Of a DNA stretch of 64,000 nucleotides, positions 1-64,000 are shown piece by piece. The position numbers and the translations under genes are program-made. Numbering within the stretch: position 1 is the first letter of the stretch; every line of letters starts with the position of its first letter. Source of the DNA: Sinorhizobium americanum (lineage in GTDB: Bacteria; Pseudomonadota; Alphaproteobacteria; Rhizobiales; Rhizobiaceae); assembly GCF_001651855.1 (NCBI RefSeq), contig NZ_LNQC01000076.1, forward strand, positions 262,572-326,571. The letters are read 5' to 3'. Under the pieces are notes generated by a model, which saw nothing but the letters and a program-made list of their open reading frames with translations, searched no databases and was not told the origin of the DNA.

Positions 1-2
1 TC

Positions 3-242
3 GCACGTTCGGCCGCCTACAAGCTGCTGGCGACGCATCTCAAGGACGCGCAGGTCCAATCGAATGCCAAGCCGCGCCCGACCTTTCCCTCCCGCTTGCC
101 GCTGCTGCGGATCGACCATGTCTTCGTCGGCGACGGGATCGGTGTCCGCGATTGCACGGTGCATAGCAGCGCCCTTGCGCGCGTCGCTTCCGATCATCTG
201 CCGATCCTGGTCGAGTTGGACATCGAACCGGTTGCCAACTGA
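3..242 (+). CDS. Endonuclease/exonuclease/phosphatase family protein, C-terminal part
   Basis: The open frame enters from the left edge and ends at TGA 240-242, giving 79 residues of the C-terminus only. It reads TFPS..LPLLRIDHVFVG followed by SDHLPILVEL. The IDHVFV and SDHLP motifs are the late Asp-His elements of the DNase I-like endonuclease/exonuclease/phosphatase fold, where the Asp and His belong to the metal-dependent phosphodiesterase centre. The substrate (nucleic acid, phospholipid or inositol phosphate) cannot be told from this fragment. The start lies outside the window. Confidence 0.8.
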   Translation, partial: ARSAAYKLLATHLKDAQVQSNAKPRPTFPSRLPLLRIDHVFVGDGIGVRDCTVHSSALARVASDHLPILVELDIEPVAN

Positions 243-295
243 TGCCTGGCGGGCGCGGACGACCGCCTGGAAATGACGCGGCGCCGGTGAGGGAT

Positions 296-1396
296 CTAAC
301 CTGGGGGAGGCGGCGATGAACCGCCGCTTTCCCTCGCGTGGGCGCGCCAAATATCGAGCAGCAGCAAAGTCACCGTGAAGGTCACCGGTCCGATCACCAG
401 CCCCGCCGGACCGAACACGATGACGCCGCCGATCATGCTCATAAAGGCCACGACGGTGTGTAGCTTCAGCCGTTCCCCGACGAACATCGGATAGAGCAGG
501 TTGTCGACGGTTGCCACCACGCCGGCGCCCCAGACTGTCAGGATCAGCGCCTTGCCCCATTCGCCGGTCAGTGCAAGCGACAGCGCGGCCGGAATCCAGA
601 TGATGAAGGCGCCGAGAACCGGCACCATCGCCAGCACGCCCATGGCGAGACCCCAGAGGAGCGGCGACGGCAGACCAAGCAGCCAGAACATCAGGCCGCC
701 CAAGGTGCCCTGCACGATGGCGACGGCGAAGGTCCCGAAGACGATCGCGTGAACCGTTTCGCTGACGCGCAGGAACAGCTTGTTCATCTCTGCGGAGGTC
801 AGCGGAGAGAAGTTCTTGAGCATGTCCAGGGCTTCGCGGCCGTCACGCAGGAAATAGAACAGGAAGTAGAAGGTCAGCACGAGGTCGATAATCTGCACCA
901 CCGATCGGCGGACCAGGATTGCGCTGAAATTGGTGAGCAAGGTCGCGGCGTTGCCTGCGAGCCCTGCGAGGTCGAGCTGGGTCTCGATCCACAGCAGAAC
1001 CAGCCCGACACGCGGATAGTTGGCAATGGCATCCCGCCAGCTTCCCGTCCTCAGCGCTTCCGCGATGATCTGGGCGCCCTTGGCCGCCTCATTCACAAGC
1101 CGCTCGGCAATCAGCATGAGCGGCACGGCGACGATGAACGCGGCAATTGCCACCGTCGCTGCGGCGGCGATTTCCGGATAGCGGAGGTCCTTTGCGATCC
1201 GGCGATGGAGCGGGTGGAACATGATCGCAAGGACCAAGGCCCAGGTCAGCGCCGGCAGAAAAGGCACGGCCAGCAGGTAACAAACGACGATTCCAGCTGC
1301 AATTGCGATCAGGATCACCAATGACCGCGAACGCCGCGCCGTCAGCAATCGATCTGGAGCATCTTGCTCCGCCTGGGCCGTAACATTCTCCGCCAC
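296..1396 (-). CDS. AI-2E family (PerM-like) transporter
   Basis: A 366-residue polytopic membrane protein. The longer open frame reaches back to 1756, but a GTG at 1396 preceded by AAAGGAG is the convincing start, and the extra upstream residues are not membrane-like. Hydrophobic segments lie near residues 25-60, 75-100, 150-175 and through the C-terminal half. The segment with PVLGAFIIWIPAAL and the C-terminal FGPAGLVIGP are typical of the AI-2E/PerM exporter-like family. Substrates vary in this family (autoinducer-2, Na+/H+, unknown), so none is assigned. An EcfG-type promoter lies 38 bases upstream, suggesting stress induction. Confidence 0.85.
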   Translation of the reverse strand: MAENVTAQAEQDAPDRLLTARRSRSLVILIAIAAGIVVCYLLAVPFLPALTWALVLAIMFHPLHRRIAKDLRYPEIAAAATVAIAAFIVAVPLMLIAERLVNEAAKGAQIIAEALRTGSWRDAIANYPRVGLVLLWIETQLDLAGLAGNAATLLTNFSAILVRRSVVQIIDLVLTFYFLFYFLRDGREALDMLKNFSPLTSAEMNKLFLRVSETVHAIVFGTFAVAIVQGTLGGLMFWLLGLPSPLLWGLAMGVLAMVPVLGAFIIWIPAALSLALTGEWGKALILTVWGAGVVATVDNLLYPMFVGERLKLHTVVAFMSMIGGVIVFGPAGLVIGPVTFTVTLLLLDIWRAHARESGGSSPPPPG

Positions 1397-1433
1397 GGAA
1401 ATCGCTCCTTTGCGAACAATCTGGCGCCACCCG

Positions 1434-1459
1434 AACAGACTTGTCAAAAGATAGGTTCC
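1434..1459 (-). promoter_or_regulatory. EcfG/RpoE2-type promoter for the AI-2E family gene
   Basis: Read on the minus strand: GGAAC (1459-1455), a 17-base spacer, then TGTT (1437-1434). This fits the GGAAC-N16/17-NGTT pattern of the alphaproteobacterial general-stress sigma factor. It lies 38 bases before the GTG start and is back to back with the plus-strand promoter at 1486-1510. Confidence 0.5.
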
Positions 1460-1485
1460 ACCTCCGCTACGCCCGGCCGCGTCAA

Positions 1486-1510
1486 GGAACCTTCCGACGA
1501 GCCGCGGGTT
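1486..1510 (+). promoter_or_regulatory. EcfG/RpoE2-type promoter for the 85-residue gene
   Basis: GGAAC at 1486-1490, 16-base spacer, GGTT at 1507-1510. The downstream ATG is at 1541. Spacing and distance to the gene match the other EcfG-like sites in this window. Confidence 0.55.
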
Positions 1511-1540
1511 CGATTCTGGAGCAGGAAAAGGATCGTGACG

Positions 1541-1798
1541 ATGAGCAATCCCAAGGACGAAGCCTTCAAGGATCAACCCATGCCGTCTCCTACGTGGAAG
1601 CCTGATCCGAAGGAAATGCATATGGATCCGAAGCCCTTGCGGGATCAGGTTCGTCCAGCCGGCGAGGAGGCTGACGAACCCCCGGCCAGGAGCGGAACGT
1701 CGGAGCGGCGCGAGAAGCCGACCGAAGCAGCCGGAAAGGACAATCCGGTCCACCATACCGGTCGCGTTCCGCCGAAGGTGACGGACGACGAGCTCTGA
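1541..1798 (+). CDS. Small hydrophilic proline/charged-rich protein, possibly stress-induced
   Basis: An 85-residue protein, rich in Pro, Lys, Glu and Asp, with no signal peptide or membrane segment and probably largely disordered. The open frame extends upstream to 1364, but the ATG at 1541 follows the purine-rich AGGAAAAGG and sits 31 bases after the EcfG-type -10. The protein ends PPKVTDDEL. I do not recognise a named domain. Its composition recalls the small disordered proteins common in rhizobial stress regulons, which is inference from context. Confidence 0.6.
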   Translation: MSNPKDEAFKDQPMPSPTWKPDPKEMHMDPKPLRDQVRPAGEEADEPPARSGTSERREKPTEAAGKDNPVHHTGRVPPKVTDDEL

Positions 1799-1844
1799 TG
1801 TCCTGGTGGGCGATTTCTTCGTCGGACTGAGGCCTCGGTGGAGG

Positions 1845-2090
1845 TCACCGCATCATCTTGATTTTCGCTTCTTTGGCGGCAGCGACAAAAGCCTGGCGTG
1901 CTTGATCCTCCGAGGCGGTGCCGAGCAGGGCGTCTGTGCAGGCATTGAGGGCGGCGTTGTAGGCGCTGCCATGGGAGACCGGCCAATGTTCGCTGAGCAA
2001 CCTTGCCGCTTCGGCCGGCGTCCAGACGATCTGGACACCGTCGAGACCGGGCAAGTCCACGATGACGCATTCGTTCCATAACTTGAACAT
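1845..2090 (-). CDS. DUF982 domain protein
   Basis: An 81-residue protein starting MFKLWNECVIVDLPGL. The pattern of a short beta strand, then TPAEAARLLSEHWP, then a conserved ALNACTDALLG and ARQAFVAAAKEA helix is the DUF982 family, small cytoplasmic proteins of unknown function that are expanded in Rhizobiales. The frame continues nine codons upstream, but the ATG at 2090 begins the conserved domain and lies 30 bases after an EcfG-type promoter. It sits inside a block of small stress-type genes. Confidence 0.75.
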   Translation of the reverse strand: MFKLWNECVIVDLPGLDGVQIVWTPAEAARLLSEHWPVSHGSAYNAALNACTDALLGTASEDQARQAFVAAAKEAKIKMMR

Positions 2091-2119
2091 GCCGGCGTCC
2101 CTTGGCTTCTGGCGCACCT

Positions 2120-2144
2120 AACTGCCGCCGAACCTGTTCGTTCC
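2120..2144 (-). promoter_or_regulatory. EcfG/RpoE2-type promoter for the DUF982 gene
   Basis: Minus strand: GGAAC (2144-2140), 16-base spacer, AGTT (2123-2120). The -10 first base is A rather than C. The ATG is 30 bases downstream. Confidence 0.45.
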
Positions 2145-2197
2145 CGTGCATTCCATCTTGGCTTGCATCATTGATGCGGGAGCGCCGCAATGATGGA

Positions 2198-2398
2198 TCA
2201 CTTGTTGCTGTGGGCGGCTCGGCTGCCGGTCGCACGAGGAGGTTCTTCCGTTTCGCGTCCGGGAGTGCCGGGTTCTTCCTCGGGGAGCCTTTTGGGTTGC
2301 GGTTCTTTGGTTGGCGGGTCGGGGATGCCGAGCGGAGGGACGGGATTTGGCGGGATGATGCCCGGTCCGGGTCCGGGGCCGGTGGGGTCTGGTTTCAT
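2198..2398 (-). CDS. Proline/glycine-rich small protein of unknown function
   Basis: A 66-residue protein with about one third proline. The N-terminal half repeats PGP and PP units, and the C-terminus ends RAAHSNK. It has no membrane segment and is very likely disordered. The ATG at 2398 is preceded by CGGAG at a normal distance and by an EcfG-type promoter. Both signals make it a real gene despite its low-complexity sequence. No function can be assigned. Confidence 0.55.
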   Translation of the reverse strand: MKPDPTGPGPGPGIIPPNPVPPLGIPDPPTKEPQPKRLPEEEPGTPGRETEEPPRATGSRAAHSNK

Positions 2399-2425
2399 AT
2401 TGGGAACTCCGTGATACGCCCGGAC

Positions 2426-2450
2426 AACCCACTGGGATCACTATTGTTCC
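2426..2450 (-). promoter_or_regulatory. EcfG/RpoE2-type promoter for the proline-rich small gene
   Basis: Minus strand: GGAAC (2450-2446), 16-base spacer, GGTT (2429-2426). The ATG is at 2398, 28 bases beyond the -10. Confidence 0.55.
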
Positions 2451-2542
2451 TGCTGGCTTGCTGCAGAGGCACATTGACGCTGCAGGCGGCTCGATGCTCG
2501 GCAAGAGCAGCGAACCCGACGTTCGTCGGCGCGTCTGGCCGA

Positions 2543-2731
2543 TCAGCGATGCCCCGTCGAATCGGCGACCTGCGGCGTATAGACGACAGTGTCGGTTCCG
2601 TCCTCCAACAGGCCGCCGCCGATCGTCAGATAGACGAAGATGGCGCATATCGCGAGCAGCAGGACCGCGACCGGGAAGGTGGCCGAGGCCTGCTTCTCGG
2701 GCGCCAGGCGATCATTTCTTCGGGTGAACAT
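2543..2731 (-). CDS. Small single-pass membrane protein
   Basis: A 62-residue protein beginning MFTRRNDRLAPEK. A basic N-terminus is followed by one hydrophobic segment near residues 19-40 (VAVLLLAICAIFVYLTI) and a short polar tail. The start at 2731 follows a GGGAG Shine-Dalgarno sequence; the frame itself extends to 2821. Upstream is the cleanest EcfG-type promoter of this block. Its function is unknown. It is comparable in layout to the other tiny membrane proteins at 21278, 38054 and 38250. Confidence 0.65.
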   Translation of the reverse strand: MFTRRNDRLAPEKQASATFPVAVLLLAICAIFVYLTIGGGLLEDGTDTVVYTPQVADSTGHR

Positions 2732-2757
2732 AGTCAATACTCCCTTGATCATAGAAG

Positions 2758-2782
2758 AACGAAATCGCTTTCCCAGGGTTCC
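2758..2782 (-). promoter_or_regulatory. EcfG/RpoE2-type promoter for the 62-residue membrane protein
   Basis: Minus strand: GGAAC (2782-2778), 16-base spacer, CGTT (2761-2758). This is an exact match to the GGAAC-N16-CGTT consensus, 27 bases before the ATG at 2731. Confidence 0.65.
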
Positions 2783-2856
2783 CTGACACGCCTGGGGCAT
2801 GCGGGTGATGGCGGCCGGCATTCATTCGAGGTTTGAAAGACCCTTCCGGAAAAAGA

Positions 2857-2871
2857 TGAGTTTCTGACTCA
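2857..2871 (+). promoter_or_regulatory. Candidate RirA-type iron-responsive operator (TGA-N9-TCA)
   Basis: TGAGT-TTCTG-ACTCA is a perfect 5+5 dyad that also fits TGA-N9-TCA, the iron-responsive (IRO) motif associated with RirA in rhizobia. It lies 74 bases upstream of the siderophore receptor start, where repression under iron sufficiency would be expected. Assignment to RirA is by motif and context only. Confidence 0.5.
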
Positions 2872-2945
2872 GGTAATTATTGACGCGCCAACCGGCGGGG
2901 CACTAGGTTGCAGCGCAACATGAAGCACACGCCGGTGAGAGGGCC

Positions 2946-5123
2946 ATGCAACGCGGTTTATTCAATATCAGCCAGGAGTATCAATCCCGTCGCATTGCGG
3001 CAGGGGGCGCAACGGCGCTCTTTACGATCATGGCACTGACCTCAAGCGTTTCGGCGCAGGACCAGGGCAGTGCCACGGCGCTGCAGCCGCTGACGATCTC
3101 GGGCGGGCAGGGGACAGAAGAGAAAAAGGACAGCGAGACGGTCACGGCGAAGAGCAGCGCCGGTGCCAGCAAGATCAAGACGCCGCTCATCGAAACCCCG
3201 CGGTCGGTTTCGGTGGTGACGCGCAAGGAACTGGACCAGCGCGGCGCGCAGGATATCATTGAAGCGGTTCGTTATTCGGCCGGGGTGACGACGGGTGGCT
3301 ACGGCTTCGATCCGCGGTTCGACCAGGTCTATATTCGCGGCTACAGCGCCACGACGATCGGCGACTACAAGGACGGACTTCGCCAGCCCTATATCAACTA
3401 CGGCACCTTCCGGACCGAGCCTTACACGCTGGAGCGTGTCGAGGTCATCAAGGGCCCCGTCTCGGTGCTCTACGGCGCCGGCTCGCCGGCCGGTATCGTC
3501 AATAAGATCTCCAAGCTGCCCACCGAAGAGCCGATCCGCGAAGTCGGCGTGCTTTATGGCACCGAGGATCGGCTGCAAGGCATGTTCGATTTCGGCGGCC
3601 CGGTTAGCGAGGAGAACGATCAGTTCTCCTATCGGCTTGTCGGCTTGGCTCGCAATGGCGAGACTAATTTTGATATCGGCGACGACCGTTACCTTATTCA
3701 GCCGGGGCTGACTTGGCAGCCGAACGATTCAACGACCTTCACCATTTACGGATTGGCGCAGGCCGACGAGACGGACACCAATGTCGGCGCCGTCGTCGAT
3801 CCATCCGGCAAGGTCCATGATCTGCGCGCCAGCGATCCTGACTATGATTACCAGAAGGTGCGGCAGCAGCAGATCGGCTATCAGTTCGAGCACGAGTTCG
3901 ACGGCGGCATCACCTTTCGCCAGAACCTCAGATATTCGCATCTGGATTTGCGGTCGCGCTATCTCGGAATCTACAGTTGGACCGGTACGGTCGCCCACCG
4001 GGGCGCGAGTTCCATCCGCGACGAGATGAACGTGTTCCAGGTCGACAACCAGCTTGAGGCTAAATTCGACACGGGGCCGGCCGCGCATACCATGCTCTTC
4101 GGCCTCGACTACACCAACCTGACCTCGTCCTTCGGTTTCGGCATGGATTCGGTCGCCACCCCGGCCTACGACTTCGATATTGCCAACCCGACCTACCGGG
4201 TCTCAGGCCCGACGCCCGGCTATAACGTCTCCCAAGCCGAGGCGGATCTGCGACAGGTCGGCATCTATGCGCTGGATCAGGTCGAACTCGATCGGTGGCG
4301 GTTCACCTTCGGGGGTCGTCAGACTTGGGTCGAGCAGGACAGAGACACGCAACTCGTGGCCTCTGGCACGAGCTCGTCCGAGCGGGTAAACAAGGACGCC
4401 TTTTCCATGCAGGCGGGAGCGCTCTATCTCTTCGACAATGGCATTGCCCCCTTCGCAAGCTATGCCACCTCCTTCGAGCCGATCCCCAACCGCTCGACAA
4501 GCGGCGCTATCCTCGATCCGTTGGAGGGCGAACAATTTGAGCTCGGCGTCAAATACCAGCCGCCCGGCACCGACGTCCTGCTCTCGGCGGTCGCCTATCA
4601 GATCATTGAGAAGAACAAGCCCGTTCTTGTGGATCCGACATTGTTGACATACCGCTCACTGGGCGAAGTGACGAGCCGGGGTCTGGAACTCGAGGCGCGG
4701 GCTGCCGTCAGTGAGCAATTGGACCTGATCGCCGCCTACACCTACAATCATGCCGAGATCACCGGGGGGAGCGATCTCGGGAATACGCCGGCGGTCACCC
4801 CGGAGCATGTGGCAACCCTTTGGGCCAACTACACGTTTGCCGAGGACATGGCGGCATCGGGCCTGTCGCTCGGGGCTGGCGTGCGCTACCTCAGCGAAAC
4901 CTACAAGGACACCGGCAACGCCACCGGCAAGAATGAAGACGCCTTCTATCTGGACGCCGCCGCAACCTACGATTTCGGCGCCATCGATAAGAAATATGAA
5001 GGTCTTACCGCCCAGGTGAATGTCCGCAATATCGGCAATGAAAAGCCTGTGGTCTGCAACGAGGGCTATTGCTATCTGAGCCAGGGCCGCAACGTCACGG
5101 CGTCTCTCAAGTACCGCTGGTAG
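2946..5123 (+). CDS. TonB-dependent siderophore receptor (FhuA/FoxA type)
   Basis: A 725-residue outer-membrane receptor. The long basic N-terminus with a hydrophobic core ends at SVSAQD (about residue 38), the likely signal peptidase site. The plug domain follows (about 75-185), with ETPRSVSVVTRKEL, the RYSAGV segment, VYIRGY and ERVEVIKGPVSVLYG. The rest is the beta-barrel, ending in the expected aromatic LKYRW. A CNEGYCY loop near the end is typical of ferrichrome/ferrioxamine-type receptors. It would import a ferric hydroxamate or similar siderophore using TonB. No permease genes are adjacent. A TGA-N9-TCA box upstream suggests iron control. Confidence 0.9.
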   Translation: MQRGLFNISQEYQSRRIAAGGATALFTIMALTSSVSAQDQGSATALQPLTISGGQGTEEKKDSETVTAKSSAGASKIKTPLIETPRSVSVVTRKELDQRGAQDIIEAVRYSAGVTTGGYGFDPRFDQVYIRGYSATTIGDYKDGLRQPYINYGTFRTEPYTLERVEVIKGPVSVLYGAGSPAGIVNKISKLPTEEPIREVGVLYGTEDRLQGMFDFGGPVSEENDQFSYRLVGLARNGETNFDIGDDRYLIQPGLTWQPNDSTTFTIYGLAQADETDTNVGAVVDPSGKVHDLRASDPDYDYQKVRQQQIGYQFEHEFDGGITFRQNLRYSHLDLRSRYLGIYSWTGTVAHRGASSIRDEMNVFQVDNQLEAKFDTGPAAHTMLFGLDYTNLTSSFGFGMDSVATPAYDFDIANPTYRVSGPTPGYNVSQAEADLRQVGIYALDQVELDRWRFTFGGRQTWVEQDRDTQLVASGTSSSERVNKDAFSMQAGALYLFDNGIAPFASYATSFEPIPNRSTSGAILDPLEGEQFELGVKYQPPGTDVLLSAVAYQIIEKNKPVLVDPTLLTYRSLGEVTSRGLELEARAAVSEQLDLIAAYTYNHAEITGGSDLGNTPAVTPEHVATLWANYTFAEDMAASGLSLGAGVRYLSETYKDTGNATGKNEDAFYLDAAATYDFGAIDKKYEGLTAQVNVRNIGNEKPVVCNEGYCYLSQGRNVTASLKYRW

Positions 5124-5131
5124 GAGCTGAA

Positions 5132-5163
5132 AGCGCCATGCGTGGGAAGGGACGCATGGCGCT
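5132..5163 (+). terminator. Stem-loop after the siderophore receptor gene
   Basis: A perfect 12-base inverted repeat, AGCGCCATGCGT (5132-5143) and ACGCATGGCGCT (5152-5163), with an 8-base loop, starts 8 bases after the receptor stop. The following bases are not a T-tract, so it may act as a transcript 3' end stabiliser or weak terminator. Confidence 0.6.
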
Positions 5164-5214
5164 CAATTCTGCTCCTATTCATTCTGAGAAGCGGGTGTTG
5201 CGCCTGCTGCGGTC

Positions 5215-5430
5215 TCACCAAGAGAGTGGGTGTTCCTCATGCCAAAGGGTGGGGAAAATCTCCGCCGGGATGAAGCCATTGCGACAATAGAAATTGCGCG
5301 TTGCCTCGTATTGCTGCTCGTCCTTCCCCCCGGGGGAGATGCATTGGCCGAGCCACAAGGCAAGTCCAAACGGCTGGCCGCGAACGGAACGAGTGGCGCC
5401 GGCTCCTTCAATGAACTCAACGCAGGATGA
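5215..5430 (-). pseudogene. Remnant of a GNAT-family acetyltransferase gene
   Basis: The minus-strand frame ending at 5215 carries YEATRNFYCRNGF followed by EIFPTLW and HEEHP. This is the conserved C-terminal end of GNAT N-acetyltransferases, whose family pattern is Y-ATR-FY-GF-EVFP-LW-NPCL. No acetyl-CoA binding R/Q-x-x-G-x-G/A segment is visible upstream in any minus frame, and the frame ends in LSW-stop where NPCLIMV would be expected. I read it as the eroded 3' end of a lost gene. The recognisable part is 5215-5316; the left boundary is approximate. Confidence 0.5.
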
Positions 5431-5823
5431 AAAGTCTCCCGCGCGGACCTCCCTGTCTCTCCCGTCGAAGTGGTCGCGTGCCCGTGGCAATGCTCGTTGC
5501 GGATAAAACGGCATTCGATATGCCCATTGTTTCACCAGGCCCATCCCACCAGGCTAATTTTTGATCACGTACCCGGCAAGGTGTAATAGCCCTTCCGGGC
5601 ACTCCCCGGCTTTTGCAGCGCTTATAGCGAACCTTTTCAGTTGGCATGTCCCTTGCTTCTCATCTGGCGAGCCCGAGCTGACCGCCGGCGGTGCCCAATG
5701 TCGCGCACCAGGAGCAAGGTTGCTTAAGCAGGATGGATGCGCCGATCGCTGAGAAGCGACGCGTGTTGTTCGGGGCATTTCCAGGATCAACGATCGAATG
5801 GCGCCTTTGCGCCGGGAGAAGCT
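5431..5823. other. Non-coding stretch upstream of the NarK-type gene
   Basis: No frame here gives a recognisable protein on either strand. It carries the 5' region of the transporter gene, with GGGAG just before its ATG, and a single FNR/FixK-like half-site TTGAT at 5561 without the matching ATCAA half. Part of it may be further decayed acetyltransferase sequence. Confidence 0.4.
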
Positions 5824-7077
5824 ATGTCCGCTGTTCACCAGTCACAGAAGATCACCGCCGGGGAGCAGGGCCGCGCCCTGTGGATCTCGACGACCGCTTT
5901 CACCATCTGTTTTGCCGTGTGGACGATCTTTTCGATCATCGGCGTGCGCATCAAGCAGGAACTGGGACTGAGCGAAGCGCAGTTCGGTCTGCTGATCGGC
6001 ATGCCGATTCTGACCGGCTCGCTGATCCGCATCGTGCTCGGCATCTGGACCAACCGCTATGGCGGCCGGCTCGTCTATACGGTCACCATGCTCGCGGCGG
6101 CACTTTCGACCTTCCTCCTCGCCTACGCCACCACCTTCCCTGAAATGCTGCTCGCCGGCCTCGGCGTCGGCATTGCCGGCGGCTCCTTCGCCGTCGGTGT
6201 CGCCTATGTCTCGCCCTTCTTCCCGCCGGAAAAGCAGGGGACGGCGCTTGGCATCTTCGGTGCCGGCAATGTCGGCGCGGCGGTTACCAAGTTCCTGGCG
6301 CCGTTCGTTCTCGTCGCCTATGGCTGGCAGACGGTCGCGCAGGTCTGGGCGGCCGGGTTGCTGCTTACGGCCATCGTCTTCTGGTTCACGACCGAGGACG
6401 ATCCGAAGTTCCGTGCCCGCCGCGAGGTGAGCCAGCCGCGCAAGAGCTTCCTCGCCGAATTCGCGCCCCTCAGGAACGTTCAGGTCTGGCGCTTCTCGCT
6501 CTACTATTTCTTCGCCTTCGGCGGCTTCGTCGCGCTGGCGCTGTGGCTGCCGCGTTACCTCGTCGGCGTCTACGGTTTCAACCTCGAGACGGCGGGCATG
6601 ATCGCCGCGGCCTACTCCATTCCCGGCAGCATTTTCCGTGCCTATGGCGGCGCTCTTTCCGACAGGATCGGCGCGCGCAAGATCATGTATGCAATGTTCG
6701 CCGTGTCGGCCGTCGCAACGCTCATCCTCTCCGTTCCCGAGGGCGGCGCGTTCCAGATCACCCCGGTTGTGTTCGTCGCCGTTACCTTCGTGCTCGGCTT
6801 CGTTATGAGCCTCGGCAAGGCGGCCGTCTACAAGCACATTCCCGCCTATTATCCGGAGCATGTCGGGGCCGTCGGCGGCGTCGTCGGCATGATGGGCGGT
6901 CTCGGCGGCTTCATCCTGCCCGTCGCCTTCGGTTTCCTCAAGGACTGGACCGGCCTCTGGTCGAGCTGTTTCATGCTGCTCTTCGTGATCGTGGCCGTCT
7001 CGATGGTCTGGATGAACGCCTCGATCCGCCAGTTCAAGCGGCGTGCCGACGAGGGCGCGCCGGCCTACGGGCGATAG
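5824..7077 (+). CDS. narK: Nitrate/nitrite MFS transporter, NarK family
   Basis: A 417-residue, 12-helix major facilitator. The first part carries GVRIKQELGLS and GLLIGMPILTGSLIRIVLG. The two nitrate-signature regions are recognisable: GIFGAGNVGAAVTKF near residue 145 and the Gly-rich VGGVVGMMGGLGG near 360. This is the type-I NarK/NNP family, which moves nitrate or nitrite across the inner membrane. The frame extends to 5737, but the ATG at 5824 follows GGGAGAAG. No nitrate or nitrite reductase gene is nearby, so it may serve assimilation or denitrification genes elsewhere. A strong terminator follows. Confidence 0.85.
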   Translation: MSAVHQSQKITAGEQGRALWISTTAFTICFAVWTIFSIIGVRIKQELGLSEAQFGLLIGMPILTGSLIRIVLGIWTNRYGGRLVYTVTMLAAALSTFLLAYATTFPEMLLAGLGVGIAGGSFAVGVAYVSPFFPPEKQGTALGIFGAGNVGAAVTKFLAPFVLVAYGWQTVAQVWAAGLLLTAIVFWFTTEDDPKFRARREVSQPRKSFLAEFAPLRNVQVWRFSLYYFFAFGGFVALALWLPRYLVGVYGFNLETAGMIAAAYSIPGSIFRAYGGALSDRIGARKIMYAMFAVSAVATLILSVPEGGAFQITPVVFVAVTFVLGFVMSLGKAAVYKHIPAYYPEHVGAVGGVVGMMGGLGGFILPVAFGFLKDWTGLWSSCFMLLFVIVAVSMVWMNASIRQFKRRADEGAPAYGR

Positions 7078-7179
7078 AAGACGGCGCGGCTGCAGCATCG
7101 ATACTGAATGCTGCCGCGCGGCACATCCGAACCCCGACACACCCACTTCCCCGCAGGGATTGCCAAAACCCTGCTTCCT

Positions 7180-7206
7180 GCCCGGCACTTCTGTGCCGGG
7201 CTTTTT
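7180..7206 (+). terminator. Rho-independent terminator after the NarK-type gene
   Basis: GCCCGGCAC (7180-7188), loop TTCT, GTGCCGGGC (7193-7201), then TTTTT (7202-7206). This is a perfect 9-bp stem with a T-tract, about 100 bases after the stop codon. It also separates narK from the convergent GntR gene. Confidence 0.9.
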
Positions 7207-7225
7207 CATTCCCGTTCGGGCAAAT

Positions 7226-7984
7226 TTAGAAGGAAAGGTCGAGGACCTTGCCCTCGAAGAGCCGGTCGCGCGAACCTTCGAGGTGTTTGCGCATCAGGTC
7301 GCGGGCCTCGTCGGCGCGGCCCTCTTGGACCGCGCGGTAGATCTGACGGTGTTCCTCGTAGACCTGCTCCAGGCCTGGCCGCGGGCCCATCAGCGAAAGG
7401 CCGTGAAGGTGCATGCCGACGGCGATATGGGCGCGCAGGGCCTCGAGCGAGGCGGTGTAGTAGTGGTTGTTGGCCGCTTCGGCGACCGCCTTGTGGAAGA
7501 GGAAATCGGCATCGGTGCGATGCAACTGATGGCTTGTCGCCTCGCGCAGTTCGGCAAGCGCCGCGGCGATCCGGGCGATCGCCGCCTCGTCGCGTCGCTG
7601 GGCGGCGTAATAGGCGGCGGCGGGCTCGATCGTCAGCCGGAATTCATAGCAGCGCTGAATGTCGGCGATCGACTTGACCGGCGAATAGGCGAGCTGCGCG
7701 GCGGCCGAGACCTGGGCGCTGACGAAGGTGCCCGCACCCTGGCGCGAATAGATCAGGCCCTGCTCGCGCAGCCGCCCGAGCGCATCGCGCACGACGGGGC
7801 GGGAGACGCCCAGCATCGAGGCGAGCTCATGCTCGCCCGGAAGCCTCGAATCCGGTGCGTAGTTGCCGGTGCGGATCCGCTCGTGCAACTGGTTGAAGAC
7901 CCGATCGACGAGCTTCACCGATTTGCCGCGTTCGCTTTTCGCTTCGGCTGCCGCCTCCTGGCCAAGGCCGCCATTCTCCGCCAT
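7226..7984 (-). CDS. GntR-family regulator, FadR subfamily
   Basis: About 252 residues. The N-terminal winged helix (RLPGEHELASMLGVSRPVVRDALGRLREQGLI) is followed by an all-helical FCD domain with its metal/ligand histidines (DADFLFHKAVAEAANN and EEHRQIYRAVQ). The frame runs to 8014 and overlaps the upstream kinase gene. The ATG at 7984 lies just beyond the kinase stop and has GGA seven bases before it, so I prefer it; ATGs at 7996 and 8014 are possible. As last gene of the transporter/kinase transcript it probably controls the divergent 7-20 kb locus in response to a sugar acid. Confidence 0.85.
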   Translation of the reverse strand: MAENGGLGQEAAAEAKSERGKSVKLVDRVFNQLHERIRTGNYAPDSRLPGEHELASMLGVSRPVVRDALGRLREQGLIYSRQGAGTFVSAQVSAAAQLAYSPVKSIADIQRCYEFRLTIEPAAAYYAAQRRDEAAIARIAAALAELREATSHQLHRTDADFLFHKAVAEAANNHYYTASLEALRAHIAVGMHLHGLSLMGPRPGLEQVYEEHRQIYRAVQEGRADEARDLMRKHLEGSRDRLFEGKVLDLSF

Positions 7985-7988
7985 TCGC

Positions 7989-9077
7989 TTATCCATCCTG
8001 TTCATCGCCCGCATGCCGTAATTCTGGCGCGTCTCGCAGAACCTTTAGCAGAGATTGCGCATTGCCGAAGCCCCCCGACTTCACCGCTGATCGCATCCGC
8101 CCGCCGCCCCGGCGCTCCGTCTCGAACCAGGGAATCCCCGCCTCGATCTCGCCCCTCGGCAACAGCACGCGAGCCCCCAGCGTATGCAGGATAGCATAGG
8201 CCGTATCACCACCGCCCATCATCAGCATGTCGGGCGCTAAGGCGGCGACGAGACGGGAAACGCCTGCGGCGAAGCGTTCCGCCACGATCTCCGGTCTCTC
8301 GGCCAACGCGCCGGTGCATCTCAACAACGCCGGCAGCCGCGCCGGCCCCCGCTCATCGGGCACGTCGCCGCCCGGTGCATCGACGTGACTGGCAACGAGA
8401 CCACTGTCGAGCAGCACCGCCATCTGCGTCTCGGTGATCGGATCGCGCGAACCGAAGGCAAAGAGCGTGCGCGGCGACGGCGCGAAAGCTGCCGGCGACG
8501 AATGCCGGGCGAGCCGCCGGGCAAGCGCCCGCCCCAGGCCGCGTGCCCCAACGCCGACGGTGGTCCACCAATCGATGCTTTCGATTACGTCATCGAGGTC
8601 TTCGTCTGAGGCCGCGTCGGCAATGCGGGCGCCCATGGTGCGGCCGGAGAAGAGCGGCGCTATCGGCAGTGGTTCATCGACACCGAAACCGACGACACGG
8701 GCTTCGCGGGTGTAGCGTCCCTGGTCGGGCACGGCGGGCGCGACAGCCAAGCGCCGACGGCCGCTGGCAAGGGCGAGCGCTTCGCTCTCGGCCGCGACAT
8801 TGCCCTTGAGCCGCGAGTCGATCTTTTTCAGCACGAATTCGGGCGAGGCCCGGTTTATAGTGGTGGCAGCCTGCCTGACGCAACCCGCAGCCTGGACGGG
8901 ATCGAGCGCGCGCGACACCGTATTGACGACGACGACCTCGGCGCCGGTCGCAATCGCCGCCTCAACTGCCCCGACATCGAGCGCCACCGCGACGTTCAGG
9001 CCTGCGTCAACGAAGGGCGTTCCGGTATCGAGAGCGCCCGTCAGGTCGTCGGCGACGATGGCGACTTTGAGGGTCAT
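7989..9077 (-). CDS. Four-carbon acid-sugar kinase family protein (DUF1537; OtnK/DtnK-like)
   Basis: A 362-residue two-domain kinase. The N-terminal substrate domain opens with IVADDLTGALDTG and contains KKIDSRLKGN. The C-terminal nucleotide-binding domain contains LMMGGGDTAYAIL and ends around AVKSGGFGN. Family members phosphorylate D-erythronate, D- or L-threonate or 2-keto-tetronates at C4. It is shorter than the usual 400-430 residues. The PdxA2-like gene at 18754 could oxidise and decarboxylate the 4-phosphate to dihydroxyacetone phosphate, as in the D-threonate route. The gene follows the ABC ATPase gene closely, in the same transcript. Confidence 0.85.
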   Translation of the reverse strand: MTLKVAIVADDLTGALDTGTPFVDAGLNVAVALDVGAVEAAIATGAEVVVVNTVSRALDPVQAAGCVRQAATTINRASPEFVLKKIDSRLKGNVAAESEALALASGRRRLAVAPAVPDQGRYTREARVVGFGVDEPLPIAPLFSGRTMGARIADAASDEDLDDVIESIDWWTTVGVGARGLGRALARRLARHSSPAAFAPSPRTLFAFGSRDPITETQMAVLLDSGLVASHVDAPGGDVPDERGPARLPALLRCTGALAERPEIVAERFAAGVSRLVAALAPDMLMMGGGDTAYAILHTLGARVLLPRGEIEAGIPWFETERRGGGRMRSAVKSGGFGNAQSLLKVLRDAPELRHAGDEQDG

Positions 9078-9078
9078 G

Positions 9079-10062
9079 CTATTCGCCGTTCACGGCGTGG
9101 CAGGCGACGAGATGCCCGGGCCGCGCCTCCTTCCACTTCGGAACCACCCGGCGGCAGACCTCCATGGCGATCGGGCAGCGCGTGTGGAAGCGACAGCCGG
9201 AGGGCGGGGCAAGCGGGCTCGGCACGTCACCTTCGAGAATCTGCCGCTTGCGGCTGCGCTCATGTTCGGGGTCGGTTTCAGGCACCGCCGAGAGCAGCGC
9301 CTTGGTATAGGGATGCAATGGCGTCTCGAAGAGCGCGTCGCGGCTGGCAAGCTCGGCGAGCCGACCGAGATACATGACGCCGACGCGGGTCGAGATGTGG
9401 CGTACGACCGCCAGGTCGTGGGCGATGAACAGGTAGGTGAGGCGGTACTTCTCCTGCAGATCGAGCAGCAGATTGATGATCTGCGCCTGGATCGACACGT
9501 CGAGCGCCGAGATCGCTTCGTCGCAGACGATGAACTTCGGCTGGCAGGCGAGCGCCCGGGCAATTGCCACACGCTGGCGTTGGCCGCCGGAAAGCTCGTG
9601 CGGATAGCGTGAGGCGAAGCGCGGCGGCAGGCCGACATCGGTCAGCAGTGCCGCAACCTTCGCTTCGAGTTCCGCTTTCGGGGCGAGGTTGTGGAACAGG
9701 ATAGGCTCGCCGCTCGCCTCGCCGACCGTCATGCGTGGGTTGAGCGTCGAATAGGGGTCCTGAAAGACGATCTGGAGGTCACGCCGGAAGCGCCGCATCC
9801 GCTTCTCGTCAAGCGCGGTCAAATCCTGGCCCTTGTAGAGGACCTTACCGGAGGTCGCCCGATGCAGGTTCAGGATGGTGAAGCCGGTGGTCGACTTGCC
9901 GCAACCCGACTCGCCGACGAGGCTGAGCGTCTCGCCTTCGACGATATCGAGGCTGACATCGTCGAGCGCGTGCACCGTCGCCGCCCGTTCACCGAAGGCG
10001 CCGAGCCGCACATGGAAGTGCTTGACGAGGTTTTCTATCTTCAGCAGAGGTTCTGCAGCCAT
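9079..10062 (-). CDS. Peptide-type ABC transporter ATP-binding protein (DppF/OppF-like)
   Basis: A 327-residue ATPase. Walker [11 protein letters not shown]-loop [10 protein letters not shown], signature [15 protein letters not shown] and Walker [12 protein letters not shown] are all present. The C-terminal oligopeptide-transporter domain has its Cys-rich [15 protein letters not shown] segment. The start at 10062 forms a one-base TGATG overlap with the upstream ATPase stop, indicating translational coupling; the open frame itself reaches 10158. It is the second ATPase of the Dpp-like importer encoded from 14853 leftward. Confidence 0.9.
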
Positions 10063-11060
10063 CAGGCGGCCTCCAGGGCTTTTTCGACGGCGAAGCAGGC
10101 GGCGCGGTGGCTTCCTGCAGCGGAAACGGGCTCGAGCTTCGGCACATGCGTGCGACAAATGTCCATCGCCAGCGGACAGCGCGGCGCGAAGGGACAGCCC
10201 TGAGGCCGGCGGCCGGGTTCCGGCGGTGTGCCGCCGATCGAGTTCAGCCGCGAGGCGGGCGCGTCGGAGAGCTTCGGGATCGAGGCGAGCAGCCCGCGCG
10301 TATAGGGGTGGCGCGGACTGGCGTAGAGCGCGTCGACCGGCGCGTCCTCGACGACGGTGCCGGCGTAAAGCACGACGACGCGGTCCACGAGCCCGGCGAT
10401 CAGTGCCAGGTCATGGGTGATCCAGACGACCGACATGCCCAGCTTTTCGCGCAAACCCTTTACCAGGTCGACGATCTGCGCCTGTATCGTCACGTCGAGT
10501 GCCGTCGTCGGCTCGTCGGCGATCAACAGCTTCGGCTCGCAGGCAAGGCCGATCGCGATCATGACGCGCTGGCGCATGCCGCCGGAGAGTTCGTGCGGAT
10601 AGGCCTGGATGCGCTCCTCAGGCCCCGGAATGCCGACCAGACGGAGCAGCTCGATCGCGCGTTCGCGGGCTTGCTTCCTGTTCATGCCGCGATGGTAGAT
10701 CAACGGCTCCGCGAGCTGGTCGCCGATCCGCATCACCGGGTTGAGGGACGTCACCGGATCCTGAAAGACGAAGCCGATGTCGCCACCGCGCACCTTCCTG
10801 AGCTCCCGGTTCGACATCTTCTGCAGGTCGCGGCCGTCGAAATGCGCCTCGCCCTTGGCGACGCGGATCTTGTTGGGCAAAAGCCGCATCAGGCTCAGCA
10901 TTGTGAGGCTCTTGCCGCAGCCGGATTCGCCGACGACGCCGAGCGTCTCGCCCTTGTCGACATGCAGGTCGATGCCGTCGACGATGACCGCCGGTCCGCG
11001 GCGCGTTTCGATTTCGACTGTCAGTCCCCTGACGTCGAGCAGGCGGTTCTTCCCGGTCAT
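10062..11060 (-). CDS. Peptide-type ABC transporter ATP-binding protein (DppD/OppD-like)
   Basis: A 332-residue ATPase with Walker [12 protein letters not shown]-loop [10 protein letters not shown], signature [15 protein letters not shown] and Walker [13 protein letters not shown]. The C-terminal region has [14 protein letters not shown] of the oligopeptide/dipeptide ATPase family. The start at 11060 overlaps the permease stop in an ATGA arrangement. A longer frame reaches 11627 but covers the permease gene. It pairs with the DppF-like ATPase to power one importer. Confidence 0.9.
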
Positions 11061-12016
11061 TTGCTGCCTCGCGGGTTCAGAGCATCGTTGAGGCCGTCGC
11101 CGAGGAATGAGAAGGCGACGGATGCGAGACCGAGGACGGCCGCCGGTGCCGCAAGCAGGTGCGGGTAGTGCTGCCAGACCCGCAGGCCGTCCGAGATCAT
11201 GTTGCCCCAGCTCGGGGTCGGCGGATTGACGCCGACGCCCAGGAACGAGAAGGCGCTCTCGAGCACCATTGCCGTGCCGAGGCCGGCGCTGACGGCGACG
11301 ATCAGCGGCCCGAGCGCGTTCGGGATCACGTAGCGCATCAGGATGATGCGGTTGGAAAGTCCGAGCGCCTGCGCGGCGGTGATATAGGGGCGGCTGCGGA
11401 TGGAGAGCACCTGGGCACGCACTAGGCGCGCATAGGGCGGCCAGGAGATCAGCGCCATGGAGCCGAAGACCAGCAGGAAATCGATCCAGACCGTCTCGCG
11501 GTAGAACGGGTTCAGCGTTTCGAGATAGCGCGCCTCCATCCATTGCGCGATCGGCGTCTTCAGCGATGCATTGATCACCACGACGAGAAGCAGGTTGGGC
11601 ACCGACATGGTGACGTCGGTCAGCCACATGATCACCCGGTCGAAGGGATTGCCGAAGAAGCCGGCGACCGCGCCTAGAACCGTGCCGATGACAAGCGCGA
11701 TTGCGGTCACCACGACGGCGACGACAAAGGCGGTCCGCGTGCCGTAGACGACGCGGCTGAAGACGTCGCGGCCGAGATCGTCGGTGCCGAAGAGGTGGGC
11801 GAGGGACGGCGCCTGGTTGCGCGCCTCGAGGTCCTGGCTAAGGAAATCATAGGGCGTCAGATAGGGGCCGAACAGCGCGACGAATGCGAGCAGGATAATG
11901 ACGCCGAGGCCGAAGATCGCCAGGCGGTTTCGTTTCAGCCGGTACCAGGCATCGCGCCACAGGCTGACCGGCGCTTCTTCGACGAGAGGGGCGGGCTGGG
12001 CTTGAACGGTGGACAT
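11057..12016 (-). CDS. Peptide-type ABC transporter permease (DppC/OppC-like)
   Basis: A 319-residue inner-membrane permease. The N-terminal OppC-type cytoplasmic segment (LWRDAWYRLKRNRLAIFGL) leads into the first helix. HLFGTDDLGRDVFSRVVYGTR is the family motif before the core, and the EAA loop near residue 215 reads AAQALGLSNRIILMRYVIPN. The ATG at 12016 is preceded by GAGGAG, one base after the upstream permease stop. It forms the channel with the DppB-like protein. Confidence 0.9.
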   Translation of the reverse strand: MSTVQAQPAPLVEEAPVSLWRDAWYRLKRNRLAIFGLGVIILLAFVALFGPYLTPYDFLSQDLEARNQAPSLAHLFGTDDLGRDVFSRVVYGTRTAFVVAVVVTAIALVIGTVLGAVAGFFGNPFDRVIMWLTDVTMSVPNLLLVVVINASLKTPIAQWMEARYLETLNPFYRETVWIDFLLVFGSMALISWPPYARLVRAQVLSIRSRPYITAAQALGLSNRIILMRYVIPNALGPLIVAVSAGLGTAMVLESAFSFLGVGVNPPTPSWGNMISDGLRVWQHYPHLLAAPAAVLGLASVAFSFLGDGLNDALNPRGSK

Positions 12017-12017
12017 G

Positions 12018-12974
12018 TCAGCGGCTCCTCTTCGCATCGACGGCGCGCGGATCGAGAAGCGGATAGAGGACGTCGACCAGCAGGTTGGAGATCATCACCA
12101 GGAACGAGCCGATGAGGGTGATCGCCAGGATCACAGGATAGTCGGAATTGGTGAGCGCCTTGACGGTCAGGCGGCCGAGACCCGGCAGGCCGAAGACGAG
12201 CTCCACGAAGATCGCGCCATTGACGATGGTGATCATGATGAGGCCGAGCTGGGTGACGACCGGGGTCAGCACCGGCCGCAGGATATGCTTGAGTGCCACG
12301 ACAATCTCCGGCACGCCCTTTGCCCGGGCGGTGCGGACGAAATCCTCGGACAGTACCTCGATGACCGCGGCGCGCGTCTGGCGGATGATGAGGGCGATCG
12401 GCTGGAAGGACAGCACAATCAGCGGCAGGAGGATGCGGATGTCGAAAACGCCGCCCCAGCCATAGGGTACGTTGACGCCGGGCAGTAGCACGATGAGGCC
12501 GACCATCAGCAAGGGTCCGGCGACGTAGGCGGGGATCGCCCAGAGGAAAAGCGCCGAGCCGAGGATGATGTAGTCGAGGCGGCGGTTCTGATTGAGCGCC
12601 GCGATCATGCCGAGCGGGATGGCGACGAGCGCGGTCAGGATGATCGAACAGAGCGCCAGCTTGAAGGAGACGGGTGCGGCTGCCTTGACCATTGCCCAGA
12701 CGGAGCGCCCGGAGTTCAGCGAGTTGCCGAAATCGCCCTGGAGCAGGTTCCAGACATAATAACCGAACTGCTCAATGAAAGGCTTGTTGAGCCCGGCGCT
12801 TTCGCGGATCGCCTCGATGCGTTCCGGATTATAGGCGACGTCCCCCGGCGCACGCAGGAAGATCAGCTTGATCGGGTCGCCGGCGCCATAAAAGGCGAGC
12901 GCGTAGACGGCCATCATCACCAAGAGAACCGATGGTATCCAGATGGCAAATCGTGTCGCGACGTAACGCAGCAT
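12018..12974 (-). CDS. Peptide-type ABC transporter permease (DppB/OppB-like)
   Basis: A 318-residue permease starting MLRYVATRFAIWIPSVLL, with the N-terminal OppB-type helix, the LNKPFIEQFGYYVWNLLQGDFGNSL segment and the EAA loop VRTARAKGVPEIVVALKHI. The ATG at 12974 follows GAAGGAG; the open frame continues to 13304. It lies 230 bases after the binding-protein gene, with a stem-loop in between that would favour higher yield of the binding protein. Confidence 0.9.
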   Translation of the reverse strand: MLRYVATRFAIWIPSVLLVMMAVYALAFYGAGDPIKLIFLRAPGDVAYNPERIEAIRESAGLNKPFIEQFGYYVWNLLQGDFGNSLNSGRSVWAMVKAAAPVSFKLALCSIILTALVAIPLGMIAALNQNRRLDYIILGSALFLWAIPAYVAGPLLMVGLIVLLPGVNVPYGWGGVFDIRILLPLIVLSFQPIALIIRQTRAAVIEVLSEDFVRTARAKGVPEIVVALKHILRPVLTPVVTQLGLIMITIVNGAIFVELVFGLPGLGRLTVKALTNSDYPVILAITLIGSFLVMISNLLVDVLYPLLDPRAVDAKRSR

Positions 12975-13139
12975 GTCGCTCCTTCCTCCCGCATGCCGGC
13001 CGGTGGACCCGCTCTGAAGACCGCCGGAACTCATGCATTGCCCTGTGCCGGCGCCGAGGCCAAGGGGCGTTGGGCTACCGGCCGTTCTTGCGCGAGGCCC
13101 GCTATGCAAGACAAAGCTTCGGTCCATGCGCTTAATCGA

Positions 13140-13165
13140 GCGCGAAGGCCGATCAGCCTTCGCGC
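13140..13165 (-). terminator. Intercistronic stem-loop after the binding-protein gene
   Basis: GCGCGAAGGC (13140-13149), a 6-base loop and GCCTTCGCGC (13156-13165) form a perfect 10-bp stem between the binding-protein stop and the DppB-like start. There is no clear T-tract. It is likely a partial terminator or 3'-end stabiliser that raises binding-protein expression relative to the permeases. Confidence 0.6.
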
Positions 13166-13203
13166 GACTTGTCCCGTCTAAGGTCGACAGCAGCCGGCCG
13201 GTA

Positions 13204-14853
13204 TCAGCCGACCGAAATCTCCCACGGCTTGGCGACCTGCCAGTCGAGGTTCTTGTCGATGCCCTTGACCTCGGCGGTGGCCCAACGCGACATCGCCTGA
13301 GCATACCAGGGGATGAAGGTCCAGTCGTCGCGGAAGGCCTTCTGGGCTTCCTGGGCGAGCGCCACGCGCTGCGGATCGTCGGCCGCCTTCGTCGAGGCTT
13401 CCTTCAGCAGGCTATCGACCTTCTCGTTCTTGTAGCCGCCGAGCTTGTTCTGGGCGTTGGAAGACGTCGAGGCGATCGAGCCCTGCAGGTAGGAGACGGC
13501 ATCCGGAACACGGGTGCCGACGTCGTCGCGGAAGATTTGTACGGCGTTTTGGTCCGGGCCGGCATAGGCGTCTTGTTGCGGCTTCATGTCGACGGCCGAG
13601 ATGCCGAGGTTCTGGCGCCATTGCTCGGCGATGAACTGCGCCGCCGCTTCGATCGCCGGGCCTGAAACACCGACGAAGAGAAGCTTCGGCAGCTTCTCCG
13701 GTCCGCCATAGCTCGACTCGGCGAGCAGCTGCTTGGCGCCTTCCGGATCGTAAGGGTAGGGGTCGAAGCCGGAATTGTCGGCGCCCGGCACCGAGTTCAG
13801 GATCTGGTCCGTCTTCTTGTGCGGACCGTCGGGGAAGGAGGCCTTCATCAGCCCTTCGCGATCGACGGCGCGGATCAGCGCCTCGCGCACCTTCGGATCG
13901 TCCATCGGCTTGCGCGCCGTGTTGAACCAGAAATGCTGGCTGGTCGGGATGATTGGGCCGGAGGCGAATTCCGCTCCGAGGTCCTGGATGATCGTCGAGG
14001 TGACGAGTTCCGTGTGGGCGTTGAATTCGCCGGATTTCAGGAGCGACGTCGCGGTGACGTTGTCCTCGATCGAGCTGATCTCGATTCGCGCCAGCTTCGG
14101 CTTCGGGCCGAAGAAATTCTCGTTGGGTTCGAAGGTGAGCGTGCCGGCATCGATGTCGATCGTCGTCAGCTTGAACGGACCGGAATAGACGGCGCCGCTG
14201 TCCGGCGTGTACCAATCGGCGATCTCCTCGCCGTCTTCACCGCGCGACTGCTCGACCTTGGTGATCGGCGCAATGTGGTTGGCAAGGCGCATGAAGAAGA
14301 TCGGGTCGGCTTCGCTCAGCGTCACGACGACGGTGCCTTCGTCGGGCGTCGCGATGCCGGAAATTTCCTTGGCGCTGCCGCCGCTTACCTCCGCATAGCC
14401 GGCGACCTTGCTCAACACCTGGTCGGCGCGCTGGCTCTTAGTATTCGGCATCGCCGCGACGTTCCAGGAGCCCTTGACGTCTTCGGCGGTGATCTTGCTG
14501 CCGTCGGAGAAGGTGGCCTTGGGATCGATCTTGAAGGTCCAGACCTTGTCGCCCTCCGAGGACTCCCAGCTCGTGAAGACATAGGGATTGATCTTGCCTT
14601 CGCTGTCGAAGAACATCGGCGAGGCCCACCAGATAGAATTCCAGCGATAGGGAACACCGCCGCCGCGCAGTGGCGACCAGTCCTGGTTGAAGGCCGGATT
14701 GGCAACCTTCAGCACCTGGCCTTCCTGCGCCATCACAATGCGTGCGTTCATGCCGGCGATCGTCAGCGCCACCGTGGCGCCAAGGCCGAGCTTCAGCGCC
14801 TCCCGCCGCGAGATGCCCGCCGCTGCGGAGTCGAGGTCATTCCGTCTGGTCAT
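13204..14853 (-). CDS. ABC transporter substrate-binding protein (SBP family 5), Tat-exported
   Basis: A 549-residue periplasmic binding protein. The N-terminus carries a twin-arginine signal, SRREALKLGLGA, with a hydrophobic stretch ending at VMAQEG. The mature part shows the family-5 pattern: ...EDVKGSWNVAAMP near residue 120, AREALIRAVDREGL near 320 and YDPEGAKQLLAES near 365. GAGGAA precedes the ATG. Family-5 proteins bind peptides but also sugars, opines and sugar acids. The linkage to DUF1537 and PdxA2-like genes suggests a sugar-acid-containing ligand. Tat export is somewhat unusual for this family. Confidence 0.9.
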   Translation of the reverse strand: MTRRNDLDSAAAGISRREALKLGLGATVALTIAGMNARIVMAQEGQVLKVANPAFNQDWSPLRGGGVPYRWNSIWWASPMFFDSEGKINPYVFTSWESSEGDKVWTFKIDPKATFSDGSKITAEDVKGSWNVAAMPNTKSQRADQVLSKVAGYAEVSGGSAKEISGIATPDEGTVVVTLSEADPIFFMRLANHIAPITKVEQSRGEDGEEIADWYTPDSGAVYSGPFKLTTIDIDAGTLTFEPNENFFGPKPKLARIEISSIEDNVTATSLLKSGEFNAHTELVTSTIIQDLGAEFASGPIIPTSQHFWFNTARKPMDDPKVREALIRAVDREGLMKASFPDGPHKKTDQILNSVPGADNSGFDPYPYDPEGAKQLLAESSYGGPEKLPKLLFVGVSGPAIEAAAQFIAEQWRQNLGISAVDMKPQQDAYAGPDQNAVQIFRDDVGTRVPDAVSYLQGSIASTSSNAQNKLGGYKNEKVDSLLKEASTKAADDPQRVALAQEAQKAFRDDWTFIPWYAQAMSRWATAEVKGIDKNLDWQVAKPWEISVG

Positions 14854-15179
14854 GTCTTCCTCCCGTGCGTGAAATCGAGCGCCTCCGCTCTCCCCGGGAT
14901 CATGGCGCTCTGATTGGCCCTACACTGGACTATATTGTAAATATGTCAACTAAAATAGCGTGTCCTTCGGACGGCGAGATTGGTTCCCCTAAAAAAAATC
15001 ACATAATCAATCGGTTAGTGTAGCGCAAAAATTTCGGCTCCGTTTTTCATATTGACAACAGGGGCGATGTTGCACCAAACAGTGGCGATGAAACGCGCGC
15101 GATTGGCGGCGAAAAGCGGTCCGGATGGCCGCATCTGACAAGTTCGTCAGCCGTTTGCGGGACCGCGGAGGAGGCACAG
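14854..15179. other. Divergent intergenic control region of the sugar-acid locus
   Basis: This 326-base, AT-richer stretch separates the binding-protein gene from the aldolase gene and must hold both promoters. It contains two related AT-rich elements, one around TTGTAAATATGTCAA (14935-14949) and one around ATTGACAAC (15051-15059), possible half-related GntR sites. I see no convincing open frame. Confidence 0.5.
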
Positions 15180-16088
15180 ATGAACGGACGACATGTGGTA
15201 ACCGGTGTTTATTGCGCTGCCGCGACGCCGCTTAAAGCGAGCGGCGACCCCGATCTCGCGCTCTTTGCCGAGCATTGCGGCAGGCTGCTTGCGGAAGGGT
15301 GCCATGGCATCGCCCTCCTCGGCACGACCGGCGAGGCCAATTCGTTTTCCCAGGACGAGCGCAGGGCGATCCTGGAAAGCGCCCTTGCGGCGGGTATTGC
15401 TTCCGACCGGCTGATGCCGGGCACCGGAGTTGCCGCCATACCGGAAACGGTCGCGCTGACGAAGCATGCGCTCTCACTCGGGGTGACCAAGGTCGTGATG
15501 CTTCCGCCGTTCTACTACAAGGGTGTCAGTGATGAGGGCATCTACGCCGCATATTCGCAGATCCTTGAAACGATTGGCGACAGTCAACTCAAGGTGATCC
15601 TGTATCATATCCCGCAGATCTCCGGCATCCCGCTCTCGATCCCCCTCGTCAAGCGACTCGCGGCGGCCTTTCCGGAGACGATCGTCGGCATCAAGGATTC
15701 CGCCGGCGACTTCGCCAACATGCAGGCCCTGGTGACGGAGCTTCCGGGTTTCTCCGTGCTTGCCGGCGCAGATCCCTTGCTTCTGCCGCTGTTGAAGGCC
15801 GGAGGCGCGGGCTGCATCACCGCGACCTCCAATCTCGTCGCCGATTCCCTGCGGCTGATTTTCGACCATGTTTCGGATCCGGCAAAGGCGACCGAGGTCG
15901 AAGCGGCGCAGGCGCGGATCAATGCCTATCGGACCCTGTCGAATTCCTATGTGCAGATCCCGACGATCAAGGCGATGGTCGCCTTGAAACGCGGTGAGGA
16001 TGCCTGGCTGCGGACGCGCGCGCCGCTCTTGCCTCTGAACGACGGCGAGCGCGCCGACCTCGCTGCAAAGTTCGCGGCTTTGGATTGA
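15180..16088 (+). CDS. DapA-family aldolase/lyase (dihydrodipicolinate synthase superfamily)
   Basis: A 302-residue (beta/alpha)8 enzyme of the class-I N-acetylneuraminate lyase/DapA superfamily. It shows GTTGEANSFSQDER near residue 50, the catalytic Tyr in ILYHIPQISG, and the Schiff-base Lys in VGIKDSAGD near residue 165. It should form or cleave a pyruvate carbon-carbon bond. The context (kinase and PdxA2-like genes, no lysine-biosynthesis genes) argues for a catabolic retro-aldolase acting on a 2-keto-3-deoxy sugar acid rather than a biosynthetic DapA. The start ATG follows GGAGGAGG... purine-rich sequence, and the gene leads the plus-strand operon. Confidence 0.8.
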   Translation: MNGRHVVTGVYCAAATPLKASGDPDLALFAEHCGRLLAEGCHGIALLGTTGEANSFSQDERRAILESALAAGIASDRLMPGTGVAAIPETVALTKHALSLGVTKVVMLPPFYYKGVSDEGIYAAYSQILETIGDSQLKVILYHIPQISGIPLSIPLVKRLAAAFPETIVGIKDSAGDFANMQALVTELPGFSVLAGADPLLLPLLKAGGAGCITATSNLVADSLRLIFDHVSDPAKATEVEAAQARINAYRTLSNSYVQIPTIKAMVALKRGEDAWLRTRAPLLPLNDGERADLAAKFAALD

Positions 16089-16099
16089 GGGAGGATCGG

Positions 16100-17302
16100 A
16101 TGACCTATTCAGCGCTGGAACCGCACGAAGTTCCGTCCCGGATGACGGGCGAGATCGTGCCGAACCCGGCCGAACCCGGCCGCTGCGACGCCTATCTTCC
16201 ATCCCCTTGCGTGCAGAACCACGCCGCCAATCTTGCCTTTCTGCCGGATGGTACGCTGACCTGCGTCTGGTTCGGTGGAACGATGGAGGGCATGGGCGAC
16301 ATTTCAGTTTACATGTCGCGGCTCGAGCCTGGCCAGCGCCACTGGTCCAATCCGGAAAAGATGTCGGACGACCCGCAAAGATCCGAGCAGAATCCATTGA
16401 TCTTCACGGCGCCGGATGGCCGCGTATGGCTGCTCTTTACCTCGCAGACCTCGGGCAACCAGGACGGCGCGGTGGTCAAGCGCCGCATTTCCGAGGATGG
16501 CGGCAAGTCCTTCGGTCCGGGCGAAGTGCTGTGCGACATTCCCGGCACCTTCGTGCGCCAGCCGATCATCGTCAATGGCGCCGGTCAATGGCTGCTGCCG
16601 GTCTTCCGCTGTATCGGCGAGGCGGGCCGACGCTGGACCGGCGACGTCGACCGCGCCGCCGTGCTGATCTCGCGCGACGAGGGCAGGAGCTGGACGATGT
16701 CCGAGGTGCCGGACAGCATCGGCGCGGTTCATATGAACATCGTCCCGTCAGGCGGTGCCGCGATGGTCGCCTTCTATCGCAATCGTTTTGCAAGCCATGT
16801 GCTCAGAAGCCAGTCGGGCGATGCGGGGCTCAGTTGGACGACGCCGGAAGCCGCGGACCTGCCGAACAACAATTCGTCGATCCAGGCAATTCGTATGAAA
16901 AATGGCGCCATTGCAATGGTTTACAACCACAGCAATGCGTCGATGTCGGATGCGCGCCGTCATTCGCTCTATGACGAGATCGAGGCCGCCGATGGCGGGG
17001 AGGGCAGTGGGTCCGCTGAGGCCGTCGCCTCGGCCCGCCCGGCCGTCTGGGGCGTACCCCGCGCACCGCTCAGCCTTGCGTTTTCGACGGATGGCGGTCG
17101 GACATTCCCACGCCGCATCGACCTCGATACCGGCGACGGCTATTGCCTGAGCAACAATTCGAAGGACTCGCTCAACCGCGAATTCTCCTATCCGTCGATT
17201 GTCGAAGACGTCGAAGGCCGGCTGCACGCCGCCTACACCTATTTCCGCCGGGCAATCAAATATGTGCGGCTGGATCCGGGATTCCTCGAAGGCACAAGGT
17301 AG
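16100..17302 (+). CDS. Sialidase-fold (BNR-repeat) protein, cytoplasmic
   Basis: About 400 residues with Asp-box/BNR repeats: SEDGGKSFGPGE near 135, SRDEGRSWTM near 195, GDAGLSWTTPE near 235 and STDGGRTFPR near 325. It is a six-bladed sialidase-type propeller of the exo-alpha-sialidase family. There is no signal peptide, so it acts in the cytoplasm, unlike true secreted sialidases. The ATG at 16100 follows GGGAGGAT, 11 bases after the aldolase stop. It probably hydrolyses or epimerises an imported sugar-acid derivative. A true sialidase role is not supported, because no NanE/NanK-type genes are present. Confidence 0.7.
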   Translation: MTYSALEPHEVPSRMTGEIVPNPAEPGRCDAYLPSPCVQNHAANLAFLPDGTLTCVWFGGTMEGMGDISVYMSRLEPGQRHWSNPEKMSDDPQRSEQNPLIFTAPDGRVWLLFTSQTSGNQDGAVVKRRISEDGGKSFGPGEVLCDIPGTFVRQPIIVNGAGQWLLPVFRCIGEAGRRWTGDVDRAAVLISRDEGRSWTMSEVPDSIGAVHMNIVPSGGAAMVAFYRNRFASHVLRSQSGDAGLSWTTPEAADLPNNNSSIQAIRMKNGAIAMVYNHSNASMSDARRHSLYDEIEAADGGEGSGSAEAVASARPAVWGVPRAPLSLAFSTDGGRTFPRRIDLDTGDGYCLSNNSKDSLNREFSYPSIVEDVEGRLHAAYTYFRRAIKYVRLDPGFLEGTR

Positions 17303-17526
17303 GATAACGGTCCGCTGACGAGGGCGGCCGTGAATTAACAAGTGAGACCTTGTCTGAGTGTCCGGCTTGGATTGAGAGACTGATCGTCGGTTTCGGGCGC
17401 TGCGGATCGTGCAGCTTGCCATTTTTTCTTATTTTCCAACGGCGTAACCTGGCTTCTCTTTTGATGTTGTCAGATATCGAGAAGCGCCAGGAAACGCCTT
17501 TTGGCCGAAATTTTGGGTTGCCGCAC

Positions 17527-17543
17527 TTGCCATTTGATGGCAA
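17527..17543. promoter_or_regulatory. Perfect inverted repeat upstream of the Fe-alcohol dehydrogenase gene
   Basis: TTGCCAT-TTG-ATGGCAA, 7+7 bases with a 3-base spacer, sits 57 bases before the dehydrogenase start in a 297-base gap that holds no gene. A partial TTGCCATTT copy lies at about 17415. It could be an operator for an internal promoter. Confidence 0.45.
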
Positions 17544-17599
17544 TGTGATAACAACTTTACATCTGTTTCGTGCCGTCGGATTCAGGAAGGATCGATCGG

Positions 17600-18733
17600 A
17601 TGAACAATCTGGAAACGCCCATTTCCCTGGTAAGACCAGGTCTGATCGAGTTCGGCACCGGTGTGGCGGCAAGGCTCGGCGCATGGGCCGCAGGCAAGAG
17701 ATACCGCCGCGTCCTGGTGATTTCCGATGCATTCAACGCAACGCGCACCGGAGTTCTCGGGCTTTCTGGCGAGGTGACGGTTTATGGCGACGTCAAGGCG
17801 GAGCCGGATACGAGCGATCTCGACCGTGTGCTTAGGGTAGCGGAGGATGCCGAGGCCGATCTGATCGTCGGCTTCGGTGGCGGCAGCGCCATGGATCTTG
17901 CCAAGCTCGCGGCGGTTCTCGTCGGCTCATCACAGCGGCTTGCTGACGTCGTCGGTGCCGGCAAGGTTGCCGAGCCGCGTAAAGCGGCGCTTGCCCAGGT
18001 GCCGACCACATCCGGAACCGGCAGCGAAGCGGGCATCCGGGCTCTCGTCACCGACCCGGAGACCAAGGCCAAGCTCGCGGTCGAAAGCATCCATATGCTC
18101 GGCGACATCGCCGTCATCGATCCGGCGCTCACTTTCACCGTGCCACCGAAGGTGACCGCGGCGACGGGTGTGGATGCGCTCGCCCATTGCGTCGAGGCCT
18201 TCACCAACCGCAAGGCCCATCCCGCGATCGACATTTATGCGATCGAGGGCGCGCGGCTGGTCGGCCGTTATCTCGCCCGCGCCGTCCGTGACGGCGGCGA
18301 CGCCGAGGCCCGCGCCGGGCTGTCGCTTGCTTCGCTCTACGGCGGTTATTGCCTCGGGCCGGTGAACACGGCGGGCGGCCACGCACTCGCCTATCCGCTC
18401 GGCACGCGCTGGCATGTTGCCCACGGCGCCGCCAATGCGCTGATCTTCCCGCATGTGCTCGCCTTCAACACGCCGGCCGTGCCTGAGAAGACGAGGACGG
18501 TCCTCGAGGCACTCGGCTTGCCGGCCTCGGAGAGCGTCGAATCGATCTTCGATGCGGCGCATGGGTTCTGCGCCTCGCTCGGCATCGAAATGAAACTGCG
18601 CCAGCTTGGCGTGCTTGCCAATGACCTCGGCACGATGGCCGACGACGCCTTCGCCATCCGGCGGCTGCTCGACAACAATCCGCGCGACCTGTCGCGTGCC
18701 GATATTCTAGCAATCTACGAGGCGGCCTTCTAG
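17600..18733 (+). CDS. Iron-containing alcohol dehydrogenase family protein
   Basis: A 377-residue group III (Fe-type) dehydrogenase. The NAD-binding [12 protein letters not shown] is near residue 95 and [10 protein letters not shown] near 135. Metal ligands fit the family: Asp/His in [10 protein letters not shown], then H in [13 protein letters not shown] and in [12 protein letters not shown]. It reduces an aldehyde or ketone, or oxidises the matching hydroxyl group. In this operon it may convert a product of the aldolase. Maleylacetate-reductase-like members also exist in this family, but no aromatic genes are nearby. The ATG at 17600 was chosen over 17570 because AAGGAT precedes it. Confidence 0.85.
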
Positions 18734-18753
18734 GCGAGCACAGGGAGAAAACC

Positions 18754-19737
18754 ATGGGCAAGGACACCCGCGTCGCAATCACGCTCGGCGATCCTGCCGG
18801 CGTCGGCCCGGAGGTGATCGTCAAGGCGCTGGCGACCTTGCCGCGCGACGAGCTCGCGCGCTTCACGGTCGTCGGCAACATCGAGGCGCTGGAACGGGCG
18901 AAGCGGTCGACATTGACGGCAGTCAACTTTTCGACGGCGCCGGCCGAGGGTGCGGTCCGGGTGGAGGAGGTACCGATCGACGCGCCGCTTCCGGAGATCG
19001 GCAAGGTGAGCGCCACGGCCGGGGAGGCTTCGGTGCGCTATATCCGCCGCGCCGTTGAAATGGCGATGGCGGGCGACGCCGATTGCATCGTGACGGCGCC
19101 GATCAACAAGGAGGCGATGAATCTCGCGGGCCATCATTTCGATGGCCATACCGGCCTGCTCGCCCACCTGACCGGCTCGAAAAGCTCCTTCATGCTCCTT
19201 GCCTCGGAGCGGCTCAACACCGTTCACGTCTCGACCCACGTATCGCTGCGCGGCGCCATCGAGCGCGCGACGGTCGAGCGCGTGCTGGCGACGATCGAGG
19301 CGGGTCACGATCATTTCATGCGGTTAGGGCGCAAGCCGCGCATCGCCGTCGCCGGCCTCAACCCACACTGCGGCGAGAACGGCCTGTTTGGCGACGAGGA
19401 CACCCGCTTCCTGGCGCCCGCCGTCGAACTGGCCACGGCCAAGGGCATCGACGTTTCCGGCCCGATCTCGGCCGACACCGTGTTTGCGCGCGCCTATAAC
19501 GGCGCCTTCGACCTCGTCATTGCCCAATATCACGACCAGGGCCACATCCCGATCAAGCTCGTCGCCTTCGATACGGCGGTGAACGTCTCGCTCGGGTTGC
19601 CGATCGACCGCGTCTCCGTCGATCACGGAACGGCCTTCGACATTGCCGGCACCGGCAAGGCGAACCACGTCAACATGCTTTCGGCGATCGCCTATGCGCG
19701 GCTGGTGGCAAGTTCGCCGAGGCGGGCCGTGCAGTAG
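18754..19737 (+). CDS. pdxA2: PdxA2-type 4-phosphate dehydrogenase (4-hydroxythreonine-4-phosphate dehydrogenase family)
   Basis: A 327-residue metal-dependent NAD dehydrogenase: [10 protein letters not shown] at the N-terminus, TAPINKEAM near 115, and metal-site histidines in [21 protein letters not shown] and [11 protein letters not shown]. PdxA proper makes pyridoxine. The PdxA2 branch oxidises and decarboxylates D-threonate 4-phosphate or D-erythronate 4-phosphate to dihydroxyacetone phosphate and CO2. Presence in one locus with a DUF1537 kinase is the diagnostic pairing of that branch. It ends the plus-strand operon and faces the convergent amidohydrolase gene. Confidence 0.85.
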
Positions 19738-19758
19738 ACGGCGCGCTCGCAGGAGACG

Positions 19759-21051
19759 TCAGTTCCCAAATGCTGGCGCGTAATCGGCGGCGTCGACGGC
19801 CGAAGGCCGCCCCTCAAGATGCAACGCACTCACCCGCGGCGGCGTGCGGGCGATGACCTTGCCGCGGCGGATAACCGCAAGGCGGTTCGGCTTCAGCCGC
19901 AAGGCTTCGAGCGGATCGCGCGCCTGGAGGATGACGAGGTCGGCATTGCACCCCTTGTCGAGGCCGTAGCCTTCGAGGCCCATTGTCTTGGCCGAATTGA
20001 CGGTCAGCGCGTCGAAGATTTTCCGCTTGTCGTCGATGCCGGCCATCTGGGCGACGTGGATCGCCATATGCCCGACCTCCAGCATGTCGCCGGAGCCCAT
20101 CGAGTACCATGGGTCCATGACGCAATCGTGGCCGAAGGAGACGTTGAGGCCGGCCTCCATCAGCTCGCGCACGCGCGTCAGGCCGCGACGCTTCGGATAG
20201 GTGTCGTGCCGGCCTTGCAGCATGATGTTGATCAGCGGATTGGGGATGACGTTGATCTCGGCCTCCGTCATCAGCGGGATGAGTTTCGAAACGTAGTAGT
20301 TGTCCATCGAATGCATCGAGGTGAGGTGCGATCCCGCCACCCGGCCCTTCAGACCGAAGCGGATCGTCTGCGCTGCCAGCGTTTCGATATGACGCGAGAT
20401 CGGATCATCGGTCTCGTCGCAATGCATGTCGACGGGCAGTCCGCGTTCGGCGGCGATCCGGCAGAGCGCTTCCACCGATGCCGCCCCGTCGCTCATGGTG
20501 CGCTCGAAATGCGGAATTCCGCCGACGATGTCGACGCCCATGTCGAGCGCCCTGTTCAACGCGTCGACGGCGCCGGGCGAGCGGTAGTAGCCGTCCTGCG
20601 GGAAGGCGACGAGCTGCAGGTCGATATAGGGCGCGATCCTTTCGCGGACTTCGAGCAGCGCCTCGACGGTAACCAGCCGCGGATCGCTGATGTCCACGTG
20701 GCTGCGAATGGCGAGGAGCCCTTGCGAGACCGCTAGGTCGCAATAGCGCAGCGCCCTTTCGACCAGTGCTTCGCGCATCAGAGTGGGGCGCAGTTCGCCC
20801 CAGAGCGCGATTCCCTCGAGCAGGGTGCCGGAGCGGTTCATGCGCGGCAGCCCGAGCGATAGCGTCGCATCCATGTGAAAGTGCGGGTCGACGAAAGGCG
20901 GCGTGGCGAGCCGGCCGCTCGCGTCGATCTCCGCCTTGGCCGACGCTTCGATCTTCGCCGCCACCTCGGCGATCCTTTCGCCTCGGATGCCGATATCAAA
21001 GCCGGTGCGGCCGTCCGGCAGATTGGCGTTGCGAATGATCAGGTCGAACAT
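19759..21051 (-). CDS. CodA-like amidohydrolase (cytosine deaminase family)
   Basis: A 430-residue amidohydrolase-fold enzyme. Metal and catalytic elements match E. coli CodA order: HFHMD near residue 60, AFPQDGYY (substrate Gln), HCDETDD near 205, SHLTSMHSMDNYY near 235 and GHDCVMDPWYSMG near 305. In CodA the fourth motif reads GHDDVFDPW, so the Asp next to the metal ligand is Cys here, which probably shifts substrate use away from cytosine. The ATG at 21051 was preferred to 21081 because MFDLIIRNA begins the family. It stands alone, convergent with the PdxA2 gene. Confidence 0.8.
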   Translation of the reverse strand: MFDLIIRNANLPDGRTGFDIGIRGERIAEVAAKIEASAKAEIDASGRLATPPFVDPHFHMDATLSLGLPRMNRSGTLLEGIALWGELRPTLMREALVERALRYCDLAVSQGLLAIRSHVDISDPRLVTVEALLEVRERIAPYIDLQLVAFPQDGYYRSPGAVDALNRALDMGVDIVGGIPHFERTMSDGAASVEALCRIAAERGLPVDMHCDETDDPISRHIETLAAQTIRFGLKGRVAGSHLTSMHSMDNYYVSKLIPLMTEAEINVIPNPLINIMLQGRHDTYPKRRGLTRVRELMEAGLNVSFGHDCVMDPWYSMGSGDMLEVGHMAIHVAQMAGIDDKRKIFDALTVNSAKTMGLEGYGLDKGCNADLVILQARDPLEALRLKPNRLAVIRRGKVIARTPPRVSALHLEGRPSAVDAADYAPAFGN

Positions 21052-21277
21052 GGCGGCTCCAGTGGATAAGATGAAAAACACCAGCGCCAGCTGCGGCGAG
21101 TCGGCAGCAGCATCATAGCTCGCGCTACGCTGTCATTGTAGGCGAGGAGGCCGCGCGCGAGGAGGTGCCGGAAGTCGCGCTTAGCGAGGCTGGCCTGCAT
21201 CGGACGGTCGATTGCCGGCCAAAGCCGTCTTCGTGCGGGGACGGGATCGCCACACCACCGTTTGAGGCACAGGTAGG

Positions 21278-21421
21278 TCAGTTCTCCTCGACCGAAATAC
21301 CCTGCTCGCCAATCTTGATCTCGACGCTTGGCTGGCTTTCTTCGCGGTAGACGTAGATGCCCAGTCCGATAGCGACGACCGCAAGAAGGGCGATGATGAG
21401 ATAGAGGCCATTTCGGCTCAT
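21278..21421 (-). CDS. 47-residue single-pass membrane protein
   Basis: A short gene starting MSRNGLYLIIALLAVVAIGLG, with one transmembrane helix (about residues 6-25), then IYVYREESQPS and an acidic tail IGEQGISVEEN. AAGGAAA lies upstream at a usable distance. The layout (tiny polar N-terminus, helix, YREES linker, conserved amphipathic tail) resembles small hypothetical proteins I recall from other rhizobia. The function is unknown. It lies between the deaminase and ROK genes on the same strand. Confidence 0.65.
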   Translation of the reverse strand: MSRNGLYLIIALLAVVAIGLGIYVYREESQPSVEIKIGEQGISVEEN

Positions 21422-21518
21422 TCAGTGCGTTTCCTTCAAAGCGTTGACATGGCCGTAGCTAGGGAGACGTGGCGGGGAAGGCAACCACTGCGTGACGTGG
21501 CGCCCGAGCTGCCGCGGT

Positions 21519-22601
21519 TCAGGACGGTTCGCAGTTTTCAGCCTTGTTGCTGAAGTGGGCGTTGCCGAGACCGGTGCCGATCGTCAGAATTCCCCAGTCG
21601 GAAACGTCCTGCATGAAGGGTATCTGCGAGAGACCCTGAACCACGGCGTCGTTGTGCATGATGACGAAAGTTTCCTCCTCGCCGATTTGCGGAATGGCCT
21701 GCTTGAGCGCGACGGGCAGGTTGAAGTGCTCGCTCTCCCAGTTGCCGCCCGGCAAGTTCTGGCCGCCGCGCAGGATCGATCCATCATCATTGATTACTCC
21801 GGGGCAGGCGACGCCGATCACCGGTGCCGGCGCGAGGCCCGCCTTTTCCGCCTTGGCGGCAAGCTTCTCGATCATGGCGATGAGCCGCTCGATCGTCGCG
21901 CTCCGATTGGGCTTGTCGTCCGCATGCCGCCAGATATCCGAGTTCCAGACCGCGGCCTTCGAGAGGTAGGTCCCTTCCTTCAGGCGCAGCTCGACGATGC
22001 CCACGCGCACATTGGTGCCGCCGATGTCGATGGCAAGAATCGCCCTGTGGCCCTTGAGCATCCAGCCGGGCATCAGATGAGCGGCGCCGATGAGCCCCGC
22101 ATCGTCCGGATGGTGGACAATGGGCGCGAGCTCGATCCTCAGACCCTCGGCTTTCAACAGCACCATTGCCCGGGCAATGGCTAGTTCACCGACGGCGCTC
22201 CCTCGGAAACCGCCGCCGATCACGACGCGCTCGGTATTCTTCCAGCTTTTCTGCTGCAGGAACTTCTCGAGCACGCCGGCAAGTTCGCCGGCAAATTCAT
22301 CGACCGCTCCCATGACCAGGGCGGCCGCCTCCTTGTCGTCGCCGAGCAGGAATGCGTCGACCCGTTTTTTCGACAGGTCGCTGGTCGGCGTCTTACCGAG
22401 CGGGTCGTCACCGCCCTTGCGCACACGCTTGCGCCAGGCATCGAGCTTCTCCTGGAAGGCGAATTTGTTGGCCCTGTCGCCCAGGAAGCCGTCGCCGGAA
22501 CGAAGTCCCATATTATAATCGTCGACAGTGACCGACGGTAGATCGTCAGCACCATGGATGAGCGGGACCCCATTTCGTTTTTCGTTCGCGGATCTGCCCA
22601 C
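21519..22601 (-). CDS. ROK-family sugar kinase-like protein
   Basis: About 360 residues from a GTG at 22601 that has a full AAGGAGG four bases before it; the open frame runs on to 22787 in non-homologous sequence. The ROK core begins late: ILAIDIGGTNVRVGIVEL near residue 205, then GVACPGVINDDGSILRGGQNLPGGNW and IGTGLGNAHF near the C-terminus. An additional N-terminal part of about 200 residues contains a second phosphate-loop-like VVIGGGFRGSAVGE. The C-terminus ends soon after the GTG loop, so the usual zinc-binding Cys cluster is absent. The sugar substrate is unknown. An EcfG-type promoter precedes it. Confidence 0.75.
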   Translation of the reverse strand: MGRSANEKRNGVPLIHGADDLPSVTVDDYNMGLRSGDGFLGDRANKFAFQEKLDAWRKRVRKGGDDPLGKTPTSDLSKKRVDAFLLGDDKEAAALVMGAVDEFAGELAGVLEKFLQQKSWKNTERVVIGGGFRGSAVGELAIARAMVLLKAEGLRIELAPIVHHPDDAGLIGAAHLMPGWMLKGHRAILAIDIGGTNVRVGIVELRLKEGTYLSKAAVWNSDIWRHADDKPNRSATIERLIAMIEKLAAKAEKAGLAPAPVIGVACPGVINDDGSILRGGQNLPGGNWESEHFNLPVALKQAIPQIGEEETFVIMHNDAVVQGLSQIPFMQDVSDWGILTIGTGLGNAHFSNKAENCEPS

Positions 22602-22936
22602 GCAACCTCCTTGTGAAGCTCGCCTGCATTGTCCGGTGGCGGCGTGACTTACAACGTGAGGGGCAGGGCGATGTTCCGAAGCCGCCGCTGTTGGGCTCTG
22701 GTCGGTCCGAAAGACGCGTTTTGGATTACATGCTGGTGATCGAGGCAAACCAGGGCGGCGGTAGGAACGTCGCCCCGCGGGGATCATACAACTAAGAAAT
22801 CCGCTGATGTTTTCCGAGTTTTGGTGGTTTCCTCGCCTACTGGTTGTAATCTCCTAGCCTTTTACCGGACGGAAAAACAGTCACCTTGAGATCACTTAAT
22901 CGGCAAATATCGATCGGAGGATCGCGCCCTTAAGAG
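22602..22936. other. Non-coding stretch between the LacI and ROK genes
   Basis: No supported gene on either strand. It contains the ROK gene's EcfG-type promoter and AAGGAGG Shine-Dalgarno sequence on the minus strand, and the untranslated 3' end of the LacI gene. No stem-loop with a T-tract is evident. Confidence 0.5.
22653..22677 (-). promoter_or_regulatory. EcfG/RpoE2-type promoter for the ROK gene
   Basis: Minus strand: GGAAC (22677-22673), 16-base spacer, CGTT (22656-22653). Exact consensus, 52 bases before the GTG start at 22601. Confidence 0.6.
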
Positions 22937-23968
22937 CTAGATATTCTCCGGCGTGTAGATATCGAACGGCAAGATAGTCTGCCCTGGCACGCCGGCGGTG
23001 CCCCGGTCGATAGCACCAATCATCAGGTTGATCGTCTCACGCGCCAGCGTCTGGACCGGTGTCGCGACTGCCATGATCACCGCTTCGTCGGCTAGGGCGG
23101 CGCGCGATTCCGGTGTCAGCTCGTTGACGACGACGAGCAGCTTGCCGACAAGCTTCTCCTCTCGGATCGCCGAAATCGCCCCCTCCATGCCGCCGCCGCA
23201 GACGTAGAAGCCGAGAAGGTCGGGGTGACGTTTCAGGAGGTCGAGTGTCGCCTCGTGGGTAATCTCGGCGGTGTCGAGGTTGACCATCGTGTCCAGCACT
23301 TCGAACTCAGGTGCCTTTTCGCGAAAATAGGAGCGGAAGGCGATTTCGCGCAGTTCATGGCCGAGGAAGCGGTGGCTGCCGATGAACGCGGCGACCTTGC
23401 CGGGGCGTTTCGCCGCCTTGGCTATCATCCAGGCGGCGGTTCTTCCAACCTTTTGATTGTTGAGACCGAGATAGCCCTCGCGCACGCCGGACGCGAAATC
23501 GGACAGCAGCGAGAACGTCGGAATGCCGCGCTCTCTCAGTTCCTCGACCGCGGTAGTGACGGCCGGGTAGTCGGGGGCGACGAAGGCGATTGCCTGATTG
23601 CGCGCCGCCATTGTCTTGAGCTTTTCGGTAATCCCTGCCGGCGTCGAATTGGCGACGAAGTCGATCTGCGGGATGACCCGCGCGTTGGTCAGCGACAGCG
23701 CCGCATTCTCCATCTCCCGGGCGACCGCCTGATAGAAGGCTTGCTGCGGCTTCTGCAGGAGAAAACCCAGGCGGTATTGCGGCAGGTCCTCGAAAACCCG
23801 TTGCCGCAGCAGTCCGACGGCATGGTAGCCGATTTCCTTTGCCGCGTCATAGACGCGTCGTGCGGTTTCCTCGCGCACCGGGTGGCGTCCGTTCAGCACC
23901 CGGTCCACCGTCGCAACGCTAACCCCCGCGGCCCGCGCCAGATCCGCGATCGTCGGTCTGCTGCTCAT
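22937..23968 (-). CDS. LacI-family transcriptional regulator
   Basis: A 343-residue regulator. The N-terminal helix-turn-helix reads TIADLARAAGVSVATVDRVLNG, followed by the hinge helix (AAKEIGYHAVGLLRQR). The C-terminal part is a periplasmic-binding-protein-like sugar sensor, closer to the ribose/inositol-binding type (TAAWMIAKAAKRPGKVAAFIG). It diverges from the desaturase/ferredoxin operon and probably represses it until a polyol- or sugar-like inducer binds. An 11-base inverted repeat lies in the 157-base gap between them. Confidence 0.85.
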   Translation of the reverse strand: MSSRPTIADLARAAGVSVATVDRVLNGRHPVREETARRVYDAAKEIGYHAVGLLRQRVFEDLPQYRLGFLLQKPQQAFYQAVAREMENAALSLTNARVIPQIDFVANSTPAGITEKLKTMAARNQAIAFVAPDYPAVTTAVEELRERGIPTFSLLSDFASGVREGYLGLNNQKVGRTAAWMIAKAAKRPGKVAAFIGSHRFLGHELREIAFRSYFREKAPEFEVLDTMVNLDTAEITHEATLDLLKRHPDLLGFYVCGGGMEGAISAIREEKLVGKLLVVVNELTPESRAALADEAVIMAVATPVQTLARETINLMIGAIDRGTAGVPGQTILPFDIYTPENI

Positions 23969-24006
23969 CTCCGCCTCCCTGACAGCATTACCTCACGAAT
24001 GAGGTC

Positions 24007-24045
24007 GCAGTTATGATGTGTTTTGAGAGAATATATCATGACTGC
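24007..24045. promoter_or_regulatory. Long inverted repeat between the LacI and desaturase genes
   Basis: GCAGTTATGAT (24007-24017) and ATCATGACTGC (24035-24045) pair at 10 of 11 positions with a 17-base spacer. Its place between a LacI gene and its divergent operon makes it an operator candidate, possibly bound by two dimers or at offset half-sites. Confidence 0.4.
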
Positions 24046-24125
24046 ATTGAGAGCTGGCAAAAGTCAACTTATTCTCCTTGCATCAGATGAAGGCGCAATC
24101 GGAAGCGCTCTTCGGGAGGCAGGGA

Positions 24126-25211
24126 ATGACGACAGGTCCGACGAAACGAGATTACAGCCTGCTGGGCCGCGATGCCCAAGCCGCGGTGGCCAACGGCCTC
24201 GCCGCCGCCGAGTGGTACCACACCGAAATTCCGCGCAAGCAGATGAAGGAACTGATGAAGCGCGAAGATGGTCCGGCCATTCGGGACACCGCGGTCTGGC
24301 TCGGCAGCATGCTTATTCTCGGTGCGCTTGGCATCTATTTTTGGGGCACCTGGTTCGCCGTTCCGTTTTTCCTCGCCTACGGCGTCCTCTACGGCTCGGC
24401 CTCCGACAGCCGCTGGCACGAATGCGGCCACGGCACCGCCTTCAAGACGATGTGGATGAACGACGCCGTCTACCAGATCGCCTGCTTCATGATCATGCGC
24501 AATCCGGTGACCTGGCGCTGGAGCCATACGCGCCACCATACCGACACGGTCATTGTCGGCCGCGACCCGGAAATCGCCGTCATGCGCCCCCCGGATCTGA
24601 TCCGCCTCGTGCTCAACTTCTTCGGCCTCATCGATGTCTGGTATGCCATGATCGACATGCTGCGCAACGCTTTCGGGGTCATCAGCGCGGCGGAAAAGAC
24701 CTTCATTCCGGAAATGGAGCGGCCGAAGGCGATCCTCGTCGCCCGCATCTGGCTCGCTATCTATCTGGCGACCATCGGCCTTTCGATCTTTCTGGCCTCC
24801 CTACTGCCCTTGATGCTGATCGGCCTGCCGCGGCTTTACGGCGCCTGGCATCACGTGCTCACCGGCCTGCTGCAGCATGGCGGTCTTGCCGACAACGTCA
24901 TCGACCACCGGCTGAACAGCCGCACCGTCTACATGAATCCGGTAAGCCGCTTCATCTACTGGAACATGAACTACCATGTGGAGCATCACATGTTCCCGAT
25001 GGTGCCCTATCACGCGCTGCCGAAGCTGCACGCTATGATCAAGCACGACCTGCCGGCGGCGAACCCGTCGATCCTCAGCGGCTATCGCGAGATGATCCCG
25101 GCCTTCCTCCGGCAGCTGCGCAACGAGGATTATTTCCTCAAGCGCGAACTGCCGCCGACGGCGAAACCCTATCGCGAAGAGTTTCATAGCGAGCCGGTTG
25201 CCGCCGAGTAA
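24126..25211 (+). CDS. Membrane di-iron desaturase/hydroxylase family protein (MocD-like)
   Basis: A 361-residue integral-membrane oxygenase. The three histidine boxes are intact: HECGH near residue 99, HTRHH near 136 and HVEHH near 284, with hydrophobic helices between them. The ATG at 24126 follows GGGAGGC. The downstream Rieske ferredoxin and reductase would supply electrons. The same trio (MocD, MocE, MocF) acts in rhizopine catabolism, removing the O-methyl group of 3-O-methyl-scyllo-inosamine. Lipid desaturation is a weaker alternative, because a dedicated electron chain and one-carbon genes sit in the same operon. Confidence 0.8.
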   Translation: MTTGPTKRDYSLLGRDAQAAVANGLAAAEWYHTEIPRKQMKELMKREDGPAIRDTAVWLGSMLILGALGIYFWGTWFAVPFFLAYGVLYGSASDSRWHECGHGTAFKTMWMNDAVYQIACFMIMRNPVTWRWSHTRHHTDTVIVGRDPEIAVMRPPDLIRLVLNFFGLIDVWYAMIDMLRNAFGVISAAEKTFIPEMERPKAILVARIWLAIYLATIGLSIFLASLLPLMLIGLPRLYGAWHHVLTGLLQHGGLADNVIDHRLNSRTVYMNPVSRFIYWNMNYHVEHHMFPMVPYHALPKLHAMIKHDLPAANPSILSGYREMIPAFLRQLRNEDYFLKRELPPTAKPYREEFHSEPVAAE

Positions 25212-25260
25212 GCGCGACGAAGACCCGGCAATCAAAACACTTAATCGAATGGAGGAAACC

Positions 25261-25578
25261 ATGAGCTCGAACTGGGTCGAGGTCTGTGCGGCCGACGAAA
25301 TCGACGAGGAAGACGTCATTCGTTTCGACCATGAAGGCCGCACTTTCGCGGTTTATCGCAGCCCCGAAGACGAATATTTCGCCACGGACGGGCTCTGCAC
25401 GCATGAGCAGATCCACCTCGCCGACGGGCTGGTGATGGACGACATCATCGAATGTCCGAAGCACAACGGCCGCTTCAACTACAAGACCGGCCAGGCCAAG
25501 GGTGCGCCCGTCTGCGTCAATCTCAGGACCTATCCGGTCAAGGTCGAGGCCGGCAGCGTCTTTATCGCGATTTCCTGA
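25261..25578 (+). CDS. Rieske-type [2Fe-2S] ferredoxin (MocE-like)
   Basis: A 105-residue soluble Rieske protein. Cluster ligands are CTH near residue 46 and CPKH near 65, the C-x-H...C-x-x-H pattern of bacterial Rieske ferredoxins. It has no membrane anchor. The ATG at 25261 has GGAGGAAACC upstream, and the gene lies 49 bases after the desaturase stop. It should carry electrons from the FAD reductase to the di-iron oxygenase. Confidence 0.9.
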   Translation: MSSNWVEVCAADEIDEEDVIRFDHEGRTFAVYRSPEDEYFATDGLCTHEQIHLADGLVMDDIIECPKHNGRFNYKTGQAKGAPVCVNLRTYPVKVEAGSVFIAIS

Positions 25579-25616
25579 GGCCGCGGCCTGACGTTCAGGG
25601 GCGAGGGGAGGAGAAT

Positions 25617-26843
25617 ATGAGCCATATCGTTATCGTCGGCGCCGGCGAATGCGGCGCAAGGGCGGCCTTTGCCCTCCGGGAAAAGGGTTTTGAAGGCGAG
25701 ATCACCCTGATCGGCGCCGAGCCGCATCTCCCCTATGAGCGCCCGCCGCTGTCCAAGGACGGGCTCGTCGCTGCCGAGCCGCCGAAATATGTGGCCGGCC
25801 CCGAACGCTACGAGGAGGCGCGCATCACCGTGGTGACAGGCGTCGCGGTCGAGGCGATCGACCGCCGGCGCAAGGCGGTGCTGCTCGGGGGCGGCCGCGC
25901 GATCGATTACGATAGGCTGCTGCTTGCAACCGGCGCCCGGCCACGCGCCCTTCCGGACATGAGCGAAAACGCCGCCCGCATCCGGATGCTCCGGACCCAC
26001 GCCGACGCCTTGGCGATCCGCGGCGCCCTTGCGCCGGGGCGAAAGCTTGCCATCGTCGGCGGCGGCTTCATCGGCCTCGAACTGGCTGCAACCGCCCGCA
26101 AGATCGGCGCCGATGTCGTGCTCATCGAGGGCCTGCCGCGCGTCCTATCGCGCGGCGTGCCGCAGGAAATCGCGGACGTCGTTGCCGAGCGACATCGGCA
26201 AGAAGGTGTCGAAATCGTTTGCGGCGGGCGCATCGCCGCGCTCGAGGCGGATAATGGCGGCGCAAGGGTCCTTTTCGCCGACGGCACCAGCAGGCTCGCC
26301 GACCTGATCGTCGTCGGCATTGGCGCGGTCCCGAATACCGAACTCGCGGAGGCCGCCGGCCTTCTGATCGAAAACGGCATCGCGGTCGACGAGACGCTCC
26401 GGACGTCGGACCCCGACATCTATGCGGCCGGCGATTGCTGTTCCTTTCCGCTCACGCACTATGAAGGGCGGCGGGTGCGGCTCGAAGCCTGGCGCAACGC
26501 TCAGGATCAGGGGACGCTCGTTGCGGCCAATCTCACGGGTGCGGGCGAGCCTCTCACGAGCGTGCCGTGGTTCTGGTCGGATCAATACGAGCTGACCCTG
26601 CAGATCGCCGGCCTTGCCGAAGGCGCCGCGACGACGGTGCGGCGCGATCTCACGGATGGCGCCTTCATTCTCTTTCATCTCGATGGCGAAGGCCGGTTGA
26701 TCGCCGCAAGCGGAATCGGCCCCGGCAATGCGGTCGCCCGCGACATACGCCTCGCCGAAATGCTGATCGCAGCCGGCAGCAGACCCGACCCGGCGGCGCT
26801 TTCCTCCCCCGAAACCAAGCTGAAGAAGCTGCTGGCGGCCTGA
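25617..26843 (+). CDS. FAD-dependent NAD(P)H-ferredoxin reductase (MocF-like)
   Basis: A 408-residue reductase of the putidaredoxin-reductase type. The FAD-binding VIVGAGECGARAAFALRE is at the N-terminus, PYERPPLSK near 40, the NAD-binding IVGGGFIGLELAATARKIGADV near 145, and the second FAD motif TSDPDIYAAGDCC near 265. GGGGAGGAG precedes the ATG at 25617. With the Rieske ferredoxin and the desaturase-like oxygenase it forms a three-component monooxygenase. Confidence 0.9.
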   Translation: MSHIVIVGAGECGARAAFALREKGFEGEITLIGAEPHLPYERPPLSKDGLVAAEPPKYVAGPERYEEARITVVTGVAVEAIDRRRKAVLLGGGRAIDYDRLLLATGARPRALPDMSENAARIRMLRTHADALAIRGALAPGRKLAIVGGGFIGLELAATARKIGADVVLIEGLPRVLSRGVPQEIADVVAERHRQEGVEIVCGGRIAALEADNGGARVLFADGTSRLADLIVVGIGAVPNTELAEAAGLLIENGIAVDETLRTSDPDIYAAGDCCSFPLTHYEGRRVRLEAWRNAQDQGTLVAANLTGAGEPLTSVPWFWSDQYELTLQIAGLAEGAATTVRRDLTDGAFILFHLDGEGRLIAASGIGPGNAVARDIRLAEMLIAAGSRPDPAALSSPETKLKKLLAA

Positions 26844-26891
26844 CGGCCGCCGCAGTTCGCCCCCTTTAATAAGATTCATCCGGAGATTTCC

Positions 26892-27713
26892 ATGAAACAC
26901 CGTCGCCCGACCGTTGCCGATCTCTTGTCGATCAAGGGCAAGCGGCAACTCACCATGCTGCGCGTCGTGACGCTGGAGGAGGCGGAAGCTGCCGAAAAAG
27001 CCGGCATCGACCTCGTATCCGTTCCGCCGGCGCTGCTGGGACCCGAATTCCGCGAGGCGGCACCGACGGTCTTTGCCTTTCCCGGCCTCGAATATGGCGA
27101 CTTTGTCACCGCCGAAGACTATCTGCGCGGCGCGTTCCAGGCGATGCGCGCGGGCGGCGATGCCGTCTATTGCGCCGCCGGCCTTTCGACGGTCAAGCGA
27201 CTGCGCGAGGAAGGCATCCCTGTCTGCGGCCATGTGGGGCTGATCCCGTCCAAGGCCACCTGGACCGGCGGCTTTCGCGCCGTCGGCAAGACGGCAGCGA
27301 GCGCGCTCGAGATCTGGCGCCAGGTGAAGGCGCTCGAAGAGGCAGGCGCGTTCGCGGCCGAGATCGAGGTCGTGCCCGGAGAAGTGGCGGCCGCGATCTC
27401 CGAGCGCACGTCGCTCTTGATGCTCTCCATGGGAGCGGGCACCGGATGCGATGCCCAATATCTCTTTGCCGACGACGTGCTCGGGCAGAACCGCGGCCAT
27501 TATCCCCGCCATGCCAAGGTCTATCGCGACTTTGCCGCCGAATTCGAGCGGCTGCAGCAGGAGCGTATCGCCGCCTTCCGCGAATATGCCGAGGATGTCC
27601 GCTCCGGTGCCTATCCGGAGAAGGCACATCTGGTCGGCATCGAGCCGATGGAGTTGGAGGAATTCCTCGGCAGGATCGATACGTCGGAGCGTGCGGCATT
27701 CCGCGCAAGATGA
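26892..27713 (+). CDS. Divergent PanB (ketopantoate hydroxymethyltransferase) paralogue
   Basis: A 273-residue protein clearly of the PanB fold: GHVGLIPS at 113-120, GGFRAVGKT at 126-133, ALEEAGAFAAEIEVVP at 147-162 (general-base Glu retained at about 159), and GAGTGCDAQYLFADDVLG near 181-198. The N-terminal active-site elements are not conserved. The GDS-type metal Asp site is replaced by VPPA (44-47), and the VKLEGG lysine becomes AVYCAAG with Tyr93. PanB uses methylene-tetrahydrofolate. In an oxygenase/PurU operon this paralogue may handle folate-bound or free formaldehyde rather than make ketopantoate; that is inference. Confidence 0.75.
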   Translation: MKHRRPTVADLLSIKGKRQLTMLRVVTLEEAEAAEKAGIDLVSVPPALLGPEFREAAPTVFAFPGLEYGDFVTAEDYLRGAFQAMRAGGDAVYCAAGLSTVKRLREEGIPVCGHVGLIPSKATWTGGFRAVGKTAASALEIWRQVKALEEAGAFAAEIEVVPGEVAAAISERTSLLMLSMGAGTGCDAQYLFADDVLGQNRGHYPRHAKVYRDFAAEFERLQQERIAAFREYAEDVRSGAYPEKAHLVGIEPMELEEFLGRIDTSERAAFRAR

Positions 27714-27855
27714 TGGCGACAGCGCCGCTGCGTCGTTTCAGACGCAAAAAGGTCGCTGCAGCACTTTCAATTGCTGCAGGAATTATCCTTTAATTGGCTC
27801 GGTCTAAGGAAACGATGGGCGCAGCGCCCCAAGATGCGACAGCTAAGGACGAATG

Positions 27856-28740
27856 ATGCACAGCTATGTCTTGACGGTAACCTGCCAATCCACCCGCGGC
27901 ATCGTCGCGGCGCTATCCGCCTATCTCGCCGAACAGGGCTGCAACATCGTCGACAGCTCGCAATTCGACGACCTCGAAACCGGCCTTTTCTTCATGCGCA
28001 TCTCCTTTATCTCGGAAGAGGGCGTCGGCCGTACTGCACTCGAGGAAGGGCTGAAACCGATCGCGGAGAAATTCGCCATGGAAACGGCGCTCCATGACCA
28101 GTCGGAGCGCACCAAGGTGCTGTTGATGGTGTCGCGTTTCGGTCATTGCCTGAACGACCTGCTTTACCGCTGGAAGATCGGGGCGCTGCCGATCGACATC
28201 GTCGGCGTGGTCTCCAATCACTTCGATTACCAGAAGGTGGTCGTCAACCACGACATTCCCTTCCACCACATCAAGGTGACGAAGGAGAACAAGCCGAAGG
28301 CTGAGGCGCAACTGCTGGAGTTCGTCGAGCAGACCGGCGCCGAGCTGATCGTGCTCGCCCGCTACATGCAGGTGCTGTCGGATGCGTTGTGCAAGCAGAT
28401 GTCGGGGCGGATCATCAACATCCACCATTCCTTCCTGCCGTCGTTCAAGGGCGCCAACCCCTACAAGCAGGCCTATGAGCGCGGCGTCAAGCTGATCGGC
28501 GCGACGGCCCACTACGTCACCGCCGATCTCGACGAAGGCCCGATCATCGAGCAGGACATCGCCCGCATCACCCATGCGCAGTCGGCCGAGGACTATGTGT
28601 CGATCGGCCGCGACGTCGAGAGCCAGGTGCTGGCGCGCGCCGTGCATGCCCATATCCACCACCGCACCTTCATCAACGGCAACCGCGTCGTGGTGTTCCC
28701 GCCGAGCCCGGGGAGCTACGCGTCGGAGCGAATGGGCTGA
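27856..28740 (+). CDS. purU: Formyltetrahydrofolate deformylase
   Basis: A 294-residue enzyme with an N-terminal ACT domain (VLTVTCQSTRGIVAALSAYLAEQGCNI) and a C-terminal formyltransferase-like domain. The catalytic Asn-His-Asp set lies in INIHHSFLPSFKGANPY and the following HYVTADLDEGPII. It hydrolyses 10-formyl-tetrahydrofolate to formate and tetrahydrofolate. The ATG at 27856, six bases after AAGGA, is preferred to the adjacent ATG at 27853. Following a demethylase-type operon it would dispose of one-carbon units as formate. A strong terminator ends the transcript. Confidence 0.9.
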   Translation: MHSYVLTVTCQSTRGIVAALSAYLAEQGCNIVDSSQFDDLETGLFFMRISFISEEGVGRTALEEGLKPIAEKFAMETALHDQSERTKVLLMVSRFGHCLNDLLYRWKIGALPIDIVGVVSNHFDYQKVVVNHDIPFHHIKVTKENKPKAEAQLLEFVEQTGAELIVLARYMQVLSDALCKQMSGRIINIHHSFLPSFKGANPYKQAYERGVKLIGATAHYVTADLDEGPIIEQDIARITHAQSAEDYVSIGRDVESQVLARAVHAHIHHRTFINGNRVVVFPPSPGSYASERMG

Positions 28741-28769
28741 CGCAAGAAAAAACATCACCAATCGACGCG

Positions 28770-28797
28770 ACCCCGTTCGGCAACGAGCGGGGTTTTT
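28770..28797 (+). terminator. Rho-independent terminator after purU
   Basis: A 10-bp stem (28770-28779 with 28784-28793, one G-T wobble) closes on a GCAA tetraloop and is followed by TTTT to 28797. It lies 30 bases after the purU stop and ends the desaturase operon. Confidence 0.9.
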
Positions 28798-28849
28798 CTT
28801 TTCAGGCTGCTGGATCATCTCGCGTTTTCAGGTTTTCAAAAAACGCCGC

Positions 28850-28881
28850 TTGACTTCCCGGTATTATGGCATACCATACTA
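28850..28881 (+). promoter_or_regulatory. Promoter with overlapping GntR-type operator for the DUF1185 operon
   Basis: TTGACT (28850-28855) with a possible -10 TACCAT (28872-28877) 16 bases on. Over the -10 lies TATTATGG-CATA-CCATACTA (28862-28881), a dyad with one mismatch. The same dyad, perfect, is in front of the GntR gene at 39299-39318. The location over the -10 predicts repression. The first gene starts at 28909. Confidence 0.6.
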
Positions 28882-28908
28882 TGTAATAAGATATTGAAGG
28901 AGGCGGCG

Positions 28909-29511
28909 ATGCCCATCGAAATTCGCAAGACCCTGCTGCAGGTGGAGACGACACTGGTCGAAGGCGGCAAGTCTGCGCCGGTGCCGCTGAAGCTCTATTC
29001 GGCAATCGCCGTCGTGAAGAACCCTTGGGCGGGCGCGGGCTACGTCGACAATCTGAAGCCGGAAATTCACGCCGCTGCCCCGGTCCTCGGCGAGTTGCTG
29101 ACGAAGATGATCATCGACGCCGTCGGCTCGGGCGAGGCGGTCGAGGCCTACGGCAAGTCTGCCATCGTCGGTCTCGATGGCGAGATCGAGCACGCCTCGG
29201 CGTTGATCCACACGCTCCGATTCGGCAATCATTACCGCCAGGCCGTCGGCGCCAAATCCTACCTTGCCTTCTGCAATACGCGTGGACCGGCAAACGCGCC
29301 CTTGATGATCCCGCTCATGGATAAGAACGACGAAGGGCGTCGCTCCCATTATCTCACCATCCAGACCGCCGTCCCCGATGCGCCGGCGGCAAACGAGATC
29401 GTCGTTGCGCTTGGCGCCTCGGTCGGTGGACGTCCGCATCACAGAATCGGCGACCGCTATCAGGATCTGAAGGATCTCGGTCAGGACGTTGCCAACCCGG
29501 CAGGCGTTTGA
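28909..29511 (+). CDS. DUF1185 (amino acid synthesis family) protein
   Basis: A 200-residue protein of PF06684 type: IRKTLLQVETTLVEGGK at the N-terminus, YSAIAVVKNPWAGAGYVDNL, GEAVEAYGKSAIVGLDGEIEHASALIHT near 80-110 and SVGGRPHHRIGDRYQDL near the C-terminus. Solved structures of the family have a chorismate-mutase-like fold, but no reaction is established. Conserved polar residues in AYGKSAIVG and HHRIGDR suggest an enzyme. AAGGAGG precedes the ATG. It opens a catabolic operon controlled by a GntR-type operator. Confidence 0.8.
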   Translation: MPIEIRKTLLQVETTLVEGGKSAPVPLKLYSAIAVVKNPWAGAGYVDNLKPEIHAAAPVLGELLTKMIIDAVGSGEAVEAYGKSAIVGLDGEIEHASALIHTLRFGNHYRQAVGAKSYLAFCNTRGPANAPLMIPLMDKNDEGRRSHYLTIQTAVPDAPAANEIVVALGASVGGRPHHRIGDRYQDLKDLGQDVANPAGV

Positions 29512-29534
29512 CGTTTCTTTATTGGACCGTGACG

Positions 29535-30362
29535 ATGCTTCAGTCAGAGCGAACGGAATTTGCAGGTCTGGGTGCCAGACGCGAGCGTACTGCGCATGGC
29601 GCCGCCTATGTGGAGACCGGCCATGGCGAACCGCTTGTCCTCATCCACGGAGTCGGCATGCGGCTCGAGGCCTGGGCACCGCAGGTCGCCGCCTTGTCCG
29701 ACCGGTGGCGGGTCATCGCCGTCGACATGCCGGGCCATGGCAAGAGCGACAGGCTCGATCCGGGCGCGAGGCTCGAGGATTTCGTCGCCTGGCTGCGTGT
29801 CTTTTTTGATGACCTCAAGCTGGACCGCGTCAGTCTTGCCGGACATTCGATGGGCGCCTTGATCGCCGGTGGCGCGGCCGTGACCTTTGGTGCGTGCATC
29901 CGCCGGGTGGCGCTTCTGAATGGCGTATACTTGCGCGATGCCGATGCGAAGGCGGCGGTTGTCGCCCGGGCCGAGATGATCGGCAAGGGCGCTGTCGATG
30001 TCGACGGGCCGCTGAAGCGCTGGTTCGGCGACAGTAGCGAAACCGCTTCGGTCTATGAACTGACGCGAGGCTGGTTGCAGGCCGTCGATCCTGAAGGCTA
30101 TGCGACGGCCTATAGCGCCTTTGCGAATGGCGATGCCATCTATGCGGCACGCTGGTCCGAGGTTGGTTGTCCGGCCCTGTTTCTGACCGGCTCGGAGGAC
30201 CCGAACTCAACACCGGAAATGGCGCGCGCCATGGCCGCCGCAGCGCTTTGCGGCTGGGCGCGGATTATCGAAGGGCACCGCCACATGGTCAATCTGACGG
30301 CGCCGGACGCGGTCAATGCGATCCTCGAGGACTGGCTCTCAAAGGAAGGGGAGAAGTCATGA
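29535..30362 (+). CDS. Alpha/beta hydrolase
   Basis: A 275-residue serine hydrolase. The oxyanion HGVG (residues about 44-47) is followed by the nucleophile elbow GHSMG near 111, the acid in LFLTGSEDPNSTP near 220 and the histidine in EGHRHMVNL near 245. The frame is open from 29508, but ATG 29535 is the first normal start; Shine-Dalgarno support is weak, so coupling to the upstream gene is likely. In this operon it may open a lactone or ester made by the flavin monooxygenase. There is no signal peptide. Confidence 0.85.
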   Translation: MLQSERTEFAGLGARRERTAHGAAYVETGHGEPLVLIHGVGMRLEAWAPQVAALSDRWRVIAVDMPGHGKSDRLDPGARLEDFVAWLRVFFDDLKLDRVSLAGHSMGALIAGGAAVTFGACIRRVALLNGVYLRDADAKAAVVARAEMIGKGAVDVDGPLKRWFGDSSETASVYELTRGWLQAVDPEGYATAYSAFANGDAIYAARWSEVGCPALFLTGSEDPNSTPEMARAMAAAALCGWARIIEGHRHMVNLTAPDAVNAILEDWLSKEGEKS

Positions 30363-31291
30363 CAACAGCTTCTTTCGACCCCCGCGCGTTGCGCGACGCT
30401 TTCGGTTCTTTCATGACCGGCGTGACAGTGGTCACGGCGAACGACGCGTCGGGACGGCCCATCGGTTTCACGGCGAACTCCTTCGCCTCTGTATCCATCG
30501 ATCCGCCGCTCCTGCTCGTCTGTCTGGCGAAAACCTCCCGCAATTTCGCGACGATGACTACGGCCAAGGGTTTTGGCGTCAACGTTCTCTCCGAAAAGCA
30601 GATGACAGTCTCCAACACCTTCGCCAAACCGGTGGAGGACCGCTTCGCCGCGGTCGAATGGAAGAATGGACCGCATGGTGCGCCGATTCTTGCGGGCGTC
30701 AGCGCGTGGTTCGATTGTTCGACGAACGAGATCGTCGACGCCGGTGACCACGCCATCCTGATCGGTCGCGTCGAGGCCTTCGAGAACGGCGCCATGGCCG
30801 GACTCGGCTTCGCCCGCGGCAGCTACATCACGCCGGGCCTAGCCAGCAAGGCGGTCTCGGCCGCCGCCGAGGGTGTGCCGCTGATCGCCGCCGTCGTCGA
30901 GCGGGACGGCGCGGTCCTGTTGATTTCCGAGGCGGATGGCCGCTGGCGCCTGCCGCAGATGGAGCTCAAGGGCGGCGAGCCGCTGGCGGCGCTGCAAGAT
31001 TATCTGACGGACGCGACGGGATTGGCGGTCGAGGTCGGCTTCCTCTACTCGGTCTACGACAACAAGGCGACCGGTCACCAGCATATCGTCTACCGCGCCG
31101 TTGCCGAGCCCGGCGACACCAAGGCGGGGCGGTTCGTCCCGATTGCGGACCTGCCGCTCGACGCGATGGACAACTCCGCCACGGCCGATCTCCTGAGGCG
31201 CTTTGCCGCCGAGAGCGCGCTCGGCAACTTCGGCGTTTACGTCGGGGATGAGAAACAGGGCAAGGTTCACCCCTATGCCAGAAAGGCCTGA
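30359..31291 (+). CDS. Flavin reductase fused to a degenerate Nudix domain
   Basis: A 310-residue protein that starts in an ATGA overlap with the hydrolase. Residues 1-160 are the FMN-binding split-barrel flavin reductase type (FGSFMTGVTVVTA, FTANSFASVSIDPPLLLVC, RNFATM). Residues 172-290 match a Nudix fold (PLIAAVVERDGAVLLIS, WRLPQMELKGGEPLAALQDYLTDATGL). The Nudix box is altered: the REL glutamate is Tyr and the EE pair is DA, so metal-dependent hydrolysis is unlikely and a sensor or flavin-nucleotide binding role is more plausible. It should feed reduced FMN to the neighbouring luciferase-like oxygenase. Confidence 0.8.
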   Translation: MTTASFDPRALRDAFGSFMTGVTVVTANDASGRPIGFTANSFASVSIDPPLLLVCLAKTSRNFATMTTAKGFGVNVLSEKQMTVSNTFAKPVEDRFAAVEWKNGPHGAPILAGVSAWFDCSTNEIVDAGDHAILIGRVEAFENGAMAGLGFARGSYITPGLASKAVSAAAEGVPLIAAVVERDGAVLLISEADGRWRLPQMELKGGEPLAALQDYLTDATGLAVEVGFLYSVYDNKATGHQHIVYRAVAEPGDTKAGRFVPIADLPLDAMDNSATADLLRRFAAESALGNFGVYVGDEKQGKVHPYARKA

Positions 31292-31294
31292 CCC

Positions 31295-32335
31295 ATGAAA
31301 TTCTCGCTTTTCGTGCATCTCGAGCGGCTCAATCCCGGACAGTCGGACGAGAGCCTCTATCGCGAGTTCATCCAGCTTTGTGAAATCGCCGACAAGGGCG
31401 GCATGCATGCGATCTGGACCGGTGAGCACCATGGCATGAGCTTCACGATCGCGCCCAATCCCTTCCTCAGCCTCGCCGATCTCGCGCGCCGCACCAAGAA
31501 TGTCCGGCTCGGCACAGGCACGGTGATTGCGCCCTTCTGGCATCCCATCAAGCTCGCCGGGGAAGCGGCGATGACCGACATCATCAGCGACGGTCGGCTC
31601 GACATCGGCATTGCCCGCGGCGCCTATAGTTTCGAATACGAGCGGCTCGCCCCCGGATTGGACGCTTGGGGCGCCGGCCAGCGGATGCGCGAGCTCATCC
31701 CCGCCATCAAGGGCCTGTGGGAAGGCGACTACGCGCATGAGAGCGAGTTCTGGACCTTTCCGTCGACGACCTCGGCGCCGAAGCCGATGCAGGCGCCGCA
31801 TCCGCCGATCTGGGTGGCGGCGCGCGATCCCAACAGCCATGAATTCGCGGTCGCCAATGGCTGCAACGTACAGGTCACACCGCTTTGGAACGGCGACGGC
31901 GAGATCGCCAGCCTGATGGAGCGTTTCGAGGCGGCCTGCGCCAAGAACCCGGAGATCAAGCGCCCGAAGATCATGCTGCTGCAGCACGCCTATGTCGGCA
32001 CGGACGAGGCTGATCTCGAACAGGCCGCCAGGGAGATGAGCGTCTACTACAACTATTTCTTCGCCTGGTTCAAAAACGAAAAGCCTATCCGGCAGGGGCT
32101 GATCAAGACGATTTCCGAAGAGGAAATGGCTGAGAATGCGCTGATCTCGCCCGAGGTGATGCGCAAGAACCTCGCGGTCGGCACGGCCGATCAAGTCATC
32201 GCCCGCCTGAAGACCTATCAGGCGATGGGTTACGACGAATATTCCTTCTGGATCGATACCGGCATGAGCTTCGAGCGCAAGAAGGCCTCGCTTGAGCGCT
32301 TCATCGCCGACGTCATGCCGGCATTTGCGGAGTAG
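31295..32335 (+). CDS. LLM-class flavin-dependent monooxygenase
   Basis: A 346-residue luciferase-like TIM-barrel enzyme. Typical elements are FIQLCEIADKGGMHAIWTGEHHGM near 25-50, VRLGTGTVIAPFWHPIKLAGEAAMTDIISDGRLDIGIARGAY near 70-110, and PPIWVAARDPNSHEFAVANGCNVQVTP near 170. It takes reduced FMN from the reductase encoded just upstream and adds one oxygen atom to a substrate, by hydroxylation, Baeyer-Villiger oxidation or desulfonation. With a hydrolase and an aldehyde dehydrogenase nearby, ring or C-N bond oxidation is plausible. The gene follows after 3 bases. Confidence 0.85.
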   Translation: MKFSLFVHLERLNPGQSDESLYREFIQLCEIADKGGMHAIWTGEHHGMSFTIAPNPFLSLADLARRTKNVRLGTGTVIAPFWHPIKLAGEAAMTDIISDGRLDIGIARGAYSFEYERLAPGLDAWGAGQRMRELIPAIKGLWEGDYAHESEFWTFPSTTSAPKPMQAPHPPIWVAARDPNSHEFAVANGCNVQVTPLWNGDGEIASLMERFEAACAKNPEIKRPKIMLLQHAYVGTDEADLEQAAREMSVYYNYFFAWFKNEKPIRQGLIKTISEEEMAENALISPEVMRKNLAVGTADQVIARLKTYQAMGYDEYSFWIDTGMSFERKKASLERFIADVMPAFAE

Positions 32336-32340
32336 GGCAC

Positions 32341-33804
32341 ATGCAGCGCTTCCAGTGCTATATCGATGGCGAATTTGCAGACGGCGAAGCCCGCTTCGAA
32401 AGCATCGACCCGGCGACGGGTGCCGCCTGGGCGGAGATGCCGGAAGCGCGCGAAGCCGATGTCAATCGCGCTGTCGAGGCGGCCCATAGGGCCCTTTACG
32501 CGGGACCGTGGTCCAAGCTGACCGCCACCCAGCGAGGCAAGCTTCTTTACAAGCTTGCCGACCTCGTCGCCGAGAATGCCCAGAAACTGGCCGAACTGGA
32601 GACCCGGGACACGGGCAAGATCATCCGCGAGACCTCGGCGCAGATCGCCTATGTCGCGGAATATTATCGCTATTACGCCGGGATCGCCGACAAGATCGAG
32701 GGTTCCTATCTGCCGATCGACAAGCCGGACATGGATGTCTGGCTGCGCCGCGAACCGATCGGCGTCGTCGCCATGGTCGTGCCGTGGAACAGCCAGCTGT
32801 TCCTGTCGGCGGTGAAGATCGGCCCGGCGCTGGCGGCCGGCTGCACCATGGTGGTGAAGGCCTCGGAAGACGGGCCGGCGCCGCTCCTTGAATTTGCCCG
32901 GCTCATCTGCGAGGCGGGCTTCCCGGCCGGCGTCGTCAATATCATCACCGGCTTCGGCCCCGCCTGCGGTGCGGCGCTCAGCCGTCATCCGAAGGTCGAT
33001 CATATCGCCTTTACCGGCGGGCCGGAGACGGCGCGTCATGTGGTACGCAATTCGGCGGAGAACCTCGCCTCGACCTCGCTTGAGCTCGGTGGCAAGTCGC
33101 CCTTCATCGTCTTTGCCGATGCCGATCTTGAGAGTGCGGCCAATGCCCAGGTCGCCGGTATCTTCGCGGCGACCGGCCAGAGCTGCGTCGCCGGCTCGCG
33201 GTTGATTGTCGAGACAAGCGTCAAGGACCGCTTCCTCGACATCCTCAAGGCAAAGGCCGAGGCGGTCCGGATCGGCAGCCCTCTCGACATGGCGACCGAG
33301 GTCGGGCCACTCGCGACTCGCCGTCAGCGAGACCATATCGAGGCGCTCGTCGACCGCTCGCTCGCCGTCGGCGCCAGATTGGTCACAGGCGGCCGGGCAG
33401 CCGAGGGCGCCGGCTACTACTATCGGCCGACAATTCTCGATTGCGACGGCAGTTCTTCGCCCTCGCTCGAAGAGGAATTCTTCGGGCCGGTCCTCTCGGT
33501 GGTTTCCTTCGACACCGAAGCGGAGGCGCTCGCCACCGCCAACAATACCCGCTACGGCCTTGCGGCCGGCCTCTTCACCCGCGATCTCACCCGCGCCCAT
33601 CGCCTGATGAAAGGGATCCGCGCCGGGATCGTCTGGGTCAACACCTACCGGGCGGTCTCGCCGATCGCCCCCTTCGGCGGTTTCGGGCTCTCCGGCCACG
33701 GCCGCGAGGGCGGCATGGCGGCCGCGCTTGACTTTACACGGACGAAGACCGTGTGGCTGAGGACGTCAAACGAGCCGATCCCCGATCCTTTCGTGATGCG
33801 GTGA
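32341..33804 (+). CDS. NAD(P)-dependent aldehyde dehydrogenase
   Basis: A 487-residue ALDH. The cofactor region is VVPWNSQLFLSAVKIGPALAAG near 145 and FTGGPETARHV near 225. The catalytic Glu is in LELGGKSP near 250 and the nucleophilic Cys in ATGQSCVAGSR near 283. The tail has EEFFGPVLSV and the GGFGLSGHGREGG loop. It oxidises an aldehyde to an acid or CoA-free carboxylate. It sits five bases after the monooxygenase stop and would take an aldehyde released by that pathway. Confidence 0.92.
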   Translation: MQRFQCYIDGEFADGEARFESIDPATGAAWAEMPEAREADVNRAVEAAHRALYAGPWSKLTATQRGKLLYKLADLVAENAQKLAELETRDTGKIIRETSAQIAYVAEYYRYYAGIADKIEGSYLPIDKPDMDVWLRREPIGVVAMVVPWNSQLFLSAVKIGPALAAGCTMVVKASEDGPAPLLEFARLICEAGFPAGVVNIITGFGPACGAALSRHPKVDHIAFTGGPETARHVVRNSAENLASTSLELGGKSPFIVFADADLESAANAQVAGIFAATGQSCVAGSRLIVETSVKDRFLDILKAKAEAVRIGSPLDMATEVGPLATRRQRDHIEALVDRSLAVGARLVTGGRAAEGAGYYYRPTILDCDGSSSPSLEEEFFGPVLSVVSFDTEAEALATANNTRYGLAAGLFTRDLTRAHRLMKGIRAGIVWVNTYRAVSPIAPFGGFGLSGHGREGGMAAALDFTRTKTVWLRTSNEPIPDPFVMR

Positions 33805-33809
33805 CGGCG

Positions 33810-34136
33810 ATGTTCTACGAAATCCGCACCTATCGGCTGAAGAACGGCGCCATCCCCGCCTACCTGAAGGTGGTCGAGGAAGAGGGCATCGCCATCCAGA
33901 AGAAGCATCTCGGTGAGCTCGTCGCCTATTTCTTCTCCGAGATCGGACCGATCAACGAGATTGTCCACATCTGGGCCTACCGGAGCCTCGACGATCGCGA
34001 GAGGTGCCGCGCCGCGCTCATGGAAGACCCGGACTGGCGGGCTTTCCTCCCCAAGATACGCGACCTGATAGAAGTCGCGGAGAACAAGATCATGAAGGCG
34101 GCGCGCTTTTCGCCGACAGGCGGCAGCGCGTCATAG
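33810..34136 (+). CDS. NIPSNAP family protein
   Basis: A 108-residue ferredoxin-like (dimeric alpha/beta-barrel) protein starting MFYEIRTYRLKNGAIPAYLK, with IHIWAYRSLDDRERCRAALMEDPDW near 50-75. This is the NIPSNAP/ABM-like fold, found as small accessory enzymes or monooxygenases in catabolic operons. The exact role is unknown. The ATG at 33810 is five bases after the aldehyde dehydrogenase stop, so it is part of the operon. Confidence 0.8.
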   Translation: MFYEIRTYRLKNGAIPAYLKVVEEEGIAIQKKHLGELVAYFFSEIGPINEIVHIWAYRSLDDRERCRAALMEDPDWRAFLPKIRDLIEVAENKIMKAARFSPTGGSAS

Positions 34137-34173
34137 AACAACCAAGCAAAACCGGGTCACGGAGCAAGGGAAC

Positions 34174-35184
34174 ATGAAGAAGATATTCGCTTTGGCGGCT
34201 GCGGCCGCAATTATCGCAACGGCTATGCCGGCAACAGCCGCCGATCTTGTCTTTTCGAGCTGGGGCGGCACGACGCAGGATGCGCAGAAAATCGCCTGGG
34301 CCGAAAAATTCACGGAGCAGACCGGCATCAATGTCCTCCAGGACGGGCCGACCGACTACGGCAAACTGAAGGCGATGGTCGAGGCGAACGCCGTCACCTG
34401 GGACGTCGTCGACGTTGAGGGCGACTACGCCGCCCAGGCCGGCAAGAACGGCCTGCTCGAAAAGCTCGACTTCTCCGTCATCGACAAATCGAAGCTCGAT
34501 CCGCGCTTCGTCACCGACTATTCGGTCGGCAGCTTCTATTATTCCTTCGTCATCGGCTGCAACAAGGACGCGGTCGAGGCCTGCCCGAAGAGCTGGGCGG
34601 ACCTCTTCGACATCGAGAAGTTCCCCGGCAAGCGCGCCTTCTACAAGTGGTCGGCCCCGGGCGTCATCGAGGCGGCGCTGCTTGCCGACGGCGTGCCCGC
34701 CGACAAGCTCTATCCGCTCGATCTTGACCGCGCCTTCAAGAAGCTCGACACGATCAAGCCGGAGATCATTTGGTGGACCGGCGGCGCGCAGTCGCAGCAG
34801 CTCCTCGCCTCCGCCGAGGCCCCCTTCGGCAGCCTCTGGAACGGCCGCATGACGGCGCTTGCCCAGAGCGGCATCAATGTCGAGACCTCCTGGGAGCAGA
34901 ACATCACCGCCGCCGACTCCCTCGTCGTGCCGAAGGGCGCGAAGAACAAGGAAGCCGCGATGCAGTTCATCGCGCTTGCCACTTCGCCTCAGGCGCAGGC
35001 CGATCTCGCCAAGGCCACCGGCTACGCGCCGATCAACCTGGATTCGCCCAAGGTGATGGACCCGGAATTGGCGAAGACATTGCCGGATGCGCAGACAGCG
35101 AGCCAGGTCAATGCCGACATGAGCTACTGGGCAGAGAACCGCGACGCAATCGGCGAGCGCTGGTACGCCTGGCAGGCAGAGTAA
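34174..35184 (+). CDS. PotD-like ABC transporter substrate-binding protein
   Basis: A 336-residue periplasmic protein. The signal peptide MKKIFALAAAAAIIATAMPATAA is cut before DLVFSSWGG. The mature part shows the spermidine/putrescine-type SBP pattern: SWGGTTQDAQKIAWAEKFTEQTG, then WDVVDVEGDYAAQAGKNGLLEKLD, and an IKPEIIWWTGGAQSQQLL segment near 190 forming the binding cleft. The ligand may be an amine but is unproven. It links to the catabolic operon upstream with a 37-base gap, suggesting that it imports the operon's substrate. Confidence 0.88.
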   Translation: MKKIFALAAAAAIIATAMPATAADLVFSSWGGTTQDAQKIAWAEKFTEQTGINVLQDGPTDYGKLKAMVEANAVTWDVVDVEGDYAAQAGKNGLLEKLDFSVIDKSKLDPRFVTDYSVGSFYYSFVIGCNKDAVEACPKSWADLFDIEKFPGKRAFYKWSAPGVIEAALLADGVPADKLYPLDLDRAFKKLDTIKPEIIWWTGGAQSQQLLASAEAPFGSLWNGRMTALAQSGINVETSWEQNITAADSLVVPKGAKNKEAAMQFIALATSPQAQADLAKATGYAPINLDSPKVMDPELAKTLPDAQTASQVNADMSYWAENRDAIGERWYAWQAE

Positions 35185-35192
35185 ATCAAGGA

Positions 35193-35223
35193 GGCGGGGA
35201 GGGCGCAGCCCGTACTCCCCGCC
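35193..35223 (+). terminator. Stem-loop after the PotD-like gene
   Basis: GGCGGGGAG (35193-35201) and CTCCCCGCC (35215-35223) form a perfect 9-bp stem with a 13-base loop and no T-tract. It lies 8 bases after the binding-protein stop and before the permease genes, a typical arrangement for raising binding-protein abundance. Confidence 0.6.
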
Positions 35224-35279
35224 GATCCGGCGCAGGGCACGAGGAGGTCCCTCGCGCAGCTGAAATGGGAGAGACAGCT

Positions 35280-36155
35280 ATGTTGTCGCGCACCGACGCG
35301 AGGGCGCCAGGATCGAAGGCGCCTGCATATCGCCTGCGACTCACCGACTTCGATCTGACCTTGCCGGCGCTCGGCCTGCTGGTCCTGTTCTTCGTCGTGC
35401 CGGTCGCCATCCTGTTGGCGCGGAGCGTCTCGGAGCCCGTGCCGGGCCTCGGCAACTATGCCGAACTGCTGGGCTCATCCACCTATCTCCGGATATTCGC
35501 AAATACCTTCATCGTTTCCGGCCTAGTCACGCTCGTGTCGCTGCTGATCGGCTTTCCCGTCGCCTGGGCGCTCGCCATCATGCCGAGCCGCCTCGCGTCT
35601 GTCGTCTTCGCCATCCTGCTTTTGTCGATGTGGACCAACCTGCTGGCGCGCACCTATGCCTGGATGGTGCTGTTGCAGCGGACCGGCGTCATCAACAAGA
35701 TGCTCATCGCATTGGGCCTGATCGACAAGCCGCTTCCGCTCGTCAACAACCTGACGGGGGTGACGATCGGGATGACCTATATCATGCTGCCCTTCATCAT
35801 CCTGCCGCTCTATGGCGTCATCCGCAAGATCGATCCGGCGATCCTGCAGGCGGCGGCGCTCTGCGGCGCCAATCGCTGGCAGGCGCTCGTGCGCGTGCTT
35901 CTGCCCTTGGCGATGCCCGGCATGGCGGCCGGCGCGCTCATGGTCTTCGTGATGTCGCTCGGCTACTTCGTCACTCCGGCGCTGCTCGGCGGCACGGCGA
36001 ACATGATGCTTGCCGAACTCATCGCGCAGTTCGTCCAGTCTCTCGTCAATTGGGGCATGGGCGGCGCGGCGGCCCTGGTGTTGCTGGTCGTGACGCTGGC
36101 GCTCTATGCGGTGCAGCTCCGCTTCTTCGGCACCGACCGTATGGGAGGGCGCTGA
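35280..36155 (+). CDS. PotB-like ABC transporter permease
   Basis: A 291-residue permease with six predicted helices, beginning near LTLPALGLLVLFFVVPVAILLARS. The EAA loop is near residue 205 (DPAILQAAALCGANRWQALVRVLLPLAMPG). It pairs with the PotC-like permease that starts one base after its stop. The ATG at 35280 follows GGGAGAGACAGCT. It belongs to the polyamine/opine/Fe-type family importers. Confidence 0.88.
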   Translation: MLSRTDARAPGSKAPAYRLRLTDFDLTLPALGLLVLFFVVPVAILLARSVSEPVPGLGNYAELLGSSTYLRIFANTFIVSGLVTLVSLLIGFPVAWALAIMPSRLASVVFAILLLSMWTNLLARTYAWMVLLQRTGVINKMLIALGLIDKPLPLVNNLTGVTIGMTYIMLPFIILPLYGVIRKIDPAILQAAALCGANRWQALVRVLLPLAMPGMAAGALMVFVMSLGYFVTPALLGGTANMMLAELIAQFVQSLVNWGMGGAAALVLLVVTLALYAVQLRFFGTDRMGGR

Positions 36156-36156
36156 C

Positions 36157-36957
36157 ATGCTCCTGAATTTCGACCGTCTCGGCTGGTGGAAGCTGGTCCT
36201 CATCGGCATCACCTTGCTGACAGCCGCCTTCCTGCTCTTGCCCATCCTGTTCATTGCGGCGCTCTCCTTCGGCTCGTCGCAATGGCTGATTTTTCCGCCG
36301 CCCGGCTGGACGCTGAAATGGTATCAGGAGCTGCTTGCCGATCCGCGCTGGCTGGAGTCCGCCTGGACGAGCTTCCAGATCGCGATCATCGTGACAGTGC
36401 TTTCGGTGCTGCTCGGTCTCGTCACCTCCTTCGGTCTGACCCGCGGGCGTTTCATGTTCCGCGAAGCGCTTAAGGCGCTGTTCCTGACGCCGATGATCCT
36501 GCCCGTCGTCGTTCTTGCCGTGGCGCTCTACGCCTTCTTCCTGCAGATCGGCCTCAATGGCACGCTGACCGGCTTCGTCATTTCGCATCTGGTGCTGGCG
36601 CTGCCCTTCTCGATCCTGTCGATCACCAATGCGCTCGAAGGGTTCGACAAATCGATCGAAGACGCCGCCGTTCTGTGCGGCGCCTCCCCGTTCGAGGCGA
36701 AGATCCGGGTGACGCTGCCGGCGATCAGCCACGGCATCTTCTCGGCGGCGATCTTCTCGTTCCTCACCTCCTGGGACGAAGTGGTCGTGGCGATCTTCAT
36801 GGCGAGCCCAACGCTGCAGACGCTGCCCGTCAAGGTCTGGGCGACGTTGCGGCAGGATCTGACCCCGGTCGTTGCGGCCGCCTCCACCCTTCTCATCCTG
36901 CTCACCGTGCTTTTGATGGTGCTCGTCGCCCTGGTTCGCAAAGGATTGAAATCATGA
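36157..36957 (+). CDS. PotC-like ABC transporter permease
   Basis: A 266-residue permease. Six helices start at WWKLVLIGITLLTAAFLLLPILFIAALS. The family segment PPPGWTLKWYQELL is near 45, and the EAA loop ...SIEDAAVLCGASPFEAKIRVTLPAISHG near 175. The start at 36157 is separated from the previous stop by one base. It overlaps the ATPase start downstream in an ATGA junction. Confidence 0.88.
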   Translation: MLLNFDRLGWWKLVLIGITLLTAAFLLLPILFIAALSFGSSQWLIFPPPGWTLKWYQELLADPRWLESAWTSFQIAIIVTVLSVLLGLVTSFGLTRGRFMFREALKALFLTPMILPVVVLAVALYAFFLQIGLNGTLTGFVISHLVLALPFSILSITNALEGFDKSIEDAAVLCGASPFEAKIRVTLPAISHGIFSAAIFSFLTSWDEVVVAIFMASPTLQTLPVKVWATLRQDLTPVVAAASTLLILLTVLLMVLVALVRKGLKS

Positions 36958-38036
36958 GCAAACCCTTTCTGCAAATCCGCGGCATCCGCAAGGAATATGG
37001 ACCCGTAACCGCCGTTCACGACGTCAATCTCGATGTGGCGCAGGGGGAATTCCTGACATTCCTCGGCCCTTCGGGATCAGGCAAGAGCACGACGCTCTAC
37101 ATTCTCGCCGGCTTCGAGGCCCCGACGCGCGGCGACATCCTGCTCAACGGGGAAACGCTGCTGTCGACGCCGTCGCACAAGCGCAATATCGGCATGGTGT
37201 TCCAGCGCTACACGCTGTTTCCGCATCTCACCGTCGGCGAGAACATCGCCTTTCCCCTGAAGGTCAGGCGGCTGCCGAAGGCCGAGATCGATGCCAAGGT
37301 GCGCGACATGCTGAAGCTCGTGCGGCTCGAAGGCTTCGAGGACCGCAAGCCGGCGCAGATGTCCGGCGGCCAGCAGCAGCGCGTCGCGCTGGCGCGGGCT
37401 CTTGCCTATGATCCTCCTGTGTTGCTGATGGACGAGCCGCTTTCGGCGCTCGACAAGAAACTGCGCGAGGAGATCCAGCACGAGATCCGCCGCATCCACC
37501 AGCAGACGGAAGTGACGATCCTCTATGTCACACACGACCAGGAGGAAGCGCTCAGGCTCTCCGACCGAATCGCCGTGTTTTCAAAGGGGGTGATCGACCA
37601 GATCGGCACCGGCCCGGAACTCTACGCCAATCCGGCAACCCGCTTCGTCGCCGAGTTCATCGGCGACAGCGATTTCCTGCCCTGCGATCTGGTGACGGCG
37701 GCAAACGGCAAAGCGGAGATCGCGCTCGCCGGTACGACGGTCATCCCCAACGTGCCGGTGCACGGCAAGCCGGTTGCCGGCGGCAAGGCGGCGCTGATGC
37801 TGCGGCCGGAACGCTTGCGCCTGATGCGATCGGCGCCGGGCGGCGCGACCGCAGTTCCCGTCACTATCAGCGACATCACCTTTCTCGGCAACAACATCCA
37901 TGTCGCAACCGAGACCGCCAGGGGCGACGCGCTGGCCGTCCGCCTTCCCTTCGGTCACGAGGCGATTTCCAGCCTCAGCCGCGGCGACAGCGTCTGGCTC
38001 GGCTTCGATCCTGCGTCCGCCCACGTCTTCTGCTGA
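36954..38036 (+). CDS. PotA-like ABC transporter ATP-binding protein
   Basis: A 360-residue ATPase: Walker [11 protein letters not shown]-loop [20 protein letters not shown], signature [15 protein letters not shown] and Walker [18 protein letters not shown]. The C-terminal ~110 residues form the TOBE domain ([12 protein letters not shown]). It energises the PotD/PotB/PotC-like importer. The start overlaps the permease stop by 4 bases (ATGA). The last gene of the substrate-linked transporter. Confidence 0.92.
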
Positions 38037-38053
38037 GCGGCGGACGCCCCGCT

Positions 38054-38176
38054 TTAGTCTTCAGATAGTTCTTCCGCTGTGGCCGCGACTGGTGCATTCC
38101 CCAGGGAATTATCGGCATATTTGAAAGCAAGTATGCTGATAACTGACGCGATGATAGCGATCAGGACGAGACGCAT
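38054..38176 (-). CDS. 40-residue single-pass membrane protein
   Basis: MRLVLIAIIASVISILAFKY forms one transmembrane helix followed by a polar acidic tail (NSLGNAPVAATAEELSED). The Shine-Dalgarno sequence is weak (GGGAAA), but an EcfG-type promoter lies 33 bases upstream, which is the main support. No function is known. Confidence 0.5.
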   Translation of the reverse strand: MRLVLIAIIASVISILAFKYADNSLGNAPVAATAEELSED

Positions 38177-38208
38177 GAAGGTTTCCCGGCATCGTTGCAA
38201 TGCCTAGC

Positions 38209-38234
38209 AACTCACCCGGAGACCCCGTTGTTCC
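38209..38234 (-). promoter_or_regulatory. EcfG/RpoE2-type promoter for the 40-residue membrane protein
   Basis: Minus strand: GGAAC (38234-38230), 17-base spacer, AGTT (38212-38209); ATG at 38176. The -10 first base is A rather than C. Confidence 0.45.
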
Positions 38235-38249
38235 AGCGCGAACGATGTC

Positions 38250-38387
38250 TCACCGGTAGTTGGTGGGAACCAGTGCCGCCCTGTTCGGCGGCGCCTCTAC
38301 CTCCGTTCGATCGACAGCAAGGATGCTCATCACGAGAGAGACGAGGACGAGTATCAGCGCCATGAATGCGATGCCTGCCTTATCCAT
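38250..38387 (-). CDS. 45-residue single-pass membrane protein
   Basis: MDKAGIAFMALILVLVSLVMSILAV is one transmembrane helix, followed by a polar tail ending TNYR. It resembles its neighbour at 38054 in size and layout (basic start, Ile/Leu/Val helix with SILA). Ribosome-binding support is weak and no EcfG-like site is seen in front of it. It could be a decayed tandem copy. Confidence 0.4.
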   Translation of the reverse strand: MDKAGIAFMALILVLVSLVMSILAVDRTEVEAPPNRAALVPTNYR

Positions 38388-38523
38388 CCCCCATCATGAT
38401 CGCGGGAATGCGAGCAAAACGGGGCGCCGGCGGCCAAGAATTGTACCGGTGCGCATCATAGTTAATTTCGTCTGAACGAACTGAGGCCTCTTTAATTTTG
38501 CGCCAGCTCTGGGCGACACCCTG

Positions 38524-39219
38524 TTACCGTGCTTTTGCGCCTTGCTGCTCCGCCAGGAGCGCCTCGGCGATCGCCGCCGCATTCGTGACATGGACATTTG
38601 CCGCCTCATAGGCCGCCGCGCCGTCGCCGGCTTTGATCGCGTCGATGATCTTCTGCATCTGGGCCGGACCCTGCTTGTCGCGGTCGGGCGTCTTGATCGT
38701 CATGGAGCGCAGATGATTGATCCTCGCGGTGATCGAATTGACGATGCCCCAGGCGACATGGCGGCCGGAATTCTCGAACAGGGTGCGGTAGAAATCCGTC
38801 GTGGCGCTGAGAACCGCCGCGAGCTCGTTGGCGGCATAGGCGGCCCGGATGCGCGCAAGGATACGTTCGAGCTCGGCCACGACCGCGGGGTCCTTTTGTA
38901 TGGCGCAGGCCTTGGCGGCTATACCTTCGAGCACGCCGCGGATCTCATAGATCTGCCGGGCCTCCTCGGGGGTTGTCTCGGCGACGATCGGGCCGCGGTT
39001 CTGCTGGATGGCCACGAGGCCTTCGGATTCCAAGTGCCGCAGCACCTCACGGACGATCGTACGGCTGACGCCGAGCTGGTCGCACAGGTCGCGTTCGACA
39101 AGCCGTTCGCCGGCCCTGAAATGCATGTTGACGATAGCGTCGCGCATCTTTTCCAGGGCAAGCTCGCGCAGGGTCTTCTCCGGTCGGAGTACTCGCATCG
39201 GCTGTTCAGACGCGCTCAT
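38524..39219 (-). CDS. GntR-family regulator (FCD domain) of the DUF1185 locus
   Basis: A 231-residue regulator. The winged helix (GERLVERDLCDQLGVSRTIVREVLRHLESEGLV) is followed by an FCD ligand domain (IYEIRGVLEGIAAKACA, DFYRTLFENSG, MQKIIDAIKAGDGAAAYEAANVHV). AAAGGAAG precedes the ATG at 39219; the frame continues to 39285. A perfect 8+8 dyad about 80 bases upstream matches the dyad at the DUF1185 promoter 10 kb away, so this protein probably represses both itself and that operon. Confidence 0.88.
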   Translation of the reverse strand: MSASEQPMRVLRPEKTLRELALEKMRDAIVNMHFRAGERLVERDLCDQLGVSRTIVREVLRHLESEGLVAIQQNRGPIVAETTPEEARQIYEIRGVLEGIAAKACAIQKDPAVVAELERILARIRAAYAANELAAVLSATTDFYRTLFENSGRHVAWGIVNSITARINHLRSMTIKTPDRDKQGPAQMQKIIDAIKAGDGAAAYEAANVHVTNAAAIAEALLAEQQGAKAR

Positions 39220-39298
39220 GGGGCTGCTTCCTTTCCGCCAGCACCTGTGGCAACTGCGCGATCTCGATCCAGTCCTTGGTGGCACGTGTCGAGCCGCA

Positions 39299-39318
39299 TA
39301 TTATGGGATACCATAATA
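39299..39318 (-). promoter_or_regulatory. Perfect operator dyad upstream of the GntR gene
   Basis: TATTATGG-GATA-CCATAATA, a perfect inverted repeat. The DUF1185 operator at 28862-28881 is the same except for one arm mismatch and the spacer. Predicted binding site for the adjacent FCD-type GntR regulator. Confidence 0.65.
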
Positions 39319-39451
39319 TCACTGGTGAACGCATCTGTCAGCAGGATACACATCGACATACGTCCGGAAAACAGTGTCTAACCTGTTTGCCGGTCGGAAG
39401 GATAGCCACGCGAATGCCGTCCAACAGCTACCTTGGGCGGCAAGGTGCCGC

Positions 39452-40426
39452 TCACCTGGCGGAAAGCGACTCGATGAGCGCGGCGATGTAGCCATAGCAG
39501 AAGGCGAAGGCAACGCCGGTCGGGTCGCGGCCGCTGATCGTCGGGACGTGGTCGGGCATCACCATGTATTGGTATCCGACCTCGTGATAGATCTTCAGCG
39601 AGCGCACCATGTCCATGTCGCCCTCGTCGGGGAAGGTTTCCATGAAGGAAAGCTTGCCGCCGCGGATGTTGCGGAAGTGCAGATTGAAGATCTTGCCGCG
39701 CGTGCCGAACCAGCGGATGATCTCGTCGATCTCCTCGCGCGGATTGTCGAGCATCTCGCCGATCGAACCCTGGCAAAAATTCAGGCCGTGATAGGGGCTC
39801 TCGTGCATCTGCACGAATTTTTTGAGGCCCTCGACGGTGCCGAGCACGCGCGTCACGCCGCGGTAGCCGGGCGGCGCGTAGGGATCGTGGGGATGGCAGG
39901 CGATGCGCACGCGATTGCTCGTCGCAACAGGCACCACCCGCTCCAGGAAATAGTCGATCCGCTCCCAGTTCTCGTCCTCCGACAGAACGCCGGCAAGGCC
40001 CGGCGCAGCGCTCCGGTCGACCCGCTCCCAGCGAAAGGCCTCGTTCATCGAGCCGCCGCGGCCGCGTTCCATCTCGCTGCGGGGAATGCCGATCAGGTTC
40101 AGATTGTACTTGGCCGCCGGAATGCCGGCGCGGGCGCAGTTCTCGATCATCCGGCAGACCGCGTCGATCTGGCGATCGCGCTCCGGTCCGGCCAGCAGGA
40201 TATCGGGATAGGAGGCTTTCTCGATCGGCTTCGAGGGAAGGGGAAGCTGGATCATGTCGAGCACCAGGCCGAAGCTCTCGACGTGGTCGCGATGCCGTTC
40301 CAAATCCTCCAGGGTCCAGCTTGCCGGATCGCCCGGCGGATCGGCCGAGATATTCTTGACGCCAAGTTGGGCGTAGACGCGGTAATCCTCGTCGTCGCGC
40401 GCTGCGACCTGCGTTCCTACATACAT
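39452..40426 (-). CDS. uxuA: Mannonate dehydratase
   Basis: A 324-residue TIM-barrel enzyme that dehydrates D-mannonate to 2-keto-3-deoxy-D-gluconate in glucuronate breakdown. Family motifs are visible: NLNLIGIPR near 105, RIACHPHDPYAPPG near 170 with metal-binding His, LNFCQGSIGEM near 215 and LHFRNIRGGKLSFMETFPDEGDMDM near 250. AAGGAG precedes the ATG at 40426. It carries its own TATGACATA-type operator. Shorter than E. coli UxuA (about 394) but normal for this branch. Confidence 0.88.
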   Translation of the reverse strand: MYVGTQVAARDDEDYRVYAQLGVKNISADPPGDPASWTLEDLERHRDHVESFGLVLDMIQLPLPSKPIEKASYPDILLAGPERDRQIDAVCRMIENCARAGIPAAKYNLNLIGIPRSEMERGRGGSMNEAFRWERVDRSAAPGLAGVLSEDENWERIDYFLERVVPVATSNRVRIACHPHDPYAPPGYRGVTRVLGTVEGLKKFVQMHESPYHGLNFCQGSIGEMLDNPREEIDEIIRWFGTRGKIFNLHFRNIRGGKLSFMETFPDEGDMDMVRSLKIYHEVGYQYMVMPDHVPTISGRDPTGVAFAFCYGYIAALIESLSAR

Positions 40427-40457
40427 GGACAGCTCCTTCTGAATGCCTTCAGCCCAT

Positions 40458-40477
40458 TTCATATGACATAATATGAA
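40458..40477 (-). promoter_or_regulatory. TATGACATA operator in front of uxuA
   Basis: TTCATAT-GACATA-ATATGAA is a 7+7 dyad that contains TATGACATA (40462-40470). The same nonamer is at 41280-41288 before the binding-protein gene. Predicted target of the GntR protein encoded at 40500-41198. Confidence 0.55.
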
Positions 40478-40499
40478 TTCCGGGGACCTGTCGAGCGGA

Positions 40500-41198
40500 T
40501 TATTGCTCGGCGAGGCGCCGGTAGCGACGCTGGCTGGCGATGATATGTTTGCGCATCGCCTGCCTAGCGCGTTCCGGATCCTGGTCGGCAATGGCTGCGA
40601 GGATCTCGACATGTTCCGCCTGGACGCCGAGCAAATAATCTCTGTCGGCAGCCTCCGGCAATGTCGTGAACTGGCTGCGGGGAATGGCGCGCGGCCCGAA
40701 TTGGCGCATGACATCGAGGTAGAAGCGGTTGTTGGTGGCTGCGGCGATGGCCATATGGAACTCGAAATCGGCCTCGACGGTCGGCTTCCCCTCCACAATC
40801 AGCTGCGCCATTTTTCTATTGGCCGCGCCGATCGCCGCTTCCTGCTCGGCCGTCCTGCGATACGCGGCGATTGCCGCGGCTTCGCTCTCGCAAGCCAGCC
40901 GGAACTCGAGAAGCTCGAGCGTCTCCGGGATGCTCCTGATCTCCACCGGGCTCAGCGCAAAGCGCTGGCTTGCCTTCGGGTCGCTGACAAAAACGCCCTT
41001 GCCCTGGATGGGGCGGACGTAGCCTGCGGCGCGCAGGTCGGCGATTGCCTCGCGGACCACCGTGCGGCTCACGCCGAAGCTTGCCTCCAATTGTGGCTCG
41101 GTCGGCAATTGGTCGCCTTCCTTCAGCCTGCCGGCTTCGATCTGCCGGCGCAGTTCGTCGATTACCTGTTGCGCCAGTCTCTGTCGTCCGCCCGCCAT
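40500..41198 (-). CDS. GntR-family (FadR-like) regulator of the uronate locus
   Basis: A 232-residue regulator: winged helix near residues 25-60 (DQLPTEPQLEASFGVSRTVVREAIADLRAAGYV) and an FCD domain with DFEFHMAIAAATNN near 130 and EHVEILAAIADQDPERARQAMRKHI near the C-terminus. It lies between uxuA and the divergent transporter genes. The shared TATGACATA dyads in front of uxuA and of the binding-protein gene make it the likely hexuronate-responsive regulator. Confidence 0.85.
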   Translation of the reverse strand: MAGGRQRLAQQVIDELRRQIEAGRLKEGDQLPTEPQLEASFGVSRTVVREAIADLRAAGYVRPIQGKGVFVSDPKASQRFALSPVEIRSIPETLELLEFRLACESEAAAIAAYRRTAEQEAAIGAANRKMAQLIVEGKPTVEADFEFHMAIAAATNNRFYLDVMRQFGPRAIPRSQFTTLPEAADRDYLLGVQAEHVEILAAIADQDPERARQAMRKHIIASQRRYRRLAEQ

Positions 41199-41279
41199 CG
41201 TCCCCTCATCAAAGTGCCCGCTTTCGCGGTCTCGCCCGGAAAGCTCTTGCCAACGCCGCCGAATGCCGCTAATTCATAC

Positions 41280-41288
41280 TATGACATA
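41280..41288 (+). promoter_or_regulatory. TATGACATA operator upstream of the uronate-locus binding-protein gene
   Basis: The nonamer TATG-A-CATA is itself palindromic and repeats the core of the uxuA operator. A further TATGTC half-site is at 41301-41306. The binding-protein ATG is at 41335; the GntR gene starts at 41198 on the other strand. Confidence 0.5.
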
Positions 41289-41334
41289 CGGACGACGTAA
41301 TATGTCTCCTATAATAGGTCAGGGAGGAGTTTCA

Positions 41335-42924
41335 ATGAAGCATTTTTCGAAGGGCCTCATCGCAGGGGCCGCCGCAATCGTTTTGAGCTTTTCTGCAACA
41401 GGCGTAAACGCCGCTACTCCCGACGACCAATTGGTCATCGGCACATCGCTCGCCCAGGTTCTGTCGCTCGATCCGCAACAGGCGACCGAGGCGAAGGCGG
41501 TCGAGATCATGTCCAATCTTTACGACCGGCTGGTGAAGACGGAAAACCGCAAAATCGCGCCGCAGCTCGCCGAAAGCTGGGAGATCGATGACAAGGGCAT
41601 CACCTTTCACCTGCGCGAAGCGACCTTCGCCTCCGGCAATCCGGTTACCGCCGATGATGTCGTCTATTCGCTTGGGCGGCTGCTCAAGCTCGATCAGGCC
41701 TCGGCTGCCAATTTCAAGCGCATCGGTTACAAGGCCGATAATGTAGACAGGCTCGTCAGGGCAGTGGATCCGCGGACGGTGCGGATCGACCTCTCCGGCG
41801 AAACCACGGCGGAGCTGCTCCTCTACCGGCTGGCGATGTGCGTCGCGAGCGTCGTCGACAGCGTCGAGGTCAAGAAGCACGTCCAGGACAATGACTACGG
41901 CAATGCCTGGCTGCGCACGAATTCGGCAGGTTCCGGCCCCTTCACGCTGAAGCGCTGGACGCCGAACGAGATGGTCATCATCGAGGCGAACGACGCGTAT
42001 GCCGGCGGCGCACCGCACATGCGTCGTGTCATCGTGCGGCACGTGCCGGAAAGCCAGGTGGCGCGCCTCATGCTCGAGCGCAACGACATTGATGTCGCCA
42101 GCGCGCTGAGCGCGGCGGACCTGAAGACCTTCGAGGGCCAGCAAGGTTTCGAGGTCCAGCGGGTGCCGACCGGCGGTTTCTACGTTCTGTCGATGAATGC
42201 CGGCAACGAGTATCTCGCCAATCCCAAGGTGCGCGAGGCGATCGCCTACAGCATTGACTACAAGGGCATCGAGCAGACGATCATGGGCCCCTATGGCCGG
42301 GTCCGCAACGTGCCGGTCCCTGAGGATTATGAATATGCCATCCCCAATCCGGATTGGCATTTCGATGCGACGAAGGCCAAGGCGCTGCTGGCGGAAGCGG
42401 GGTATCCCAACGGCTTTTCGCTGACGCTGAAGACCATCGCGCAGACGCCACGCATCGACCTGGCGACCGCCATCCAGGGCTCGCTCGGCCAGGTCGGGAT
42501 CAAGGTCGACATCCAGCAGGGCAACGGCTCAGACATCATCGCCGATCACCGGGCGCGCAATTTCGACCTGCTCATACCCCAGACCGGCGCCTATATGCCG
42601 AACGTGCTCGGTTCCATGGAACAGTTCTCCAGCAATCCGGACAATTCCAAGGAAGCGAACAATGCCGGCAATTTCGTCTGGCGCTCGGCCTGGGACATTC
42701 CGGAGCTGACGGCGCTGACCGCCAAGGCCTCGCTCGAGCCGGACGCGAAGAAGCGCGGCGAGATCTATGTCGAGATGCAGGAAAAGTTCGTGGAGCAGAA
42801 GCCGGCTGTGCTGCCGCTTTTCGAACGCTTCGAGCCAATCGTCGTCAATGCGCGCGTCAAGGACTATGTCGGTCATCCCAATCAGCTGACGCGCCTCGAA
42901 GGCGTCACCAAGGCGTCCGATTAA
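41335..42924 (+). CDS. ABC transporter substrate-binding protein (SBP family 5)
   Basis: A 529-residue periplasmic protein with a classical Sec signal (MKHFSKGLIAGAAAIVLSFSATGVNAA). The family-5 elements are FHLREATFASGNPVTADDVVYSL near 100, ...NPKVREAIAYSIDYKGI near 300 and FDATKAKALLAEAGYPNGF near 345. GGGAGGAG precedes the ATG. Its linkage to uxuA and a TATGACATA operator suggests that it binds a uronate-containing oligosaccharide or glycoside, although the family was named for peptides. Confidence 0.9.
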   Translation: MKHFSKGLIAGAAAIVLSFSATGVNAATPDDQLVIGTSLAQVLSLDPQQATEAKAVEIMSNLYDRLVKTENRKIAPQLAESWEIDDKGITFHLREATFASGNPVTADDVVYSLGRLLKLDQASAANFKRIGYKADNVDRLVRAVDPRTVRIDLSGETTAELLLYRLAMCVASVVDSVEVKKHVQDNDYGNAWLRTNSAGSGPFTLKRWTPNEMVIIEANDAYAGGAPHMRRVIVRHVPESQVARLMLERNDIDVASALSAADLKTFEGQQGFEVQRVPTGGFYVLSMNAGNEYLANPKVREAIAYSIDYKGIEQTIMGPYGRVRNVPVPEDYEYAIPNPDWHFDATKAKALLAEAGYPNGFSLTLKTIAQTPRIDLATAIQGSLGQVGIKVDIQQGNGSDIIADHRARNFDLLIPQTGAYMPNVLGSMEQFSSNPDNSKEANNAGNFVWRSAWDIPELTALTAKASLEPDAKKRGEIYVEMQEKFVEQKPAVLPLFERFEPIVVNARVKDYVGHPNQLTRLEGVTKASD

Positions 42925-42945
42925 GGGCGGCGTCGGGACACGGCC

Positions 42946-43974
42946 ATGAAGGAACTCACCGCAAGCGAGCTGGCACGGCGCGTCCTCCACCTCGTCGTCA
43001 GCCTGTTCATCCTGCTAACGGTCACCTTCGTCATTGGCCGTGTCCTCCCGGCTGATCCGGTCGGCGCCATCGTCGGCGAGCTGGCGGATCCGGCCGCCTA
43101 CGAAGCGATGCGGGCGCGGCTCGGCCTCGACCTACCGATCTACCGGCAGTTCGTCATCTACCTGCAAGGCCTTTTCCGGGGCGATTTCGGCCAGGCGATC
43201 CTCACCGGCAACTCGGTCGCCAGCGACATGCTGCAGGCCTTTCCGGCCACCTTCGAGCTGGCGACGCTGGCGATTATCATTTCCGCCGTCGTCGGCGTGC
43301 CGCTGGGGCTCGCCGCCGCGCTGTTCCGAGACAGTTTCGTCGACAAGTTCGCCCGCGTCGTGGCTCTCGTCGGCCACTCCATCCCGGTCTTCTGGTTCGG
43401 TATCGTCGGGCTGGTGATCTTCTATGCGGCGCTCGACTGGGTCGGCGGCCCGGGCCGGATCGACGTCTTCTATGAGGGCATGGTCGAGCCGGTGACGGGC
43501 ATGTTGCTCGTCGACAGCCTCCTTGCCGGAGAAACCGAGATTTTCTGGAACGCGCTGTCGCACATCATCCTGCCGGCCGCCATCCTCGCCTATATGGCCA
43601 TGGCCTATATCACCCGCATGACGCGCAGCTTCACGCTGGAACAGTTGAGCCAGGACTACGTGATTGCGGCGCGTGCCAAGGGTGCGGGGCCTGCCCGCAC
43701 GGTCACCCATCACGTCCTGCCGAACATCGCCGTCCAGTTGATCACCGTGCTTGCGATTTCCTATGGCAACCTGCTCGAAGGAGCGGTGGTGACCGAGATC
43801 GTCTTCTCCTGGCCGGGCATCGGCCAATACATGACGAACGCCCTGATGATCGGCGACATGAACGCGGTGCTCGCGGCAACCATCATCGTCGGCTTCGTCT
43901 TCATGCTACTCAACTTCATTGCGGACATCGCCTATGCGATCCTTGATCCGCGGACCCGGGAGGCGGCGCGATGA
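42946..43974 (+). CDS. Peptide-type ABC transporter permease (DppB-like)
   Basis: A 342-residue permease with the N-terminal OppB-type helix (RVLHLVVSLFILLTVTFVIGRVLPADP), a large periplasmic loop with LGLDLPIYRQFVIYLQGLFRGDFG, and the EAA loop VIAARAKGAGPARTVTHHVLPN near 235. It precedes and overlaps its DppC-like partner by 4 bases (ATGA). Confidence 0.9.
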   Translation: MKELTASELARRVLHLVVSLFILLTVTFVIGRVLPADPVGAIVGELADPAAYEAMRARLGLDLPIYRQFVIYLQGLFRGDFGQAILTGNSVASDMLQAFPATFELATLAIIISAVVGVPLGLAAALFRDSFVDKFARVVALVGHSIPVFWFGIVGLVIFYAALDWVGGPGRIDVFYEGMVEPVTGMLLVDSLLAGETEIFWNALSHIILPAAILAYMAMAYITRMTRSFTLEQLSQDYVIAARAKGAGPARTVTHHVLPNIAVQLITVLAISYGNLLEGAVVTEIVFSWPGIGQYMTNALMIGDMNAVLAATIIVGFVFMLLNFIADIAYAILDPRTREAAR

Positions 43975-44876
43975 GTGACGCTATCAGGACCGATTCCGAA
44001 ATGCTGCAGTCGCCAGGTCTCACGGAACGTATGCTTTCGGCGCTCCGCCGCGCGGCCGGCAAGCTTGCCGAGGAGCCGCTTGGTCTTGCCGGCTTCGCGA
44101 TCATCGGCTTGCTCCTGCTGGTAGCCGCCTTCGCACCGCTGATCGCCCCATATGACCCGACCGCCCAGTCGCTCTCGAACGCGCTGCAGCCGCCGAGCCT
44201 GGCGCATCTCGCCGGCACCGACGAGTTCGGGCGGGACATCTTCAGCCGGCTCCTCTACGGCTCGCGCATTACCATCCAGACGATCTTCTTCGTCTCGATC
44301 ATCGTCGGCCCAATCGGACTGGTCATCGGCGTCGTCTCCGGTTTCTTCGGCGGGCGCACCGATGCGATCCTGATGCGCGCCACCGACATTGTGCTTTCCT
44401 TCCCGTCGCTGATCCTGGCGCTTGCCTTTGCGGCGGCGCTCGGTGCCAGCCTTTCGACAGCGATCATCGCGATTTCGCTCACCGCCTGGCCGCCGATCGC
44501 CCGTCTCGCCCGGGCCGAGGCGCTGGTGGTTCGTAATGCCGACTATGTCGCGGCCGCGCGGCTCTACGGGGCAAGCCGGCTTCGCATCCTCTTCCTGTAC
44601 ATCGCCCCGATGTGCATCCCCTCGGTTATCGTCCGCCTGACGCTCAACATGGCCGGCATCATCCTGACGGCCGCGTCGCTCGGCTTCCTCGGCCTCGGCG
44701 CCCAGCCGCCGGCGCCGGAATGGGGTGCGATGATCTCGAGCGGCCGCAAGTTCATGCTCGATTTCTGGTGGGTGGCGGTGATGCCCGGCATTGCAATCCT
44801 CTTGACCAGCCTCGCCTTCAACATCGTTGGAGATACGCTCCGCGACATCATGGACCCACGCCATGCCCGATCGTGA
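43971..44876 (+). CDS. Peptide-type ABC transporter permease (DppC-like)
   Basis: A 301-residue permease. The first helix is near LGLAGFAIIGLLLLVAAFAPLIAPYDP, then the HLAGTDEFGRDIFSRLLYGSR motif, and the EAA loop VAAARLYGASRLRILFLYIAPM near 195. The start overlaps the DppB-like stop (ATGA), and the stop overlaps the ATPase start by 14 bases. This tight packing indicates translational coupling along the transporter operon. Confidence 0.9.
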   Translation: MSDAIRTDSEMLQSPGLTERMLSALRRAAGKLAEEPLGLAGFAIIGLLLLVAAFAPLIAPYDPTAQSLSNALQPPSLAHLAGTDEFGRDIFSRLLYGSRITIQTIFFVSIIVGPIGLVIGVVSGFFGGRTDAILMRATDIVLSFPSLILALAFAAALGASLSTAIIAISLTAWPPIARLARAEALVVRNADYVAAARLYGASRLRILFLYIAPMCIPSVIVRLTLNMAGIILTAASLGFLGLGAQPPAPEWGAMISSGRKFMLDFWWVAVMPGIAILLTSLAFNIVGDTLRDIMDPRHARS

Positions 44877-45714
44877 CGCTTCGCCGATCCTTTCCATCCG
44901 CGACCTGAACGTTCGCTTCGGCCGAGACGCGGTCGCCGCCGTCACCGATGTCAGCTTCGACATCGGCCGCGAGCGCGTCGGCATCGTCGGCGAATCGGGT
45001 TCCGGCAAGTCGACGACCGGCCGGGCGATCATGCGGCTGCTGCCGGCGAAGGCCGGTGTCACCGCAAAGACCATGGTCTTCTGCGGCGAGGAGCTCCTCG
45101 GCAAGTCGGAGCGGCAGATGGACCGGTTGCGGGGACAGGAGATGGCGCTGATCATGCAGGATCCCCGCTATTCTCTGAATCCCGTCCTGTCGATCGGCAA
45201 GCAGATCGCCGAGTCGGCGCGGCTGCATCTCGGTCTCAAAGGCAAGCAGGCTCTGAGCGCGGCGCGCGACATGCTGATCCGGGTACGGATCAGCGATCCG
45301 GACCGGGTGATGGGGCAGTATCCGCACCAGATCTCGGGCGGCATGGGCCAGCGGGTGATGATCGCGATGATGCTGATAGCGCGGCCCAAACTCGTCATTG
45401 CCGACGAACCCACTTCGGCGCTGGACGTCAGCGTCCGCAAGGACGTTCTCAATCTGCTTGACGAGCTGGTGCGTGAGAACAATTCAGGCCTCATCCTCAT
45501 CAGCCACGACATCCGCATGGTCGCCAGCTTCTGTGACCGGATTATCGTCATGTATCGCGGCAGGATCGCCGAGGAACTGACCAGCCTGGACAAGGCGCAG
45601 CATTCCTATACGCGCGCCCTCATCGCGGCGATGCCGGACGCGCGCCATCCGGTGAGGCGGCTTGCCGTCATGGACCGCCAGGCGCTCGAAAACATCGGGG
45701 GGAGGGTGGGGTGA
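44863..45714 (+). CDS. Peptide-type ABC transporter ATPase (DppD-like, short)
   Basis: A 283-residue ATPase. Walker [12 protein letters not shown]-loop MQDPRYSLNPVL, signature ISGGMGQRVMIAMML and Walker B LVIADEPTSALD are intact. It lacks most of the C-terminal Cys-rich oligopeptide domain of usual DppD (about 330 residues), so it is a short form. It starts 14 bases inside the upstream permease gene. Confidence 0.9.
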   Translation: MPDRDASPILSIRDLNVRFGRDAVAAVTDVSFDIGRERVGIVGESGSGKSTTGRAIMRLLPAKAGVTAKTMVFCGEELLGKSERQMDRLRGQEMALIMQDPRYSLNPVLSIGKQIAESARLHLGLKGKQALSAARDMLIRVRISDPDRVMGQYPHQISGGMGQRVMIAMMLIARPKLVIADEPTSALDVSVRKDVLNLLDELVRENNSGLILISHDIRMVASFCDRIIVMYRGRIAEELTSLDKAQHSYTRALIAAMPDARHPVRRLAVMDRQALENIGGRVG

Positions 45715-46466
45715 TCAGGGTCGAGAATCTCGATGTGGCCTTCGGCCATGGCCAGAGCCGCCACCATGTCGTGCGCGACGTCAGTTTTGCCGTGGAGTGG
45801 GGCGAGACGCTCGGCATCGTCGGCGAGTCCGGCTGCGGCAAGTCCACGCTGCTACGCTCGCTGGCAGGCCTCGAAGGCGGCTGGACGGGGCGCATCTGGT
45901 TTGACGGGCGCGAAGTCGGAAGGCTTCGAGGGCGCGAGGAGCTCAAGCTGGCGCAAATGGTGTTTCAGGACCCGTATGGTTCGCTGCACCCGCGCCACCG
46001 GATCGGCACGGCGCTCGCCGAGCCCTTGAAGGCGATGGGCCATCGCGACGATCGGGAGCGGGTGCTGCGGGCCTTGCGGCAGGTCGGGCTGCCCGCGGAT
46101 TTCGCCAATCGTTTCCCGCACGAGCTCTCGGGCGGACAGCGTCAGCGCGTGGCGATCGCGCGGGCGCTGATTTTGTCTCCGCCTATCCTGCTGCTCGACG
46201 AACCGACATCGGCTCTCGACGTGTCGATCCAGGCCGAGGTCCTCAACCTCCTGGCGGATCAGCGCGACGAGCGGAGCCTGACATTCGTGCTGGTCAGCCA
46301 TGATCTCGCCGTCGTCGCCCATATGTGCGATCGGGTCCTGGTGATGAAGGACGGGACATTCGTCGACGAATTGACGAAAAACGACCTGCAGCGCGGCGTC
46401 GCCCATGATGCCTATGCGCGTGAGCTGTTCGACGCGAGCTTCATGCAGCAGCTACAAGGCTCCTGA
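45711..46466 (+). CDS. Peptide-type ABC transporter ATPase (DppF-like, short)
   Basis: A 251-residue ATPase starting at GTG 45711 in a GTGA overlap. Walker [11 protein letters not shown]-loop FQDPYGSLHPRH, signature [15 protein letters not shown] and Walker B ILLLDEPTSALD are clear. Like its partner it lacks the C-terminal oligopeptide domain. Its last 26 bases overlap the 3' end of the convergent response-regulator gene, an unusual arrangement. Confidence 0.9.
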   Translation: MIRVENLDVAFGHGQSRHHVVRDVSFAVEWGETLGIVGESGCGKSTLLRSLAGLEGGWTGRIWFDGREVGRLRGREELKLAQMVFQDPYGSLHPRHRIGTALAEPLKAMGHRDDRERVLRALRQVGLPADFANRFPHELSGGQRQRVAIARALILSPPILLLDEPTSALDVSIQAEVLNLLADQRDERSLTFVLVSHDLAVVAHMCDRVLVMKDGTFVDELTKNDLQRGVAHDAYARELFDASFMQQLQGS

Positions 46467-46806
46467 TTCTCCTAACGAGCTCGGCGCCGTCGAACGGCTT
46501 GCTGAGGCGCGGCAGCGCGCGGAATCGCTCCGGCAGATCCGATGACGCATAGCCAGTCAGCAGCAGGACCGGCACCTGGCGCTCGAGCAGTTCGTCGACG
46601 AGCGGGTAGACGAGCTCGCCGCGCAGATTCAGGTCGAGCGTCGCCACGTCGAAACTCTCCGCGCGCGAGGCCGCGATCGACGTGCTGAGGCTGGTGAAAG
46701 GCCCGACCACCAGATAACCGGCCGCGATAAGATCGTCCTCGATTTGCAGTGCCACAAGAAATTCGTCTTCTACGACGAAGACCCGATATGGCTGCGTGGC
46801 TGTCAT
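46441..46806 (-). CDS. Single-domain response regulator (CheY-like)
   Basis: A 121-residue receiver: acidic pair E13-D14 in FVVEDE, phospho-acceptor D58 in ATLDLNLRG, Thr in LLLTGYAS near 82 and Lys in LSKPF near 107. There is no output domain. It starts within an ATGA overlap with the HWE kinase gene, so the two are made together and the kinase is its likely partner. It could relay phosphate or act as a sink for an HWE kinase in stress or light signalling. Confidence 0.9.
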   Translation of the reverse strand: MTATQPYRVFVVEDEFLVALQIEDDLIAAGYLVVGPFTSLSTSIAASRAESFDVATLDLNLRGELVYPLVDELLERQVPVLLLTGYASSDLPERFRALPRLSKPFDGAELVRRIRSLVAAA

Positions 46807-49544
46807 GGAGAAGGTTCGCGAGGGTAGGGAATGTCGATCATGCATACCAGGCCTTGCGACGCGAATTCGAGCTGGACTTCGCCGCCGAGGTCGGAGGCGA
46901 GCACGCGTTCGAGCAGCAGGCGGCCGAAACCATTGCGCTTGGGAGCAAGGACGGGAGGGCCGCCCGATTCACTCCAGCGGATATGGAGCCGATCGGTTTC
47001 CCGGTCCACCGACCATTCGATGCCGACGCCGCCGGTTTTCACCGAAAGCGCACCATGCTTCGCGGCGTTGGTGGCAAGTTCGTGGGCCGCCATGCCGAGC
47101 GTCAGGGCGTATTTCGGTGGCAGCATCATCGGCGGGCCGGAGAGCGTCACGTTATTCCTGCCGTCGTCGTGATAGGGGGCCAGTTCGTCCAACAGCACGG
47201 TTTCCAACGAGACCCCCGACCAGCTTGCTTCGGCCAGACGTGTATGGGTTTGGGCGAGCGCCCTGATGCGCGCATCGAACGAGCGATGCGCCTCGTGGAT
47301 ATCCGGGCTGACCGAAAAGGACTGGCGCGCGATCGAGCTTACGATTGCAAGCGTGTTCTTGACCCGGTGGCTGAGCTCGGCGACGAGGAGGTTGCGCTGC
47401 GCTTCGGCTTCCTTACGCTCGGTGATGTCCATGCAAACGCCGGCCAACTTGCCGGGCATTGCGGCACCCAGGGTCGAGAACTGCCCGAACGCTTCCATCC
47501 AGCGGATCCTTCCGTCGGGAAGCCTGATTCGGTAGACGACGTGATAATCCTCGCGCGTCTCCATCGCCCTGGCGATTTCCAGCTCGACAAGGAGGAGATC
47601 GTCGGGATGGATGTCGCGCTTGAAATCCTCAAACGTGCCGCCGAATGTTCCCGGCTCGAGATGATGGAGCGCCTCGAGGCCCGGCGACCAGATGATCTTG
47701 CCGGTGGCGATGTTCCATTCCCAGGCGCCCATCCGTCCCGCGCCGAGGGCGATCTGCAGCCGGCGTTCGCTCTCCTGCAGTGCTTCCTCGGCCTGCTTGC
47801 GCGCGGTAATGTCCACTGATGCGGCCACGGCGCCGATCACCTGGCCGGCGGCGTCCCGTAGTGGCGTTGCGTTGCCGAAGAGGTGACGCGATGTCCCGTC
47901 TTCGAAGCGGACTTCTTCCTCGAAATTCGGCACCATTTCGCCGCGCGCCGCGCGCTGCACCGGGAGCTCCTCGGGCGATAGCTCCTTACCTGCCGAAAAG
48001 ACGCAGAAATTATCGGGCCGCTCATCGCTCGATGCCGAAAGCGACAGGTTGGAGTCCGGTGCCTGGCGGAGAAGCTCATAGGCGGCTCGGTTGCCGCTGA
48101 TGATACGGCAATCGGGCGTACGTGCGATCCAGATCGAAGCCGGTACGGCCTCCATGATGGCCATCAACTCGGCTGCGCGTGCCCTCTCGCTTGCCTCGTT
48201 GCGACGCAGCTGCTCTTCGGCCAGACGCCGCGCCTCGTCGGCGCGCATGCGCTGAATGCTGAATCCGAGCTGGCGGGCGATCGTCAATGCCACGTCGATC
48301 TCGTTGTCGGTGAAAGCATGCGGCAGATCATAATAGGTCATGAACTTGCCGATGAGCCTGCCGTCGGCGACAAGCGGGATGAAGCCAAGCGCATGGATAC
48401 CTTCAGCCTCGATGACCGGCCTGAGAGCGGCCAGCGCGTCGGCTTGCGCAACATCTTGGAGGAAGATTGGCTGCGGATCCCGCTCCCCGCCGGTCCAGGG
48501 AGAATGACCGTCTACCGCGCTTCGATATTCTGGCGACAGGCCGCGCCAGGCGACGAAATGCATCTTTGCAGAACTGTCGGTTGCCGAATTGTCGAAAATC
48601 AGAATGGAGGCCCGGTGGCAGCAGAGCGCGCCCTGGATGGCATCGAGCGCCGCCTCATACACCTCCGAGATGTCCTGGGCCCGGTGCAGCCGCTCGGTGA
48701 GGCGGTAAAGCGCTGCTTGTTCGCGCAGACGAGCGGCGAGCGCCGCGGCGCCCCGTCTTTGTTCGGTAATGTCGCGGGCAATCTTGGACGCACCGATGAT
48801 GCGCCCAAAAGCGTCTCGAACCGGCGAGACGGTCAGCGATATATCGATGAGCCTGCCGTCCTTGCGGCGGCGCGTCGTCTGGTAGTGATCGATACGCTCG
48901 CCGCTGCGGATGCGCCTGAGGATATTGGGCTCCTCATTCTCATAGCCGGGCGGCATGAGAATGGTGATCGACTTGCCCACCACCTCGTCGACCCGATACC
49001 CGAACAGCCGCTCGGCACCCTTGTTCCAACTCGTTATGATGCCGTTCAGATCTTTGGCAACGATGGCGTCGTCCGAGGATTCGACAATGGCCGCCAGATA
49101 GCGGGAATCCTTTTCCGCGCTCTTGCGGTCGGTAATGTCGACGAGGAGATTGACTGCGCCGGTAAGTTCACCGGACTCGTCGAAGATCGGTGTGGGATGC
49201 GGGAGCAGCAACGCGGTCGAGCCGTCCGGTCGAACCGCCAGCAGTTCCTGGCCCCGGATCGGCTGTCGCCCTTTCAGAGCCATGGCCATCGGGCATTCGT
49301 CGTGCCGCAGGGGCGCGCCGTCGGGGTGCCGAAGCTTCCAGCTGACGCACCAGCGGTCCCGGCCGATCTCCGGCTGGCGCCCGGCGAGGCTGGCTGCGGC
49401 CGGGTTGCAATAGGTGATGTAGCCTTCCGCATCGGTGGTGTAGACGGCGACGGCAAGCGCATCGAGTGCCGCTCGAAAATCCGGTGACCCCAACACACTC
49501 AGATCGCCCAAATCGAATTTGGGCAGAGTCTCCGCACTGCACAT
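46803..49544 (-). CDS. PAS/GAF sensor histidine kinase of the HWE family
   Basis: A 913-residue cytoplasmic kinase without transmembrane segments. Order: PAS (about 20-150), PAS with DITEQRR (155-275), GAF (about 290-440), PAS (465-590), PAS of fold 3 type with DITERKE (600-720), then HWE kinase. The phospho-acceptor His is in ELSHRVKN near 735, the N-box in HELATNAAKHGALS, and the WxE-type motif in IRWSESGGPPV. HWE kinases often feed PhyR or single receivers. GGAGGGAAC precedes ATG 49544. An EcfG-type promoter suggests that it belongs to the general stress regulon. Confidence 0.9.
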   Translation of the reverse strand: MCSAETLPKFDLGDLSVLGSPDFRAALDALAVAVYTTDAEGYITYCNPAAASLAGRQPEIGRDRWCVSWKLRHPDGAPLRHDECPMAMALKGRQPIRGQELLAVRPDGSTALLLPHPTPIFDESGELTGAVNLLVDITDRKSAEKDSRYLAAIVESSDDAIVAKDLNGIITSWNKGAERLFGYRVDEVVGKSITILMPPGYENEEPNILRRIRSGERIDHYQTTRRRKDGRLIDISLTVSPVRDAFGRIIGASKIARDITEQRRGAAALAARLREQAALYRLTERLHRAQDISEVYEAALDAIQGALCCHRASILIFDNSATDSSAKMHFVAWRGLSPEYRSAVDGHSPWTGGERDPQPIFLQDVAQADALAALRPVIEAEGIHALGFIPLVADGRLIGKFMTYYDLPHAFTDNEIDVALTIARQLGFSIQRMRADEARRLAEEQLRRNEASERARAAELMAIMEAVPASIWIARTPDCRIISGNRAAYELLRQAPDSNLSLSASSDERPDNFCVFSAGKELSPEELPVQRAARGEMVPNFEEEVRFEDGTSRHLFGNATPLRDAAGQVIGAVAASVDITARKQAEEALQESERRLQIALGAGRMGAWEWNIATGKIIWSPGLEALHHLEPGTFGGTFEDFKRDIHPDDLLLVELEIARAMETREDYHVVYRIRLPDGRIRWMEAFGQFSTLGAAMPGKLAGVCMDITERKEAEAQRNLLVAELSHRVKNTLAIVSSIARQSFSVSPDIHEAHRSFDARIRALAQTHTRLAEASWSGVSLETVLLDELAPYHDDGRNNVTLSGPPMMLPPKYALTLGMAAHELATNAAKHGALSVKTGGVGIEWSVDRETDRLHIRWSESGGPPVLAPKRNGFGRLLLERVLASDLGGEVQLEFASQGLVCMIDIPYPREPSP

Positions 49545-49575
49545 CTGTTCCCTCCGCACGTCGCATAACACCAGA

Positions 49576-49601
49576 CAACGCCACTGATCGGAGCTTTGTT
49601 C
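49576..49601 (-). promoter_or_regulatory. EcfG/RpoE2-type promoter for the HWE kinase operon
   Basis: Minus strand: GGAAC (49601-49597), 17-base spacer, CGTT (49579-49576), 32 bases before the ATG at 49544. Exact consensus motif and canonical distance to the gene. Confidence 0.6.
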
Positions 49602-49615
49602 CAGAATGACCCCAA

Positions 49616-49671
49616 AGTGTTAGGGGTGTAGCGCCCGGACTGCGGTGTTAGGGTCGTCGCCGGAGGGTGTA
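49616..49671. repeat. Short repeats upstream of the ExsH-like gene
   Basis: GTGTTAGGG occurs at 49616-49624 and 49644-49652, and GGGTGTAG at 49623-49630 and 49664-49671. They lie 50-105 bases before the glycanase start. They could be binding sites for an activator of exopolysaccharide-linked genes, but no known motif is matched. Confidence 0.4.
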
Positions 49672-49720
49672 GCCCTTGGGCTTCGCGGAGGAGGAGGTCA
49701 CTCAAAACTGGAGACATATG

Positions 49721-51118
49721 ATGAGCAGAACTGTGCTGAACGCCGTGGGCAAGCCGCTCTACTATAGCGGAAGCTCGACGGCCTGGTTTTCCGCCACCGG
49801 ATCGGGGCCGACACTCTATGGCACCGCCGGCAATGATTCCATTTGGGGCGACAGTTCCGTCAACGTCACCATGATCGGCGGGAAGGGTGACGATATCTAT
49901 TATCTCTATTCGGGGATCAACCGGGCCCAAGAGGCCGCCGGCGAAGGCGTCGACACGATCAACACCTGGATGAGCTATACGCTGCCGGCGAATTTCGAGA
50001 ACCTGACCGTCACGGGCAACGGCCGGTTCGCCTTCGGAAACGACGCCGACAATATCATCAAGGGTGGCTCGGGCAGCCAGACGCTTGACGGCGACGGCGG
50101 CAACGATGTCCTGATCGGCGCGGGCGGGGCCGACACCTTCGTGTTCGCGCGCGGCAACGGAAGCGACCTTGTCACCGACTTCAACTTCGACGACACCGTG
50201 CGCCTCGACGGCTACGGGTTTACCTCTTTCCAGCAGGTTCTGGACAATGCTAGCCAGGAGGGAGCCAATCTGCGGCTTGCCTTGGCAGACGGCGAGAGTT
50301 TGGTGTTCGCCAATACCACCGTCGACCAGTTGCAGGCGCACCAGTTCAGGCTCAGCCTGGACCGCTCCGTGCTGACGCAGACATTTTCGGACGAGTTCAA
50401 CACGCTTCAGCTGCAAAATGGCACGAGCGGCGTCTGGGAACCCAAATTCTGGTGGGCGCCGGAAAAGGGAAGCACGCTTACCGGAAACGGCGAACTGCAG
50501 TGGTACATCAATCCGAGCTATCAGCCGACCGCTTCGGCCAACCCGTTTTCCGTCAACAACGGCATTCTGACAATTACCGCCAAGCCCGCGTCGGAGGCAA
50601 TTCAGGCCGAAATCAACGGCTATGACTACACATCCGGCCTATTGACGACCCATTCGTCCTTTGCCCAGACCTACGGCTATTTCGAGATCCGCGCCGACAT
50701 GCCGGACGACCAGGGCGTCTGGCCGGCCTTCTGGCTGCTGCCGGCCGATGGCTCCTGGCCGCCGGAACTCGACGTCGTCGAAATGCGTGGCCAGGATCCG
50801 AATACCGTTATCGCCACCGTTCATTCCAACGAGACCGGTTCGCAGACCAGTATTGCGAGCGCAGTGAAGGTTGCTGACGCCAGCGGCTTTCACAAATACG
50901 GGGTGCTTTGGACGGAAGACGAGATCGTCTGGTACTTCGACGATGCGGCAATCGCACGTGCCGACACGCCGTCAGACATGCACGACCCGATGTATATGCT
51001 CGTCAACCTGGCAGTCGGGGGCATCGCCGGCACGCCGAGCGACGGGCTCGTCGACGGGTCGCAGATGAAGATCGACTATATCAGGGCCTATCAGTTGGAC
51101 GCCGACTGGCAGATCTAG
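49721..51118 (+). CDS. Secreted GH16 beta-glycanase with RTX repeats (ExsH-like)
   Basis: A 465-residue protein from ATG 49721 (GGAG seven bases before it). The N-terminal ~200 residues carry Ca-binding RTX-type repeats, for example GGKGDDIYY near 55 and GDGGNDVLIGAGGADTFVF near 125. The GH16 lichenase/laminarinase domain follows (about 225-465), with catalytic motif ELDVVE near 345. No Sec signal is present, so type I export is expected. Length and layout match S. meliloti ExsH, an endoglycanase that trims succinoglycan after PrsD/PrsE export. The exo genes are not in this window. Confidence 0.85.
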   Translation: MSRTVLNAVGKPLYYSGSSTAWFSATGSGPTLYGTAGNDSIWGDSSVNVTMIGGKGDDIYYLYSGINRAQEAAGEGVDTINTWMSYTLPANFENLTVTGNGRFAFGNDADNIIKGGSGSQTLDGDGGNDVLIGAGGADTFVFARGNGSDLVTDFNFDDTVRLDGYGFTSFQQVLDNASQEGANLRLALADGESLVFANTTVDQLQAHQFRLSLDRSVLTQTFSDEFNTLQLQNGTSGVWEPKFWWAPEKGSTLTGNGELQWYINPSYQPTASANPFSVNNGILTITAKPASEAIQAEINGYDYTSGLLTTHSSFAQTYGYFEIRADMPDDQGVWPAFWLLPADGSWPPELDVVEMRGQDPNTVIATVHSNETGSQTSIASAVKVADASGFHKYGVLWTEDEIVWYFDDAAIARADTPSDMHDPMYMLVNLAVGGIAGTPSDGLVDGSQMKIDYIRAYQLDADWQI

Positions 51119-51120
51119 GC

Positions 51121-51157
51121 GAGGCGGACAGGGAGGCGGGCGCCAGGTCCGCCTCCC
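51121..51157. terminator. Bidirectional stem-loop between the ExsH-like gene and the sugar-binding-protein gene
   Basis: GAGGCGGAC (51121-51129) pairs with GTCCGCCTC (51147-51155). An alternative pairing is GGGAGGCGG (51131-51139) with CCGCCTCCC (51149-51157). The region lies between two convergent gene ends, so it can serve both transcripts. No strong T-tract. Confidence 0.6.
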
Positions 51158-51166
51158 TCGCGCATA

Positions 51167-52156
51167 CTATTTCTGGATGCAGGTATCCGCGGTGTCCTTG
51201 GTGCATTCGTCGAGACCGGTGAAGACCGGATCTTCGACTGGCTTGCCGGCGATAAGGTCCATCATCACCGAGGGCGCCTTGTATCCCATCTCGAAGGGCC
51301 GCTGCCCGACGAGGGCGGTCACCAGTCCCTCCTTGGCGATCGCCACTTCCTCGCCGATCGTGTCGGCAGCGCCGATCACGAACTCGTTCTTGGCGATCTT
51401 GTCGGCCATCGGCTTGAACAGGTCGCGGTAAGGCTGCGGTGCGCCGAACAGCGGCCACCCGCCCATGATGCCGAAGGCATCGAGGTCGGGATTGGCGGCC
51501 AGGATATCGGTCATCGCCTGGACGCCCTTGGCGCCGTCGTCGTTGGTAAAGACCGGGCACCCGGCAACTTCGGTCCAACCGCCTTCGCCCTTGAGCTCCG
51601 CCAGCCCTTTTTGACCGGTCAGCGCATCACGCATGCCCTGGGCACGGCGCAGAATATTGTCGGCGCCGGGATTGCCTTCGATGGTGCAGATCTTGCCGCC
51701 ATTCGGCTTGCCCTTCTTGATGTACTCACCGATGCGGAAGCCCATCAGGTAATTGTCCGTGCCGAGATAGGTTTTGCGCAGAGCCGAATCTTCGGCCGCG
51801 AGATCCGCGTCGAGTGTCATGACCGGAACTGTCGGATTTGCGGTCTTGAGCGTCTGGGCAATGAGCTTGGCGTTCGAGGGCGAGATGGCGATCGCTGCGG
51901 TATCCGCCTTGCCCAGCATGTCTTGGACGATCTGCGCCTCTCCGGCCTCGTCGGATGTCGAGGCAGGGCCGGTGTAGAAGCATTCATACTCCGAATCCGG
52001 GTTTTCCTTGTTCCACTTCTGGCAGCCCTGGTTGATCGCCTCGAAGAACGGATTGTCGAGGCCTTTCACGACAATGACAAGCTGCTTCTTCTGGGCCAAA
52101 GCGGTACCGGCGGTGAGCGCCAGCACGGCTGCAGCAAGCAATAATGCCTTCCTCAT
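51167..52156 (-). CDS. Sugar ABC transporter substrate-binding protein (Frc/Rbs type)
   Basis: A 329-residue periplasmic protein, signal MRKALLLAAAVLALTAGTALAQ. The mature protein has the ribose/fructose-type fold: LDNPFFEAINQGCQKWNKENPD, ...AIAISPSNAKLIAQTLKTANPTVPVMTLDAD near 95-125, and DAFGIMGGWPLFG near 220. GGAGGAAA precedes the ATG. It lies on the opposite strand to the ATPase and permease genes, downstream of an epimerase gene, which is an uncommon split. Confidence 0.9.
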   Translation of the reverse strand: MRKALLLAAAVLALTAGTALAQKKQLVIVVKGLDNPFFEAINQGCQKWNKENPDSEYECFYTGPASTSDEAGEAQIVQDMLGKADTAAIAISPSNAKLIAQTLKTANPTVPVMTLDADLAAEDSALRKTYLGTDNYLMGFRIGEYIKKGKPNGGKICTIEGNPGADNILRRAQGMRDALTGQKGLAELKGEGGWTEVAGCPVFTNDDGAKGVQAMTDILAANPDLDAFGIMGGWPLFGAPQPYRDLFKPMADKIAKNEFVIGAADTIGEEVAIAKEGLVTALVGQRPFEMGYKAPSVMMDLIAGKPVEDPVFTGLDECTKDTADTCIQK

Positions 52157-52203
52157 GCTTTCCTCCCTTGAAACGCGCGGACACCTCGTGTCCGCGACAC
52201 CAG

Positions 52204-53184
52204 TCAGCCGGGATACCAGACGATGCGCGGATCCTCCTCCGAGCGCTCGTACTGCCAGGCAGAGTCTATAAGCTTCTCGAGACCGTAGTCGGGTCGCCAA
52301 CCCAGCAGGTATTTGGCCTTGCTGTTGTCCATCCAGTTGGAATGGAAGCGGCTCGGGATGTCGACGGAGGCAAGGCCGCGTGTGCGGGCGAGATAGGCGG
52401 CGAGTTCGCCGTAATCGACCGGCCGATCCATAGAGATGTTGAAGAGTTGGCGCACCGCGCGGGGATGATCGATCGCCGCCAGCGTCGCCGAGACCAGATC
52501 GTCGACATGAACGAAGTTGCGCTTCAGCGGCTGTCCGTCGGCGTCGCGCAGCAGCGGCACGGTTCCTTCGCTCGCGTAGCGCCTGGCGTCGACCTCGGGA
52601 ACGAGGTCCTTCCAGACCGGCCCGCCGAAGACATCGTCGCCGAAGGAGAGGGAGTACTTGAAGTCGTCCTTCTCCATGATCCAGGGCGCGCGCAGGCAGC
52701 AGGTATTCAAACCGTACTGGATGCCGTATTGCTCCAGCATCACCTCTTCAAGGACCTTCGACAGCGCGTAGCAGCCTGGATAGGCGCTATGCGGCGTCGC
52801 CTCGGTGACGGGGCCGTCGTGACGATAGTGGAAATGGCCGATACCGGCATCGCCGCCGAGCAGGATGAACTGCCGGGCGGTCTCGCTCACCCGGAATTCC
52901 TCGAGCAGCCAGAACAGCCCCTTGACCGTCACGTCCATGACGCTGTCGGGGGTCTCCTTGCAGGTGGCGAGGTGGACGACATGCGTTACCGCGACGAGCG
53001 CTCGGGCGGCGACGTCGCGCTCGGCGATCGTTCCGCGAACCACTTCGACACGGTCAGTCTCGGCACACAGGCGGTTGTGGCAAAGCGCACGGATGCGCGC
53101 CTTGGAAAAACGCGGATCGTCAAGCAGCCCAGCGATGAGATGCTGTCCGACCTTGCCCGTTGCCCCGGTGACAAGGATCAGCAT
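52204..53184 (-). CDS. NAD(P)-dependent sugar epimerase/dehydratase
   Basis: A 326-residue extended SDR. Rossmann motif TGATGKVGQHL at the N-terminus, VVHLAT near 70, and catalytic YALSK near 143 with the LLGGDAG segment in front. It oxidises or epimerises a sugar or sugar acid using NAD(P); uronate dehydrogenase and epimerase activities are both known in this family. Co-expressed with the sugar-binding protein downstream, it likely performs the first intracellular step on the imported sugar. Confidence 0.85.
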   Translation of the reverse strand: MLILVTGATGKVGQHLIAGLLDDPRFSKARIRALCHNRLCAETDRVEVVRGTIAERDVAARALVAVTHVVHLATCKETPDSVMDVTVKGLFWLLEEFRVSETARQFILLGGDAGIGHFHYRHDGPVTEATPHSAYPGCYALSKVLEEVMLEQYGIQYGLNTCCLRAPWIMEKDDFKYSLSFGDDVFGGPVWKDLVPEVDARRYASEGTVPLLRDADGQPLKRNFVHVDDLVSATLAAIDHPRAVRQLFNISMDRPVDYGELAAYLARTRGLASVDIPSRFHSNWMDNSKAKYLLGWRPDYGLEKLIDSAWQYERSEEDPRIVWYPG

Positions 53185-53237
53185 GCTCTCCTCCTGCTGA
53201 TAGCTAATATCTGCGCGCTTCGCGCGTCAACGAATAT

Positions 53238-53248
53238 TTGTAATACAA
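53238..53248. promoter_or_regulatory. TTGTAATACAA palindrome in the divergent sugar-transport promoter region
   Basis: TTGTA-A-TACAA is a perfect 11-base dyad in the gap between the epimerase gene (start 53184) and the ATPase gene (start 53433). It resembles operators of FadR-subfamily GntR repressors. No regulator gene of that kind adjoins this locus. Confidence 0.5.
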
Positions 53249-53432
53249 TATGAGTTCGCGCGCATATACGTCTTTATTTGTAGGACGATTGATTGACGCT
53301 GTTCTGCGCATTTGCGTAAATGGAGATCGCATACCCAGGGGGAGGAGACCCGGGCGGCGGCGGCACATAGGCTTCATCCAAATCGAAGTATGCGCGGGGC
53401 GCTGCTTCGGCCACAGGTATCGGGAGGCTATC

Positions 53433-54173
<741 letters not shown>

Positions 54174-54212
54174 CGAGGCCCAGGAAAAGCGAAGGAAAAG
54201 CGAAGGTCGGTC

Positions 54213-55211
54213 ATGGCAATTACCTTGGATCGGGCGATCGGGCAGAGGCAGCAGGGCTGGGTCAACTCGGTTCTGTCCAGCCAGACGTTCTGGGTGCTGA
54301 TCGCCGTCATTCTGGCCTGCCTCTTCCTGTCGGTCGCGACGGATACCTTCGCGACACCGAAGAACCTCTACAACATCACCCGCAATTTCACCTTCGTGGC
54401 AATCATCGCGCTGGGCATGACGCTGGTGATCATCACGGGCGGCATCGACCTCTCGGTCGGATCGGTGCTGTGTCTCTGCAGCATGGTGCTCGCGGTGGTC
54501 ATGAATGCCGGCTACAGCATCGAGGTCGGGATTGCCGCCTCGGTCGGAACGGCCCTGGTGATTGGGGGTTTCAACGGGGTCATGATCGCCTATCTCGGCT
54601 TTCCGCCTTTCGTCATCACGCTCGGCATGCTGTCGATCGCACGGAGCCTGGCGATGGTCGCCTCCAACAACACCGTCGTCTTCCAATTCGGACCGGATCA
54701 CGACATGCTCCTGGCGCTTGGGGGCGGTGCTTGGTTCTTCGGCATTGCCAATCCGGTGATCTATATGATCGTGCTGGCGCTGCTCACCGGTTTCGTGCTG
54801 CGCTGGACGAAGTTCGGCCGCTACGTCTTCGCGATCGGCGGCAACGAGCACGCCGCGACGCTGACCGGCGTTCCGGTACGCCGGATCAAGGTTACCGTCT
54901 ATATGATTTCGGCGCTCTCGGCGGGCGTTGCCGGCATCATCCAGACCGGCTGGCTCGGCGCAGTCACCACGAACATCGGCGCCGGCATGGAGCTGCAGGT
55001 AATCGCCGCGGCGGTCATCGGCGGCGCCAACCTGGCCGGGGGCGTCGGTACCGCTTCCGGCGCGCTGATCGGTGCGGCGCTGATCGAGGTGATCCGCAAC
55101 AGCCTCGGGCTCCTCGGCATCAACGCCTTCTGGCAGGGAACCTTCATCGGCGGCGCGACGGTGCTTGCCGTCCTGTTCGACCGCATCCGCAGTTTCCGCC
55201 AGAGCGAGTAG
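54213..55211 (+). CDS. Sugar ABC transporter permease (FrcC/RbsC-like)
   Basis: A 332-residue permease of the ribose/fructose class, with about ten helices. Characteristic segments are GMTLVIITGGIDLSVGSVLCL near 70 and IGGNEHAATLTGVPVRRIKVTVY near 210, plus AAAVIGGANLAGGVGTASGALIGA near 270. It lies 39 bases after the ATPase gene and ends 14 bases from the convergent S41 gene. Confidence 0.9.
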   Translation: MAITLDRAIGQRQQGWVNSVLSSQTFWVLIAVILACLFLSVATDTFATPKNLYNITRNFTFVAIIALGMTLVIITGGIDLSVGSVLCLCSMVLAVVMNAGYSIEVGIAASVGTALVIGGFNGVMIAYLGFPPFVITLGMLSIARSLAMVASNNTVVFQFGPDHDMLLALGGGAWFFGIANPVIYMIVLALLTGFVLRWTKFGRYVFAIGGNEHAATLTGVPVRRIKVTVYMISALSAGVAGIIQTGWLGAVTTNIGAGMELQVIAAAVIGGANLAGGVGTASGALIGAALIEVIRNSLGLLGINAFWQGTFIGGATVLAVLFDRIRSFRQSE

Positions 55212-55225
55212 GGCGGCCGGGCCGT

Positions 55226-56473
55226 TCAGCCCTTGGCGAGAATGCGCTGCATTTCCATCATGGCGGCGTCGAGTTGCGGATCGCGCCCCGCCGCATAGGG
55301 CAGGCTGAAGGGCACCGCTATGTCCGGTTCGACGCCGCGGCCTTCCAGCCGCAGACCTTCGTCGATGACCGCATCGGAGACCGCCACTTCCAGAAGGCTG
55401 TCGTCGGGAAGAAGAAAGGCCCGCCCTGCGAGCAGGGCACCGGCCGTGCGTGAGCCGACGAGCGGTATGCCATTCACCTTCAGGGCATGGGCGAAGAGTT
55501 CGAGGCCGCTTCTCGACCCTTCATCGATGATCGCCACCACCGGTCGCCGCCAGCGAACGGTTCCGAACATGTCCTTGCCGTCCCGCGAGATCAGCCGGAA
55601 TGTCGGCACCCCGCCGACGAAAAGGCCCGCCGCATCCGGCGGGCCGCCGCCCCATCGACCGCGCAGGTCGACGATGACGCCGTCGGCGTCCTTGAGGCGA
55701 CCGCCGGCGAGTTCACGGGCGACTATATCGAGACCGTCGCGGGTCGACAGGGTCCAGAGCCGCAGGTAGCCGATCCGCCGCCCCTCCCGTTCTGTGACCG
55801 CGATGCTCGTCTCTATCGCCTTTTCAAAGGTGCGCAGCGGCTGCAGCCGCTCGACGGCAACCGTTAGGGTGATTGGCAGTGCGTCGCGGTGCCGGCGCAG
55901 CCGGACGTCGACGGTTCGGCCGATCCTGTCGCGGAAGGATGCAATCTCGCGGTAAGGCAGGCCGTCCACGGAGAGGATCTCGTCGCCGAGCCTGATGCCT
56001 GCCCGGGCGGCGGGCGCCCCGTCATAGACATCGCTGACGAAGCGCTGTGCGCCTTCGAGGCGCGTGACCATGCCGATCCCGGCATAACGAACTTCGCCAT
56101 CCGGCGGGAACAGGCGTTTGATGTCGTTGCGGATGGCGAAGCGGAATATGTCGGCCAGTTCGTAATAATCGATCCTGTCGGCGGTGAAGCGGCCGGTATG
56201 CGACACGCCGAGGCTGGCGAGTACGCTGTCGACCGCCGCATCAACGCGATCGTCCGAGCTCTTTGCGGTCAGTTTGCCGCGCTCATCCGTGACCTGGCGG
56301 CGGACCGCGGCATTGAAGCGGTCAAGCCCGGATGTGTCATAGAAATTGTCGACGACCAACTCGACGGCCCGGTCGAAAACGGGATGGCCGGAACGGGGCA
56401 GATCCAGCGCGAAACCGTGGCCGGGCACGAGCAAGAGCAGGAACGCGAAGAGCAGGGAGCGACACGTCTTCAT
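55226..56473 (-). CDS. S41-family peptidase with PDZ domain, secreted
   Basis: A 415-residue protein with a signal peptide (MKTCRSLLFAFLLLLVPGHGFAL). A PDZ domain (about 125-205; VSDVYDGAPAARAGIRLGDEILSVDG) precedes the S41 protease domain. The candidate nucleophile is in IIDEGSRSGLELFAHAL near 320. The lysine that CtpA-type enzymes carry about 25 residues later is not there (GSRTAGALLAG), so it may use a tricorn-like triad or be inactive. It would act in the periplasm, downstream of a site-2 protease gene. Confidence 0.8.
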   Translation of the reverse strand: MKTCRSLLFAFLLLLVPGHGFALDLPRSGHPVFDRAVELVVDNFYDTSGLDRFNAAVRRQVTDERGKLTAKSSDDRVDAAVDSVLASLGVSHTGRFTADRIDYYELADIFRFAIRNDIKRLFPPDGEVRYAGIGMVTRLEGAQRFVSDVYDGAPAARAGIRLGDEILSVDGLPYREIASFRDRIGRTVDVRLRRHRDALPITLTVAVERLQPLRTFEKAIETSIAVTEREGRRIGYLRLWTLSTRDGLDIVARELAGGRLKDADGVIVDLRGRWGGGPPDAAGLFVGGVPTFRLISRDGKDMFGTVRWRRPVVAIIDEGSRSGLELFAHALKVNGIPLVGSRTAGALLAGRAFLLPDDSLLEVAVSDAVIDEGLRLEGRGVEPDIAVPFSLPYAAGRDPQLDAAMMEMQRILAKG

Positions 56474-56587
56474 CGTCGAGGAACCATGTTTCGGTCATGC
56501 CCAACACTATCCGCAAAGCAGCGGCCGGATCGAGACGCCTCTCAACAACATTCCGTGAAGCAAAAATGGTCCTAGCCGCCGCGAAGT

Positions 56588-57715
56588 TCAGCTTCGGCTC
56601 TCGGGATTGCCATGCCGCAAATGCCCGAAGCGGAAACGGCCGGCTGCGGCCGCGCGCACCATCATCATCTCGCCGATGGTCTCATGGGTCATCAGCCCTA
56701 CCAGGCGGTCCATGCTGTCGACGACCGCGACGGCAGGGGAGCTCGCCTCCTGCATAAGTCGGAGGCTTTCGTCGAGGCGCTTGCGATGGTGGATCCTCGG
56801 CACGTTACGGCGCATTGCCAGAACGACGGGCGTTGTTGCGCCCTTTTCCTTCAATGTACGGATCATATCGTCCCGGGTGAGCAGGCCCTCGAAATGGCCG
56901 GAGGCATCGACGACGGGGAACTCGCGCTGCGTCGTCGCAAGCAGGGCTTCGATAGCCTCGTCGATGCTCGCCGTGCGGTCGAGCGTCGTGAATTCGGTAA
57001 TCATCACGTCGCTCACCAGAACGCTGCCGGAAACCTCCCGGATCTGTGCGTTCTGTGCTTCCGCTGTCGCGGCCAGATAGACGAAGATTGCGATGAAGAT
57101 CAGCAGCGGATTGTAGAACAGGCCGACGAAACCGAAAACGAAGGCGAGCCCCTGGCCGATCATCGCGGCGATCTGGGTGGCACGCGGCCAGCTCAAGCGC
57201 GAGGCAAGCGCGGCGCGCAGGACGCGGCCGCCATCCATCGGAAAAGCCGGGATCATGTTGAAAAGCACCAGAAACACATTCACCCCGGCGAGCCGCGCCA
57301 GAAAGCTCATATGCGGGTCCTCGATCCCGGCGATCTGCTCCATGCCGATCGAGGTCCTGAGCACAAGAATGAGGACGCCGGCGATCGCCACGTTGACGAG
57401 CGGGCCGGCGATCGCAATCACGAACTCCGCCCCGGGCTCTTCCGGCATGCGCTCGAGCCGGGCGACGCCGCCGATCGGAAGCAGCGTGATGTCCGGCGTC
57501 CTGATGCCAAAATGGCGCGCCGCGGCAATGTGCCCGAATTCGTGCAGCACGACGCAGCCGAAGACAGCCAAAACGAAGGCGATTCCTTCAAGCGCGGCCG
57601 GCGTACCGCCGATCCTGTAGTGCATCAGCCAGATCCAGACGAGCAGCAGCGCAAAGGTCACGTGCACGCGGAGCGCGGTGCCGGCAATCGTCCCAATCCT
57701 GAATGACCAAGCCAT
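56588..57715 (-). CDS. Site-2-type membrane metalloprotease with CBS domains
   Basis: A 375-residue membrane protease. The zinc motif HEFGH is near residue 60 and the third ligand in FNMIPAFPMDGGRVLRAAL near 160. The C-terminal ~140 residues carry two CBS repeats (TASIDEAIEALLATTQREFPVVDASGHFEGLLTRDD and RLDESLRLMQEASSPAVAVVD), which sense adenine nucleotides. This architecture is the stand-alone M50 family. It probably cleaves membrane proteins; the target is unknown. The S41 gene downstream may be co-transcribed. Confidence 0.88.
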   Translation of the reverse strand: MAWSFRIGTIAGTALRVHVTFALLLVWIWLMHYRIGGTPAALEGIAFVLAVFGCVVLHEFGHIAAARHFGIRTPDITLLPIGGVARLERMPEEPGAEFVIAIAGPLVNVAIAGVLILVLRTSIGMEQIAGIEDPHMSFLARLAGVNVFLVLFNMIPAFPMDGGRVLRAALASRLSWPRATQIAAMIGQGLAFVFGFVGLFYNPLLIFIAIFVYLAATAEAQNAQIREVSGSVLVSDVMITEFTTLDRTASIDEAIEALLATTQREFPVVDASGHFEGLLTRDDMIRTLKEKGATTPVVLAMRRNVPRIHHRKRLDESLRLMQEASSPAVAVVDSMDRLVGLMTHETIGEMMMVRAAAAGRFRFGHLRHGNPESRS

Positions 57716-57946
57716 GCGCGATGCGCTCCTGCCGCCCGGGATCGACGGTTACTGAGTGTATGCTGCCAGCGGCGGCTTGGACATCGCCTTGATTGTCCAC
57801 CGGGCGGCGGGGCAAACTCGAATGTACAATCAATGACCGGCAGGTTCGTTCCCTGCGGCTGCCGAAGCGTCGTTTCCGCGTGTGAGTGATCGCGATCGAT
57901 CTCTGTCTGACGCCGCTTAGACGCGTGGATGCTCCTGGTTCCGGGC

Positions 57947-58249
57947 CTAATAGGCCCTCGCCGGGACAAAAAGACAGATCGTTCTTCCGCGGTCTTCGCC
58001 CGCCGCCGAGCACCAGTGATACTCGCCGTCCGGGGATATGCGCACTCTTCGGTCGGAATAGGGGAGGACTTCGCCGGTGGCGTTTATGATGTAGCCTTGC
58101 GGACGTTCGCTTACGGCCGTCTGGTTGACGTGACGGCAGTCGAAGTTCGAACAGCAGGAGTTCGGATATTTCCAGCCGCTGGGCGCGTCATGGGAGTAAG
58201 CAAAGGTGGTTGTAGACAATCCGACGAGCAAAAAGAAAATTCCGCGCAT
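57947..58249 (-). CDS. Cys-rich secreted protein of unknown function
   Basis: A 100-residue protein, signal peptide MRGIFFLLVGLSTTTFAYSH, then a mature part with five cysteines (two adjacent plus one in NSCCSNFDC, one in HWCSAA and one in TICLF). Disulfide-stabilised in the periplasm is likely. Motif GYIINATGEVLPYSDRRVRISPDGEYHWC near 50-80 resembles other rhizobial secreted proteins of unknown role. No function assigned. Confidence 0.65.
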   Translation of the reverse strand: MRGIFFLLVGLSTTTFAYSHDAPSGWKYPNSCCSNFDCRHVNQTAVSERPQGYIINATGEVLPYSDRRVRISPDGEYHWCSAAGEDRGRTICLFVPARAY

Positions 58250-58568
58250 TGCGATCTCCTTCTCCAGCAGGATGTCGAGAGAACGCGTTACATTCGAAAT
58301 CCGCTCTAACCACTTGAAATCGAATTTCTTTTATGGACTCTCGATCGAGCCCATGCGAAACATTGCGATCGACGAGGAACGGTCGCCAATTCTCCAACGA
58401 GAGACACGAGTCAGAACCGACAGCGTTCACTGATGCTTACAAACGGCGGGATCATCTAAATGATCCACATCAGCGCCGTACATTTCAAATCCGGCGAATT
58501 GACGTCTCGGCGATGCATTTGGTGCCAAGAGCCACCCTTGATTGTGACCGGGGCAGGCGGCCGCCCAC
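58250..58568. other. Non-coding stretch with an inverted repeat
   Basis: No supported gene is present. The perfect inverted repeat GGATCAT-CTAA-ATGATCC (58449-58466) is its only structured element; it lies about 100 bases downstream of the LacI gene stop and has no T-tract. It may be a weak terminator or a protein-binding site. Confidence 0.45.
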
Positions 58569-59606
58569 TCAGGGCTGGTGGATGTGGAGGGCGTCGCTGG
58601 CGCCTTCGACAAGCTCCATCGGCCAGAGCTTGTTCGCTGTCCCATGCGGGTAATGCTCCCGGAAGACCGGCATGGTCGAGAGCAGCGTTTCGGCCAGGGC
58701 GACGCCGAGATCGCGCAGCGAAAGCCGGAAGCAGGTGAGGGAGGGCGAGAGGAATTGGGCATGCGGGCTGTAGCGTCCAATGACCGCGATATCGCGTCCG
58801 GGCTTCACGCCTGCCTCGGACAACGCCCGGTAAAAGCCGATGGCTATCGTTTCATTGATCAGCACGATGGCGGTCGGACGCTCATCGAGTGAGAGAAGCT
58901 CGCGGCCGACCTGGTATCCGCCGGCTTCGTTGGGGGTGGACCGAAAGATCAGCTCCTCCTCAAGCGCCAGGCCGTGCGAGGCCAGCGCCTCGCGGCAGCG
59001 CTCGACGAAGACGTAGCCGAGGTTGACGTCGTCATGCGGACGTGTGACGGCAATACGGCGATGGCCGCGCGCCACCAGCCGGTCGATGGAAGCCTGCGCC
59101 ATCCCCTCGAAATCGAGATCAAGCCATGGCTGGCCGGCATCGGTTAGGGTTCGGCCAAGGGTGACGAAGGGAATATTGCGCTCCGACAGAAGCTCGACAC
59201 GGGCATCGTGCCGTTGCGTCGCCGAGAGGATCACCCCGTCGGCAAAGCCGCGGGCGACCACCCGGCTGAGATAGTCGGCGGGATCCTCCTCAGATGAGCA
59301 GAGGAGCGCAACCAGATCGAGCTTGTGCCTGCCGAAAACCGCCTGCACGCCGTCGAAGACGCTCATGAAGAACGTGTCGCCCTGACCGGTGATCTCCGTG
59401 CCGGTCTGCATCATGAAGCCGATGATGTTGGTCGTGCCCTGGCGCAGGCTTCGCCCCGACTGGTTCGGCACATAGCCGAGCTCCTTGGCCGCCGCCAGCA
59501 CCCGACGACGTGTCTCCTCGTTGACATCCGGGCGACCGTTCAGTGCTCGGGAAACTGTTCCAATCGATATGTCGAGATGCTGCGCAAGCCGCCGAATGCC
59601 CTTCAT
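58569..59606 (-). CDS. LacI-family regulator of the sugar locus
   Basis: A 345-residue regulator: MKGIRRLAQHLDISIGTVSRALNGRPDVNEETRRRVL helix-turn-helix, hinge at AAKELGYVPNQSGRSLRQG and a sugar-binding C-terminal domain (TTNIIGFMMQTG, ...GFADGVILSATQRHDARVELL). GGAGGAAAC lies upstream of ATG 59606; the open frame reaches 59678. It diverges from the oxidoreductase operon, over an 18-base perfect palindrome that is its probable operator. Confidence 0.88.
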   Translation of the reverse strand: MKGIRRLAQHLDISIGTVSRALNGRPDVNEETRRRVLAAAKELGYVPNQSGRSLRQGTTNIIGFMMQTGTEITGQGDTFFMSVFDGVQAVFGRHKLDLVALLCSSEEDPADYLSRVVARGFADGVILSATQRHDARVELLSERNIPFVTLGRTLTDAGQPWLDLDFEGMAQASIDRLVARGHRRIAVTRPHDDVNLGYVFVERCREALASHGLALEEELIFRSTPNEAGGYQVGRELLSLDERPTAIVLINETIAIGFYRALSEAGVKPGRDIAVIGRYSPHAQFLSPSLTCFRLSLRDLGVALAETLLSTMPVFREHYPHGTANKLWPMELVEGASDALHIHQP

Positions 59607-59653
59607 TGTCGGAGTGTTTCCTCCTCTGCCCGCTCGTCGTTCCCGATTCCCTA

Positions 59654-59699
59654 TTGACATGTTTCGGAAACTCCGCATAGTTCCGTAAACGTTTACGGA
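59654..59699 (+). promoter_or_regulatory. Promoter and LacI-type operator of the sugar-catabolic operon
   Basis: TTGACA (59654-59659), 16-base gap, CATAGT (59676-59681) as -10, immediately followed by TCCGTAAAC-GTTTACGGA (59682-59699), a perfect 18-base palindrome with the central CG of LacI/GalR-family operators. The operator overlaps the start of transcription, so binding would block the operon starting at 59743. Confidence 0.75.
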
Positions 59700-59742
59700 C
59701 GCCGAAACAAGGCGAAATCGTCATCGTTTGGGAGGAGAAACC

Positions 59743-60771
59743 GTGATCTTGCGCGCAGTTCTATGCGGGTGCGGAGCCATGGCCAGGGGCTGGGTGAGGG
59801 CGATCGCCGCCACTCCGGATCTCCGGTCGCAGATCCGGTTGGTCGGGCTTGTCGACGTCAAGCCGGAGGTCGCGACCGCGCTTGCCGCCGAGTTCGATCT
59901 CAAGGATGTCGTCATCGGCTCGGATCTTGACGCGGTTCTCGCCGAAACGAAGCCGGACATCCTCTTCGACGTCGTCGTACCTGCTGCGCGACGCGAAGTC
60001 GTCGCGACCGGCTTCCGCCACGGCTGCCACGTGCTCAGCGAGAAGCCGATGGCCACCTCGATCGAGGCCGGCCGTGAGTTAGTTCGGCTCGCCGACGAGG
60101 CAGGCAAGCTGCATGCGGTCGTGCAGAACCGCCGCTTCATCTCCGGCGTGCGCCGCATCCGCCGTTTCGTGGAAGAGGGCGCGCTTGGAGAACTGACCGG
60201 CATTCACTGCGACTTCTTCATCGGCGCGCATTTCGGCGGCTTTCGCGAAGAGATGGATCACGTGCTGCTTCTGGACATGGCGATCCACACTTTCGATGCG
60301 GCCCGCTTCATCGCCGACAAGAAGCCGATCGCCGTCTATTGCCATGAGGAGAACCCGCGCGGCTCCTGGTACCGTCACGGCGCGGCCGCTATGGCGATCT
60401 TCGAGCTCTCGGATAAGGTCACCTTCACCTATCGCGGCTCCTGGTGCGCCGAGGGCGCCAATACGAGCTGGGAGAGCGCGTGGCGTATCACCGGGACTCG
60501 CGGGACCCTGCTTTGGGATGGCGCCGAAAGCTTCCGTGCCCATACGGTTTCCGGCGGCGACGGCTTCCTGCGCGAACCGCTCCCGCTCGAAATCCCGGAG
60601 CCCGCCGACCCGCGGCAAACGCATGGGCATGCGAGCGTAATTGCCGATTTCGTCGCGGCCATCCGCAGCGGGCAAAAGCCGGAGACGGCAAGCGACGACA
60701 ATATCAACAGCCTTGCCATGGTGTTCGCAGCGATCGAGAGCGCCCGCACCCGGCAGCGCGTGACAATCTGA
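59743..60771 (+). CDS. Gfo/Idh/MocA-family oxidoreductase
   Basis: A 342-residue NAD(P)-dependent dehydrogenase. Rossmann motif LCGCGAMARGWV at the N-terminus, EKPMATS near 100 (conserved Lys of the family) and MAIHTFDAARF near 185 with the catalytic His. GTG at 59743 after GGGAGGAG. It oxidises a sugar or inositol-type ring hydroxyl. It opens an operon with an isomerase and a CUT1 transporter. Confidence 0.88.
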   Translation: MILRAVLCGCGAMARGWVRAIAATPDLRSQIRLVGLVDVKPEVATALAAEFDLKDVVIGSDLDAVLAETKPDILFDVVVPAARREVVATGFRHGCHVLSEKPMATSIEAGRELVRLADEAGKLHAVVQNRRFISGVRRIRRFVEEGALGELTGIHCDFFIGAHFGGFREEMDHVLLLDMAIHTFDAARFIADKKPIAVYCHEENPRGSWYRHGAAAMAIFELSDKVTFTYRGSWCAEGANTSWESAWRITGTRGTLLWDGAESFRAHTVSGGDGFLREPLPLEIPEPADPRQTHGHASVIADFVAAIRSGQKPETASDDNINSLAMVFAAIESARTRQRVTI

Positions 60772-60783
60772 GCGAGGCAATCG

Positions 60784-61686
60784 ATGAGCAACCCAGCCAA
60801 GTCCATCCGCATCGGCACCATGGTCAGCGCCACCAAGGGCGGAGCAGCAAAACGCATTTCGGAGATCGCCGATCTCGGCTTCGAGAGCTTCGAGCCGTTC
60901 TTTTGGCAGACGACCAACGGGCAGAACCTCGCCGAACTCGGCAAGCGCTGCCGCGAGGCGATCGGCGACCGCGACATCACGATCTCGACGCTCGGCATGT
61001 TCGGCAATCCGCTCGAGGAGACCGACATCGACCTGCAGACGCTTGAGGGCTGGAAAGACTGCATCGACAACGCTCACCATTTCGGAGCGACCTGCGTCGC
61101 AGGCTTTACGGGGCGCATTCGCAATCGGCCGCTCACCGACAGCCTGCCGCGATACCGGAAGGTCTGGCGAGAGCTCGCCGCGCGAGCCGCCGACAAGGGC
61201 GTGAAGATCGCCTTCGAAAACTGCGCCATGGACGGCAACTGGGAGACGGGCGACTGGAACATCGCCCACAATCCCGACGCCTGGGAACTGATCTTCAACG
61301 AGACGCCGGACGATCACATCGGGCTCGAATGGGAGCCCTGTCACCAGATGGTTTACCTGATCGAGCCGCTGCCGCAGATCCGCAAATGGGCGAGCAAGAT
61401 TTTCCACGTGCACGGCAAGGACGCGACGATCCGCTGGGACGTCATCCGCGAGCACGGCATTTTCGGCAAGGAGAAGTTCGTGTTCATGCGCACGCCGGGG
61501 TTCGGCGACAGCAATTGGACCGACATCATCTCCGAGCTCCGGCTCGCCGGCTGGTCCGGCTCGATCGACATCGAGGGCTGGCACGACCCGGTCTACCACG
61601 ACGCGCTGGAGATGACCGGCCAGGTGCACGCGCTCAACTACCTGAAGACCTGCCGAGGAGGTGACTTCGTCGCCGATCCTGCCTGA
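60784..61686 (+). CDS. Sugar phosphate isomerase/epimerase (TIM barrel)
   Basis: A 300-residue xylose-isomerase-like TIM-barrel protein: ...IADLGFESFEPFFW near 35, AFENCAMDGNWETGDWN near 145, GLEWEPCHQMVY near 185 and FHVHGKD near 210, with acidic and His metal ligands. It converts a keto- or aldo-sugar to its epimer or isomer. It is encoded 12 bases after the oxidoreductase gene, so the two probably act on the same imported sugar. Confidence 0.85.
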   Translation: MSNPAKSIRIGTMVSATKGGAAKRISEIADLGFESFEPFFWQTTNGQNLAELGKRCREAIGDRDITISTLGMFGNPLEETDIDLQTLEGWKDCIDNAHHFGATCVAGFTGRIRNRPLTDSLPRYRKVWRELAARAADKGVKIAFENCAMDGNWETGDWNIAHNPDAWELIFNETPDDHIGLEWEPCHQMVYLIEPLPQIRKWASKIFHVHGKDATIRWDVIREHGIFGKEKFVFMRTPGFGDSNWTDIISELRLAGWSGSIDIEGWHDPVYHDALEMTGQVHALNYLKTCRGGDFVADPA

Positions 61687-61753
61687 GGCGAGACATACCC
61701 GACGGACGGCATGGAGGATGCCGGCCGCGGGCAACCATTGAGAGGAGGACTCC

Positions 61754-62986
61754 ATGGGTATCAGCAGATATGCAATGTTGGGCGCGTTCGCCCTTGCCAG
61801 CCTTTCCTTGCCGGTCCTGTCGGCAAATGCGGAGGACGTGACGATCAGCGTCTGGTCGCTCGACAGGGACATCCAGCCGGCCCCGAACTTGATCAATGAT
61901 TTCAACAAGCTCAATACGGGAATTAAAGTCGAATATCGGCAGATCCAGTTTGATGACGTCGTCAGCGAGGCGATGCGCGCCTATTCGACGGGCCAGGCAC
62001 CGGACATCATCGCCGTCGACAATCCGGAGCACGCGCTGTTTTCCTCGCGCGGCGCCTTTCTCGATCTCAGTGACATGATCGCGAAGTCCACGGTGGTCAA
62101 GCCGGAGAACTACTTCCCGGGGCCGCTTGCCTCCGTAACGTGGGACCGCAAGTATTACGGTATCCCGAAGGCGACCAATACGATCGCGCTCTACTACAAC
62201 AAGGACATGTTCAAGGCGAAGGGCCTCGATCCCGACAAGCCACCCCAGACCTGGGACGAACTGGTCGAGGCGGCGCGCAAGCTCACGGACCCGGCCGCGA
62301 ATGTCTACGGCCTCGCCTTCTCCGCGAAGGCGAACGAGGAGGGAACCTTCCAGTTCCTGCCCTGGGCCCAGATGGCCGGCGGCGGCTATGACAACATCAA
62401 TTCCGACGGCGCAGTGAAGGCGCTCGATACCTGGAAGACCATCCTCGACGAGAAACTTGCTTCCCCCGATACGCTTACACGCGGTCAATGGGATTCGACC
62501 GGTACGTTCAACTCCGGCAATGCGGCCATGGCGATTTCCGGTCCCTGGGAGCTTGACCGCATGATCAAGGAGGCGAAATTCGATTGGGGCGTGGCGCTGC
62601 TGCCGGTGCCGCAAGCGAGCGCCGAACGCTCCTCTGCCATGGGTGACTTCAACTGGGCGATCTTCTCGAGCACCAAGCATCCGGAAGAAGCTTTCAAGGT
62701 GCTGGAATACTTCGTCTCGCAGGATGACAGGATGTTCAAGGATTTCGGGCAGTTGCCGGCCCGTTCCGATATCGCCATTCCGCCGACCGGCGAACCGCTC
62801 AAGGACGCGGCGCTCAAGGTCTTCCTTGAACAGTTGAAATACGCCAAGCCGCGCGGTCCGCATCCTGAGTGGCCGAAGATCTCCAAGGCGATCCAGGACG
62901 CCATCCAGGCGGCCCTGACCGGCCAGATGAACTCCAAGGACGCACTCGATCAGGCGGCCGAAAAGATTAGGTCGGTTCTGGGCTGA
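61754..62986 (+). CDS. CUT1 sugar ABC transporter substrate-binding protein
   Basis: A 410-residue periplasmic protein with signal [27 protein letters not shown]. The SBP family-1 pattern includes [25 protein letters not shown] near 80, [39 protein letters not shown] near 140 and [20 protein letters not shown] near 260. GAGAGGAGGAC precedes the ATG. A sugar-binding role is inferred from the operon. Confidence 0.9.
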
Positions 62987-62989
62987 GTA

Positions 62990-63018
62990 GCGCCCGCCGC
63001 TCCCACGGGCGGCGGCGC
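62990..63018 (+). terminator. Stem-loop after the CUT1 binding-protein gene
   Basis: GCGCCCGCCGC (62990-63000) pairs with GCGGCGGCGC (63009-63018), one bulged base, forming a 10-bp GC stem four bases after the stop, with no T-tract. Third example here of a hairpin between a binding-protein gene and its permease genes. Confidence 0.6.
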
Positions 63019-63116
63019 ATTCGTCGGCGGGTCATTGGATCTGCCTCGAGTTTCCTCCCGAGAGAGGCGGTCTAGGACTTCGGCCGAGATCGCCTCCCGG
63101 GATGGGGGAAAAGCCA

Positions 63117-64000
63117 ATGAAGAGAATACTAGCCAGTGTTACGGACGGAAAAGGCTTCGACATCGGCCTCGTTCTGCTGCCGCTCGCCTTCCTGTTCGTC
63201 ATGTCCGGACTGCCGCTCGTCTACAACGTCGTGATGAGTTTTCAGGAAGTGGACATGTTTAGCCTGGGCACCTTCGCCCGGCCTTTCGTCGGCTTCAAGA
63301 ATTACGTCGACCTGTTCGCGCAGCCCGAAACCCGGCCCATCCTCGTCAATACCGCGCTTTTCGTCAGCGCTTCGATCGCCGGCCAGTTCCTCATCGGCTT
63401 CGGCCTCGCCCTGTTCTTCTGGATGAATTTTCCGGGAGCGTCCTGGATGCGCGGCCTCTTTCTCGTCTCCTGGGTGATGCCCGGTCTGGTCGTCGGCGCT
63501 GTCTGGAACTGGATTCTCTCCGGCGATTTCGGCGTGCTCAACTTCTTCCTGCGGGAGATAGGCGTCATCGAGGGCAATATCTTCTGGCGCTCCGATCCGC
63601 ATTATTCGCTCTGGGCGGTGATCATCGCCAATATCTGGCTCGGCACCTCCTTCAACATGATCCTGCTTTCGGTCGGTTTGTCGGGCATCCCCAAGGATCT
63701 CTTCGAAGCGGCCGAGCTAGATGGAGCGAACGCATTGCAGCGCTTCTTCACGATCACCCTGCCGATGATGCGTTCGACGATCGGCGCCATCATCGCGCTC
63801 GGCCTGATCTTCACTCTTCAGCAATTCGATCTCTTCGCAGGCATTACCTCGGGCGGGCCGAACAACTCCTCGAACGTCACGCAGTATTGGGCCTGGGACC
63901 TTTCATTCCGGCAGTACGATTTTGCCAAGGGGGCGACGATCTCTGTGATCATGATCGTCTTCGTGATGCTCGCTTCCATTGTCTATGTGCGCTCCACCCG
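63117..64000 (+). CDS. CUT1 sugar ABC transporter permease (MalF-like), partial
   Basis: The gene starts at ATG 63117 after GGGGGAAAAGC and runs off the right edge, leaving 294 residues visible. Helices include VLLPLAFLFVMSGLPLVYNVVMSF and ...FVSASIAGQFLIGFGLALFFWM. The EAA loop LFEAAELDGANALQRFFTITLPMM is near residue 200. It pairs with a second permease expected beyond the window. Confidence 0.9.
   Translation, partial: MKRILASVTDGKGFDIGLVLLPLAFLFVMSGLPLVYNVVMSFQEVDMFSLGTFARPFVGFKNYVDLFAQPETRPILVNTALFVSASIAGQFLIGFGLALFFWMNFPGASWMRGLFLVSWVMPGLVVGAVWNWILSGDFGVLNFFLREIGVIEGNIFWRSDPHYSLWAVIIANIWLGTSFNMILLSVGLSGIPKDLFEAAELDGANALQRFFTITLPMMRSTIGAIIALGLIFTLQQFDLFAGITSGGPNNSSNVTQYWAWDLSFRQYDFAKGATISVIMIVFVMLASIVYVRST

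Follow-up and report, generated by a model that had tools for sequence, protein, structure and literature searches.

Gene content of the locus

The window, a 64,000-nucleotide stretch of Sinorhizobium americanum DNA, contains a run of genes encoding five enzyme families, a NIPSNAP-family protein and an ABC importer, followed by a gene for an FCD-type GntR regulator (GntR1) on the opposite strand, with one of two near-identical 20-bp dyads, O1 and O2, before the first gene of the run and the other before the regulator gene (Table 1). The regulator has a winged-helix domain (PF00392, 3.7e-16) and an FCD domain (PF07729, 1.2e-25). The first-pass annotation had placed both dyads correctly and had assigned every gene family correctly, including the importer and the FCD domain of the GntR protein, but its 'Nudix fusion' for the flavin reductase held up less well. 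This protein matches PDB 3rh7 over residues 1-309 (E = 8.3e-117). A Nudix box has the motif GX5EX7REUXEEXGU, and the catalytic box was found in none of 20 sequences; the Pfam Nudix domain gave no match among 12 relatives at E values of up to 5. A phmmer search with the C-terminal half returned 3rh7, a full-length relative of solved structure, together with weak matches, mostly to Nudix chains (E = 0.067-0.93), and the putative Nudix nature of this half is weakly supported.

Table 1. Features of the candidate trigonelline locus, with positions in the window.
Feature	Position	Strand	Details
Operator dyad O1	28862..28881	.	Before tgn operon; overlaps predicted -10 region; -35-like TTGACT at 28850-28855
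tgnF-like, DUF1185/AA_synth (PF06684)	28909..29511	+	Pfam 1.3e-66; 72% to A. baylyi
tgnD-like alpha/beta hydrolase	29535..30362	+	Pfam 3.6e-23; 51% to A. baylyi
tgnA-like flavin reductase, putative degenerate Nudix-like C-terminal half	30359..31291	+	43% to A. baylyi over 97% of length
tgnB-like luciferase-family (LLM) monooxygenase, Bac_luciferase	31295..32335	+	71% to A. baylyi; reciprocal best hit
tgnC-like aldehyde dehydrogenase (Aldedh)	32341..33804	+	71% to A. baylyi
NIPSNAP-family protein, accessory	33810..34136	+	In 13 of 88 loci (chosen by TgnB similarity, best 80 of 485)
Periplasmic binding protein of importer (PotD-like)	34174..35184	+	92% to S. meliloti pSymA copy
ABC permease 1 (PotB-like by position)	35280..36155	+	BPD_transp_1 3e-12; 90% to S. 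meliloti pSymA copy
ABC permease 2 (PotC-like)	36157..36957	+	BPD_transp_1; 96% to S. meliloti pSymA copy
ABC ATPase (PotA-like)	36954..38036	+	ABC_tran and TOBE_2; 85% to S. meliloti pSymA copy
FCD-type GntR (GntR1), likely tgn repressor	38524..39219	-	ATG at 39219; longest reading frame starts at 39285
Operator dyad O2	39299..39318	.	80 bp upstream of GntR ATG

Relationship to the tgn genes of Acinetobacter baylyi

Perchat and colleagues reportedly described the trigonelline degradation (tgn) genes of Acinetobacter baylyi in 2018. TgnA and TgnB are named in excerpts of PMC8269262, TgnE and TgnF in excerpts of PMC7913881, and the A. baylyi trigonelline degradation genes in excerpts of PMC11354265. 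The five enzyme genes of the window are colinear with the tgn genes of the type strain, DSM 14961, which served as our A. baylyi reference rather than ADP1; among these enzymes the flavin reductase shows the lowest conservation (identities in Table 1). Between the two whole genomes, TgnB is a full-length reciprocal best hit (588 bits, against 135 and 121 for the next matches), as is GntR1 with the tgn-adjacent GntR of A. baylyi (40% identity; 157 bits, against 63 and 66).

The two loci thus have in common the five enzyme families, the order F-D-A-B-C, an orthologous GntR and the same operator before F. On the other hand, A. baylyi alone has an NCS1-type permease, a succinate-semialdehyde dehydrogenase (SSADH)-like gene that has an operator of its own, and an ORF that had no Pfam match at 1e-5 and appeared porin-like by eye, whereas the window has the ABC importer and NIPSNAP, carries its GntR gene at the far end, and lacks the SSADH TgnE in the cluster. 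Unlinked SSADH candidates occur elsewhere in the genome, the best at 58% and the others below this. SSADH is linked in S. meliloti and Rhizobium indicum, but its linkage is not universal, since only 29 of the 88 loci (chosen by TgnB similarity, best 80 of 485) included it in the stretch retrieved.

The first-pass annotation had stated that no described pathway shows this combination of genes. This was wrong: the colinear orthologues identify it as the Tgn trigonelline pathway. Its proposed substrate, a cyclic amine, lactam or ketone, came near the mark, trigonelline being an N-methylated pyridine, but an undescribed pathway for such a compound is rejected because the orthologues and their order indicate Tgn. 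What it had said of a two-component flavin monooxygenase, an importer and a logic of oxygenation, hydrolysis and aldehyde oxidation is backed by the comparative evidence. Rather than being scattered among relatives, which would count against the locus, the genes were colinear as F-D-A-B-C in 83 of the 88 loci (again picked by TgnB similarity, best 80 of 485). For DUF1185, excerpts of PMC2954203 suggest an amino-acid role from fold and neighbours; the neighbours here are tgn genes, and we rejected that role. As judged from sequence, then, the genes are the rhizobial version of a known trigonelline breakdown pathway.

We regard it as quite unlikely that the cluster instead degrades another N-methylated pyridine or betaine, such as homarine, with the same enzyme types. 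The DUF1185-LLM family is not uniform, because a second, more distant family exists (LLM 41%, DUF1185 51%). Its Agrobacterium cluster (L101) likewise keeps flavin reductase, ALDH, LLM, hydrolase, NIPSNAP and DUF1185 together, but differs in gene order and lies beside ProX-type betaine transport genes; no operator match was found at L101. The linked importer also varies by lineage, being of the ABC type in rhizobia and an NCS1 permease in Acinetobacter. However, the window belongs to the close clade, its TgnB similarity to A. baylyi being accompanied by the same gene order and operator, and it is without the distant version, the next LLM being at 31%. Moreover, action of TgnA/TgnB on homarine is argued to be unlikely in excerpts of PMC8269262.

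Rhizobial counterparts and neighbouring genes

S. meliloti carries on pSymA an operon that is 59-96% identical to this candidate trigonelline operon, with the same importer and a GntR at 63%. In strain 1021 this copy is found near nifB, nifA and nifHDK and includes SSADH; it differs from the window in having GntR upstream of F and SSADH after the importer. A trigonelline catabolism region of S. meliloti pSymA was reportedly described by Goldmann and colleagues in 1991. According to excerpts of PMC4207669, wild-type S. meliloti grows on trigonelline while a delta-pSymA strain does not, although loss of pSymA does not single out the tgn cluster because this replicon is 1.35 Mb in size. From position and phenotype together, we infer that the pSymA cluster is the genetically mapped trigonelline locus.

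The desaturase/Rieske/reductase, PanB-like and PurU genes at 24078-28740 were considered as further pathway members and rejected, there being no operator before them. The tgn loci of S. meliloti and R. indicum showed none of them, and among the loci examined the americanum/fredii group is the only one in which they adjoin tgn. The A. baylyi locus, too, has PurU at its margin, upstream of a sarcosine-oxidase-like gene, and we take this as a probable coincidence.

Conservation of the operator

O1 (TATTATGGCATACCATACTA) is symmetric at 16 of its 20 positions and O2 (TATTATGGGATACCATAATA) at 18. Scanning the window with the dyad at up to three mismatches gave two matches, where 0.05 were expected. 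Throughout the 6.65 Mb genome, O1 and O2 are the only matches with at most one mismatch; six further places match with three mismatches, and the backwards control gave none.

Among relatives, DUF1185 is preceded by the dyad core ATGGTATACCAT, with up to two mismatches and over a predicted -10 region, in 82 of 85 alpha-, beta- and gammaproteobacterial loci, as against 49 of 7,980 control windows that contain it; these locus counts, like the others given here, are not an unbiased sample, because the loci were chosen by TgnB similarity (best 80 of 485) and many are close kin. A 14-bp site (at most one mismatch) occurs once in six of seven whole genomes, at the tgn promoter; the A. baylyi genome has two further such sites at one mismatch, with two also in the backwards control. 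Additional copies of the operator occur at other genes: A. baylyi has one before its SSADH gene, and Burkholderia before the importer operon. In Sinorhizobium the operator also precedes the GntR gene: O2 is kept in S. fredii SMH12 and in NGR234, in the latter even though 131 kb separate the GntR gene from the operon. The second site of R. indicum and R. bangladeshense falls between GntR and F, and none was found directly before GntR. The palindromic operator thus lies at the regulator's own and target promoters in the window and in Sinorhizobium, and divergent pairs share a single site.

That the two dyads reflect chance or a recent duplication, and play no regulatory role, is barely conceivable. 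Although one of 100 window shuffles also gave two matches at up to three mismatches, three proteobacterial classes keep the footprint at a nearly constant position over the promoter, and NGR234 has retained the dyad although its GntR gene has moved; this reading is already contradicted by the comparative data. A regulatory role for the dyads is strongly supported.

A different regulator could still be the one that recognizes them, for example GntR2 (40500-41198) or a LacI protein (22937-23968), with GntR1 a mere neighbour. GntR2 and a mannonate-dehydratase-like gene do accompany GntR1 in S. fredii SMH12 and NGR234, and the missing dyad directly before GntR1 in the two Rhizobium species fits this possibility as well. 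We nonetheless consider it very unlikely, since it is a GntR1-like gene that lies beside the operator across the three classes: 69 of 88 loci have such a gene no more than 1.5 kb upstream of F, and 62 of 63 divergent pairs have the operator between this gene and F, both among loci selected by TgnB similarity (best 80 of 485), with no good site found in the divergent pair of locus L079. For GntR2, neither the S. meliloti nor the A. baylyi locus gave a match above a 45% threshold. The comparative evidence backs the earlier suggestion of an operator common to the operon and the GntR gene, and the repeated palindrome is a well-conserved control site, most likely bound by the neighbouring GntR1.

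A model for trigonelline use and its control

Trigonelline (N-methylnicotinate) is a plant betaine, and Phillips and colleagues are said to have found in 1992 that alfalfa seeds release it. We propose, at a probability of roughly 0.9, that 28909-38036 is a single operon for trigonelline uptake and breakdown, which GntR1 would repress through O1 while repressing its own gene through O2. The operon assignment rests on homology, gene order, and the conservation and position of the operator, while binding and repression by GntR1, its ligand and the substrate of the importer are predictions of the model.

The ABC importer would take up trigonelline, TgnA would supply reduced flavin, and TgnB with oxygen would open the pyridinium ring, an oxygen-dependent step to which orthology and the delta-pSymA phenotype of S. 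meliloti both point. TgnC would then oxidise the resulting semialdehyde or lactone, and TgnD would hydrolyse the product to methylamine, formate, CO2 and succinate semialdehyde, the last of these being converted to succinate by an unlinked dehydrogenase; TgnF (DUF1185) may help in the last step. These intermediates and products are those reportedly given by Perchat and colleagues in 2018. Repression of the operon would come from GntR1 bound to O1 over the -10 region, and trigonelline or a pathway intermediate would probably release the protein.

No description of a trigonelline regulator and its operator was found in the searchable literature, and a search for SMa0793 gave no paper; regulator and operator are possibly new, as may be the assignment of trigonelline to the PotDBCA-like importer on regulon evidence. 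We lean, with some reserve, towards GntR1 being an undescribed, dedicated, trigonelline-responsive FCD-GntR repressor, whose operator (fullest form TATTATGGTATACCATAATA) has been kept with the tgn genes across alpha-, beta- and gammaproteobacteria, which in rhizobia would govern how a legume betaine is used by genes on symbiotic plasmids or megaplasmids, and whose site could assign the ABC importer and NIPSNAP to the pathway.

A locus that carried the label of an unknown pathway thereby gains a named pathway and a testable substrate, and the candidate operator and repressor unify the tgn loci of three proteobacterial classes. With this, trigonelline use by rhizobia becomes open to single-gene deletion tests.

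A probable trigonelline degradation operon and its relatives

Gene calls in the window were verified against Pfam and NCBIfam, and the DUF1185 gene provided the route to identifying the operon with the Tgn pathway of Acinetobacter baylyi, which degrades trigonelline (N-methylnicotinate). The letters used here for the hydrolase (tgnD), reductase (tgnA) and dehydrogenase (tgnC) presumably match published usage. Published work describes TgnF as homologous to a DUF1185 protein and as stimulating TgnE in the A. baylyi pathway (PMC7913881), TgnA/TgnB as opening the aromatic ring (PMC8269262), and TgnB as a flavin-dependent trigonelline monooxygenase (PMC11354265). Thus, while the first-pass annotation knew of no described pathway with this gene combination, the degradation pathway is already known, and the operon is colinear with that of A. 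baylyi. Gaps between its genes are at most 95 bp, so it is likely a single transcript.

Features of the window and of two comparison loci
Sequence	Position	Strand	Feature
Window	7226-16085		Another FCD-type GntR, sugar-binding/nucleotide-binding kinase-like gene, oligopeptide-type ABC importer genes (-), then DHDPS-like gene (+)
Window	22937-28740		LacI-type regulator, desaturase-like oxygenase, Rieske ferredoxin, ferredoxin reductase, PanB-like, PurU-like
Window	28862-28881		Dyad before tgn operon
Window	28909-38036		tgn operon
Window	38524-39219	-	GntR1 (FCD-type)
Window	39299-39318		Dyad before GntR1 gene
Window	39452-41198		UxuA/mannonate-dehydratase-like gene and second FCD-type GntR (GntR2), beside GntR1
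A. fabrum pAtC58C1 (L101)	7466-13255		Flavin reductase, ALDH, LLM monooxygenase (41%), hydrolase, carboxymuconolactone decarboxylase-like, NIPSNAP, DUF1185 (51%)
S. meliloti AK57 pSymA (L016)	8649-10839		GntR, DUF1185, hydrolase, partial matches only

A TgnB alignment with an Acinetobacter sequence at its head was used to scan contigs, and A. baylyi DSM 14961 was among the best 80 of 485 relatives that were kept. Its locus matches the window colinearly (GntR 40%, TgnF 72%, TgnD 51%, TgnA 43%, TgnB 71%, TgnC 71%). Between A. baylyi and the window's whole genome, TgnB is a reciprocal best hit (588 vs 135 and 589 vs 121 bits), as is GntR (157 bits, second 63, from A. baylyi; 157.5, second 66, in the other direction); for the other enzymes, the comparison was confined to the loci. 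Downstream of tgnC, A. baylyi carries an NCS1-type permease, an ORF without a Pfam match (1e-5) and an SSADH-type aldehyde dehydrogenase, whose S. meliloti relative scores above the NCBIfam SSADH cut-off. In contrast, the window has an ABC importer in place of the permease. Its lineage also differs from the described clusters in that no SSADH gene is linked to the operon; the candidates elsewhere in the genome share 58%, 55%, 53% and 50% identity with the A. baylyi protein. The C-terminal half of the flavin reductase, earlier read as a Nudix fusion, is merely Nudix-like, and the catalytic Nudix box was absent from all 20 sequences searched. A solved relative spanning its full length, 3rh7, is labelled 'hypothetical oxidoreductase' and corresponds to S. 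meliloti SMa0793.

On pSymA of S. meliloti 1021, the orthologous operon (59–96% identity; GntR 63%) includes an SSADH and has nifB, nifA, nifHDK and a FixC-like gene nearby, while in strain AK57 an annotated noeB precedes the operon by about 7–9 kb. A trigonelline catabolism region of S. meliloti pSymA is reportedly the subject of Goldmann et al. (1991). In one study, wild-type S. meliloti, but not a pSymA-less strain, grew on trigonelline (PMC4207669); the tgn operon itself, and not pSymA in general, may be what this growth requires. Another paper (PMC12489286) calls it well established that rhizobia take up and catabolise stachydrine and trigonelline, which limits how far the importer can be claimed as new.

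Conservation of the gene neighbourhood

We compared 88 loci (L015–L100, L102, L103) chosen via TgnB similarity and including close kin, such that the following counts hold for that set only. The order F-D-A-B-C on one strand occurred in 83. In L016, F and D are partial; no A was found at L033; in L037 the A gene is best matched by a flavin reductase at another place on the locus; in L041 the best D and A matches are likewise away from the cluster but on the locus; and in L068 the F position would fall past the contig start. In 69 loci a GntR1-like gene stood upstream of F at a distance of no more than 1.5 kb; in 11 it was at another place on the locus, and in eight none was found. SSADH was found in 29 loci, NCS1 permease in 27, an ABC binding protein in 25 and NIPSNAP in 13. 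Annotated transposase genes lie upstream of the partial genes of L016, and the operon may be broken there, in the strain or in the assembly.

Across the Rhizobiaceae, 41 of 247 genomes (the window's own included) had a match at E ≤ 1e-80, six of them to a distant version only (38–44% identity), and short loci (4 kb) taken from matching genomes showed D-A-B-C in 27 of 29 cases. A search for DUF1185 found it in 14 of 23 genomes of the same genus vs none of 14 control genomes, so the trait is patchy.

Two neighbouring gene sets recur in S. fredii. That of 22937-28740, which resembles mocDEF and looks like a demethylation module with formyl-tetrahydrofolate disposal, is directly upstream of tgn there too, and the UxuA-like gene, GntR2 and GntR1 are likewise together in strain NGR234 (L142). 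The A. fabrum cluster L101, a distant version of tgn, adjoins ProX-type betaine transport genes; its substrate is perhaps another N-methylated pyridine.

A conserved candidate operator at the operon promoter

Both dyads reported in the first-pass annotation were borne out at their positions. TATTATGGNNNNCCATAATA at ≤ 3 mismatches matched twice in the window vs 0.05 expected (one of 100 shuffles gave two); a scan of the whole genome (6.65 Mb) gave no other site at ≤ 1 mismatch, six more at three mismatches and none for the backwards control.

An F orthologue with sufficient DNA ahead of it was available in 85 loci. In 83 of these, the 120 bp preceding F contain a dyad with ≤ 5 mismatches of 16 fixed positions; L034 and L075 gave none within these limits. 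The core ATGGTATACCAT matched 82 of the 83 dyads at ≤ 2 mismatches (none, 38; one, 36; two, 8), the remaining one having five, while control windows of the same loci gave 49 matches in 7,980, some of them second true sites. Ten of 12 core columns carry 1.7–2.0 bits (the others 1.29 and 0.66), and the flanking columns (-40 to -12, 21 to 59) at most 0.5. A -35-like TTGACA, with 0.9–1.5 bits in five of six columns, lies 11 to 6 bases ahead of the operator; the dyad would thus cover the spacer and predicted -10 region, a placement compatible with a repressor.

The site lies between divergent GntR and F genes in 62 of 63 pairs (exception, L079). In the same-genus loci L006–L014 it precedes F in all nine and also GntR in all seven with that gene inside the stretch (1–3 mismatches). 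In R. indicum and R. bangladeshense no dyad was found before GntR, and a second lies between GntR and F. No tgn operator was found at the distant DUF1185 locus L005 or in the paralogous Agrobacterium cluster L101. No description of a tgn regulator or operator was found in the literature searched, little of it with regulators in view and without the key Tgn paper, so evidence for the novelty of either is weak.

Relocated regulator and candidate regulon

Unlike in described clusters, the window's GntR gene lies beyond the last gene of the operon and has an operator copy to itself. A tree of 87 GntR sequences was rooted on a single paralogue from the window; almost all of its tips came from tgn loci, and outgroups were few. 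In it, the window's GntR1 falls in a 12-tip clade with other tgn-locus GntRs, mostly from Sinorhizobium (support 0.99). S. fredii SMH12 shares the window's arrangement, with both dyads. NGR234 keeps the operon dyad, and its GntR1 has moved, together with the mannonate-dehydratase-like gene and GntR2, to 131 kb from the operon end. Its GntR1 dyad, TATTATGGTATCCCATAATA, now 141 kb from the other, has no mismatch and lies 77 bp ahead of the first aligned GntR base. At the sequence level, this arrangement is a natural experiment on the candidate operator.

Additional sites occur before the SSADH-like gene in A. baylyi and, as a pair, before a second Burkholderia operon (another flavin reductase and an orthologous ABC importer). 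Scans of seven whole genomes with a 14-bp core at ≤ 1 mismatch found a single site, at the tgn locus, in each of six; A. baylyi had four, of which two lie outside the locus; the backwards control gave two in A. baylyi, one each in two genomes and none in four. With so few sites, mostly at the tgn locus, the candidate regulon looks small and dedicated.
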